Part shown: one piece after another, positions 1-64,000 of the stretch | Layout of the letters: the number at the start of each line of letters is the position of its first letter | Position numbering within the stretch: position 1 is the stretch's first letter | From: Tubiluchus corallicola | Lineage: Eukaryota > Priapulida > Priapulimorpha > Priapulimorphida > Tubiluchidae | DNA length: 64,000 bases | NCBI GenBank assembly: GCA_030141605.1 | Contig: JAQGDQ010000262.1 | Location: 216,978-280,977, forward strand | Reading direction: 5' to 3' | Made by a program: the position numbers and the translations under genes | The notes under the pieces: generated by a model | What the model was told of the DNA's origin: nothing | The model's input: the letters and a program-made list of their open reading frames with translations, nothing else | The model's database searches: none

Positions 1-1032
1 GAATACAAATAGAGCTGCCACTGCGCCTGCGCAATGAAGAACAATGCCAGACGGTGTGTCCAGAAGTCGCAAAGATTATTCATGATTACATGGAGATGTA
101 TTACAGTGTCGGTACACACATATCATTGTCTTCAGTAATGTTCTTATTTGGAAATTTATGGTTCATGTTGTTTGTGTACTAAGACTGGATGTTACATAAC
201 TGTCCTACTTAATTACATTATGATAAAATTTTATTTCACTGAAAAAAGGACAAAATGGCGGGTTTTTCTGTGTGTGTGCCTGTGTATGGAAGGCACATTT
301 ATAGTCATGATTGCTGTCAACCAGATAGTGAAAACAACAGACTTATAGTTAGAGTTGTTACCACTGAGCAGTACATATTTTGTAAGTAATAGTAAAAAGT
401 CATCGACATATCATCTTTGCATGCTGTAATTTGATCTTGTTTCATGAATTAAAAAAGTACAGATTTTTAGACTTGGGTAACAAATGTTCTTTATATTAAG
501 CTGCGTCAAAGATCTATATGTCCTGGCCAGCATAGCCTAATACGATGTCACACAGCCAATTTGAAGTCATCACATTGATGAGAAACCTGGACTGGCTTCC
601 TCGGGTGTACGAATATATTGACAAAAATCGCAAAACATTTAAAGGAAGAACCAACCCTAGAACAACATTTATTGCATTCTAATATACAATTAAAAATATT
701 GAAATCACAATACAAAATATGCACACAGAAGGCTTTGCTTAAAAATGTAAAAGAAATTAAAATATTTATCTCCAGCCAAACGAACATTGATGCCGGCATA
801 TTTCAAAAAAATGTAAGTGAGGGTTTTCTTGTGCTTTAAGTACTATACGGTATACAACTTTAGAAATGTCGAACTTCTGTGGTATTCTTGTTGTTCATGT
901 ATAATCCCCGATATTGTGAGGTCATAAATCCACTAAATTACTGTTATTGCTACTTAGTAAGGATTACTAACTTAAGTACGCTTACTTAAGCATAATGAAG
1001 GAAATGCTGATACATGATAAAATAGAACTTAC
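1..1032. other. Part of VAC14 intron 12
   Basis: The intron beyond exon 12 runs off the window. It contains one small TTAA-flanked element (643-835). No exon matching the VAC14 C-terminal region was found on the minus strand here. Confidence 0.7.
643..835. mobile_element. Kolobok-like miniature element (copy 1)
   Basis: It is flanked by TTAA at 639-642 and 836-839. The left end AGGAAGAACCAACCC and the complement of the right end AGCACAAGAAAACCC form imperfect inverted repeats. The right end is shared with 35388-36079 and the interior with 33117-33290. TTAA targets plus AGGA-type ends suggest Kolobok more than piggyBac. Confidence 0.5.
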
Positions 1033-4000
1033 TGGATTATGAAGGATCCTCTGTCATCCAGCAGCTGACTGTCCGTTGCAAACAGATTCATTAAGCTCAG
1101 CAGAAACTTTAGAAAATAGCTGTTCATGTTTCCGGGAGGTGAAGATATGGCTCCTTTGACATTGTCCGGTAAGGAGACAGTATATTTGAGTCCGGCTGGA
1201 GACGATGATATTTCTGCTAACACTTCCAAGTTCCTCAGTACAACCTGAAATGTGAGAAATGAACAAGTGTATGTAGAACTGCATAAACAAGTGTATGTAG
1301 AACTGCACAAACAAGTGTATGTAAAACTGCATAAAAAAGTGTATGTAGAACTGCATAAACAAGTGTATGTAGAACTGCATAAACAAGTGTATGTAGAACT
1401 GCATAAACAAGTGTATGTAGAACTGCATAAACAAGTGTATGTAGAACTGCATAAACAAGTGTATGTAGAACTGCATAAACAAGTGTATGTAAAACTGCAT
1501 AAACAAGTGTACGTAGAACTGCATAAACAAGTGTATGTAAAACTGCATAAACAAGTGTACGTAGAACTGCATAAACAAGTGTACGTAGAACTGCATAAAC
1601 AAGTGTATGTAGAACTGCATAAACAAGTGTATGTAAAACTGCATAAACAAGTGTATGTAAAACTGCATAAACAAGTGTATGTAAAACTGCACAAACAAGT
1701 GTATGTAAAACTGCATAAAAAAGTGTATGTAGAACTGCATAAACAAGTGTATGTAGAACTGCATAAACAAGTGTATGTAAAACTGCATAAACAAGTGTAT
1801 GTAAAACTGCATAAACAAGTGTATGTAAAACTGCATAAACAAGTGTATGTAAAACTGCATAAACAAGTGTATGTAAAACTGCATAAACAAGTGTATGTAA
1901 AACTGCATAAACAAGTGTATGTAAAACTGCATAAACAAGTGTATGTAAAACTGCATAAACAAGTGTATGTAGAACTGCATAAACAAGTGATAAAGAATGA
2001 GTTTAGTCACTTTCACAATTGCACTAATAAAGTACCGTAAAGTTTATTATAGTTTACCCATCCATTCATTGACCAGGCCTTGTGCTATTCATAACTTTGA
2101 TTAACAGGCACACGCTGTAACCATTCAGCTATTCCTCTCAGCTCAATAGTACATGGAATATCAGTGCAGGCGGACCAAAATTAAGCAACCTTTACAGCTT
2201 CAGTTATGTTAATTAAACCTGTCAATCTCCATCAATTTATATCAAAAAAATTAAGCTATACATAGTGAAAAACGATAAAAGTGATTTTTTTTTATAACTG
2301 TGTCTAATTAATAGGATTCATATCAGCATATGTAGCAGTCTATCGATTTATCCTTTGTACTAAGCACACTTTTGTTAAATCCTCGTATGGGATAACTAGT
2401 ACTTGATTGGACTGATTTTGTTCTTGTGGAGAGTTTGCTTTACTCCTCCATAGATTGTAAACCAATTCAAGTGACACTTGGTATGCATATACTAAGCTAC
2501 CATGCCTATATACTGTCAAAATGTTTTTACAGTTTGACGTCGTGATGCGATGCGATGACGTCGTGCGATGGCATCACAAAGAGAATATCTCCTCTTTTCT
2601 TCTTTTCCAGCTTTTGGGTTGCAGGTGACATTAAACGTTAGAATAAAACTAGCATTGAACGTTAACCTTGAACACTGGTATAACTTTGGTGCGATATCGC
2701 ATCGGGTCAGTTATCGCATATTGAAATTCAACAGTGAAGTTGAACTCAAGTTTTAAACATTAGAACAGAAGAATTAGCATTGGATGTCTGACATTAAAAG
2801 TTAGAATATAGGAACAAAATCTTTTCTTTACAAATTCCAAGTTTCTGGGTCCCTCCTAAAGATTCATTTAGCTCTCTCTAGCTAATTTTCTGCCCGGTTG
2901 CATGACTGTTCTGTTCACAATGCATGATGGGATATTGTAGCTCATTTGACCTTGCTCCTGGAACCAGTGGCGGCTTGTAACTAAAATTAGTGGTGGTGCT
3001 GCTTCAGAAAAATTTTAGCCATTGTTTTAATACTGTGTAAAACAAAACAAACATATGTAATTTTAGTGTTGTAATTTTAAACAAACAAACATATGAGAGT
3101 TTATACATAAACTTGATAAAATCCTACTTAAAAAATATTTTTTGCCTACTAATAGCCTAAGTTTTCACAGTACAAGCTTGACCTGTTCATGGTAAGCGCG
3201 TGACAACTGACAACAAACTGTGTGAGTGACAGTACTTTCTCTTCCTGAGCTCAGACATGTGCACATGGCCGCCATTCACGGTAAGCGCATGACAACTGAC
3301 AACAAACTGTGTGAGTAACTGTGTGAGTGACAGTACTTTGTTACCTGGGCGCAGACGTGTGCGCATGGCTGCATGTGCACGACAGCCAAACACCAAGTTG
3401 CTGGAGTGCACTGTGCTGGGCCATAAAGCAAACAGTACTACCCTCACGTGCTCTGGTTTCGTACAAGTATAAAAAAATAACTAAAGAAACAAGACTTATT
3501 ATATCGAATATTATCGATGATATTGGTTGAGCTGCAGTTCCACAAGTACCTATACACTAGCCGCCACTGACTGAAACTAGAATACAAACCTCATCACAGG
3601 GATCCGACAATGTCTTCATCAGAACTGGAAATAACTCATCTACATGTTGGAATATCTGCAATAAAATTTAATCAAGCGGCATGAAAATAGTGGTTCAATA
3701 CAGCAGTCATAGTAGCAATAACAAAAAATCTGCATAGCTTTTGTAGATGTGTGCAGTTCACAGAGCTTATTACATGAGCAATGAAGTCAAACTTTCTCAA
3801 CTCAGCTGCATAAAATTTAAAGCCATGCAGGATCATTTTCACATTTTCACACTTATATACAATGCACTGCACCACAAAGGTTAAAGTCCAGATATCTTAA
3901 TCAAGTTATCTTAATTTTACATACTGTGAACAAATGATAGTCTTTCTATCTTTTATATCATCTCATATATGAGCTTCATTCATTACATCATTCCATTTTA

Positions 4001-5049
4001 AGCACTAATGTTTTTTTATCACACGATTCACTTTAAATTTTCAGATTATTTCCATTACTTTTTTTCTTTCATTGTGTGGGACAATCTAACAAGCCCTGCT
4101 TTTTGATTGCCCGCAACACATTTACATTTGTATATAGGTGAACAGTGTTTGAAGCTTTTCTTGTGCAGAAACAAAAACTTATTTGTATTATGTTCATTGT
4201 AGGCCCTTTCACTATATATTGTACATGAAACTATTGTAAATGTGTCACGTGAAATAAATGACTTACGACTTTCAGAAATGATATGCAATAGAAATATGCA
4301 CTGCTAAGTCATCTCAGGTCTCTACCAAAAAACTGCACAGATTTTATAGCAGGAATAGGAACAAAGTAATTAAAGATCATGAAAGGAAAAACTGTAGTAA
4401 ACTGTCACCGCAGGAAAGTTTGCTTGAACATGTAGAAGACATGTGGTCCATTTTAAAACACTGCTAATTTTGTTCATCCAACTAAAATGCACATGTGTCA
4501 TGACTGTCTAACTAACATTAACTCCAGTTGATCATCAATGCTGAATGCTTTTCATAAAGACATTAGAGATTGCATTAATAATGTGACATTATTGCTTCCA
4601 CACAGTCGAATAAAAATACACACACTTCGCAACAACTCAACTAAAGTCGCAGTACAAAAGGCCTGTTGAAATTTTGTCAAAGACTTCAATTTTGCAACTT
4701 GAGTCAGATGTGTGTCAATGCAATAACTGCATAACCAGCAAGAATATGCAAAAGACGTCTAGTCTAAAGAGTCAAACAGAAAATAATAAAAACAACAGCT
4801 AGTGCCAACACAGTTTTGTAAACACAAAGTCACCATATACAAAATTGTTGCTGAATCACCAAATGCAGTTTAGCCAAAACAATAGCTGAACAGCACAAGC
4901 AATTTTTTTTACTAACCTTATTTGGAATTTGTATGTGTAAGTGGTAAATCCAACGCAGTACAGACAACCGTGTTTGCGTGGAATTGTGTAACAGGTGCTT
5001 ACTAAGAACTTCCACGACAGGTGGTAGTGCTAACAGTATTTGGGAATCA
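1033..5049 (-). CDS. VAC14: VAC14 exons 10-12 (window-edge end of the gene)
   Basis: Exon 10 (4917-5049) codes [20 protein letters not shown] and [13 protein letters not shown], equal to the human KWLYHLYIKTPRK region. Exon 11 (3590-3655) codes [19 protein letters not shown]. Exon 12 (1033-1244, 70 residues) codes [16 protein letters not shown] and [16 protein letters not shown] and ends in phase 2 at a GTAAGT donor. The C-terminal exons, which in the family carry the Fab1/PIKfyve-binding region, lie outside the window. The acceptor of exon 12 is crowded by a 24-bp minisatellite. Confidence 0.94.
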
Positions 5050-8000
5050 CTGAAAATAGTTAAAAAACAAATTTAATAACAGTGTAGAGGTATATCGTTA
5101 GTTTAGTTTAAACATAATTTATTTAGGATTGGATTAGACAGTTTGTACAACATGATTTAGAATCCTCACCACAACAGACTTTATACACTATTTACAAGAA
5201 CATTTACAGTAAGAATAGACTATACTTAGTTTTTAGTATACTAAAGTTTTACTACAGTGATACATTAGACATTAGTAGAAAATGACGGTTAGTAAATATT
5301 AATGTACGATTATTTAAGAATGATGCATTTTATATCAGATAGAAACTACTGGAAGCGTTTAGTACATAATATAAAGTCATGTATACATTGGAATATTTTA
5401 CAGTTAGCAACATAGTTAAATTCATCTTTTCCGAATAATAACAACTTCAACAGATCATTATTTCCTAAGGCAGCTATATTAGGGTTTTCGGGCAGAAGTA
5501 TTTCATTTAATTTATCAAACATAACAACCCTAGTTTGTTGATGCTAGTAGCTGAGGTATATCGTTAACAAAGAAAGGATGCTCTAATTACTAGTTAGAGT
5601 AGAATACACAATAGTTATAAATAATTAATAAAACTACTTTGAGTCACGTAATTATATGACGATTTTATTATTCTAAGATCAGAAAAATAATGACATTTTG
5701 TATAGAAGCTCATGCAAAACACATTGAAACAACTGCTTAGATGTTGCACTCATTTGACAGCCTTGCTATGAAAACCAGGCTATGTTGACACTCTGGCAAA
5801 ACTCTGCATTTAGCAGTAAACAGCAAACCCCCAGCACAGAGTAAAACTCAAAATAAGAGAGCCTTTAAATTGGCAAGATCACTGGCACAGGGAAGTTGAG
5901 TGGGGTGTGGTGGGGGCGGCCTGCCCCAGGTGGCACTTTTTGATGAAGTGCGCTGGAAAAGGTTTATCGTGTCGGAAATGATAAAATACTTGGCACAATT
6001 TAACTTTCCAAGAAAGCACCGAGCTTACAGTGTCTTCTGCCCAAAGTTTGCAATTAGCCTGAGCCAGTGGTGAGGTGCTACACTTGATGGCGGAAACTGA
6101 TAAAAATTGTTGAATTTGGCTAGACACATTCATGGTTCGACACTTGGGCACTTTTTAGGCAGTGTGTATGTGTACTGGTTGCAAAAGTCTTGGGTCTGCC
6201 AGAGGTGAATGCAAAAGTCAGTAAACTGGGCTGTGACTCTCTTACAGACACGTCCAGAGAAACATTACTACAAACTCTTGCTTTTTCACTAAAGCTTTAA
6301 CTTGTAATTTAGTAAATGCAATAAACACATCGAAACGTCTCTATGTTAGTCATAATAGGGTATATTGGGCTAATGGCGGCCATTGATTAATGTTGGCCAC
6401 CAAGTTCCATGCACTCTAAACATGTCACATGACCTAGTTTGGGTTTTTATAGCATGCAGAGCCAATCAGCAGAGCCAGCATTGTTCAGCTAGATGTGTTT
6501 CCCTTGTTCTAATTGTCTATCACCAGCATCAGTAACAAACTTCGAGAAGAGTTGGGTGATTTACTACAATATCTCATAGTTGCCTTAGTGTTTTACGATA
6601 TTTTTAGTAACTACTATAATGAATAATCATGTATACTGAGGATGTTAAAGTCTATTTCAAATAATGAATTAAATGATTTTTTAATGAATTTTAATAAACA
6701 TACTGTAATATTTCATACAGCATGCCTGTGTACTGGTGCATTTCACTACTGGCCAACATTACCCCAACAAGTCCGCGTAATGTCGGCCAGTTAATTCACA
6801 GTGGCCGACATTAGCCAAATCAGATTTTTTGCATGAGTAGATAATTACTGGTAAGGTAAAATATATTGTGTAAAAAGCTTACTGAGATTGGTTCAATGAT
6901 TTCTCGGACCTCTGAGGTACTGATGCTTCCTGATCTTTATCATCCTCTGGCGTTATCAACTTCATTAGGCTATTATTGACAATTTTACTAGTTTCTATGA
7001 TGCGTTTGCCAGTGTTAAGGAAAATTCCAAGAACTCAGTAAAATACTAAACACAGAACTACATTGAAATTCTGTTCGATGACTACTGCAAAACATTGTCA
7101 TATGTCGCAAAAGTTTTCAGTCAGTTAGAAGAAGAAAAGAAAAACGGTTTACGTTTAGCAGAAAACTCGTAACATTTGAAACAAAATTGGGATTCTATGC
7201 ATAAATTTAAAATTTAACGAAGTATTACATTGTAATGTAAAGAATAGCTACAAAATAATGTAGTACTCGGTACAAACCCATCGCTATAATTAATCGCTTT
7301 TAGTATAATGCAGGGGTGTGCAAATTATCTGACTAGCCGGGCCACATTAAACTTTCCCGCAATTCCTGCGGGCCACAGGCAGTTTGATCAAGGAGCCAAG
7401 TACAGAAAGGCCTAATAATGATTTTTTTGCATCCGACCTGCGTACATCATTACTACTACACTCAAGAAACTATTTTAGAAGTTATTAAAATTTATATTAC
7501 AAACCATATATTTCTACTTTCAGGACAGATAGTGGTAATTTCATTACAATGCATATTAGTAATGCGTATCACACAGTCTGTGTAGTACAGTGACATTAAG
7601 CTACAACCGTCTTGTAAGGGTTAATGGCATCTCATCTAGTAGAAAAAACTACCCGCACTATCTTTGGGACGTGGCACGGACTTCAGCTAGATACACTCAA
7701 TTAATCGCCCGGGCCGCACTTTCATTAGGTTCATAAATCTCTTCGCGGGCCGCACAATTTCTCTCGGCGGGCCGCAATTTGCACACCCCTGGTATTATGG
7801 AAAAATAGTGTGTAAATGTAATTAATAAAATTCAATTGTTTAAATAAGACACAATAATGCAAACATTTTCCGGTTAGATGCTTTCGGGATGCACACATCC
7901 TGCCTACATTTTCCTTTGGCTACAACACTATCATTTGAATCAGGACTGATTTACGTACAACCTTGCATAAAATTCACACAAATTTTCACAGTTTTTCAAC

Positions 8001-11000
8001 AAGCACGGGGCCAGGATTTCCTGCAAAAGGATATTTTTCTTGATTTCGTCGTCGAATAGCAAATTTCGTCTTTCATCATCATATGCCAGGCATGGGAGAA
8101 TTGCTGTAAGCAGGCCGGATGCATATGGTAGCATTGAACGTTCAGACAGGCGAACAAACTCCTTTAACCACGTGATGGCTGTGAACTGTATCAAATCCTC
8201 TGAAAAATATGCATATTAAGTAGTCTATGAAAATTTACACTAACAAACAAAAACAAAAACAAGAATAATAATAGTACAGTATGCGCCGCTTAATAGACTT
8301 ACGGTTAATACACTCAAACACTTAATTGACTCAAAAATGCCTGGTACAGGTCGCTTCAATTGAAATATACATAAAAACTGTCGGTAATTGACTCAAATAA
8401 CTCAGCATAATTGACTCAATATTTTTCCTTCGCCTTGTTAAAATAAGAAATTTGTATGTGTCCAAAGAGCCTTTCGTACTTTTACTGTATCTTTACTTCA
8501 CTTCTGTGCATTATAATATAAGTACAAACAATCATTTTAAGTACCGTTTTGTTTGTAAGCAGGTACAGTATGTTTATCATGTGCTAATACGGTAGCATTG
8601 AGGGTTTTGCTTTGAATCTGTTACCCGCTCGTCCACTGCAATTAACCTCGCTACCCACGAATCACTTGTCTAGCGGTTTCCCTTTGAAGCTCCCGTTGCA
8701 AATCACGCTTTCAGTTAACAGTTGCAGGTACAGTCATTTTTGCAAGCAAACAGACTTGCGTGATTTAGAAAGTATAACTTTTTAATTTATTAATAAATTA
8801 ACTTATGTAAATTAATATTTTATATTAATGTAAAATATTTTTTTAATTGATAACTACACAAAGGAATTTAGGGATTGGTTCACGTCTAAAAATCATTAAA
8901 AACCTTTGCAGTGCATAGTAAGCTGATGACTCATACTTCTTACCAGTAGTTCTACACCCATCGGGTATAGGACACCGTCGGTCCCGAAGTGAGTCTATTA
9001 AGCGGCGCCTACTGTAGTAGTAACAAAATAAAATGAATTAGACCTTCAAAAGCTTCCTGTACAAACAAACAAACAAATAAATTTGCTTTTATTTGCATTG
9101 CCAAAAAGTGCCAAGTTACTTTAGATACATTGTAGCAAGTAAAAGAATTGGAAAAAAACAAGATATCAGGCATATAAAATCAGCTAACCTAGCCTTTCGG
9201 GAAAGTCTGGAAAGAAAATTAATGGGCATAACTGCCTTCCTCTGGTAGCTTAGAAGTACAGAAGTGAAGTAGAATAGAAAGGTAATACGTAAGTCTTAGA
9301 AGTTTTCAAAACTTGTCTCTAAGTTTGAAGAGAAACCTTTCTGTTGCTTCTTTTCCAAGTTTCGACATTATGAATTATTAATTACCATAAAACATATATT
9401 AAAGTGTAGCCTACCGGATAAAATAGTGACTATAATAAGCATTATATGTATTAATACATCTGATGCTTACCATTTGACTGGGCATGTACAATAAGTATGT
9501 TGACCATAGAAGGAAAATTGACTTTCTCCGGTGTACATGTAATGCTTTTAAGAAATTCACCCAACGCGGCTTCGCACCTGAAACAAACGTAACATTTTAA
9601 CTTGCAATAGTAGGAACTGTCGCGAATCAGTTAAAGGTTCGTGAGGAACGTAGGGAACAACAATTTTCTTCTTCTTTTTTAATGTGGAACTATTTGGCAA
9701 GAAGGCGGAAGAATTGCGGAACTACCTTTTTAGCAGACGAAAAAAAACGCTTTTGTGTTAAATTTTTCACAGAGTTTGGTGTTATTCTACATCTTTATAA
9801 GTTTTGATAAAAACATTTAGAGTTCTGATTAATCCATGTGTCTGAAACATTTGTTTTCACCTGCCTGCATTTATTATTTGCAGGTTGTCTGTCTTGTTTG
9901 AAACAAGCGCTTACCCGGATATCAGAGGGGGGGGGGGTGACGCCCATTTCCCATTTTGGCATGATTTTTAATTCTGTAAACTAAAAGTTTTAACAAAGAG
10001 CTTAAAAAACACACAAACATGACAGCAGCACAGTACAAATTTGATAAGAAGAAATCAAAATTTAATGAAATTATGAGAACATTTCTTAATGATGACTGTA
10101 GAAGCAGTCAGCCAGTGTTGTTCTTATACCACTCTGTTGACATTCTCGGTAAAGTACACTTGATTTTCTGTCCAGTGTGGTATTTTCTGAAGATTTCAGG
10201 TGGTAAAAGATGATATAATTCAAATTACATTTATGATGATCAATTTCATTGGGAAGATTTAAACAGTTCTCTGAGGGATGACAACGTTTAAGGCCATACG
10301 GTTAAGTGCTCACTGTAATCTGCCAATTTATTATAGATCGAGTAAATTTTTTTAATTTTTTTCACTTGCATTGAAATCTTCAACCAGGTCCAGTGCTAGG
10401 AAGTACGGGGCCCAATCAGAAAATTGTTAGTGGGGCTCTCTACCCTACAAAAGCTGAAAATTGATGTTTTATGCTTCGTGTAGTACGCCAGTCTCAGCCA
10501 AAAAGCATCGAGGACTTAAAGCTCCACCATTAGCCACAATGATATGTACTAGTAATTGAGAACCTGCATGACATATTTAATATTTTATTACAATTACTGA
10601 TATAGTGTTTGTGAATATGTACCTTCTAAAAACAGATGATAAACTGAAATTACAAAACAAATAAATAAACAATGAAACATAGATACACGGGGACAGACTG
10701 AATAGTTTCACTGTGTTCACAGTATCAAGAAACTTCGTGCATTAATTCGTCATAAAGTCCTTGACTCGAGCGTGTGTGCGGGGGCCCCCTCTTGGCGAGG
10801 GGCCCAGTTTGAACCCACTCTGTCAAACTGACTTAAAACTGGCCCTGTTTTAAACAATCGGTTAAACTTATATCCACAGTTATTACACATTATATACTAA
10901 GCAGCATTCAGTCCTAAGAACTGTGAATATTTCTAAACAAAAGAACTACATATAGCTAATTAATGCATGCCATCTTTTAGAGAACAAATTGTAAGTCCAA

Positions 11001-14000
11001 GTTGTACTATTTATACTGCAGTACGTGCACTTGCTTACATACATTTTCTTGATTTCTTGATTAGGATCTCCCAGAATTTGGAAAAGTCCATCAAGTATTT
11101 CGGGCAGAAAGCATAACATGTTAATATCAGGAACGGAATCCAAAACTGTAATCTGCAATAAGAAAGTAAATTATAATTAACTTAGGACACATTATTTCAA
11201 ATGATACCGAGATGATCAAGGCATTGCTAATCAAAGATCCCTATACTATTAACATGCAAACCAACTTATTAGAAAATTCAATTGGCTTCAATATTGCAAC
11301 TTGTCAACTTCTACAGGTTCAATACCCGTCCTGGGTGGTTTCATTCACAACTGCGATTCTGGCTGTTTATCTCAGTAAGTGAAGAAGCATACCATCAAAA
11401 GTTGGTTCAATGTACCTCCGCCATCTCATCTAGAGCCTCATCTGGGGGTTATCGTTCACAATGAAAGCAAAAATCTCGTTTTAATGACTGAAACGTTTGC
11501 AATGATCTGGTCTTATGGTATATTAAGCTATATTGTAGTTTTACATACCCAAGACACCACAAATTGTTTGGCAAATGGATAGTTTTACATACCCAAGACA
11601 CCACAAATTGTTTGGCAAATGGATTCTTTGTATAAATTCTCTCCCGCAGCAATGGAATAAAAGCAACTAAGTCAAATGAAGCACTTTCCGTCACAATATC
11701 CTAGAAAAGGCCACAAAATATGAAAACACAAATAATATTTACTCTCTTTTCAGGGCACGGCTTTTATTTTTTCAAACAGTAAATCTACGAGACCCTCATT
11801 CAAATGGGACCTTATTCAAGTATTGGCATTTTTAACTTATGATGAATCTGTCGCATTGGAGTATCAATAAATATAACATACTTAATAATACCATACTTTT
11901 CCGAACAATATCTGCAAGAGCCAAATGGTTACGCAAACTTTTGAGTACAATCAGCGCATCAGTACTGAGCACAGTCAGTCAGCCAGCTGAGTGATGTACT
12001 CTGATGAAAAGAGGAAAGCATGCTAAACAGTAGACTTTACATAATTCACAGAAACATTGTCAATAGAAAGCATGCTTTCTTACATGATCGGACAGGCATA
12101 TGATGGTATTTAAAAAACACCTGCATGCTAATCTGACCTCTGAATGAATAACAGTAAAATTTTGGAGAGCACAGCCTGGCGAGTAGCATTTTTCAATACA
12201 TCGATATACAGCCCGGGTGGCTACTCAACCATGGGCGCATTATTTTTCCATTCTGCTTCCTTGGGAGCTTAATCGGATTGGCCCTCAATCAAACATGGAG
12301 TCTAAAAGAGTAAATACTGTACATCTGTGTCTATAAAGTAAAAATGTCTGATGTGACTTGCCATGCTAGCAAATCAAAAGTCGTAAAAGTAATCAATCAC
12401 CACACAATCATCAGAACAAAGTTGTTGTGTAAACAGGCATTTATTTACAAATGATGCTGAAACAAAATGGGCCTATTTTAAATTACGTGTCAGTTTTTTG
12501 ATCTGATAGACCAGCTACCTTATGGTTGCTATATAATATATATTGCGGAACTATAACTCCAAAAACGATTTACGTAGTTCATGGTTACATACATTTGCAA
12601 ACATTGTCAAAACTATTTACCAGGGTTCCCACAGAATTTTAAAATAAATTTCCCTGACTTTTCCCTGACGAAATATTGATTTTCCATGACCAAGATAAGC
12701 AGAAAATGCATTACCAGTTTACAAATTCATACATTTTTGTGTATGGACATTCATACATATACTGATATATAATGTGTCGGCCAATCATTATTTTTGGAAC
12801 AGAAATCGAAACTGGGAACCTGCCATAGCAAAATTTTATTTGAACACAAATCGCTGAAAAATATGTTTAGAAAAATATTGGTTGATGGTGATCATTTTTG
12901 CATCCCTTTCCAATTTGCTTGAGTTTCTGCCCCATTTTCCCTGACGTTTTACCAAATAATCTTTTTCACTGACTTTTCCATGACTTTCCAGGATAGCCTG
13001 TATTTTCAAGGATTTTCCCTGACCGTGGGAACCCAGATTCAAACACTGCCATTTTTACCAGTCAGACACTACTTGTTGAAGTATTGTGATTATAATGTAT
13101 AACATAAATACTGCAGATGAATCACATCTTGTTTTATTCATAAGCAAAGAAAAACTAGAACATCACAAGTTTGCACTGTGGTTTACGTCAACAATCAGTT
13201 ATTTGAAAAATCAGTTACTGGATATGCTCAGGTTTAATTTAACTTTATGTAATTTAAGTTTCACCGTCAAGTTTTCCATAGATGTGGAATGAAACTCACC
13301 TTCATTAGACGATCGAGCAGCTCGGATCCATTTTTTACATTCTGGTCCGGATCAGCAGCTAACTGTGAATTTAAATAAGTCATTAAAAACTCAAAGAATG
13401 CAGAATAAATCTTGCAAATTTGGAGTTTGAGTTAGTGTTGAACAAAGTGATTTAACAAAGTAAATTTCAAACAGTAAAAATTAGAACTCAAAATAAAATG
13501 AAATAAATTTTAAATAAAACCTGGAAAAGATAAAACTCCATTTGATTCTAAAACTTGTGTGTTAAACATTTTTGCGTTTATTTAATATTGTGAAAATTAT
13601 ATAATGAAAGAGTTCATGTAAAAAATTACAAGATCAAGCAGTGCCAAAAGTATATATGCAATAGCATAATCAAGGAAAACATACATGATGTTTAATCAAT
13701 GTAATGTAAAAATTACATGCAGTAATTTCATGTTTTCATTTAGCAAACACAAGAACATTACAATTACATTTAACACTAGAAGGAGCAAGCAGTCACCTTT
13801 ATGAGTTTTTGAAATACAAGTACACTGTACATGCCCTGAAGCCAGATAATGTTTTTGAAATGTGATATTGTGTGACTCTTCACTAATTTACATTACACTT
13901 TATAAAATGTCATCATGATCATATTTTGGTATCTGTAATGTTATTCTTCTTCTTCTTCCCAGCTTTTCCCTATTCGGGGTCGCCGTTGTGACTGAGTCTT

Positions 14001-17000
14001 CTCCACGCATTCCTGTTGTTGACCATCTCTTCATTTATGTCTTCCCTTCCCACAAGATCTTCACCGACTCTTCTTTTCAGGTGTCCATACCATCGCAATC
14101 TTGCGAGGCTTCCACTACTTTTGCTGTTCCTCTGATATTATTATTTCTAGTTTTATCTCTTCTTGTTATTCCCACCATCCATCTCAACATCCTTATCTCC
14201 ACCACACCCATTTTCTTCTCTTCAGTCTTCTTTAGAGAAGCTGCTTCCAGCCCAGAGATTAGAGCGGGTCTGACCACTTCTTTGTGGACTTTCCCTTTAA
14301 GTCTCACCGACTCATTCTTAGAAGGTTTTGGGGCAATTTTTACAGGCGGATGCCCTTCCCGACCCTAACCCTCCCTATTTATCCGGGCTTGAGACCGGCA
14401 CTGCGTTGGCCTGACTTGCCCCCTCCCCCCCAGTGGCTAGGTATCTGTAATGTTATTAGTTTCTACATACCCACCTAGAAAAACCAAGCGATCAAAAATG
14501 ATACATTGTCAAGAGACACACTCTTTATATTCAATAACAATACACTTTGTTGATGAATCGAGGTTCTGTGCCTGGAATTCTAGTGTTACATAGTTATAAA
14601 GATTTTTTGTCTCTCTAGTGTTTTATATCTTGGGCCAATCAAAACTTAAAATGAAACTAAAACTAAAAAAATGAAACACAAACTGAAATTGTTGTTTTTC
14701 CCGAACCATATGCTTCACTGGATCAGTCATGATCACGTTATACGTTTACAATAATTTCTGCTTTATCACTTAGAAAAATTTGCTTTCATTTTAGCATTTT
14801 CACTGCAAACAAATGTACAACACTGCAGTTAGGTAAAGTGAGCTTATAGTCCAACGGTCTAGCACAGTAATGAAACTACATCACTCAAAATTCTTTACGC
14901 CAATAAACTAACAATGGCAGCGGTCCATTACATATTTAGTAATAGTGAGCCAATTTACGAACAGCGTCCAATTAGCATTTTGCTACCTGTCTTTCCAAAT
15001 ATAATGGCAACCAAGAATCCCGGGCATTTCTGCACTTCAGATTCTTTCTAGTGCCTACAGAAAATTGGCACTGGTAAATCGCAGAAGTGAATAGTTGGCA
15101 GGAAACAAAAGGTTTTGCTTTGACTCAACACACAACGCTTTGTGTTGGCTAGTGGTGTAAAATTCTTCAGACTTTCTAGTAACTTACAGACTTTGTGCAT
15201 TTTATACGATTATGAGGTGCAAAAATAAGTATGCTGCTATGTGTAGATTGTGTCAAAAGGTGTGATGCCATACACATTCTGGGAGCAAAATTAATCCTAT
15301 AAAATGTGTGGGCTGCACGTGAACATATAAGATAATGACTGAGTTGTAATTATTATAATAACTCTTGCGGTTACTGCCCAGTTTGTTTAGAAATTTGTAA
15401 CTATTCAGATGTTCATATTATTTTTCAAAATATGAGATATTTCCAAGAAGATGTTGTCATACTTTATTGCGACAAAGTTTAAATAATTAATTTGTCAAAT
15501 CAACATTTGCAGTTAGTCTGCACAATTGCTTAGCCATTCTAATTAAATAGTAAATACTAGCAGCCATAGTTACGAAAAATTATGCTACTTGATCTTTCTA
15601 GGTAGCCAAAGTTCTCACTCATTCTAGTGTTAAATCTGTATCCAGTTTTACTTCTGCCTTACAATGAGTTACTAATTTATCCAACAATGAATGCAGTCAT
15701 ACTTACCCTACTTAACCCGTCGAATATGTCATTGAAAAATGGAAGAGTCGATCCCCGTGCCACTTTGACGACGTTAAACAGAGCCTCGCATGCATAGTAG
15801 CGCACTCTGCTGTCTGCATCACTGAAGCAAGCTAATATCGGTAATGTCAAATCACTGATGTAATTGTTTGTGTCCTATAAAAGTTGAAGTTGCCTGAATT
15901 GTAAACTAAATACTTACTAAATTGCTGATGGTCAACTCAAGAATACATGAGCTTAACCCTTTCATACCCGTTGTATCCCGTGGGATACGAGAATATGTTC
16001 TGCCTTTAAAATTAATAAAATTTTAAAACTGACAGTTATTTGATCTGTTAATAGTTATTTTGATTTAAGCCAATAACAATAGACTAAAATGGTGATAAAA
16101 TGGCAAACTAGAAAATCTACATAGCATAAAAAACTGTGCAAGGTACAGTACTTTAGAGACGACTTTGTACAGATCAGCATTGCATGCATACTAAATGTCT
16201 TAAATACTTTAAAAAATTATCAGCAGTTGCAAAATGAAGCACATTTTATGCTTCCATTGAATCCCAATGTATCCCGTGGGATACGGGCTATATTTAGCAC
16301 GCAGGCACAGGTAGAAAAATAATAATTATGTGTAAACAAGATGGACATACTGAACAAAAGTACCAAGCCAAAAATTTTTTTCTTATTAAAAAAATAATTT
16401 GGGACTGAAAGGGTTAAGGGCATCTGTCTCATAAATTTTGTCAGTAAGTGCCTGTAAGTTCTGGTGTAGAGGAGAGACAGCCTGAAAACGGCCTAAGACA
16501 AAAGAAAAAGGTCACACGAAAGGAAATGGTTCATAAGAAAGGCAATGTAATAATGAACATCATTATTTGTATCATTCAAGAGACAAGGCCTACAGGTGCG
16601 CAATTTCAAAATGAAACTATGTAAAGGAATGAGCCTATATTTCACTTAAAGACATTTACAGTGTAAGACAAGCATCTGTTAGCCTTTAAATCATAGGATC
16701 ACATGGTGAAAAAAAATTTGATTCTAATGCCAATATCCTACTTCAGTTATCATTATGTGACCACTGACCAAGATGTTAGATATGCAATCTAAGGAGCAAA
16801 TACCTCCAAAAAACATCTTCTTTCAACTTTGTCACATTTCAGTTAAATTTGGTTTCAACAATTTAACATAGACGGACAATATTATTTTTGTTCACAACAC
16901 CACAATTTGGCTGACCACTCATTATATTGTTTTTCTTGTAACGACTCTTCAATTATATTTAACAAATCAGATGTCAGTAAGCTTAAAACAGTAGCTTATT

Positions 17001-17828
17001 TGTTTAACTATATTTAAATTAACCTTTTGCTCTGACTAAAGCCCCAGTTAAATTAGGTTAATGTCAGGTAAAATTAAAGCTTAACCTTTCCAAGAGCAAT
17101 TGCAGTGGCAGCAAGACCTATGAGGCCACCTTTTCTACTGTGAGGATTAGAACTCAGAGCAAAATCTTGACCCAGAACTTTAAGCAGTTTCTTGATCTGA
17201 GATGTATTGCTGGCGGCATTGTACTCACGCACCATCCTGAAATATCAAGCCAGACCCCTGTAACTCATGTCCACATCAAAAAAATCTCACATGAGGTCAC
17301 ATTTGCATGAAAATTAGCTTGAGGTTTGGCATTTCCGTAATTCAATGAGAAGTCTATCATTGTCAGGCAAAGTAAGCCTAAGTGACCTTCCAATTACATT
17401 TTTCAGATTTCGTTACCTTTGTGATACATATAATGTGATTAATATAGAGTAATGAAACAGTCATGCTCCCACAAAAGTGATGTCTGATTTGCGCAAGAAC
17501 AACATCAGGATCATATTACTCGGACTTACAATGCCCAAAGTGAAAGGTCAACTCTTGAAAATACCAAAACATGATGTGAAAAGGACATGAAACTTATTGT
17601 AGCATAAATCCGAAATTATTTCGTTCAAAATAAGTCCTTTATCACAGTGTACTTAAGCGACAAGAATGACAAATTATTGGTTTAACAGTGTAGACCAACT
17701 CTGGTTCACTTTTCCTTTAATTTTGCTTACCTTTCTATTTCAAGGGCAGCAACTTTTCTTTTTTCGTACAGTTTATCATTTAACGCCCTAACAGTAGCCA
17801 GTGTTAGAGGAGCGTAATCTTTCTCCAT
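1033..17828 (-). CDS. VAC14: VAC14, PIKfyve complex scaffold (3'-incomplete, 12 exons)
   Basis: Vac14 is the HEAT-repeat scaffold that holds the PIKfyve/Fab1 lipid kinase and the FIG4 phosphatase together on endolysosomal membranes and so controls PI(3,5)P2. Exons in order of transcription: 17731-17828, 17086-17236, 15707-15874, 13300-13362, 11593-11700, 11043-11152, 9471-9577, 8035-8199, 6883-7003, 4917-5049, 3590-3655, 1033-1244. They total 1502 bases, 500 codons plus two bases with no stop, and every junction keeps phase. Blocks matching human VAC14 include [55 protein letters not shown] and [13 protein letters not shown]. Human VAC14 is 782 residues, so about the last third is missing to the left; no further exon is visible in 1-1032. 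The start is the first ATG (MEKDYAPL), equivalent to human MNPEKDFAPL. Introns are U2-type except intron 8. The family assignment is very secure. Confidence 0.96.
1262..1989. repeat. 24-bp minisatellite, about 30 copies, next to VAC14 exon 12 acceptor
   Basis: The unit is AACAAGTGTATGTAGAACTG plus CATA, with two common variants (GTAGAAC or GTAAAAC) and a rarer TAC/TAT change, arranged in runs. Because 24 is a multiple of three, all frames stay open over long stretches, giving meaningless repeat peptides. On the gene strand each unit reads TTTATGCAG, an acceptor-like sequence. The array ends about 17 bp from the first base of exon 12. Confidence 0.95.
2965..3569. mobile_element. hAT-type miniature element in VAC14 intron 11
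   Basis: The ends are CAGTGGCGGCTTGT and ACTAGCCGCCACTG. The flanking octamers CCTGGAAC and ACTGAAAC agree at 6 of 8 positions, like an aged 8-bp target duplication. Inside, roughly 3190-3380 is a partial tandem duplication of a 95-bp segment. The right end is only about 20 bp from exon 11. Confidence 0.6.
4031..4140. repeat. Dispersed repeat, inverted copy at 43127-43235
   Basis: About 110 bp, including TTTTTGATTGCCCGCAACAC, recur in opposite orientation at 43127-43235. No terminal repeats were recognised. One copy is in VAC14 intron 10 and the other in pocket-protein intron 5. Confidence 0.6.
6357..6823. mobile_element. Inverted-repeat (foldback) element in VAC14 intron 9
   Basis: The left arm GGCTAATGGCGGCCATTGAT is repeated in inverted form at the right end, where the complement reads GGCTAATGTCGGCCACTG. 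GGCCAACATTA-type blocks occur inside both arms. The superfamily is unknown and no clear target duplication was seen. Confidence 0.5.
6883..8199 (-). CDS. VAC14: VAC14 exons 8-9, joined across a U12-type AT-AC intron
   Basis: Exon 8 (8035-8199) codes [14 protein letters not shown] through LAYDD and ends in EIKK plus one base. Exon 9 (6883-7003) starts GC and codes [21 protein letters not shown] and a polar linker ending at a GTAAGC donor. The junction makes KKSI, matching human DRKKSIKEV. No GT donor in exon 8 gives a comparable join; the ATATCCTTT donor and TTCCTTAAC branch site do. Relative to human, about ten residues ([10 protein letters not shown]) are inserted after LAYDD, just before the intron. 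Confidence 0.92.
7004..8034 (-). other. U12-dependent AT-AC intron (VAC14 intron 8)
   Basis: The intron begins ATATCCTTTT on the minus strand (8034 downward), a perfect match to the minor-spliceosome donor RTATCCTTT. It ends GGCAAAC (to 7004). A perfect U12 branch-site consensus TTCCTTAAC lies at 7014-7022, about 11 nt before the end, inside the tight spacing typical of this class. The intron is 1031 bp long and carries a 481-bp hAT-type miniature element (7311-7791). The reading frame and alignment to human VAC14 hold only with these boundaries. Confidence 0.92.
7311..7791. mobile_element. hAT-type miniature element, copy A (inside the U12 intron)
   Basis: The ends are CAGGGGTGTGCAAATTATCT and AATTTGCACACCCCTG. 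The flanking octamers GTATAATG and GTATTATG match 7 of 8. The element is GC-richer than its surroundings (GGGCCGCA blocks) and nearly identical over 480 bp to copy B at 41085-41567. Confidence 0.9.
8277..9014. mobile_element. pogo/Tigger-like miniature element in VAC14 intron 7
   Basis: TA at 8275-8276 and 9015-9016 flank inverted repeats: CAGTATGCGCCGCTTAATAG on the left and, as complement, CAGTAGGCGCCGCTTAATAG on the right. The interior repeats AATTGACTCAA. About 100 bp (8332-8430) also occur inside the 6-bp-target family at 23802, 28536 and 40436. Confidence 0.75.
9471..11700 (-). CDS. VAC14: VAC14 exons 5-7
   Basis: Exon 5 (11593-11700) codes 36 residues, [20 protein letters not shown] through FVVSW. 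Exon 6 (11043-11152) carries the near-invariant [14 protein letters not shown], and exon 7 (9471-9577) carries [12 protein letters not shown]. The donor of exon 5 lies inside a perfect 44-bp tandem duplication, so a second identical donor sits 44 bp further on. Only the first donor (exon ending at 11593) keeps the frame, because 44 is not a multiple of three. Exon 6 ends after two bases of a Met codon at a GTATGT donor, completed by the G that opens exon 7. Confidence 0.94.
10385..10847. mobile_element. hAT-like miniature element in VAC14 intron 6
   Basis: The left end is CAGGTCCAGTGCTAGG and the complement of the right end CAGGGCCAGTTTTAAG. The flanking octamers TCTTCAAC and TTTTAAAC agree at 6 of 8 positions. 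The interior has GGGGCCC blocks near both ends. Confidence 0.5.
11537..11624. repeat. Perfect 44-bp tandem duplication across the VAC14 exon 5 donor
   Basis: The units 11537-11580 and 11581-11624 are identical. Each contains the last 32 coding bases of exon 5 and the first 12 intron bases, including GTATGT. The lack of divergence in a neutral intron copy points to a recent event. Confidence 0.95.
12621..13036. mobile_element. hAT-like element remnant in VAC14 intron 4
   Basis: The left end is CAGGGTTCCCACAG and the complement of the right end is CTGGGTTCCCACGG. Several copies of TTTCCCTGACTTTTCC lie near both ends. The flanking octamers do not match, so it is old or rearranged. Confidence 0.55.
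13300..17828 (-). CDS. VAC14: VAC14 exons 1-4 (N-terminal HEAT repeats)
   Basis: Exon 1 (17731-17828) codes 32 residues and ends in phase 2 at a GTAAGC donor. Exon 2 (17086-17236) carries the [18 protein letters not shown] helix pair. Exon 3 (15707-15874, 56 residues) carries [20 protein letters not shown], the best conserved HEAT repeat of the family. Exon 4 (13300-13362, 21 residues) carries [19 protein letters not shown]. These repeats form the N-terminal part of the Vac14 superhelix. Intron 2 hosts a TTAA-flanked miniature element (15957-16413) and intron 3 a dead retrotransposon fragment (13950-14440). Confidence 0.95.
13950..14440 (-). mobile_element. Dead non-LTR (RTE-type) retrotransposon fragment in VAC14 intron 3
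   Basis: On the minus strand a reverse-transcriptase C-terminal stretch is readable ([33 protein letters not shown]), followed by GGCGACCCCGAATAGGG and a GAA-rich tail at 13950. The block upstream (CGGTCTCAAGCCCGGATAAA) is typical non-coding sequence of such elements and recurs at 20505-20572. It is a 5'-truncated, decayed copy. Confidence 0.75.
15957..16413. mobile_element. piggyBac-like miniature element, longer copy
   Basis: TTAA at 15953-15956 and 16414-16417 flanks inverted ends CCCTTTCATA and CTGAAAGGG. The element contains the near-palindrome GTATCCCGTGGGATAC twice, near 15974 and 16269. It is longer than the copy at 56886-57207, which lacks about 140 internal bases including the second palindrome. 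Confidence 0.75.
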
Positions 17829-17920
17829 TTCTGTGGCTTAAAATATCTTCGTAGAATTAGTGTGATGGATTGAAAGTGAAAACAATTAAATAATGTGATA
17901 ATCAAAATCTTTCACCGGGA

Positions 17921-17930
17921 GCCGCCATTG
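17921..17930 (-). promoter_or_regulatory. YY1-like motif upstream of VAC14
   Basis: The minus strand reads CAATGGCGGC, close to the YY1 core AANATGGCGGC that marks transcription starts of many housekeeping genes, about 95 bp upstream of the VAC14 ATG. It rests on motif and position only. Confidence 0.35.
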
Positions 17931-18039
17931 AAAATTTTCATTCCCGTCATCTGTTGGGAAAAATTGTGAAAAACTTACTTGAGAGGCTCCCAACGACTTG
18001 AATACTAGTGTCAACTAATCATAACAGACAATTGGGGGG

Positions 18040-18390
18040 GGGAGTATTCGCTCCAAGAAAGCGAATTCGAGTCAAACCGAATTTCAGTATTTTGAATCCG
18101 AATCGAAGTCGAATTCAGTTGGAAAGATTTTTGAGCAAGTTTTGAACCACTATAGTAAAAAGTGGTCTTACACAGATCATGCATATTACTTGATTTTGTT
18201 CTGCAGTAAAACCACTATCAGATCATTAAAAATTTTGCAAATAAAGTGCAGCTAAATTGTGCTAATTGCATGCTGTTTGAGACATTTTAATGATAAAGAA
18301 ACATACGTTGCTGAATTATTAGAATCTATAATTTTAGATGCGAATCGAATTCGAACGTTCGAACTGTAATGTTCGATGTTCACCCCTACA
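18040..18390. mobile_element. hAT-like CGAACGTTCG element, copy A
   Basis: About 350 bp rich in GAATTCGAA-type palindromes, ending ATGTTCACCCCTA. It matches 38322-38683 in inverted orientation over most of its length, including the palindrome CGAACGTTCG. The left end is degenerate next to a G run. Confidence 0.55.
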
Positions 18391-19050
18391 TGTAATTATA
18401 GTTTTCAGTTATTTTGAAGTTCAAGAATGCAAGTTCACCCACAACGCAAAGCCACCCGCCACAAAAATAATTACGCCAAAGCTACGTCGCACAGCATGAC
18501 ACCTAGCGGTCACATAAATCGTTGTAACATTATCAGAGAATTTTAGATATTCAGAATATGAAACCTATTAATGCTAGGTCTGTCATTGTTAAAGATACAT
18601 TCTGATTATCAATCTTAAATCTAGTAAGTTTTAGGATTTGACAGATTGACTGTGCACTATTTACAGGGAAAACAGATATACATGCAGATGGTGTTAACTC
18701 AGCAGCAATGAGATCACAGACTGTCTTTGGCAGAGTCAACCAAGTCCAAATCACATACTGTAACATATGCTCATAAGTCTACCTGAATGGGGAGTATTTG
18801 ACCATATATAGGAAGCCCAGGAAACACGCGTGACTGAGCCAGGCAACAACCTGTATTAAAATTGGTTTAATTGATAATAATAAACAAATTGAAGTGTAAG
18901 CGGCAGCATATATTCAATTATCTTGTAGTAGTAGAAGTAGTAGTTTACAAATTTATATAATAAATATTTACATAATATTTATATAATAAATATGAAACAG
19001 AATTAAAATGTGCGACAGAGACAATGTTAGGAGCAAGGTGAAAGATCACC

Positions 19051-19480
19051 CACGCGGTTTTACTTTAGATGTAGGTCTTTCCTGACCACGCAGTTTTACT
19101 TTAGATGTGGATCTTTCCTGACCACGCAGTTTTACTTTAGATGTGGATCTTTCCTGACCACGCAATTTTACTTTAGATGTAGGTCTTTCCTGACCATGCA
19201 AGTTTACTTTCGATGTGGATCTTTCCTGACCACGCAATTTTACTTTCGATGTGGATCTTTCCTGTGAACGCAATTTTACTTTAGATGTAGGTCTCTTTCC
19301 TGACCATGCAATTTTACTTTAGATGTAGGTCTTTCCTGACCATGCAAATTTACTTTAGATGTAGGTCTTTCCTGACCATGCAATTTTACTTTAGATGTAG
19401 GTCTTTCCTGACCATGCAAATTTACTTTAGATGTAGGTCTTTCCTGACCATGCAGTTTTACTACGGATGTGGGTCTTTCT
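19051..19480. repeat. 36-bp minisatellite, about 12 copies
   Basis: The unit starts CACGCAGTTTTACTTTAGAT and ends CTTTCCTGAC. The main variable sites are TGGAT/TAGGT and CACG/CATG. One unit has a 2-bp insertion. It lies in the intergenic spacer about 1.2 kb upstream of VAC14. The open frames across it are repeat artefacts. Confidence 0.9.
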
Positions 19481-20504
19481 TTGACAAGTGTTTGTCTAGC
19501 ACCAAGTGCATTACAAAGACAAGAGAGTAAACTGTAACTGTAAAGTAATTCTACTCAAAAAAAAAAACGTGCAGGAGAGGCAGTCAACTTTTTCTTATCA
19601 ATGAAAGCTTCCAAACTTGTAAGCCTACAGAGCGGCAAACCACATTATCAATTCCTACAGTGTTGCAAAAGCAATAGTAAACAGATTTTGCATTCAACAT
19701 TTTTTCCCTTCAAATAAGTCCTCTGCTATAGAACACCCAGAGTCACAAGCATGTCGAACCGTAGGCTCAAGTATAGGAACCTTCAAATCTGACTCATCAG
19801 GACAATCACAAAGTAAGTATAATAAAAAAGAAACGAGAACAAAGGTTTAATTTTACTGAGCTTTTATACATGCACACATCATTCATTAGACTAATTTACA
19901 ATTTTAACACGATTTTAGATTCACGTCTCAAATACTTGGTGTGACACAAACAATGAATGATACAAGAAATGCGTCTTGCACAATTTTGAAATAGTGACAA
20001 ACAAAAATTTCATCACACCATCACAATGACAAAGTTAAAAGTTGGCTTAGGCCATTATTACGTTAATTGTCGAAATATCTCCTCAAGACATTTCATGACG
20101 TTTTACATTTCTATTTATATACAAAACAGTCAAGAGAACGTTGCAATTCATTTAGTGATGCAGCTTGTTTCCGAAGAAAGAAACTTTGTACTGCAATGAG
20201 ATCAACTCAAATACACGCATTATAGTAAAATCTCACAGCATAAAGCAATGTATTCGTTGTGTGGGTAATGAATATGATTAGTTTAGGCACAAAAAAACTA
20301 ATAAATTTCGTAATGAAGCTAATGCTCGACCTGTCTCTACAAAAAAGGGGAACGAAATGTTTAAAAAAATCTGACTAAAAAGAAAACGAAGAGCCCTTCT
20401 TGCTGATGGATCTACAATAGTATTTACAAACAACTTATGATAGGTCTCTCCAGATCACGGTTAAATACAATTCTTAATAATGGTGTGTATAAACGTAGTT
20501 CCAA

Positions 20505-20572
20505 CCTAGCCACTGGGGGGGGGGGGGGCAAGCCATCCCAACTCAGTGCCGGTCCCAAGCCCGGATAAATTA
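20505..20572. mobile_element. Retroelement non-coding remnant
   Basis: CTAGCCACTGGGGG followed by AGTGCCGGTCCCAAGCCCGG matches the minus strand of the block at 14380-14440. It contains a run of G at 20514-20528 and no coding remnant. Confidence 0.5.
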
Positions 20573-22510
20573 ACCTATCTTTAAAATACTGACCAAACAT
20601 GCATTTTAATTAAACTGCTCAAGGACTTTATACAACTGAAAAATGACTATAAAAACTACAGTAAACATGGCTGAATTCTAAAACGCACTTCATAAATTAA
20701 TCGTCTGACTTTGCAATGTCATGCAAAATACACAAAGATGTTTAACCTCAACTGACAGTGCTATGATAAAGTTAAAATATCAATTACAATTCTTCATAGT
20801 AATTCTCAATAATATGCAACAATTTGCAACATTTATGCAATCCCGTGGCTACAAGAGTGTCATCTATATTTAGCCATTCTTAAGAAAATAATGCCAATGC
20901 AGAGCTTCTACAATAAAACCACTAATAAATCTATACATTATAATGACAAACAGCCTGTGACTAACGCAAAGACCGTTGTTTAACATACCTAGTTGATAGC
21001 ATAATTTCAAATACTACAGGAACATGATAATATGTGAAACATTTTACACAAACAATAATTGTGTCGTAGTACAGTAAGATTTTCAGAAGACAATTGAGAT
21101 GTTATAACTTAAAATACATGTTTTACTAAGCTCAAATTTAGAATATGCACGATTTCCACTAAAAACATAACAATACACGTATCCTTTTAGATCAAGAAAG
21201 GACTTCACTTCAAACAGAGTTAAAAAACCAGCTTACACGGCTGTTTTACCAAAATATACACTGTAGCTACCGAGACAGCTTCATAATAATAAAACAATCA
21301 TGAAAATTGCAAGAGATAGCATTTCTGTATGGCTAATAGGGGTGGTTTTGCTACTTTTGTACTTTCGCAATAAAAGTAAAGTGTTGCCAAAGCGTTTAAG
21401 CTTATACCAGGCACAAGAATACGGCTGTTACTAACAAATTACAATTACTGATAACAAACTCGTTATTGGTACCTTTATTGCACGTATTAAATTTAATTAC
21501 AACAAAAATATCAAGTTATTAACAAATGTCATTCGCAATAAAACTGACACTATCAAAAAATCAATACGTAAGCCTTGCGCACGTATAACAATAATAACAA
21601 TATTGAGGATAACTAGAAAATCAAACAGAATTCAAAACTCAGCTGAAATAAAAAAAGCAGTGTGACGAAAACCGAAGAAAACATTTACAAAGGAAATTGA
21701 TCATACAGATGCAGCTCTAAATCAATTGAAAGCAGACAGATGTGCATGCATGCCTGCGGCGCCACAAATTGTAAAAAATTGCAGACAGGTTCAAGTTACT
21801 AGCGACCTTTGAGAAAAGCCAACAAAGAAGCAAATTTTTCCTTCAAAGTCAAAAATTCATTGCCAACCGAACCGAGGCAAAACATTCCTCAGTAAGTGGC
21901 AAAATGTCATGAATCACGAAGCAACGATTCAGTATGAGGGGAATTCGTTCGTTTAGTCCCAGAAACATTGTTACCGTTCCAGAGAAATTGACAAGCAATT
22001 TATAGCCTATTTCTAAAAGGATTACTGTCCAAGACTATCCTATGTTAGGCAAAGATAAGTTCATCACCAAATCAAATTTTACATTTTGATTCTAAAAAAT
22101 GCAGGCTCTGTTTTAAATGCAGTATAGCTGATCACATAATCAATGCAAATGCAAAATAAAGCAATAATAAACGATCAGTTAAACAGGAATTAAACTAAAA
22201 TGACCTTCCATGTGAACAATCTTAAAATTCCCATGACGCAAATCCAAACTAAAATCTTGAAGCTAAAACTTACAACTACACATCTTTGCAAAAAAGAAAA
22301 TTTTATACTCAGAGAAAAATTACATCTAATGTCTTAATTACTATAAGCAGACGATACGATCGCCTATTTACTGCATAATTAGTTGACCTTTCTGTATATG
22401 AACAAAAATTGCTAAAACAATGTCTGTACACTACATGCACATTTTAATAGAAAAACGTTTCTGTAATACAACATAATAAACACAGGTTAATTATTACATA
22501 AAGTTACAGC

Positions 22511-22732
22511 TTACGAATGAGAAGAGCTCTCATTTGAATTACTGCTGCTATTAGCTTCAAGCCTGTCCGAACTGACACCCTGGAGACGACGGGCAAACAG
22601 GGAAGGCGCCGGCGCATATAGCCTCTTCGCTGGACTGCTGTCACTGCCGTCATCCTGGTACCTCAGCCTCTTGCCCGCAGCTCCGAATCTCTTCTGCCCG
22701 ATGCAGATCATGTTGTTGATTGCACGTAAATC
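22511..22732 (-). CDS. RBL1: Pocket protein exon 23 (C-terminal tail and stop)
   Basis: The last exon codes 73 residues: DLRAINNMI (like human DINNMI), KRLRYQDDGSDSSPAKRLY and ARRLQGVSSDRLEA, then a Ser/Asn-rich end and TAA at 22511-22513. SPAKR and RRLQ-V match the extreme C-termini of p107 and p130. The 3' UTR runs left from here; a minus-strand AATAAA about 1 kb away (near 21472) is one possible poly(A) signal, unproven. Confidence 0.95.
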   Translation of the reverse strand, partial: DLRAINNMICIGQKRFGAAGKRLRYQDDGSDSSPAKRLYAPAPSLFARRLQGVSSDRLEANSSSNSNESSSHS

Positions 22733-25700
22733 CTAAAAAGATGGCAAAATAAAAAGAATGATCCTTGTTTTACTATTTGCAAACTTGTTAAATATGTCGT
22801 AAGCACCATTAATTGATGCAGAATGCACCACAAATGACAAAAAATGTTCAAAAACTTAGGAAGATCTTTTTCAAAATTCTCACCAGATTTTAAGGAAAAA
22901 CAGAAGCAAATTAGGACAGTACTAATAACTTCGTGGCACAGTTACTTTTGTTTTAAAAGTGGCATGTCAAATTTACAATTCCTTGTCTGTTCCCCAAAGG
23001 GGCAAGAACTTAATCTTGTGAAATGTGTATTTGCTCAGCATCCTAAAACGCACTTGCGGGGCAAAATCATAATTATGGTGTACTCTAAAAAGATACGTGG
23101 GAGGTCAAATCATAATTATGGTGTACTCTAAAAAGATACGTGGGAGATTAAATCATAATTATGGTGTACTCTAAAAAGATACGTGGCAGGTCAAATCATA
23201 ATTATGGTAAATGTTTAAAACTCGGAATTTTATCACCTCATGATCTTGTACCAAAAAGCGTAAATTCCAGGTTATGAAAACAAATAAACAATGTCCATGA
23301 ATCTTACCTTTGATGGGCTAACGCTGAATGAATACTTCATTGGTTTGATGGGAGATAGAGCTGCCTCAGGCAGACACTTCAAGGGAGACAGATAGACTGG
23401 GTGTTGCTTAGAAACCCGTTTCCGTGGCGACCTGGCCAACGATCGGGCTGATGGCAAAGGTGAAAGGGGCGGGGATGAAGTGCCGTTCTCCAGTTTCTTT
23501 GAAAACTTCAATGCAAAGGCAGTAACTTTCTCAACAAACACCTGTAAACATAACAATTTCATTGCTTCTATATACAGACTGCACAAAGATCACAGAACAA
23601 TCGCAGATATAAATCGCAAGATTAAAAGTGGTTCATTTCATCCCTTGTACAGTCTTGAAAAATTATATTACATTTCTTAACGACTTAGTTGTACTTCTCA
23701 TTCCCTGCTTTTTAAAAAAACTTTACAAATTTATTTATGCGCACAAAGCAAGAAGACATGTCAAATAGTTCTGAAAATTGAAATATCATCTGTAATAGTA
23801 ACAGGGATGATAATGACAAATTGCAAAAAACTCTGAAACAGGCCAGGGATTTTGGGGCCGCATAGGCAGCAACAAATTGCAATTTTGTGACCATAGAGAG
23901 CCTTTAAGTGGACTTAAAATATCAATTACCTTGTTTCATGCATAATTTAAAATACCCAACTATCAAGGATACATGATACCTAATTGTCTCAAAAACGCCC
24001 AAGTACTGGCTGCTCCTATGCAAAAGTATATAAAAACTGTCTGCAATTGACTCAAATAACTCTGCACAATTGATTCTATATTTTTATACATAGGGATATA
24101 CACACGTGGTTACACTGATGTACGTGATGTAAACAAAGTGACGGCCTGCCAACTAGCGGTCAGCTTGTGAAATAATGTACCGGGTAAGTAAAAATTTTCT
24201 CAACGAATTTAAACGATTTACAAAAATGGCACTACTGGTCTTCCACAAACTCGGAATTCCGCGTATCCGCGGAAAATTCTCATCCCTGTAGTAATGGGCA
24301 ATTTTGAAATTTTGTAATTTGATTATATAATTATATTGTTTTTGCAATTCAATATCACGATTAATCTTATGTGGCATTTTTTTAGTGTTTAGCCATATTT
24401 TTCAAACAGATGGCAGCACTGCAGCATAGCTTGTAAACTTCTTCACAGTTTTCTGCCATTTTTTGTACTTGCAAAATATTCTTAGAGACACAAACATTTA
24501 TTAACTACTCCATTACTATGTCAACTACACGTGTCTCACGCGAAAATGAATGTGAAGCCCCCAGTTTGCGACATTTCTTAGATAATGTTGTACTTACAGT
24601 GTTATAAAAGTTAATCAAATCTCCCCTGTCTTCGAACTCAAAACTGTTACTAGTGCCTGCTAGTTTGGTGGGCGTAGGCGGATGGCTACTTGGTTGTGGA
24701 ACGGGAAGCGTGCTGGATGACCTCATCAAACTTAACCTCTCACTACGACCTGCAAGAAAAAACAACAACCTTTGATGCAAAGCAGTATGATATTTCTCAT
24801 GACATCACTAACAAACTTCACTATTACTTGGACAGTTTAAGAATAAGTGCAAAAAAACCTGAAGTACAAAGTCTATGTTGCTAAAATGAAACTTGCAACA
24901 TCAAACTGACAACCATGACAACAATACCTTTCTCTGACAATTTTCTCTGTGCTGGTTCCTGTTCTTCTACAGAATTTGGTGACGAAGAACCGCTTGAACC
25001 ATTACTAGAATCTCTTCTTATTTTGTTGCGAAGAAGAACGCTTCGATACACCTTAATAAGCAAAATAAAAATACAGCAACATCATGGAAAAAGACGTCAT
25101 AAATGCGCACCATAATTTGGTCTGTAAACAAGTGCAAAAAATTTAAATTACAAAACACGATCAGAAAATGGATGACAGAATGAAACCTAAATAAAATAGT
25201 CACTAAGAAGTCACTTAGTGGCAGCCTCTAAGAATGTCATAGTTTCATAGAAGATTTTTTTTTGTTTTTAAAATTCAAATTCAAACTACAATAACACAAA
25301 TATACATGCACAACTTCTTATATAATTGAAAACACCAAAAAAGTCCTGACTCCCTAGAACTACTATTAAGGTGTTGAAGTTTGTTGCGCGGTAGCCGAAA
25401 AGGGGACCTTGCTGAGCCAATTTTAACAACAAAACACTCAACGTTTCACCAATGTTAAAATAAAACTATGACACCATCAGTGGCCATCTTGGCTAATTTA
25501 TTTCTGCTGAAATTAAGATTTGGGCTATGCCACACATCACTAAGTGACATTCCATTTAAAATCGACTTTACACTTGTCTGTAAATTTCCGTGTACAACAT
25601 TATACTGTATCTAATTTTACCACTAACACAAGATAGCACGACTAAGTCAAACACAACGGAAAGTAGAAGAACCTGTTGTGGTTTGCATGTTTTATAATAG

Positions 25701-28700
25701 GCCCAATATTACGTCATTCAGTGATGCATTCTGGGAATGCTTTCTAGTGAGACATGTCACATGGTTTTCTGACACATTTCAAATTTTCTATACTTATGGA
25801 CCTTTTATGCTTTATGCATTGCCAATTTTCAAATAAACACACAATTATCTAATTTTTGAAGCCTAATATAAACGAAAGAAAAGAAATATGATGACTTGAA
25901 CCGGTACTCTTTGGATTACAAGTTTATTGCAATGACTATTAGACCACACAGCCCTCAGTGATTATAACAGAGCCTGATTTAATTCTAACAGCTATATACA
26001 TTTATACTGGATTTTTCACATTTCCTTCTTTTCAGTCGAACATAGCTGCCACGAAAGGTCTTAGGTTCAAGTCCAGTATTGTAAAAAAATTTCAGACTTA
26101 ATTTTTTAGTATTGCTTTCGCGATTACGCTAGCAAGAATGCAAGTGACAGAACATCCACAGCTAGAAAATGTCTAAGAAAAAAGTAAGGTACAAAACTTA
26201 CATGACTGTGTGATTGAGGTTGCAGTCTGTAGCATCTCATAATTTCTTGAAATTGTCTGTCTTCACCGCAAACCTACAACAAATGGAAAAAAACAGTGTG
26301 GCTTCAATCATAAACGAAAATGCAACACAGAGAGAAGACAGACCAGCAACACAGAAAATAAAGTTTTACTTTGTTTAGCCTGGAGTGTGTCTGTCAGACA
26401 GCGTGGATAAGCAAGCAAGCAAGCAAGCAAACAAGCAAGCAAGCAAGCAAGCAAGCAGGCAAGCAAGCAAACAAGCAAGCAAGTTTATTAGTTTATCACC
26501 ATTTTTAAAATAGCAAAATACATAACTAAGAGATTCATAAATCTGTACAACATACAATAATATTACAAAGTGCAAAAGTAATTATTGATTAGCGGTGAAA
26601 GGGTGGCGAAAGAACTATAAGTTATCCAGGTCAGCCACCCTCTCAGAATTGTTACTAATATAATTAATTAATTAATGCGCATGTACCAGGTAATTAAAAA
26701 TTTAAATCAGTTCAGTCAGTAGCTTGTTACTTTGAACAGCAGCAGCTGCAGCGGCGGCGACGACGACGACGACAACAACAATAACAGCAGGAGCAACAAC
26801 ACAACAACAACAAGAAAACAGTATTTATGTTGTCTTATGTTTAGGTAATATTAGAAAAAATCAGGTTAATTAGTAGATAGTAGGAAAAACACCACAAAGA
26901 GGTCAACTTTCGCCATTCCCACAATACCTTGCCCATAACATAGATGCAACACATTAGAAGCTGGTCAATATGTCTGTCCTTCAGCAGGTCGATATGCTGC
27001 GTAAGGCAATGCTCAAAACATGTCCAAGCTTTTTGACGAACGTCACTGCTCAAATCCAGACGTTCGCACAGATCTCGTAGTCGAACGCTCACTAAATGGT
27101 ACACCTGCAACATTACAACAGGATTACAGAATTTAACAAGTTTTATAAACCAAATGATAATCAATTTTTCTCTATATCCAACAGTAGATATAAGGCAGTG
27201 ACTAAAAAGTAATAGACTATATACAAACTTTAATTTGTATACACAAAGTAAAAAATAGACTGAACGCATTTTTATAACATACAAGGACAGACGTTACTCT
27301 CCATACTGCAAAAATTCAAATCCGTATTTTGTATGACAGTTAAAACAGAGACCAATGACATTGTTCAAACTATGCAATGGTTTAGACTGGAACCCTAGCC
27401 AGTGCACATGCTGGACCAACCAGAATCTGAAATCGAAATTTGTTAGACTTGTTATAGATTTGTTAGACTCAAGAAAATCGAATTCTAGTCTTTCTTTGAA
27501 TATCTGATAACTACAGTATCATAATGGCAATCTCGATATACAATGGTACATAAAACGATTACCTTTCTGAAGAAGAGTGCCAGGGAACCTCCTTTCTTTG
27601 GTTTATTTGGTGCAACGACAGCTTTTGAGGGACTTGTTAGCACCGTTCCAGACGGCGACGATATTGGCACGATGACGTATGGCCCTGAATCAGGTTGCAC
27701 ACCTGTAACAATTTCAGCAAAATTATAGACTTAGTGGTAAGATCGAAATGAAAATCAGATTCGTATCAAATATCTGATGGAAGAATTCTGTTTTTTTTCT
27801 GCAAATGTCTTTTAACTGCTTAGAGAAAGTACAAAATTGAAAGCATGAATGTAGAACTTTCATAATTGAAGCAGAACATTAAAAACACAACGTAAATAAC
27901 ATTAAACTGATCTAATTAAAAAATAAGTGTGCACCTAAGATTTAGCAGAGATTTAACAACGAACTAATTACCAAAAAACAAGATTTCTTGACGAAGCAAT
28001 CAACTTATGCAATGTGAAACAAATAAGTTATTGAGTGGTTTTGCTATTAAGTCATATTACTTGCCTTAGCTGGTCTAGCTTGCATTGCATTGCGCCATTT
28101 TGCCCGAGCAAAGCTGTTTGCCATTTTTATTTTAGCTTATCTGGATTTTGAATCAGCTATCATTTAAGAAATCAGCTACATATTAACGGCCATCTTGCAC
28201 AGAGATTTTCACGGGTGAAAATGGACAAATTCCATTTAATTAAAATACTCGCATTTTAATTATATTCCACGAAAGTAAATTAATAACATGCACTCCGTCG
28301 TTCAATTTCAGCAGTAACGTGATGGATCCTCAGATGGTATACTAAGAAGCCTTTATTTCAGTGGAAATGTGATTTATTCTGCTCAGAGGGTGTACCGTGA
28401 AGCCTACGTGAAAAGAAGCCATGTCGGAGAAAGACATAACATAATATAACCTTTACCTTGTCTTTAATCAGCAACAAACAAGGGAATTACAATAAGCACA
28501 AAATATTTCCCTAAACACATCAACACTTCCTTCTACAGGGATGAGAATGATAAATTGCAAAAAACTCTGAAATAGGCCGGGGGTTTTGGGGCCGCCTAGG
28601 CCCCCAATGGGGTTGAGGGGCTTTGAAGCCAGCAACAAATTGCAATTTTGTGACCACAGAGAACCTCTAAGTGGACTTAAAATATGAATTACCTTGTTTC

Positions 28701-31284
28701 ATGCATAATTCAAAATACCCAACTATCAAGGATACATGATACCTAATTGTCTGAAAAACGCCTAAGTACTGGCAGCTCCTGTGCAAAAGTATATAAAAAC
28801 TGTCTACAATTGACTCAAATAACTCCGCACAATTGATTCTATATTTTTATACATAGAGATATACACGTGGTTACACTGATGTACGTGATGTAAACAAAGT
28901 GACGGCCTGCCAACTAGTGGTCAGTTTGTGAAATAATGTACTGGGCCCGTAAAAATTTTCTCAACGAATTTACACGATTTACAAAAATGGTACTACTGGT
29001 CTTCCAAAAACTCGGAATTCCGCATATCCGCGGAAAATTCTCATCCCTGCTTCTACTAAATGCATTTAATAACTTTTCTTTTGCCGCAGGCTCTGCAGAT
29101 TTGAAGGGATGCCTATGGTTTTGAGCAGGGTCAGATCTGCTGCCAGGGGTACCAAAATGATGAAATCACAATGCATACACTACAGGCAACAAAGTTTATT
29201 TTTAAAAGATAGGAGCCTGCTAGATTAACCTGCAAGGAGCCATAAAGGTATAGTTATGTTTGACTTTTCTCTAGTTTGTTTTATGTTTTAATCGGTTAGT
29301 TAAACGCTTTGCTTATTTTGTTAATCATCATTTCATATTTTTCATTTTATTTCTTTGTTGCTTATTTAGTTATTTCGCTTTCATGTTTAATGTATCACCC
29401 CATAAATCATGTTAACAGCAGCACTACAAATTTTTTACAATTTACACTAACCTGAGAAGGGTAGCTGACTCGATGACCAATCGATGATTTCGCTACCCTT
29501 TCTCCTGCACCCCCCTAACTCTTTCCTTTATGCTTAATTCATCCTTTTTAATCAATAACTATAAAAATAATAGTCAATTTGTATACTGGTGTAAATGAGG
29601 AAATAAATAAAAATGTCTATGTCTATGTCTATTATGCCACTGTTTTGCTTGGTCCACACTTCTACAAAAAAAAGAACTGCCACTAAGCAACCAAACTGAT
29701 TGCACTCCTTGGATGCACAAAACATTTTCTTACACATATTAGTTGAATTTCAGTAAGCACATCTGGCTCTAATGTGAACAAACCTTGTATAATTACAGAT
29801 GACGGAAAAAGTCGACGCTTAGCCGAACTTCCTGGTGCCGGCGAACTGAAACGATCTTGTACAGTCGGCGCAACAGGTGACATGGTGACATCTATGAATA
29901 AGCAAATAAAACACAATAGATATCAGTGACATCTATGAATAAGCAGATAAAACACAATACATATCAGCGACATCTATGAATAAGCAAATAAAACACAATA
30001 GATATCAGGGACATCTATGAATAAGCAAATAAAACACAATAGATATCAGGGACATCTATGAATAAGCAAATAAATCACAATAGATATCAGTGACATCTAT
30101 GAATAAGCAAATAAAACACAACAGATATCAGTGACATCTATGAATAAGCAAATAAAACACAATAGATATCAGTGACATCTATGAATAAGCAAATAAAACA
30201 CAATAGATATCAGTGACATCTATGAATAAGCAAATAAAACACAACAGATATCAGTGACATCTATGAATAAGCAAATAAAACACAATAAATATCAGTTTTC
30301 AGAAGCACCAATAAACTACGAAGAAATGGTAGTTTCTTTTTGACGAAAAAAAAAGAATTAGAAACAAAGTAGTTTGGAAATTTAACTAATAAAACTCTTG
30401 CTTTTTTACAGACTACAATGTACCACTTTTATGATGTATTATTTTCTCAGTTGAAATCTAACACCGTGCACCGGATAGCTGATCGTTAAAAAACATCATT
30501 GCAACAACAGGTTTGTCTTAGATAAACATATACATATCAGCATAGTTGTAGCGACTAAATTGGGCCCACAGACCAGAAGTATTGAACACAGCATACCAGT
30601 TTTGGTAGAATTGTTGACTGCTACACGCTGAAGTACAGTTTGCTTCTGCGGAGAAGAGTTGACACTCTGGGAACCGGGATTTTCATGTTCAATTTGACTG
30701 GGTAGTAACACCTAACAAAATTAAACAAAACTGAATTAAGTTTGGACAGTACAAAAGCTTAAGCTACCATTTATTTCATAAGTATTTTTCACTTAATAAC
30801 ACTATTTCATTTAATTTTTAGTTCAAATAAATTATCTGTGTTTCAACTAACATGCTAGAAAGCAAGGTTTGTGCTAATTTGGCATTAACAAACTGTTCAA
30901 ACCTAATCCAATCACGACTTTGCAGCATGTTCATCTTAAACTGACAAAGTGCTGACTGGCTGTGTAACTGCAGGAAAATGTTTCGTCATGAACCCAATCA
31001 TATGATTTAGATACAGAAAAGAAAAATTTTTATGTAGTTGATCTGCAAGCATAGATCCGTACCAAACGAGCAAACAACTGTAATTCATGGGATGGGAGGA
31101 GATGGAGAGAGAGAAAGAGAGAGAGAGAAGGAAGGAGGGAGAGGGAGACAGGGGAAGTGAGCAAGAGAGAGTGAGAGAGAGGGTGAGCAGAAAGAGAGAG
31201 AAGGAAGGAGGGAGAGGGAGACAGAGGAAGTGAGCGAGACAGAGAGAGACAGAGAGAGAGAGCGAGAGAGAGAGCGAGAGCGAG

Positions 31285-31343
<59 letters not shown>

Positions 31344-34300
31344 AGAGAGAGAGAGAGATTTCAGCAAATGTTACAAATATTTAAACAGTGCAAGGAAACA
31401 CCAGCACAAAAGGGTAACAAGGCATGACCTTAGTATAACCTCTATGTCACTTTTTGCTCTTTCACTTACGTCTTCACAAGACGGCAATCCACTTTCTGCT
31501 AATTCTATTTGTCGCCACAACGGTGACTCGCTCTTCCACGCCAAACTCTCCAAAATCTTTTCTTCAATCTGAAATGATAACAGTAGATCACACAATACTT
31601 TAATTATGTTTTGTGTCATTGATATATGGTCTTCGTTGTAAACACTCTGCCTTTTTATACATACAATATGGCATGCTGTAGAGTAGCAAGCTTCCAGCAA
31701 TCAACAACAAATGGCAGGACCTACTTCAAGTAAACAGATGTCTCCTGATAATACATAATCCTCTAAGATGCCTAGTTTGAACTGACAGAGTTACCTTAGC
31801 CACGTTTAAACATAAATGCCTCTTCACTAAACATGATAAATAGAAGGAATTATAATGGCAGACGCTCACTGCCAAGAAAAGATTTTATTCACTGTCACCA
31901 ACCCATTTACTAATGAGGGCCATCATTGCTTAATTTTAGTTTATAAGCAAGCAATGTATAAACTCAGCTATTCCCTCAACCCAGTTGCTTATCCGGAGTT
32001 CATTAAAGCATAACGAGGCGAAAATACGAAAGATAGTCTAACAAGTAAGAGCTCTTCCAAATTTCTGGAATCAACTAACCAAAAGTCTATTTTTCTAGTA
32101 ACGAATAATGTATGAAATATCGTTGAATGTACAAATTTAACACAATTCAAACATAATTAGATCTCTTTTCAGTACAAAAAGTCAATCCTCACGCAGAGTC
32201 AGAACAGGTCTGTGAATGACTAATGTCATCATCAAAGAGCTTTCAATAACAAACATGTAAAAATGATGTATTGCTGATGGTTGAGTTATGTTTGTTTGCT
32301 TACGTTTCAATGTTCGAATTAATTTTTTCGCTTGCCAATAAAATTTCAAGAAAATGAAGATCTGCCTCAAAAGAGAAAACACAAGAAAAACGCTACATCT
32401 TGAGTACTAACTTAACTTATTACCCCGAAACCAAGCTAACATCATCATCCAATGATTCGTACATCCAGGGACATGATTCTGTTCACCTCCCTATGCCAGG
32501 ACTCCCTGCCCGCCGCAATGACCCAAGTGCATTTATTTCTAAGGATCAATGCTGAAGTATTTAAATCTTTCTGTGCAAAATCTAAATATGTTAACATTTG
32601 TCCTCCTGCAGGTTTTTTAGCTGGTTCTATGTCTTGTTGAAGAGCTAGGTAGTCTAAGCATATGCCCAATTCATCTTAAACGGCGTCTTTTTATTTTTCT
32701 TGTCCAAGGTTCTTCTTTTATTTTTTCATATAGATCTTTGTTGAAATTTTCTTTGGCCATCTGATACCCAAAATGTTTCCGTAATTTCGCCTTTGAAACG
32801 CATCGATTTCAGCTTTATGATTTGCTTTTAATGTCCAGAGCTCAGAGTTATACAGCAATACAGTTTCAACTGAGGCTGAGAATATTCTAATTTTTGTTTA
32901 AAAAGAAATCTTCCTATTCTCAAAAACTTTTGTGAGTTGTGAGTAAGCTGAAAATGTCATTATCTTCCGTCTTGATATGTCGTCTTCTGTAGACATTTTA
33001 ACTTCACCACACGTAACATGTTCTTATGATAATTAGTTTAGTGCTCTGTAGACGAAATAACCAAAAGTGAAGAGTAACAAAGATTTATGTGGCAAGAAAC
33101 AAAAATGGACCGAAAATGCTAAAGGAAAAACCAACCCTCAAACAACATTTACTGCACCATAATGTACAATTAAAAATATTAAAATCACATAATATATGCA
33201 CATAAAATGTCTTGCTTAAAATGCAAAATAAATGTAAAATTTTTTTATCTCCCGCCAAACGAAAGTCGCTGCCGGCATATTTGAAGAAATGATGCAAGCT
33301 GGCGTCTGCTGGGCAGCGTGAATGCTGTGAAGGCAAGCAGTGATGAAGGTACGCATTGGAAAATGTCTACAGTTTGCTTAGAAGTTCTGTTATTCTAGCG
33401 TTGTGCTCAACTGTGTTTATGGAAAAAAATCAGTCATAAATCACGCATAAATTATGACCAAATTTAAAGTGGTCCCGTAGCTTTAATCTACAGGAATATA
33501 CCTTAAAATATGTAAGTAGTGTACATTAATTGCGTAAATAATCAATTTACACAGACTTTTGTTGACTTTCAGGTACACATGCAAACTTGCGAACATACAG
33601 TAAGTGCCGGGCAGGTTACTTAGTTCTTAGACAATGCTTTATTAGTTAAAAAAAGACTGCTGAAGCACCTGGAAGAATAAGTGTTTACATTTTATGGAAA
33701 TCGAAAGACACCATGTTTCGTTCAAAATGACAGCACCCCCCCCCAGCATGAAGTGATCGCGACTTCAAATTGATTTTACTAATTACACGAGGCACTTAAA
33801 TCTATCTGAAGTCTTCCCATTACCACACTCACATTTTAGTAACCGTCAAAGAAATCAAGGGGAGATGATGAATGAATTTCACACACAATGAGCTGAAACG
33901 AATTACCTGATATCTCTAATTCAGAATGGTATTTTATTGTTAAGATTAGCTAAAGACCGAATAGTGCGGCAGCAGGTGGGCAGTGGGGCACCCAAGCGGC
34001 ATAGCGACTCTTTCAGTACAATTCTCGTTCCTCACAAAAACTCAGAACAGGTCTGTGAGTGATAACTGTCATCATTAGAGTCTTAAGACGGCAAACAATT
34101 TCTCATAAGTCATTATTTCCTCAGCTCAATTCTGCTGTGATCAGAATTACGCTACTCCGCTTGGTGTTTACGCACATTGCGTTGGTCAAACATATATAAA
34201 AGGCGAAAATAGGGCATTTACGAAAAACAATATTCACAATGAAGTCAAACTAAAATTGTCCCAGTGTCTCGCAAAGCAAAAGCAGTGTCTCGCACTTCTT

Positions 34301-37300
34301 ATTAGAAAAATATTTCACTAGCATACTCAACATCGGGCATTCTGGAGCCTGCTAAGCTTCCCCCCACAGACTGCTTCAACTCTTTACTGTCTGTATAATT
34401 CTTACACTAATCTTTACAACCAATGACCTTTATGACCAGACGGTTTAATCTAGTAGTAACGCGTCTGCTTTCCGTCTGGGAGGTCGTGAGTTCGAACCAG
34501 CGGCCGGGTCATACCAAAGACTTTAAAAATGGTACTTGCTGTTGCCCTGCCTGACGCGTGGTATTTAGGGTTAAAGTGGGGTAATAATAGTCTCTGTTAT
34601 GTAGTTGAAGGTTGTTATCTACAGTCGGCGATAATAGCTCTTTGAGCTAATGTTAATTGTTGACCCAAAAGCCGACTTTAAATAAAGATTATTATTATTT
34701 ATGGTTATTATTATTATATTATTATTATTATTATTATTATAATGCTTACAGAGTTGAGATGCTTAACGACATCCCTAGACAAGGCATCCTCAGACTTTAT
34801 CAACACTTCAATGACCTTGTAGAAATGATATGGCGCCAACTTCAAAGCATCGACAAGCCACGGAAATGTCCTGCAAGAAAAGAAAAAAAAGAAAAATAAT
34901 ACTGTATAGAAAAAAACATTAATATATGTTGCAGAACCAAATGAATACATATTATACAGATTAAATGTACAATACCTCTGTGAGTTATAAGAAAATATCA
35001 CAATTTCTAGGCAGACTGCGAATAATGACTGGTGATATACATCTTGCTCCAGTAAAGGCTGAAACATAAAACATCCTTGATAGAAAAAATAGAAGTAAAA
35101 CAACGACCCCAAATTCAGGCAACCCGAGACAAGTTTGCTAGTGTTTCTTTTATTCTACATGTTTCTGTATGTTTGTTTCTTCTCTCTGAAAGTTATTTCT
35201 CTGTTAAAGATTCTGCTTCACTAATTTTGAATTGCAATAGCGATTTTGTCTCTTAATTTTTGGGGAAATTCCCACCTACCGTAACAATGCTTGCCAAAAT
35301 GTCACTTTACAGTTTAGCTTAAGGTACAAGGCTGAGGCTATTTGTGACACAAACTGACCTGTGGTGCTTTCGGTCCCTGAGACTTAAAGGACAAGAAAAG
35401 GACTAATTGAAGCTGGTTTCAGAAAAATCACCTTAAAAGTGATATTATTTTGTAGCAATTTTGTGAGCATATCGTACTCGCGTTGAAAGGATTTTTTGCT
35501 TGCTTTCATTTTAAATCTCCTGCTACACTGTTCCGACGGCGCCATTATATGACGTCATATATGAGCAACGTAAATCAGGGGAAGAAAAGGAAATGTTAAA
35601 CTATGTCCCAAAAAACTTTCTATGTAAAATTACATTACTTAGCATTTTGCTTACCTAGTTGAAAGACTTGTGTAAGTAGAAAAGAAAATTATTAATTATT
35701 AAAAATGTTTTCACTAATTGTTAAAATGTCGCTGACTCACCCTCCAGGGTGCGCCACTCTCTAACCAGAAAATGTATTTTTAATCTTATTGACAAGATAC
35801 AGTAATTTTAAATTTTACTCAGTTAGTGAGTGTGCACAACGAATGCTTTGATTATTTTTTCAAACTTTACATAGTGTTATCTAAACTTGTTTCAAATGAC
35901 TTTTATCTTCAAAATGGCTGCATCTAACGGTCATTGCTGGAGTTTAAATTTACACAGCGATGTTTTGTACAGCGTTTTGCCAATGCAAGTCTAACATGCA
36001 AAAAAGCAGTATGTATGTAGGTATAAAATCTCAAGATGAATTTTTTAAGCTTTATGTAAGTTGAGGGTTTTCTTGTGCTTTAACATTCAACACTGTGCGG
36101 CATTTATTGTTCAACTCAATGCTAACACTGTTCTACATTAACACAAATAATTTACAGCAACGCATACAAAGCAAAAATTGAGTTAGCCGAGGGCCTGCAT
36201 TCTTTCCTAACAAGAACATCAAAAAAATCTAAAAACACTGGCAAGCAGTCAACAATAATGATGACAAACTGGATAATGCTCCAAGCACAATCACCGAACA
36301 AAGGTGTCAAATTAAAAAACGACATGTGACGTCTCCTCAAATAACAAGTAACCACAAGCTTAATTCACTGCAAAAATTGTTCACTAATCACTATTATTAG
36401 AAAAACTGGCAAATGTTGTTTAATATCCAATATGGAGAATGTTTAGAAGTTGGTGCTCAAACACTATTTGAATCATTATCAACTAATATCACTACGTAGA
36501 ATAAAATATTCAAACTACCTAGTCAACCTTTAATCAGCTTTTAAGAAATAATACCTAATTATCAATGAAGTGTTTACCGTAAAGTCGAAATTGGGCGGCA
36601 GTCGCCTCTTTTCCATTTGCATAATGTTCTCGAGAGCTTTGTAGTAAAGGCTTTCACCCAACTGCAGCCTCTTCTTGGCAAAGTCTATGTGAGAACCGGG
36701 ATGGTCTTCTGATGGCTGAAATGACAACAGCTTATACAATCACAGCTTTTGCAGGCGCACTAAGTTTTGGTCTTGCCACAAAAATATGAATGAAGTAGGT
36801 CCAGATAAGGATGCTGGATTCTGGCTCGCAGTGCATTGAATTTTACGGAAAATTTAACTGCAGTTAAAAATCTTGAGATCGAATGAAGAATGTTCTAACA
36901 AAACTTTGACCATGAAAAGGTTTTGACTGATCATGAGTGCATTTTCAAAGTTACGAGAAAATCTTGGTCATTTTCCCAAGGTGACTAAATACATCACCCA
37001 TCCTTGCATATGAAAATCTGAGTTAATTTTATTGCCCAATTTCCTGCAGTTTTTTTTATCACAAAAGAAAATAATTATACATGTATTTCACTCCCAGTTC
37101 TCTTTCTCATCTTTGTGTCAACTATTCTATTACCTTGCGCTTCAAATGCAGGCAAAAATTTGACGCAATTATTAGTTACATTTGCTCACAAACAATTTCC
37201 AGTTTGAAGAATAGTTCGTGGACTTATTAAACAGAGTACACTGTAGCACGAATACTATATCATACCTGTGCATAATGTGTGCAGAAAATTTCACCCATTT

Positions 37301-40300
37301 TCTTTACTCTGGCTTGAACTACTAGATTTGGGTTGACTTTGCATGACCTAAACAATAATTACACGATATCATACAAACGTTGCCATACTGTTAAACAACA
37401 GGAAGACAAAACTCACAATTCAGTTATGAGGTTCTGTGGACTGGAAGTGCTTTTCATACTGTCTTTCCACTTCTTTCACCCTTAAGAATGATTCAGTAAC
37501 GTCCAATTAGAAGGTCTACAGGTACAAAAGTCACATTTTCACGTGTAGTCCCTCGTAAAATCGTCAAAGTTTAAGTACATTTGTAGCTGTATGGTGTAAA
37601 TGTCAATGATTTTGATTTTTTTTGGTACCAATGCAACACTTGAACACTTTAATTTTGCCGAGTCAAACATTTATTTGTTATAGGACTAATAACAAAATTT
37701 ATAATAGCAAACTCTAGTCCAAATATAAGACTGAGTAGCAATTTAAAAGTTTTGACTATAATAAGCAATTTATATTTAGCAAAATATTTTTAAAAACTTC
37801 AATAACTTGATCCACAAAAATCATATGTCTGGAATCATTTCAACAGCCTGTGAATTAAATGATTTAATGACTAATAATGTTGGAATTAAAACTGTTGGAC
37901 AGGTTATTATGATATCCTATTTACAACTGCAGTTAGACACATGAACTCGACAAATATTTTTAAAGATTTATGTTTATGTTTATTGTAGCATTGATGGGCC
38001 GCTTTGCTGACTGACTGTCCAAACTGCTATTTTTATGGATACAGTAAGCAACTAGAATGCACATCAGTGTTAAATTCCCTAAGTTCAGCAAACTTGTACA
38101 CTTGTACATCAATCAATTCTCATTTGTCAATTCGTATCTCTAATTTCGAATTGGTTCAGTTGGTTTTTGACCTTTAAATAATCTTGCTGGTTAGGTTCTC
38201 ACTGTTAGATTGCCTGCCCTCCCTTCCCGTAGACTGAACCATCCGGGCAAGACAGCAGTGACAGGAAGAAACAGTCAAACAGCACAATATAAACAAGCAG
38301 TGTTGTCATTAGAATCGTCTTTAGGGGTGAGCATCGAACGTTCGAATTCGAACCAAAAATGATAAATTCGAACAATTCAGCAATTCAAACACGTACATTC
38401 CTTATCATAAAAATGTTTGAAACGTCATGCAATTAGCACAACTTAACTGTAATTTCTGTGTCCAATTATAAAGAAATTATTAGTGATTTTACTGCAGAAC
38501 TAAATGGAATAATACGCATAATCTCTGTAAGACCGCTTTCTAATGGTGGTTCGAAAACTTGTTCGAAAATCTTTCCAACAGAGTTCGAAGTCGATTCGAA
38601 TTTGAAATACTGAAATTTGATTTGAATTCGAAAGTCACAAATTCGATTCTAATTCGCTTCCTGGTAAAGAATGCTCACCCCTAATGCTCGTCACTTAATA
38701 AATCCCTTCACTGCGCAGAGTGAAGTTATCCCTGCGAATTCACTCAGAAAAATGCACTAAGTTATAGGGCTTTCAGGACAGTTTGACAGTCTCTTAGCAA
38801 ATAAATTGATCATAAAACAGCTTTCTTGCATATTTAGTCGAAATGTTTTCCTTCAGATTTGAAGAAATCTGTTAAGTAATGCACATTTTATCAACTGAAT
38901 CTTATTAGTAACTCAGACGAAAAATTGACTGTCATGTTTACTAGTTTTTGTGATGCGAGTCAGGTTACTGAATATTCAGTGTATGAGAATGCCATGTTTA
39001 GTAATTATGAACATCGACTTTCTAATGTTTAAAATTAAACGAAAGTTAATTAGATTTTATAGTTGCATGTGGCATTTATTCATGAAACTAATCTGACAAA
39101 ATAAAAGCAAAAACAAAACTAACTTACTGAAAAATAGCTAGCAATATCTCACTAGGAGCAGCTTTGCAACCAGCTAGTAAACCTTGCAGGCGACTGACGC
39201 TCTGCGTAGCGGTTGATACCGGAGTGATATTTCCTATATCTTTTTCTTTCAGATACCTCCGTCCCGTCAGCGGAGTGGAGGGCGCTAGCGTCTTTGTCTG
39301 AAATACAAATGCATACATCATAGCAATAAATGCAATGGTGGTAAAAGTAAATAAACTGAAATGTGTACCTACTAAAATACTTTTAATTATCAAATACGGA
39401 AAGTCTGTCATACTATTGTGATAGATGGGGGGACATCGAATGCATTTACGTAGTCAGTTTATTGTATACGAAACTTATTTGAAACTGATTTTCTTTTAAT
39501 GCTATGTTAGCAAATGCACACGAAAACCACAGGTTTGAGCGTATGAGAAACTTTTGCATATACGAAGTGATACCAGCGCACAAGTGATACGAGTTCAGAA
39601 TAAAGAATGCTCTAAAATATTGAAAACTACAATAGCTTATTTTAAATCAAAGCTTTGATTAAATAATAATTATCTCGGATTATGAAATTTTGTTAAAGTT
39701 TCAAATCTACGGGCGGCTCAGTGAATCTACTAAGACTGGCAACAGCGCCTTTTTGTCATTAGCGTGGCCAACAAATAGAAGGCGGTACCGTGATAACCAT
39801 GATCATGAACTGTAGTGTTAGTTTCTGACGTCATATGACGTAGAGCTCATTTTTGTGACATCATGCACTTAAGCAGTACTGTAATACTTACGCTACTATA
39901 CTAAGTTACTGCATAATGGGGGTAGCAGACACTACTTAATTTTATAACAATACCGACTATACGGATTTGCTGAAGACTAAGTTGAATATGTTATAATTGT
40001 TACGTTAGTAATTTATAATCGATTAGCAAGGATAGTCAGAAAAAAAACCAATGGTGTGAACTAAAAACCCAATCCATTATAATCGACTGAAACAATTAAT
40101 CGGTCACACCACTACCATGTGAACCTGACCATACCGAATCAAAATGTTGCTGGAGATTGCGTTTAACCTGCATGTGCGACGTCAACTCGGACGGAGATGA
40201 GCCGACTTTGGCTGGGGTGCCAATTTCTGTGCTTGCCTCAGAACCCAGAAATATTCGCTCATCAAAATCACCCACACTCAAGACGAATTCTTCGTAGACT

Positions 40301-43300
40301 TTGTTCAAGTTTTTCCTGAAAAATGACACAAACAAATTAGAAATGAAAATTTGCAAGATAAATTTTTTAAATTTGTATTTTCAAGGATACACCAGGTCTA
40401 GTTTTGCCAGTTCTGACATGGATCTGGATCAGCATCAGGGATGAGAATGACAAATTGCAAAAAAAACCTCTGAAACAGGTCGGGGTTTTGGTGCAATTTT
40501 GAGACCACAGAGAACCCCTAAGTCGAGTTAAATTTTCAATTACCTTGTTTCGTGCTGGCCGCTCCTATGCAAAAGTATATAAAAACTGTCTGCAATTGAC
40601 TCAAATAACTCCGCACAATTGATTCTATATTTTTATACATAGAGATATACACGTGGTTACACTGATGAAGCGGTCAGCTTGTGAAATAATGTACTGGGTC
40701 CGTAAAAATTTTCTTAACGAATTTACGCGATTTACAAAAATGGCACTACTGGTCTTCCAAAAACTCGGAATTCCGTGCATCAGCGGAAAATTCTCATCCT
40801 TGCAGCATGTGGCAGATCCGGTTCCGGATATACAAATGAATGTAATTAAAATTTCATTTGCTTAGCCTCTTTTGTGCATGTGGTGGCAATGCCTGTTTGT
40901 TTTCAGGGTCACTGAGAAATTTCGAGTGGACATACTGCAAATGTTGATGTACTGTCAATATGAATACCGGACAGGCTCTTAGTTTAAACTAAAAAACTGC
41001 CAAACTAACTTTTACTGGAAGTACAGAAAGATCTAAATTTTTATTAGTATTACAGTTTTTATCTATATATTATTTCTCGTAAACCAGGGGTGTGCAAATT
41101 ATCTGACTAGCCGGGCGACATTAAATTTTCCCGCAATTCCTGCGGGCCACAGGCAGTTTGATCAAGCAACCAAGTACGGAAAGGCCTAAGAACGATTTTT
41201 TTGCACCCGACCTGCGTACATCATTACTACTACACTCAAGAAACTTTTAGAAGTTATTAAAATTCGTATTACAAACCATATATTTCTGCTTTCAGGACAG
41301 ATAGACATGGTAATTTCATTACAATGCATATTAGTAATGTGTATCACACAGTCTGTGTAGTACAGTGACATTAAGCTACAACCGTCTTGTAAGGGTTAAT
41401 GGTATCCGATCTAGTAGAAAAAACTACCCGCACTATCTTTGGGATCGTGGCACGGACTTCAGCTGGATACACTCAATTAATCGCCCGGGCCGCACTTTCA
41501 TTAGGTTGACAAATCTCTTCGTGGGCCGCACAAATTCTCTCGGCGGGCCGCTATTTGCACACCCCTGTCGTAAACCAAATGAACATTATATTCTGCCCAC
41601 ACTTAAAAATTGGCCAATTTGATCATTTTCTGTTCAGCATATCCAACAGACATCAAAGAATTCTATTTGTTTGTTCCAGACTCAAAGAATTTGTACTACT
41701 TGAGAGGACGACACCACAAAAACAACGATATTAACTGTAATAAATTTTTTAAAAATGCCACAAGTAAAAAACTCACATATTTTGTTCAAAGTTCGGTTGC
41801 TCTAAAAGACCAGACAAAGTTTCCTTGGTGCCTTTAAGAATCTAAAAACAAAGAAACAAAGAAATATCAAAATTAATGCAAAACTAGTCAAGAAATTTTT
41901 AAAGCAAACAATTTTTTAACCTCCAACAAGGAAAAGTCAAATTTATAGATTTCAACTATACTCTAACACGTACAAACTTCAAATATCTACTAGCATGCAG
42001 CTGCCATGTTGCTCTTTAGAATGGGATTTTTATTGGGACATTTAATAGTTACAGTGACATCTTTCCATTAGTTTTCCTGCGTTTAAACTCGGAATATACT
42101 TCCTCAGCAATGAAGAGTTTTTCCTTCTCTCTATGTATGAATAAACGCTTTACAGTCATCTCTGAACTACAATGGAAAACTTTGTTTGCACAATAGCGAC
42201 AATCTTTGAATTTGGTTTCAGACAAGGTAAATGAAAGCATAGCACACTTTATTCATTAGCAAGTTGTTGTAAATGAGGCTATACCTTCTGGTCGAACAAT
42301 CGCTTGATGTGAGGTTTCCACCAGTGTTCTTTGATACCACGCGCTTCAAGCTCTAAACCTTCGTGCTGATCGCACAAGTGCTCTATTATGCAGGGCGGTT
42401 CCATAGGCACCTGGTAGTCTCTCGAATTAAAATCCCTTGGCAATACTATCAAAAAATCAAAATTAAAGTTCTTCTGAGTGATTTAATTCAATAAATCAAT
42501 ACACATGCAAACTTTAAGTTGCGGTACAAGTATATGGGTAAGCAAAACAAAAATTTTGTTAACTAGACGGGCTGAAGTTATTATGAATGATGCGTGACCT
42601 TGATCCCATTTGTTTTTTTTGTGACCATAATTTTACATGGTGCATTAAAAAACAGTAACTGCCGCAACAGAGGTAAGTTCAGGAACTGCTAGTTCAATAT
42701 CTTGTACTTGATGGTAATATAAATATAATTACTCATGTAGGTGGGTTTAACTTGAGAACTTCTGTAAACGTAAGCTTTTCAATTAACTACTTCATGCATT
42801 ATAAGGCGTTTCTTATTGACTTTGAAACAGTAAGATACATAACAGGAAGCAAATTTTGGAAAAAATGATTTAAACTGTCTTTAGACGTAGGTCAACGTAT
42901 GGTAAACAAAGATAGTGATATCGCTACTTCCTTTAATACTGATGTCTAAACAACGTTATGTACAGCATCATTACAAATATACTAACTTGACTCTCAAAAC
43001 ACTGTGGGGTTGAACGACTAGGGGTCTAAACAAGAGAATTATCCCTGTTGTATGTTGCTTTAGTAAATTTGTATACAATTTACTTTGAGCGCATAACTAG
43101 TTTAGATATACCATAGTTTAGGTTTGCCATATATACAAATGTAAATGTGTTGCGGGCAATCAAAAAGCAGGGATTGTTAAATTGTCCCACACTGTGAAAG
43201 AAAAAAAGTAATGAAAATTATCTGAAAATTTAATTTTTGCCATGGATGAGTCTTCTAGCCCACACCAGTACGTAGATTATGAATGTGATTATAACTAAAA

Positions 43301-46300
43301 AAGTTATTACGTTTTTATCACTATAATTGTAACATACCTGGAAATTCTGGATTAAGCAGATCCCTTCTGTCTGTGAGTAAAGCATTAGCATAGAACAAAT
43401 CCAGACAGCATAACACAAGGTGATAGGAATTCACCAGATCATCGCTTATGGCTGGAAAATTACCTAGCGACAAATAAAAAGCACAAACGTGAATGTCAAC
43501 CAATGAACGCATCTATTCACCTGTTTTTCTAACAAACACGTTATGAATATGTTATACTGGCTAGTGATAAAAAGTAATACTGTAAATGGGAAATGTTGCT
43601 AACTACCATTATAACACATAGACATACACATAAATAGATTAGTATATTAAAAATTAACGGTGATGCTGCAGATAACAAAAACAAATAAAAAAATAATAAT
43701 AATAAAAACAATATAATGATACAAATTATCCAAAAAGAACTGAAAGCAAAAAAATAATAAAGTTGGATACCAAAATCTAAACAAAACAATACAAATTTTT
43801 CAGAAATTAGGATATATACACAATAGAATCTTATTTCGTAATAATGACCAAAAGTTATTTTTATCAGTTGTTATCTGGCTTGGTGCTTTGAATAGAGAAC
43901 TTTTCTTTAAATACAAGCAAAAATAAAAACAAGAAATGCATCTCCTGTTTTGTAAAGCTTGTCCAACATAAAATTTTGTAAATACCAGCAACGAAACTCA
44001 TAAATTTTAACAATAAATGCGGGTAGATTAAAACTTAATCCCTACTGCAATACCATAGTGAAATGGACTGATATACCATTGCCATACCTTTAACATATAC
44101 AAACAAGGTCCAACATGCGTTAATAACTTCTGTAGCGGAGCATGGAGGTTTCCTAAAAAAAGAAGCTTCAATGAAGTAAGATAAGCAAAATAAATCTATA
44201 AAACTTGAGCAACTGTTATTGTTGCACTACTTTAGACTAAACAATGTATTTTGTCCCACATATAAATAAATAAACTATTTGTAATTTAGCAAATGTGCAT
44301 TTTCATCAACCGAACCGAAGCTCAAAAGATTGATTGGCCGTGTCGCCGAACCGAATAAAATATCAAGTTACCGTATTTTCCCGTGTATAAGAGACCCTTT
44401 TTTGCTCAGAATTTTCACTTTAAAAATAGGGGGTCTCTTATACATGGGAGTAAGTCTTTTCAATAAGATGCATAAATTGTGACACTAATGATTTTAAAGA
44501 AATAAGTGCTCTACAACTGTTTTGCGTGTCGCGTTCGACTATGAAGCGGTTGTAAGCAATACAAGCATCGTGACACAGGCATTATCTCCTCGTTTTCTCT
44601 TTTCCTGTTACAGGTTTGCAGGTACGCACTTTAATATATACCAGTACTCTTTTTCTACAACACATTAACTGGTTTTATTTTGTTTTCAGTACCGCACTGA
44701 GTTGAAAAAAGTTGTACTTTACCCTCTAAAAATGTCCGTCTGAAAAAACTTTTTTCCAGAATTTTTGCCTAAAAATTGAAGGGGTCTCTTATACACGGGA
44801 AAATACGGTAAATCCGAATACCGAACTGAATTTTTACAAAACGAAATCATTTTTTTGTAATTCTAGCTGAAAAGATTTATAAACTCTTTAATCGTTTATC
44901 GTTTCAAGTTAGTGGTGATTGGTGAGCAGTATAAAACTGCTCTGATTACTAAATCTGTGTTTGTATTTAATGGTTAATGTTATGTAGTAAAGTATTACAT
45001 ATTAGAAACAGCACCAATTCTTTCAAAAGTTATTCAATTATCTTACAAGTATAATCAACAAAAACAGCATTTAAGCAAAATTTCAGTGGTATAATTGTTT
45101 ACTAGCTAAAGTTTTCATTGATTTACTTTGACGTGTACAAGCGAACGCAGCACCGCCACAATATTGCGTGTTGACGTGACTTCTGTACCGACAGTGCAAC
45201 GCACTCTTTGAGTTATCATACAGAAACAGAAATCAAAATGTCGGCTATTCTGTCGTGTTCATAATTTTTTACTAGCTTTTTTCAATAAATTTTATAAGCG
45301 AAGGCCCCGCAAAAAATTTAGCGTATAAGTACACTTATAATCAATAATACGCAAACTTCCTACATAGTCCTCATTTATAACGCAAAGCGAGCAGCAGCTT
45401 TTAGTGAATTGAAGTTATAAGCAGAGTATAATGGATGTTGTCAGAACAATGGCTTTGCGTCAGCAGTTTTCACCAGAAATAAGAGGTATAAGTTTTGCAA
45501 AAAACGGCCGAAAAATGTCCATTTTTGGAGGTTTTTCACCCTTCGTTCCTCGCGGTGGGCGAGATTCGAAAAATAAACCCCTAATGGCACGACACTAGAT
45601 CGAGACCTTTCGTTTGATATATAAATCGCCGCAAATGGTGCCGTCGTTGGAGCTGTAGCCTCGAATCTTATATACACACATATATATATTTAACATATTA
45701 TATAAATTAATATATTCTTGTTTTTATAGGGAAACATTCGGTTTGTTTAATTTTCACTGAATCTGACAATGCTTCATCGCACTGAAGTTTCTCCGAGCTT
45801 TCAGTGATTACAACCGAAGTTTATTGGGCCGGATTTTTATACTGATATTCGAGGAAAAAATCCAATGATCCAAACATTCGGTGCATCCCTATAAATTATG
45901 TTCAATAGTGGAAACGTTATATAAAGTTTATATGAATATGAAGGCTAACATTCTTTCTACACGCAAGGAAAAAACTTGTTAGAAAGTTAAAACTGGATTT
46001 AGAAAACGTACTTTTTTGCAAACTGAAAACAAAGATTTGTATAATGCAAGAAGTTACAAAATTAGCCTCAGCTACAACCAATGTCAAAGCACTGACTTTT
46101 GTTTTCGAGATTTTGGCACTCTTGGCGGGTCGTTGGCTGGATCTTTGAAAATGTCCAGAAATATGGGTTCAAACTTTTTGAAGATCACAGTCGATACGGC
46201 AAAAACCCGCTCCAGTCGATCCACTTTGCTGCAGAATTCTTGTGGAAGATTTGCCATGTCAGCCCATTTTTTCATTTTACTGAAGAACTGGATAAGGCTG

Positions 46301-49300
46301 TGAAAAAGAATGACAATTTATAAACAAAAAGAGATATTTAAAGCATAAATTTTATTTTAACTCAACATTAGTGCTGCCAAAAGCCATTCAGAGCGTGTGC
46401 AAAAGGCACGCGCTTAGTTGGAAGATTGTCCAAAAAGAAACGTCCGCCAAATGAACTCGTAACCTCACTCTGGTAAAGGAATGAGTAAAAGAGACCCATA
46501 TCACTGTGTAGCCCGTTTTATACTCTTTCAAAAAGCCATTTCCTCCAAGACCCACTACTGACCCACTCTACATGAAATCCAACAATGAACAAAAGGGACA
46601 ATTTGTGGAGCTTTCTGCCTGCTGCTCCTAGAAGTACACGGTGTAGGAAAAAATCCTAGTGCTTCGCGTGGTCTTGGAAAAAAGTTTATAGCTCTTTCTA
46701 AAGAGAAGAAACCAGGCTACAAGATGAAGTGGGTCTCTTTTACAAATGCCTCTACGATGATAAAGGATAAATGATAAAGGTGAATCAACTTTTGCTCACT
46801 TACATGTACAGAAGCAGCAGGCCTAGGCCTCTGTCAAATTGGTACACTAACCTTACCACATCGTAACAGAAACATGTGAATCAACTTTTGCTCACTTACA
46901 TGTAGAGAAGCAGCAGGCCTAGGCCTCTGTCAAATTGGTAAAATAACATTACCACATCGTAATAGAAACATGTGAATCAACTTTTGCTCACTTACATGTA
47001 CAGAAGCAACAGGCCTAGCCCTCTGTCAAATTGGTACACTAACCTTACCACATCGTAATAGAAACATGTGAATCAACTTTTGTTCACTTACATGTACAGA
47101 AGCAACAGGCCTAGGCCTCTGTCAAATTGGTACACTAACATTACCACATCGTAATAGAAACATGTGAATCAACTTTTGCTCACTTACATGTACAGAAGCA
47201 GCAGGCCTAGGCCTCTGTCAAATTGGTACACTAATCTTACCACATCGTAATAGAAACATGTGAATCAACTTTTGTTCACTTACAAATTTATAGGCACATC
47301 TCATAATTCCAATGAAGATGTGTGCTCCCTAGCTACCTTGCGGTTCATTTATTGCGGACACGCTATTTCGCGGGTTTTCAAAAATATTAATGTAAAATAT
47401 TTATCGCGGTATTTTGTGGGTTTTTGCGGTACTCTGTCAAAAGTATTTTTGCACATGCGTAGTACGTATTGTGCAGTAATGTATAGATTTGATGAATTTT
47501 GTATAAAAAATCACAAAATGTATAAAAATATATTAAAAATATTAACTCTAACATTAAAAGAATATTATAAATCATAAAAAGTTACCATTTATAGTAAACA
47601 GTGTATTTATTCAGTGGATGAATACACACCAAAAACGAAATGTAGTACTTGCACCCGCTTAAGATGCTACTGAAAGTTTTTTAAAAGGTACATGTACAGT
47701 ATGGGAAAAGTTATTAAGGGAATGGGAAAAGATTATGTATAAGAGTGTGGGGGAGGGTTTATAAAGATTTAAAATAATGTATAACTACTAAAATAAGTAT
47801 AGCGTCCCTACTTCGCGGAAATTCACTTATCGCGGGTGGGCCTGGAACGGAACACCAGCGATACGTGAGGGAACACTCGCGGGTGGGCCTGGAACGGAAC
47901 ACCAGCGATACGTGAGGGAACACTGTATTCAATTTAATCAATCTAGAGTTTCAGTATATTTGAACCTACCTTAGATCAGCAGAACGCAAGAGTCTTGTCA
48001 ATGAAACACAGTTTCCCTCCATAGTTCCACTGCCAACGGTGGGCAACTGACTACTTCGACAGGCCACATAAAGAGCGCAGGCAAGCCAGTGTATAGAGTC
48101 ACCCTAAAGCATACAAAGCAGCACGTTAACAAACACGAGTATAGAGACTGCATTATAAAGTCTGTATTAACTGTACATGCAAACAGACAGGTATGTTAAT
48201 GACACAAGCAAACTAATGATTATCAACATGTCTACATCAGCTGCAGCAAATCAATAAAACAGACAACACAATAAATGCAAATTTTCAAAAAAAAATGCTT
48301 TGATGGTTTGCAAAATGACAACGAAACTTTGTCCACTGATGGCAGTGACACAAGTGAAACACTAGCAAAAAATCTCTAGCTTGACACCATTTTGATGCAT
48401 TTACATTTCCTTCACTGAGACCTGCAATACTCAATTATACTGTTTGACTAAAAAAGAAAAAATACCGACCTTTTCAGTCTTTTGTGAAACATTATAACAT
48501 GTGAGAATTTGCTTATAAATAAGATACATCACATTTATTTCCTTATCTTATCTATTACAACAGCCCGCCCATGGATTTAAGGAAGATAGGTAATTTTAAA
48601 AACAATTTTTACAGCGGGCAATGTTCGGTCTGGGATTCCAAAATTCAAAATTACTGTAGGTCTACAGTAATGTTTACAGTTAAGTTTGAACTATATCTTT
48701 CGATTATTGAGTATTTTCAATACTAGCTGTGCTTCCAACGATTCAAATGAGAATCAGACAAATTTCAGGAAACTCGAACAGAGACTGGCAGAGAAAGGAG
48801 AACTCTAGCAGTACCTCCAGAAACCTGGTACTGCCTGTTAAGTTTGCCGTAAGAAACTTCTGTATTGCATTCCTATCATTAAACCTCAAAAACGTAGTCA
48901 TCAAATACCCAACTTTCGAAAAATCCATAATTCAGCAACAGAACAAAATGGCGATTAGTAAGACGATATTGCGAGACAACTATCCAAACTAAGTCCTATC
49001 AGCATAAAGTAAAAGTCGCTTTCCATAACAAATTATGTCAATTTAAATTTCAGATGTTCTAATTAAAAATGTTTTTTATGAAAGTCATAATTACAATTGC
49101 GGCTGTTTTTAAGACACTGTAGTTACACATCCAGAAACGACGCTATCATGTAAAAAACATTTGAGCTGAGAAGGTCCTGCCTCACAATCCTCACTCCTAG
49201 TTTCCAATTTATCTTTTTACGCAAAAATATTTACGAACAATGTGCAAAAATAATGCAAGCCAAAGTGCAAGAATCCAAAATGCAAAAAATGCCTCCATAG

Positions 49301-51206
49301 CTTTATGTTGAGACAATATTCATGAGCAATTTTTCTTTGTGATACGCCTGGATTAGAGACAGAGCTAAAGTGGAAACAGGCATAGGGCCGATTACAGCCA
49401 AAAGATTGTGATTACATTCATGGCAGTGTCATAAACACTGTGACTACAATTATAGTAGAAAAGTGATGATTACAATTACCATTAAATAGATAAGACTACT
49501 ATTATAATTACATTAATTATTTCATTCAAAGCTAGCAGAATAGTTAGTGTCTTTTGACAAGTTTCCAATACTGTTGTCTCTTTATCTGGCACAGACACTT
49601 AACTGAATGGCAGAATGTACGATGCAGGGCGCAATTTTCACAATTTCAATGAAGAATAAAACACTATTGAAACTTTTAATGTAAAACCAAATAAAGAAAA
49701 AACTGTTATTTATTTCACTTTGTTGACGATTCAATAGTATGTCTATTTCGTGTGGTAATGAGATCGTTTGATTTGCACACGTATTAAAATAACATGTGTT
49801 CAGCATGGACAGGAAGTCTGCCACCCTGATCTGGTGATACTTCCTGTTGTCTAATTACTACTACTACCTATTGCAGACTTTGGAACTAAAGTTTGGCTCT
49901 CTGGCAGTCCACAATCTGTAAAAGTTCACTTGGTTGCACATAAAATTCACGAGAAATGCTATCTTTCATGCCTTGAGCGATTAGTCAGACTGGTTTCTCA
50001 CTATCATAACTGGAGCGTTTTGAGCTTGTACTAGGCTGCAAAAACGTTGCAGAAAAACAATCTATATGTTTAAGTAGGACACCAAAAATTTACTTTTTTG
50101 GCCACAGAAAGAAATGACTGGTTTACTGCACATTTGTTCCACAGAAAACAATAATACTGATTACCAGACTAGATTTTTTGTGAAAACGAGTAGAAATATA
50201 ATGGAGGCTGGATCTTTGATGGTAGATTTCTTGCTAAAACGTTGGGTAAGAAATTCAGCTCTGAACTGAAAAGTGAAGAGGGAAGAATGAGGGATCACGC
50301 GTATAAATATAAGAATGTACAATATAGCAGACTCAATGTACGAAAACGATTTTTCACGGTGTTAACACCAAAGTTATGGAATAAGTTACCAGAATACGGC
50401 CATCTTTGAATGTTTTTAAGAACTATCTAAACAAGAATTTTGGAACTGTGAATACACACAGACAGACCCCAGGGAGTATCTTAGCAGACAGACACAAGCT
50501 TTTTAACATAACCAAAAAAAACTTGATGTTCAAACTGAGAGAGATTTTTCATGCGAATAGTTAAGCATTGTCAAGACCCTCAACAGGCAACAGCCTATCA
50601 CGGAAGACGGCCACGAATGGTACCTGCATGCAAAGTAAGAATTTAAGGCTCACTAGTGGCCATGAATTCAATCACATCTGCATCCAAGAGCATTTTATAG
50701 TTTTCTTTGTTTATGAATATTTAAGTTTTAAATTCATCTGCTGTTAAATATGTACATTGTACACTGATGTGCATTAAGTTAATTCCTTTAATGTTTAACC
50801 GAAAGTTAATTTAATACACTACTAAGTCCAAGGACCAAAAAAGCAGTAACACTAACTCGCATTAGAAAAAATAATTTACTTCCAAGTGACAACAAAACAT
50901 GGAACTAGCGCATATACAAGTCAAGTGAGCCTATTCAGATAACAATAACATTAAAGCGAAAAATGTTTAGCAACATGAACCTGAGTAATACCAAAAAATA
51001 TTTAGCGTCAAGAATCTCAGTGAGACCACGAAAACTACTTTGATAAAAACTATAATTAATAATCGAACCTCCAAAGTGAAGCTTCTGCAGATATTTCCGA
51101 ACGACAGCCACGCTTTTTCTTGCGTATCTTTGTCCATGTTGAGATCCAAACAAAGGTTATTGAAGCGCTCTTCAACATTCTGGTCACCTTCTTCAGAAAA
51201 CCCCAT
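22511..51206 (-). CDS. RBL1: p107/p130-type retinoblastoma-like pocket protein (complete, 23 coding exons)
   Basis: This nuclear repressor binds E2F-DP and is the pocket subunit of DREAM-type complexes that silence cell-cycle genes. Exons: 51069-51206, 47970-48103, 46097-46297, 44088-44152, 43338-43463, 42285-42445, 41777-41841, 40135-40315, 39128-39297, 37266-37347, 36578-36715, 34976-35058, 34750-34870, 31470-31568, 30597-30711, 29784-29891, 27563-27702, 26928-27104, 26202-26273, 24928-25051, 24598-24749, 23308-23541, 22511-22732. They sum to 3108 bases, exactly 1035 codons plus TAA; human p107 has 1068 residues. Order: cyclin-like N-terminal domain (about 45-220), pocket A (about 361-575), spacer (about 588-695), pocket B (about 696-900), C-terminus. 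Some blocks look more like RBL1 and others like RBL2, as expected for a single invertebrate orthologue of both, so the symbol stands for the p107/p130 class. No frameshift or stop was seen. Confidence 0.97.
23063..23207. repeat. 43-bp tandem repeat, about 3.4 copies, pocket-protein intron 22
   Basis: Units read AAATCATAATTATGGTGTAC then TCTAAAAAGATACGTGGGAG and GTC, nearly identical, about 100 bp inside the intron from exon 22. Confidence 0.85.
23308..27104 (-). CDS. RBL1: Pocket protein exons 18-22 (pocket B and start of C-terminus)
   Basis: Exon 18 (26928-27104) codes VYHLVSVRLRDLCERLDL and LLKDRHIDQLLMCCIYVMGK, the LxCxE-binding half of the pocket. Exon 19 codes RQFQEIMRCYRLQPQSHSH, exon 20 VYRSVLL and a Ser-rich loop, exon 21 MRSSSTLPVPQPSSHPPTP and DRGDLINFYNT. 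Exon 22 codes VFVEKVTAFALKFSKKL then SSPPLSPLP, SPRKR, YLSPLK and SPIK. FYN in exon 21 corresponds to the Tyr-Asn pair that contacts LxCxE peptides in Rb. The MRSSSTLPVPQPSS block is also present in human RBL2. Confidence 0.95.
23802..24288. mobile_element. 6-bp-target miniature element, copy 1
   Basis: The element starts CAGGGATGATAATGAC and ends GAAAATTCTCATCCCTG. It is flanked by a perfect 6-bp duplication TAGTAA (23796-23801 and 24289-24294). Three copies in this window all show exact 6-bp duplications. A stretch near the right end can be read as NEFKRFTKMALLVF. Confidence 0.85.
25255..25420 (-). mobile_element. LINE (L2/CR1-like) 3'-end fragment
   Basis: On the minus strand it ends in GAATTTGAATTTT after a 3'-UTR-like block containing TTTGTGTTATTGTAGTTTGA. 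A second copy lies at 62065-62245. Tails of repeated TTTGAA are typical of this LINE group. No coding part remains. Confidence 0.55.
26410..26482. repeat. (GCAA)n microsatellite
   Basis: A run of AAGC/GCAA tetramers with a few interruptions, in pocket-protein intron 18. A GACGACGAC/AACAACAAC trinucleotide tract follows at 26750-26815. Confidence 0.9.
27563..30711 (-). CDS. RBL1: Pocket protein exons 15-17 (spacer with cyclin-docking motif)
   Basis: This Ser/Pro-rich linker between the pocket halves is roughly 110 residues, against nearly 200 in human p107. Exon 16 (29784-29891) codes DRFSSPAPGSSAKRRLF; KRRLF is the cyclin A/E docking (RxL) motif that p107 and p130 share and Rb lacks here. 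Exon 17 ends KGGSLALFFRKV, which opens pocket B. Exon 16 begins two bases into an Asp codon, and its acceptor lies in the last unit of a ten-copy minisatellite. Exon 15 (30597-30711) is low-complexity and was placed by phase and position more than by homology. Confidence 0.9.
28536..29049. mobile_element. 6-bp-target miniature element, copy 2
   Basis: It starts CAGGGATGAGAATG and ends TTCTCATCCCTG, with a perfect 6-bp duplication CTTCTA (28530-28535 and 29050-29055). At 514 bp it is the longest copy, with an extra GGGGCCGCCTAGGCCCCCAA block. It lies in pocket-protein intron 16. Confidence 0.85.
29590..29635 (+). mobile_element. Probable LINE 3' tail with TGTCTA repeats
   Basis: AAATAAATAAAAATGTCTATGTCTATGTCTA resembles the short tandem tails of CR1/L2-like elements. 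The preceding 29440-29590 (GGGTAGCTGACTCGATGACC region) may be its 3' UTR. No coding part is visible. Confidence 0.35.
29885..30294. repeat. 41-bp minisatellite, 10 copies, containing the exon 16 acceptor
   Basis: Ten head-to-tail units start at 29885 and step by 41. Each reads GTGACATCTATGAATAAGCA then AATAAAACACAATAGATATCA with few changes. On the gene strand each unit carries TTATTCATAG followed by ATGTCAC, the acceptor and first seven coding bases of exon 16; the unit at 29885 is the one joined to the exon. Confidence 0.95.
31085..31361. repeat. (AG)n purine tract, pocket-protein intron 14
   Basis: About 275 bp of AG dinucleotides with GGAAGGAGGGAG interruptions repeated twice (near 31128 and 31200). 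On the gene strand it is a pyrimidine (CT) tract. Leu/Ser- and Arg/Glu-rich open frames across it are artefacts. Confidence 0.9.
31470..39297 (-). CDS. RBL1: Pocket protein exons 9-14 (pocket A)
   Basis: Exon 9 opens pocket A with LAPSTPLTGRRYLKEKD and SVSRLQGLLAGCKAAPSEIL. Exon 10 continues SCKVNPN and MGEIFCTHYAQ; exon 9 joins exon 10 directly in phase (CA plus G) to read FQSCKVNP, equal to human FESCVRNP. Exon 11 carries GSHIDFAKKRLQLGESLYYK, exon 12 LLEQDVYHQSLFAVCLEIV, exon 13 FYKVIEVLIKSEDALSRDVV and exon 14 ILESLAWKSESPLW. The TPLTGR threonine is a conserved CDK site. The donor of exon 13 is nearly touched by the tail of a SINE. Confidence 0.95.
32440..33000 (-). mobile_element. Dead non-LTR reverse-transcriptase fragment, pocket-protein intron 13
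   Basis: On the minus strand, in broken frames, it reads IDAFQRRNYGNILGIRWPKK, then AKKPAGGQMLTYLDFAQKDL and AGRESWHREVNRIMSLDVR. These resemble the extreme C-terminus of LINE-type reverse-transcriptase proteins. Several stops and frameshifts show it is not functional. Confidence 0.65.
33117..33290. mobile_element. Kolobok-like element fragment (copy 2)
   Basis: AAAGGAAAAACCAACCCTC and the following 150 bp match the left end and interior of 643-835. The right end is missing. Confidence 0.5.
34435..34741 (+). mobile_element. tRNA-derived SINE with (TTA)n tail
   Basis: A box-A-like TAATCTAGTAG (34446-34456) and a box-B-like AGTTCGAACCA (34489-34499) lie at tRNA-like spacing. A body of about 190 bp (GGTACTTGCTGTTGCCCTGC) follows and ends in AAATAAAG and TTA/ATT repeats. 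The body resembles conserved SINE core domains found across invertebrates, from memory only. The tail stops 8 bp from exon 13. Confidence 0.75.
35388..36079. mobile_element. Kolobok-like miniature element (copy 3, longest)
   Basis: TTAA at 35384-35387 and 36080-36083 flanks ends AGGACAAGAAAAGG and, as complement, AGCACAAGAAAACCC. The right end is nearly identical to that of 643-835. It lies in pocket-protein intron 11. Confidence 0.55.
37417..37458 (-). other. Cryptic or alternative exon candidate in pocket-protein intron 9
   Basis: Forty-two bases between CAG and GTGAGT, starting and ending in phase 2, so skipping or inclusion keeps the frame. It reads MKSTSSPQNLITE plus two bases. The acceptor has no pyrimidine tract. 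The constitutive join of exon 9 to exon 10 matches the family better, so this is probably skipped or not an exon. Confidence 0.25.
38322..38683. mobile_element. hAT-like CGAACGTTCG element, copy B
   Basis: Perfect 13-bp inverted ends TAGGGGTGAGCAT and ATGCTCACCCCTA. The interior is rich in ATTCGAA palindromes. It matches 18040-18390 in opposite orientation. A clean 8-bp target duplication was not found. Confidence 0.7.
40135..51206 (-). CDS. RBL1: Pocket protein exons 1-8 (N-terminal cyclin-like domain)
   Basis: Exon 1 starts at MGFSEEGDQN and codes 46 residues; its GTTCGA donor is weak. Exon 2 carries HWLACALYVACR and MEGNCVSLTRLLRS, exon 3 LIQFFSKMKKWADM and FEPIFLDIFKDP, exon 4 CWTLFVYVKG, exon 5 DDLVNSYHLVLCCLDLFYAN. 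Exon 6 carries EPPCIIEHLCDQHEGLELEA, exon 7 ILKGTKETL, and exon 8 YEEFVLSVGDFDERIFLG. These are signatures of the p107/p130 N-terminal domain. The 28.7-kb gene holds most of its transposon load in introns 1-3, 7, 9, 11 and 13. Confidence 0.95.
40436..40802. mobile_element. 6-bp-target miniature element, copy 3 (internally deleted)
   Basis: It starts CAGGGATGAGAATGAC and ends TTCTCATCCTTG, with a perfect 6-bp duplication CAGCAT (40430-40435 and 40803-40808). At 367 bp it lacks two internal blocks present in the other copies. It lies in pocket-protein intron 7. Confidence 0.85.
41085..41567. mobile_element. hAT-type miniature element, copy B
   Basis: The ends are CAGGGGTGTGCAAATTATCT and ATTTGCACACCCCTG, with a perfect 8-bp target duplication TCGTAAAC (41077-41084 and 41568-41575). 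It is nearly identical to 7311-7791 and lies in pocket-protein intron 7. Confidence 0.95.
44290..45892. mobile_element. Old hAT-like element interrupted by a younger insertion
   Basis: The right end, read as complement, is TAGGGATGCACCGAATGTTT. CCGAACCGAA-type sequence lies at the left (44310-44360) and resumes after the insert (44812-44835). A complete TA-flanked element sits inside at 44371-44808. The left terminus is degenerate. Confidence 0.5.
44371..44808. mobile_element. Tc1/mariner-type (TA target) miniature element, nested
   Basis: TA at 44369-44370 and 44809-44810. Inverted ends of about 27 bp start CCGTATTTTCCCGTGTATAA on both sides. A third, inverted GGTCTCTTATACATGGGAG lies about 60 bp inside the left end. 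Confidence 0.85.
46780..47285. repeat. 96-bp tandem repeat, about 5.3 copies, pocket-protein intron 2
   Basis: Units read GTGAATCAACTTTTGCTCAC, TTACATGTACAGAAGCAGCA, GGCCTAGGCCTCTGTCAAAT and so on, with scattered substitutions. The palindrome AGGCCTAGGCCT is in most units. On the gene strand each has CATGTAAGTGAGC, a strong donor-like sequence. Confidence 0.9.
47318..47925. mobile_element. pogo/Tigger-like remnant with duplicated end
   Basis: The right end, complemented, is CAGTGTTCCCTCACGTATCG next to TA; the left end (GTGCTCCCTAGC) is degraded. Both ends carry CGCGG/TATCGCGG blocks. The terminal 47 bp are tandemly duplicated (47831-47877 and 47878-47924) without a difference. Confidence 0.6.
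50260..50470 (+). mobile_element. LINE reverse-transcriptase C-terminal fragment, pocket-protein intron 1
   Basis: The plus strand reads RDHAYKYKNVQYSRLNVRKR then FFTVLTPKLWNKLPEY. The FF-WN-LP pattern is the common extreme C-terminus of LINE ORF2 proteins. Stops follow at once, so it is a relic. Confidence 0.5.
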
Positions 51207-51304
51207 TTTCTGATGTTAAATAAAAAAATTAATCGACAATGGCTACATAAATTTAGAAACAGCAAACCAAACCGATCAAAGCGACGCTAGGCGTCTTCCC
51301 GAAT

Positions 51305-51314
51305 GGCGCGAAAA
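51305..51314 (-). promoter_or_regulatory. E2F site upstream of the pocket-protein gene
   Basis: The minus strand reads TTTTCGCGCC, a perfect E2F/DP consensus, about 100 bp upstream of the ATG at 51206. The surrounding 51280-51330 is a small CpG-rich patch in AT-rich DNA. Mammalian RBL1 is a known E2F target, so autoregulation is a reasonable inference. Confidence 0.6.
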
Positions 51315-51465
51315 CTGGCCTACTCGCGCTCCAAAGCGGTTTTTGTCAGAAAATAGTTCTATTATTTACCCACTGAAAAACTACAAACAAGTTGAAACTC
51401 AATTTTTTCTAATACGCTAAACAAAAATAAGTAAACTCCGAAGGTGTTAGAGAGCAATGTTAGAT

Positions 51466-51653
51466 TAAATTTCGTCATGGCTTTTGTGAAAGTTATTTTG
51501 GAACCCTGCGGATTGATTTTGTGTTGGTATCATACAGTCTATTTGGGCGGGGCTAAACGAGTAAACGTAGGCGTACGACAGATCCCGGACGCAGCTTTGG
51601 ATGCACTAATCCGATGGAAAATCAGGCATATTGATGTTGATCATAAGTTATGA
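51466..51653 (+). other. Unassigned small open frame beside the pocket-protein promoter
   Basis: An open frame starting MLESN at 51444 (or MAFVKVILEPCGL a little later) runs to TGA at 51653 and reads IPDAALDALIRWKIRHIDVD near its end. I do not recognise it. It could be a first exon of a divergent transcript or plain chance in a CpG-richer promoter stretch. Confidence 0.15.
51545..51553 (+). promoter_or_regulatory. GC box (possible Sp1-type site)
   Basis: GGGCGGGGC matches the Sp1/KLF GC box and lies about 340 bp upstream of the pocket-protein ATG, just beyond the E2F site. It could belong to the same promoter or to transcription going right. Confidence 0.3.
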
Positions 51654-54600
51654 ATTTCTGATTATGGTTAGGATTTTTTAAAAACTTAAGTCTGACCAGG
51701 GATTTATTCGGAGATATTTTTATCTGATACACGAAAGATACTCACTATATATAAATTGTACTGCTTGTACAATAAAAACGTTGTGCAAATGTGCAGCAGG
51801 ACCAGATACCTGCATGTTTCTTGAAATCATTTAATAAAATTTTAATGTTGGACATCTAAAAAGTTAAATTGTGTGACGGTTGGAGTATTGGTTTCCAACC
51901 AGTTTCTAGCATTTGAAGATTATACTGACTGGATAACTTTTTTATGTGATGGCTGTAGTTGGACCGAACAGTATAACTCTCAAAGATAAGATATTAAGCA
52001 CTCGCAAAGTAAAATGTTAAGTCGACGGTCTTACAAATGTGCAGACACATGCACGTGTATCCTTCTTGAATGAGAAAAAATGTCAGCAATATACAGGTGA
52101 CAGATCAGTAGATCGGTGTAATTAGTATTTTCCACCCGTCCACCACTCACCTGTACAATTATAACCATTTATTTAGACGAAACAATATCTAGGAGCCTAA
52201 AATCGCGTATAGCAATTGAAATTAAGAAACACACAGTAACAAACAGGTGATTGCCATGAAAATCGCTTTTTGGTGATTTAAGCTATAGCAATGTTTCCGA
52301 CTGTTTTTCTCATGTCGGTATGTGGCCAAAGCTATCTCTTTTGATTCGCAATCTCTTTGACTAGCAGCAAGATTTCGGTCCTGCCACAAGAAAAAAATAA
52401 AAATTAGCTTCTGTCGTTAAGTGCTGGATATCAGGATGAAAACATAGCACACACCTTAGCCACTGCTGTAGCACAAAATTGATCTATAACAATTCGAAGA
52501 TTCTATATCTATGTAGGAAGAAATCATGAGTGACAAAATGTGAGTCATCGTAGATTTGGCAAGTTGTTTCACGCTGTGCTACAACGTGCTGTCTGCTTAA
52601 ACTAGAAGTGGAAAATTCTTTTTAGCTCAAAGTACAGGCTTAATAGTTAACAGTATAACTGAAATTCGGAACCGTGTGCGAATGAAACAAAATTTTGAGT
52701 GCTTCTCAAAGTAAAAGTGACTGTTATGCTCGATAGATGGCAGCACAACCACGTAGGAGATCGAAGTCGAGAAATGATTCAGTTTCAGTATGTAAAAGCG
52801 CGTTCGGATTAACGAGTTTTCTGGCCAAATAACTAGCGAAATAACTCGCAAACGTGTTTAGACTAGAGAACAAAACTTGCTGAGAGTTACTCTACGACAC
52901 TAAGTGCGAGCTGACCGTCACTTTTCTATTCGCTGCAACAACTGTCGGAGAGTTTGCAATTTCTTGCAGCACTTCACACTTGTGGGTTTGCTTTCAGAAA
53001 GAACACTCGGCAGTATGAATGCTCCGTAACGTCCTTGCTTCAGACCAAGTCTAAAGCCAACTTGGAGTGTGGTAGATTCTTTACAACGTCGGTTGTAAAA
53101 AATAACTAGTACCAGAAAATCCTAGCTTTAAGACAATTGACATATAAACGCAAGAAGTTTTCAATAAAAATTAAACAATTAAGACTAAGACAGTCCCACC
53201 ATTTGTTAGTCCATTTGGGAGCAAATGGCCTAAATCTTGGAAGCATGAGTACTACCCAGCAGTACCTAAAACGCTGCTGGTATTAAAATATTGTAATTAA
53301 GTGACTAATAATTATTAAACAGACTGGTAGTCAATTGACTGACTATACTGTTGTCGAACTAACTGCCAAAATCACGGACATTGATAATTAACGAAGTAAC
53401 TGGCTAACTGACTGACTAACTAAGTGACTTATTAACTGATGACTAACTGACTGACTAATAAAAATAGGTGTTAGTAATCATAAAACGCAGAAAGTATCTA
53501 TTGATTTTATTTGCATATTACTGTAGTTTGGAGAGAAATAGTAGTTTTTTTCGTAGAATCATTCACTGCACTACCGGGAAATCAGTCAAATTGCTTTGCC
53601 GTTGTTGTTACCGGATGTACGTTTACGTGCCCCTGGACACTACTGGAAACTAGTTGTGATAGGTAGATTTCATAACCATGAAGCAAGAAAAAAGAAAGAA
53701 AAAAGTTCGGAAGCAACTATTAAAAATATGATTTTGTATTATCCATTCGTAACACTTTGTTCATAACTTGTTTAGGTACAGGAGGCAAACAGATCAGCTT
53801 TTGTTTCATGTTTTACATGTTCAAAGCCTTTGTTTCGTTTTTTAAATACGCTTTGTTGGAATCAAATAGGTTTCTGATCTCATAATTGCAGCGTCTCTAA
53901 TTATAAACTTGTGCAACAGGGCGCGAGTTTGCATTCCTCCAAGGTTGTGACTTGTTGGGCTGGTTTGCTGGAGGTAGGAAGACGGTGAGAGGACAATGTA
54001 CTGGTCACAGGGCTATCGCTCGTTTTGTGATGGCGGCAGTGATGGGTGCCTCTTGTTAAACACCCTCTCATTTTCAGTGAAATGTCAATTGAACTTCGTT
54101 TTAATTTCCGTTAATACAATATTGAAAATATACAGGGGTAGCGAATTGAAATATTAAATCGCTGTATAAAATACAAGATTTCTCTTCAATTCAAATACGT
54201 TTATTGTAGACGACGGAGATGAAAATGCGAAGAAAAGGTTATTAGTTGAAATTTTGTAAAATCTTCAAGTCTAGAACCACACAATTCGTCACTTGACAGT
54301 CTTTTCATAAGATGCTACATTTTGTATCTTGCAAGCCGGGAAACTTTCGCAAGTAAAAGTGCATCAGTGTTTTACATGAACAGGTTAATTTAATAATGTC
54401 AAGCATTTTCGACTTGGTTATCGCAAAATCAGAAAAGTTTACCCAAAAGAATTATGTGGAGCAATACACTAACCAGGCTTAGGAAGGCATCTTTTAGTTG
54501 AAAGTTTTCAAATGATACAATCTTTTTAAAATTCATTGGTTGTTTGGTATTGTGAGTTTTGCTACTACTGTATATATATATATATTTTTTCTGACAGAAT

Positions 54601-54825
54601 ATATATATATTCTGTCAGTCAGTTAGTCAATTAGTAAGTTAGTAAGCCAGCCAGCCTTTTTATTGTTTCTTTCTTTTTTCTTTCTATTTTAATTTACGAA
54701 TCCATTTTCTCCCTTTGTTTTTTCCTTTCGGTCGTCTTTTTACTTCTTATTTTTCTTTTTTGCCTTTTCTTTTTCATTCATTCACTGTTTTATTCGTTCA
54801 TCTGCTCGATCATTCATTTTTCTTT
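51654..54825. other. Non-coding, AT-rich stretch
   Basis: I see no supported exon on either strand. There are short GACTAACT/GACTGACT repeats at 53330-53460 and a TATATATA tract with an ATTCTGTCAG inverted flank near 54570-54620. Confidence 0.4.
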
Positions 54826-55217
54826 CTTTCCTTCCTTCCTTCCTTCCTTCCTTCCTTCCTTCCTTCCTTCCTTCCTTCCTTCCTTCCTTCCTTCCTTCCT
54901 TCCTTCCTTCCTCCATCTTCGGTTTACTTATTCTTTTTTCCATTATTCACTTGTTCATTTATTCTGTCAGTCAGTTAGTCAATTAGTAAGCTAGTAAGCC
55001 AGCCAGTCAGTCCACCAATCAGAAGGTTGGTTGAACGGTCGCTCAGTTACTAATTGGTCAGTAAATCAGTCAGTCAGTCAGTTAGTCAGTCCAGTGAACT
55101 AGTACTCCATAGTCAGTCCAAAGTCGGTCAGTAGTCAGTCGGCTAGTCAGTCAGCCAGTCAGTCAGTCAACCAGTCAGTCAGTCCAGTGAGCTGGTACTC
55201 AGTCAGTCCATAGTCGG

Positions 55218-55288
<71 letters not shown>

Positions 55289-55440
55289 GTCAGTCAGTCA
55301 GCCCAGTGAGCTAGTTCTCAGTCAGTCCATAGTCGGCCAATAGTCAGTCAGCTAGTCAGGCAGTCAGCCAGCCAGTCAGTCAGCCGGTCAGTTAGCCAGT
55401 CAGTCAGCCAGTCAGTCAGCTATTCAGACAGCCAGTCAGC
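54826..55440. repeat. Cluster of tetranucleotide repeats
   Basis: (CTTC)n at 54826-54911, degenerate GTCA/CAGT repeats from about 55060, (AATC)n at 55219-55290, then more degenerate GTCA repeats with larger duplicated blocks such as CAGTGAGCTAGT. Confidence 0.9.
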
Positions 55441-58400
55441 TATTTATCCATCTATGAAATTCATGTGCCTGATGGATGGATGATACTTTTTCTCAATTTA
55501 CACGAGATCGGAATTGTTCACAGATTAAATAAGTAGAAATATGTACGGCCGTCGCCTAACCTGCCAGTGTTACAGCAGTAAGGCAGATCTTTGCCGTCTC
55601 TCTCACCTGGTTTGTGGAACTGCCCGCTTCAACCTGTCGCACAGCCTAATGCTGCTGCAGGCGAGTACACATACAAGGAAGCAGCGTCAATCGCTCAGCA
55701 CCGCACTATCTCATCCGAGTCAGGCCAAAAGGTTTTTGAACCAGAGTTTGTGACAGCAGCGGTGCAGATGGAATGCAAGATGGTTTGTTGATCAGACGCG
55801 TTTAGGATCGCGTCGCTTAATGACAGGTGTATAGACGGCAGGTAAACCTGGCGAGAAACAGCTGGCTACGGATTTCCAATTTACTGGGAAAAGAAACTTT
55901 TTAAGTGGACTGTTCGTATTCTGTTGTGCTGTACACGGGCTTGGAATGTTAATCAAATCTTGGCCATAATTTGGCGGGCCACGAGAAGAACTGAGAGATA
56001 GACTTCTTCAAATTCTGCGATGAGTTTGTAAATCGTTTGGTAAGTAATTCAGAAGTCAGAAATTAGAAATGTCTTATTGCCTTTGTATAAGAAAATCAAG
56101 TTATAACAATACATAATTAATTCGCAAAGTCAAAAAAAAGTTTAGCTGAAAAACAATAAACCTGTTTTTTTGCTAATTCTTTGCTGTACCACTGAAGCTC
56201 TAGATAAAATTTTAATGTTTATTGAGATTTCAAAGCGTCGAGCTTCGACAAAATTTTGTAACAGTAATAAATCCATTCTGAATATTATGGCCGTGTAGCC
56301 ATGATAGCCCTTCTACGTTCAAGTTATTAGTACCTTTTCTAAATGCGCTTAGCAGTCTACTGAGGCTAGACGATGACCTTGAAGACTCCTGGGACGTCCA
56401 GAATCACGTAGGCCTAAAATGGACTTGAATTATTTTTGAAGTATTAGTAAGACGGCGCGGGTATATGACAAACCTGCTGTTTACGTTTGTGGTAAATTCA
56501 CAAAGTTCGTATGAATAATGGATCCGGGAAGATAAGATTTGCCACCTACTTGGTGAGAGCTATATGGTATAGGCCTATAATTATGTTGTAATAACTGTAC
56601 TGTTCTACAGCTATTACCAAACAAGCTATACTAGTTACAATGTATGGCTGGCTGGTAGCATACACAAATTGATGCCCGCAGTATAAGTGCTTTAAAGTGA
56701 TAATACGTAGATCTTAGAAGCTTGTGAAGTGCAAAAACTTCCTTATTTACTATCATATGGAAATTATTACGTGTTTGATTTAGCAGTAACCGTCTTGTAC
56801 GGTATTTGATGTTGAACTTTGTTCTCCAGCGCTGTTCTATTCGGAATCGCAGAGTCGTTCATTATTCTTATAATGTTGTTCTTAACCCTTTCATATCCGT
56901 TGTATCTCGTGGGATACGAGAATATTTTCTGCCTTTAAATTTAATAAAATTTGAAAACTGACAGTTATTTGATCTGTTAATAGTTATTTTGATTTAAGCC
57001 AATAACAATAGACTAAAAACAGTGATAAAATGGTAAACTAAAAAATCTACATAGCACAAAAAACTGTGCAAGGTACAGTACTTTAGAGATGACTTTGTAC
57101 AGGGAGAAAAAAATTATTATTATGTGTAAACAAGATGGTCATACTGAACAAAAGTACCAAGCCAAAAAAAATTTTCTTATTAAAAAAACAATTTGGGACT
57201 GAAAGGGTTAATTTTTTGATTGACAAAATAAGGAAACTTCATACTGCAAAGTATTTTTATAACGATATTGTCTTTTTGCGAAAATATACTGTAGATCACC
57301 AGTTATATACAGCATTAAATACCGGAATTTGCGTATTCGGTGAAAAAGTGTCTTGTTGCTACTTACAGCTAATGTGTGGATGCGGCATTTCCTAATTCTG
57401 TCAGCATCCTGTTGCTTGGTAACGCTTGGTCGCTCAGTTGCCTCAAATTCGCGCTGCGTAACCAAAATTTACTGTACCTTTAGCAAATTTTTTTTTGTAC
57501 AACAGGAGTATGGCACTGCAATTGATGTGATATTTTTGTCATTGCTCTAAAAAATAATTATGTAGAACATAGTTTACATATTTTATTCTGAGAATTTTTG
57601 ATAGAAATTTCTTACAATTCAAAAATCAGTGTAATAAAAACACAAAAAAGAATCATTATGAACTGAGATCCAGATTGACCCCATATGCTTTTCTTGGTTT
57701 GATATGCACTATTGTGACCTTGACCTTGAACTGACCTTTCATTTCCACTTTTTAATATTAGTAGTTGGTTTTTAGAATATATTTAGCATTGGGTTTTTAG
57801 ATGTATGTTAGAATATTGGTTTTTGTTATTAGGGAAAAATTTCTCTCCCATTGTGCAAATCCAAATAAACGGACGACAAACTACTTAGGACGGACGAATG
57901 AACATACAGCAACAATAACAACCACAAAGTGACATTGACCTTGGCTTCTATGTGTCAGGTATAGAGAAGAGATAAAGCCGAGTTTCAACTGTATTATTTA
58001 GCACAGAGAAGAATTGTTCATGCAGTAGGTTGTATCAAGTGTGATCAGAGCCTATTTCAGCCTAAGCGAGGCCCAGGGAAGTGGGGCGCATGAGGCCCCT
58101 CGGGGGGGGGGGCGCCACAATGGTTGGTGCCCAGAAAATTTTCGAACTGCTAGAACGCCGGAGAAGCATTTTCGAAGAGAAAATATGGAGTTATACAGTT
58201 GTTAAAGGAAAGAAAAAATGAAAGAAAAACTGCTTTATTCTCAAGACCAGTCCTTAATACTTGTCAATACTGGCAAACGGCGCGCATCCGGCAAGAGAGA
58301 GAGAGAGAGAGGGAGAGAGGAGGCAGTATGTTCGCATAAAGCAAAAAAAAGTTACCTTGGCGCAAAGCCCCCCTGGAGGGTGGGGCCCCGGGGAAGTATC

Positions 58401-58750
58401 CCCCCCTGAAATAGGCCCCGAGTGTGATATAAGATATAGTTTATATTTCTTTCCAAGACTTGATGGATGATGACTAAATTGACGATAAAGTGAACGGGGA
58501 TCCCCAATTGCCAACTAATGCGAGCTAATCTGTTTAGACGACGCGCTGCGTATGCGGATGTAGAGAGCGTCAGTTTCCGGTTGTCTCTGGTTCCTGGTTT
58601 CTGTCGCAGATGGCATCTGGATGAGTGATGACAAATACCATAATGATAAGCACCTCAATAATCTATGAATGAGTTTTAATAGGTAATTTTAATGAGTTGT
58701 TTTACTTGTCCGGGTTCACAAATTAATAATTGAGTATGTACAAATGAATC
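55441..58750. other. Non-coding stretch with one miniature element
   Basis: No recognisable gene. It contains the TTAA-flanked element at 56886-57207, a G/C-rich patch at 58070-58110 and 58360-58410, and a short (GA)n at 58295-58322. A plus-strand GTAAGT at 56041 follows an open stretch with no homology I can see. Confidence 0.4.
56886..57207. mobile_element. piggyBac-like miniature element, shorter copy
   Basis: TTAA at 56882-56885 and 57208-57211; ends CCCTTTCATA and CTGAAAGGG. It is close to 15957-16413 but has one palindrome (GTATCTCGTGGGATAC) and an internal deletion after GACTTTGTACAG. Confidence 0.8.
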
Positions 58751-59055
58751 CAGGTAATAAAGTCACAGGCAAAGAGTTACAGATGAAAAAGTTATAGAAA
58801 AAAGTCACAGAAAAAAGAAATAACCCTAACCCCAGTCCTAACCTTAACCATAAGCCTAACACTAACCCCATACCTAATCCTAACTCTAACCCTAACCCTA
58901 ACTATAAACCTACCCTAACCCTAACTATGACTTGAATATTTTTGTTTGATTACTTGACTTTATTTCCTAGCCAAAATTGGGACTTTTTTCTTTCGAGTTT
59001 TTTCCTAGCCAAAATGGCGACTTTTTGATGACTTTTTCCTGTGACTGTATTACTG
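58751..59055. mobile_element. Inverted-repeat element carrying a CCCTAA-rich core
   Basis: The left end CAGGTAATAAAGTCACAGG and the complemented right end CAGTAATACAGTCACAGG are inverted repeats. Between them (58822-58926) lies a degenerate array of CCCTAA/CCTAAC units, with perfect runs near 58885 and 58915. The second half repeats TTTCCTAGCCAAAAT. The superfamily is unknown. Confidence 0.6.
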
Positions 59056-62000
59056 TACAGGCAGACTGTGAATTCGTTTAGGGCAGGAGACGGAGCGGGT
59101 AAAAACAGCAGGAAAACGGCAGTTCATAATTTCACAGTAATCTCACAGTGACCGTTTATGAAAATTCTAAACTGGCATCTTTCTTAAACTGTAAGATGGT
59201 TGGATCGTGTAATCCACATAGAAGCAGCTACTGGTAACTGAAGAAGATTGTATGAGCTGTCATTTGAGCTAATAGAAAATGGATGGAGAAGTGGTCTTTC
59301 CTACCTACAACTTATGAACAGTGACTAACAAACAATGCAGGGTTGCTTTGCCTTGAGCAAGTTCGATACTGTGCTTGGTAGATTTTAGAGTAAAAAAACC
59401 TGCGTAAAGAATAAAACTTCCACCCCTGGCTTTTCAAGTCTTGTATGCATAATATTCTATACAGATCTATAATATTAAACCTGATTGTTCATGGAGCCAA
59501 GAATCAATGCATGGAAAGATGCGTAGAAAGTGTCATCACACTAAAACACCAACAGAACTCATTTCCGGCGGTTTTAGTTGGAAGAGACTGTTCCTCAAGG
59601 ATTCAGCGAAGAAACGCGAGAACTTCCACAGGAAAACGGGATGCAGCTTTGTTGGGAATTTGAGATGGTGAATACTGCGATAATAAAAGACGGGAACAGA
59701 GGAGTTCATCGGCAAAATCTGTTGCTGTGACATTTAGAATTCGAGCTGGCTGTAGCTGTGGTGGCATCGCAGAGAAAAAATTAAAGGAACGTAATACAGT
59801 TTTTGAAAGTGACATTGTTGTGAAGAAGCTGTAGGAAAGAATCAATTGGAGGAAGGATGCAGGAAGGAACACATTTCAGGGGAATACACACATAACCACT
59901 TGACACCAGTGCACGATACAAAGAAGGTAAAATGTACATCTTTTAATTATTACATCATTTGCGTGAATACGAACATTGGCAAATCATGGACCGAGTTTTG
60001 AATTTTTAAATTTTTTGAGGCTTGACTGAGAAGGGAATTGAATTGATTACAAGCCTAGCGTGCAGGTTGGCCGCGCAACGAGAGTTAGTTGAGTTGCTAT
60101 GGCCATTTTGTATTCTGTCACCGAGGTACGAGAATCTTCAAACTGCCTTTTTTTCACACGTAGCGGTCCTAGATAGTAGTGAAACGACCATAACGTTGTA
60201 ATTTTATCGTTTTTTCTTATTACATTAAAAAGTTCTTGTTGTTGCAGTTCATTGTTTTCTGCGAAAATCGAGCGAAATTCTGATTAAACTGTATATTCAT
60301 CACGGTTATGACCGGTTGGACCGGGCAGCAGATAAGAGCTGCTGCGTTTATTATGTTGTACCCAAGAGAGCTTAGCACGAACTACACTTAGATATCAGAT
60401 AGTGTAAACATCTCAACCTGAAGATTCTGTTTGCCTTCTGATAAATTTGCATCCAGTCTGCTTGCACGAAAGCGTTCTTTATTGTCACAAGCAGCGTCAT
60501 TTTATAGCACTGAGTGCCATGCTTTACACGAGGATGCTGCCACGCAAGGTAGACCAGTTACTAAGAAGCTTGAGTTTACAGTTTGAGTAAGTTCTAAGTT
60601 CTTTCTTTCTTTTTCTTTTCTGATTTTTCATTATTTATAACTGTTTTATTAGTCATTTCAAGTCATGTGATGTCAGTGCTGTTTGTGGAGCTAGATCGCT
60701 CGTAACTACAAAAGTAGGCATCGTAGGGTTGGTGTTAAGCGTAAGTTTAATTTTGCTTGAATAATGATGTTCAGAGTTAAATCTAGCGACGAAAATTGGC
60801 TCAAAGTTACTGGCCGCTGCTGGTCTCTTTCTTACTTTCTTAACTTTATTACACAATGGCTTCTTTGGCGTTCATATGCGTGGGGGGTACTTGAACGTTG
60901 CAACAGTTGTTTAGCATGCTTGCTCAAGCGTATCAGGTATTAATTGTTACGGGCCATACGGGCCAGGTTGTTGTATTGTAGCATGTTGCTAAACACACCT
61001 GTAGCGTACGTAGTGTTACAGCCCAGTGCAAATTAATTAGGCCTATTTGCTAAGCCAGTTTATGGTATTATAAACCTTAAACAGCAAAAAGGCCTTTCGG
61101 GTACAACTCTCTCACCAGTTTTACTGCAGAAAGAACAGTGTGTGCATATATCAGTTAAATGATATTGAAGAAATGTGAACAAAATGTTTTTCCGCGTTCT
61201 TGCTACAGAACTACTCTCTCGCCACTACATTCGAATTACAAATTCTGACTCGGGATACCGAAGGTTACTTTGTGAGCTAACAGGTACAGTCAGCATCCTA
61301 TGTGTCACGTGACCACGTAGAATGTGCCAAGCACACGTTTAGCTTGTCAGCATCATCGGGTCTATCGTGTGGTCTGTGCGTAAGTTTCGAGTACACGTTA
61401 TTGTACAGCACGCTTCAGTTTAGATGGCTTTTTGTTGTATCCAAATAGGAGCAAAACTAAAGTAATCGTTGTTTTGGTGTGTGCCAGTCAACTCAGTCTG
61501 CTGAAGTACAAAGGCTTCGTCTGGGAAGGAGAAATAATGTTTAAGGGTAACAGCTCCTAGGTTTATTTCATCTGCTCGTTGTGCAATTATTCTTAAAATA
61601 CTTCAACTGGGACGGGGGAAGACGAAAGTTCTGGATGTCACGGGATGCGTAATGCAGGACCTGTGCCAAATTATTGCAACGTAAGCTTCAAATTTATTTT
61701 AGATTATTTAGTAGATTATTTTTTGATAGCACCGTTTTGTGGGAATAGGACTGCAATTTTGCGATTGAGAGATTAAGCTTCAGGTTTCGATCGCTTTGGT
61801 TGATCTGGAGATTTAGTTACGTCGTTACGTTTTTTTGTTTTAGCAATGATTTGAGTTCAGATTCCAATTTATTCGTCTTATATGAATTTATATAACATCA
61901 TAACATACATTATTTCATTATGAATAAGTCAGAATAACCTAAACTGCATAGAGTTGCACACAGTACTCAGTTGTTGTCCATCCTCTTTGTTACTTATCTA

Positions 62001-62064
62001 TACATATTCACAAAACAGAAATCTAATATTTTTAACATTTTTCTTTGGCCTACTCACTAACACC

Positions 62065-62245
62065 AAATTTAATTTCAAATTCAAATTCAGTTTATTTCAC
62101 CATCAAACTACAATAATACAAATATACATGTACAACTTCTTGTATAATTGAAAACAGCAAAAAAAAAATAATTTCAGATTCCCTAGGAATACTATATTAA
62201 GGTTTTGAATTTTGCCACATGGTAGCTAAAAAGGGGACAAGTTAC
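62065..62245 (-). mobile_element. LINE (L2/CR1-like) 3'-end fragment, copy 2
   Basis: The minus strand reads GTCCCCTTTTTAGCTACCAT, then TACATGTATATTTGTATTAT and a tail of AATTTGAATTTG. It matches 25255-25420. Confidence 0.55.
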
Positions 62246-63483
62246 TCACTGATTGTGAAGACCACATGGTCAGTGAAAGGTCACTGTATAGATTCTTGGC
62301 ATTGGCAATCTTGATGATCTTTGGTCCGTCACGGTCACCATGTGTTCTTTTCCATACCACTATTATTTGTGACCCTTAATTGATTCATCTTAATTTATGA
62401 CTCTTAACTTGTCTTAATGCATTAATTAACATTAATGTTATTAACATTAACACTGTTTTAACTGATAATATTTGTATCGTTAAAAGTTAACTATTAAATC
62501 TGGAATCTCTTTATATGACATTTTCAGTTTTGCTTGCTGATATCGTGGTTTGATTGAATTTATTTCGTACAAAAAATAGTATTTAGGAGTAATAAGTTTC
62601 TTTTTGGGCCTACCATTTTGCCTGATCGTTTTTGAAAACGTTGGTACCCAATGCTTTTATTAAAACTCGTCTCATCTGTGGTACAAATCCTTTTTTTACC
62701 TGGACACAACCAGTGTGAACATCTTATACATGAAGCTTATTGAACTCGGTGTTACATCTTGATAGCGTGCAGTTTTTAAGCTGCCTATAACGTATAGAAC
62801 GTATAGCTATAGCGTTCTTGCAAACTATAAACTGCAAACACAGCATCACTCCCATCCTTCGTACATTTACCTGCAAATATTTGCTGATGATAGGAGGATG
62901 TAGTGTTGTGTGTGCTACATGCACCTGAACTCAATACATATAGGCAATATTTATATCCTTCAGGGTCTAAATGCCTTTGCCATGGTGACAAGAAGGGCAA
63001 AGTGCGCGTCAAAAAGTTTCTGTCTTTAAAGCTTGACGAGGAACAAACTGATGATGTACTTTTTTCTCACCAGGAAGCGCTACTAATGCGCAAAGAGAGC
63101 CCTATTTAGTTCTTCTGTGCCCCCTGCAGTTAAAGATGATTAGAGATGATTATTTTCCGTCTTAGCGCTGTGGTCCATATGAAGGCGTGAAAGTGCTGAA
63201 TTGGCCTTTAATGGTCTCATACTAGTTTGGTTAATGCAAAAACAAAAATTTGTTAGAGTTTGTAGTATTTGGCTCGGTAATCTATGGGTTTCTAATTTGT
63301 TTATGTATAAATTGTATTTTAGATACATATGCAAACCTTGTCGTGTATAATAAACACAGGGATTGCTGAACGAACATGGAGAAGAGTAATGCGCGGCATT
63401 AAGCACAATTGAGCAGTATTTTTTTTAAATGAAATATCTTTCCCGAAGTTTAAATGCAGAAATAATTCTTTTGTTTGAAAACG

Positions 63484-63497
63484 TGAGAGAGAGAGAG

Positions 63498-63544
<47 letters not shown>

Positions 63545-63548
63545 GAGA
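63484..63548. repeat. (GA)n microsatellite
   Basis: About 65 bp of GA dinucleotides with two single-base interruptions. Confidence 0.9.
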
Positions 63549-64000
63549 TGTGATTTTTAGAGTAGACTCAGCAGAATGTAGTGTTGACTCGGTTGCCGTG
63601 TAAACTGGAGTTTATTTTGGCGGTTAATACGGTCGTGGTACTCGTCTTAATTCCACCTATTATCCATTGCATCCATCAGCCGATAAGCACCCCGTCCCAT
63701 CTCGCTTACAACGGAGGTCACTCGCAGTTACTTCACCCCACGGCTTTGAACTCTCCCACAACTTGATAAGCCCGGAATGATGACGATCAGCTTGTACAAT
63801 GCTCGTGTCTATGCGCGCAGTAATACCTGGCTGAGGCTGTGAGAGAGGCTAATGTATCCACCCAATTATTTCCATCTCATCGTGGTAGAGGATTTGTGAA
63901 TGACATACGTTGTGGTTATTATAATGAACTGTACAATCTGCCGGGTTTATCGTTGAAAATGAACAGGGATATGGTGTAAGCAGAGCAACGGCCCGGTTCA

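Follow-up and report, generated by a model that had tools for sequence, protein, structure and literature searches.

Introns of the minor class are excised by a spliceosome in which U11 and U12 recognise the donor and the branch site and U11 is replaced by U6atac. In human, 26% of U12 introns belong to the AT-AC subtype, against 47% in fruit fly and 8.6% in honeybee (PMC7367187, Table 2), and a human share of about 26% is also reported in PMC10639083. The preliminary description of this locus called AT-AC introns a small part even of the U12 class, which is right for some species only. The clusters of U12DB comprise 565 GT-AG and 204 AT-AC introns, and of 198 human U12 introns whose genes have fly orthologues, the fly lacks 160 and has kept 16, while 18 are U2-type and 4 ambiguous (both from PMC2831892). 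VAC14 does not appear by name among the 19 Drosophila U12 introns of Table 2 in that paper. A literature search, with supplementary catalogues outside its scope, found no text tying VAC14 to U12 introns among the papers listed, and the names AT2G01690 and FLJ10305 combined with U12 gave no literature match. U12 is likewise absent from the main text of a VAC14 patient report (PMC12528970). The corresponding human VAC14 intron may well be listed as minor-class in supplementary catalogues.

The 64-kb window (the whole stretch of DNA that was analysed) has a GC content of 36% and contains split genes of eukaryotic type. One of them is VAC14, whose eighth intron has the ends and internal signals of the AT-AC subtype. 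The features are the following.

1033..17828, minus strand: 12 VAC14 exons and 11 introns (10 GT-AG and 1 AT-AC, intron 8), placed by alignment to a provisional human VAC14 sequence, Pfam and reading frame
8035..8199, minus strand: VAC14 exon 8, ending in ...DDEIKK plus A (phase 1)
8026..8034, minus strand: U12-type AT-AC 5' splice site ATATCCTTT, with AT at 8034-8033
7004..8034, minus strand: intron 8, AT-AC, 1031 nt, phase 1, putatively U12-dependent
7014..7022, minus strand: U12-type branch site TTCCTTAAC, branch A at 7015
7004..7005, minus strand: AC 3' splice site
6883..7003, minus strand: VAC14 exon 9, first residue S

The 12 collinear exons (17828-1033) form a single ATG-started open frame of 1502 nt without a stop. 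The provisional human VAC14 sequence matched all 12 in order, each with an E value of 0.002 or better (1.4e-15 for exon 8 and 2.3e-4 for exon 9), and the remaining listed matches were at chance level (E >1). This likeness to the human protein suggests that the gene comes from an animal. In the translation of exons 6-12, Pfam recognised Vac14_Fab1_bd (PF12755; 27.1 bits, cut-off 22.1) and HEAT (26.8 bits, cut-off 23.5), with five further HEAT-like families below their own cut-offs; the two accepted matches do not span the exon 8/9 junction. Both the identity of the gene and the 12-exon frame given in the preliminary description were thus borne out. VAC14 continues beyond exon 12, either outside the window or within its last 1 kb, and we take the Fig4-binding C-terminal part to lie there. 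A search of solved structures for VAC14 chains returned no match. Relatives of the protein were sought in two contig collections that do not cover eukaryotes, where 1 pattern match among viral contigs and 58 among genome contigs were found and none was confirmed.

Several other elements were observed in and around the gene. The 3' end of VAC14 exon 5, together with its GT donor, is duplicated in tandem at 11536-11624 (44 bp, perfect), leaving two identical donors 44 nt apart, the second of which would shift the frame; the duplication may have arisen recently or be an error of the assembly. Just before the acceptor of exon 12 ends a minisatellite (1262-1989) with about 30 copies of a 24-bp unit. 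Acceptor-like TGCAG sites occur in these units, and two frames are open from the repeats into exon 12, one of them the exon 12 frame. Upstream of VAC14 and on the same minus strand lies a retinoblastoma-family gene (26844-35154), for which three of the six ORFs submitted had domain matches, RB_A twice and RB_B once. An interstitial TAACCC array, TTAGGG-type on the opposite strand, is found at 58821-58925; TTAGGG is the telomere unit in many animals, but not in most insects, and the array is thus a weak clue to the taxon.

Read from exon 8 to exon 9, the intron has the layout ...ATCAAGAAAA / ATATCCTTT ... TTCCTTAACACTGGCAAAC / GCATCATAGAA..., and its 3' end takes the form TTCCTTAAC-N8-AC, with 11 nt from the branch A to the last intron base and 10 nt after the branch motif. 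Against the U12 consensus strings (donor [A/G]TATCCTTT, branch TTCCTTRAC), the donor and the branch site each match at 9 of 9 positions; the best matches in the other 10 VAC14 introns reach 2-7 of 9 for the donor and 4-7 of 9 for the branch. In the whole window TTCCTTAAC occurs once, both strands counted, and ATATCCTT once per strand. The perfect donor and branch site, the terminal AC and the 11-nt spacing had all been claimed beforehand, and each was recovered at exactly the coordinates given. The join itself, described as a KKSI matching human KKSIKEV, also stands, yielding KKSIIET with the frame kept. Phase 1 fits a U12 reading, since U12 introns are biased against phase 0 (PMC7367187). Judged from these sequence signals, VAC14 intron 8 is very probably U12-dependent, belongs to the AT-AC subtype and would be spliced as such, and it looks like a real, clean minor intron of a kind already known.

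The motif pair alone is modest evidence, because it also arises in shuffled DNA. The window was dinucleotide-shuffled 400 times and searched for ATATCCTT (8 letters) followed by TTCCTTRAC with an AC at 7-17 nt; a donor-branch pair less than 2 kb apart was present in 13 of the 400, and the mean number of pairs within 20 kb was 0.215. The expectation for such a pair at the exon 8/9 junction and in frame is about 1e-7, a rough figure obtained by multiplying base-composition probabilities, which ignores dinucleotides and the choices made after seeing the site.

AT and AC ends are also shared with the U2-dependent AT-AC introns known from sodium-channel genes, and removal of intron 8 by the major (U2) spliceosome would account for the same termini. 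Those introns have G at position +5 (PMC2831892), whereas intron 8 has C at +5 and C again at +6. This difference at +5 disfavours the U2-dependent class, as do a donor and a branch site that are both perfect U12 types, and we regard excision by the major spliceosome as extremely improbable.

A major-class GT-AG intron would instead require exon 8, whose frame stays open until a stop at 7942, to extend past the junction and join an AG acceptor somewhere in the interval 7033-6909. The 9 GT donors from 8120 to that stop, combined with 13 acceptors, give 30 pairs that keep the frame. However, the stretch from 8120 to the junction is free of GT, and therefore a GT-AG donor must lie past the KK codons or, like the one at 8139, in the conserved part of the exon. 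The same holds for an extra exon within intron 8, which would still need such a donor. With a matrix of approximate human values, none of the 9 donors scored above -1.4 and the lowest had -10.4, whereas the six accepted donors that were scored, those of exons 6, 7 and 9-12, lay between 0.2 and 5.1; the narrowest margin between accepted and rejected donors was about 1.6 bits in this approximate matrix. The pyrimidine fractions of the acceptors (0.19-0.62) were also lower than those of six accepted ones (0.56-0.75), with the two ranges overlapping at the 7033 acceptor. Moreover, 28 of the 30 joins lose IIE, which aligns to IKE in human VAC14, and the other 2 gain residues. A GT-AG intron at this place is thus very unlikely.

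A second scan took donors from 8150 and acceptors to 6970, and found 26 AT-AC, 21 AT-AG, 11 GT-AG and 8 GC-AG options that keep the frame. The donor at 8034 was the only one to reach 9/9, and GT or GC donors reached at most 4/9. The nearest rival keeps this donor and a U12-type intron, with an AT-AG end at 6995 in place of the AC: the frame is preserved, the donor is still 9/9 and the branch A lies 20 nt upstream. That spacing is longer than the one to the AC at 7004, and the join drops SIIE, giving KKKTSKIV without the S, I and E that match human KKSIKEV, which makes the AT-AG end highly improbable as well. The preliminary description held that exon 8 can only be joined through the AC; the signals and the frame agree with this join, but "only" is slightly too strong, as the end at 6995 is also in frame. 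The reasons for discarding the GT-AG, GC-AG and AT-AG alternatives were the strength of their donors, their fit to the branch consensus and homology. The minor-class signals, their spacing, the frame and the absence of a good GT-AG route are established for the AT-AC join.

In the established mechanism for minor introns, U11 and then U6atac would pair with the donor ATATCCTTT, and U12 would pair with TTCCTTAAC, bulging the branch A at 7015. This A would attack the first intron base, and the minor spliceosome would link the A that ends exon 8 to the GCATC of exon 9, producing KKSIIET. We infer that the RNA is spliced by the U12 route and that the minor spliceosome has been kept in this species. 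An Rfam scan of the 64-kb window alone gave no match.

Intron 8 also carries a miniature element (MITE), of which a second copy is found elsewhere in the window.

7311..7791, no strand assigned: MITE inside intron 8, 481 bp, with 16-nt terminal inverted repeats CAGGGGTGTGCAAATT
41085-41567: second, closely similar MITE copy, 483 bp

The copy in intron 8 has 8-bp flanking repeats GTATAATG/GTATTATG with one mismatch. The second has the CAGGGGTGTGCAAATT terminal repeats, with one mismatch at one end, and perfect 8-bp flanks TCGTAAAC. We take both copies to be hAT-like. The next intron, intron 9 (5050-6882), is a GT-AG intron with a fairly U12-like donor GTAAGCTTT (7/9) and branch (7/9), the A lying 10 nt from the end. 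It begins with GTAAGC and closes with a pyrimidine-rich stretch followed by CAG, and its likeness to U12 introns is probably due to chance.

Immediately before the AT-AC junction, VAC14 has 10 residues (8035-8064) beyond the provisional human sequence, which at that place reads YDD-RKK-SIKE. This extension makes the alignment of exon 8 to the human sequence stop at 8060, which leaves 25 nt to the junction uncovered. A degraded donor, ATTTGCTAT, is found at 8064, in frame and exactly 30 nt upstream of the donor in use, with 6/9 matches to the U12 type; splicing there would yield YDDERRSIIE, equal in length to human YDDRKKSIKE. The minor-class 5' splice site might have shifted 30 nt downstream in this lineage, which we consider unlikely. 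In that case ATTTGCTAT could be a fossil of the earlier donor and the intervening stretch a decayed tandem copy, since DDE-RRNLL and DDEIKKNIL (the latter running into the intron) resemble such a copy of the exon end and donor. In favour of the copy, only 11 of 5000 shuffles reached their peptide score, for a short stretch chosen after the fact; against the shift, an unrelated AT site at 8126 in exon 8 also has a U12 donor score of 6/9. The DNA similarity of the putative copies was not above chance, being matched at 1806 of 9133 places in the window, at 109 of 714 places in exons and in 778 of 5000 shuffles, and the best DNA alignment of the two stretches was an 8-nt match in another register. 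A tandem duplication in exon 8 accordingly failed at the DNA level. If the donor shift were true, a U12 5' splice site would have slid and sequence from the intron edge would have become protein.

The U12-type AT-AC reading of intron 8 matters for annotation and for the history of the gene. Gene predictors that accept only GT-AG introns would miss or misplace it, and its position provides a marker for the age of the minor intron of VAC14. Compared with known U12 AT-AC introns, intron 8 is alike in its donor ATATCCTTT, its branch site TTCCTTAAC, the short spacing between branch and end, the AC end and phase 1, and its signals show no difference. It is also alike in its setting, as the lone such intron beside 10 GT-AG introns in the same gene.
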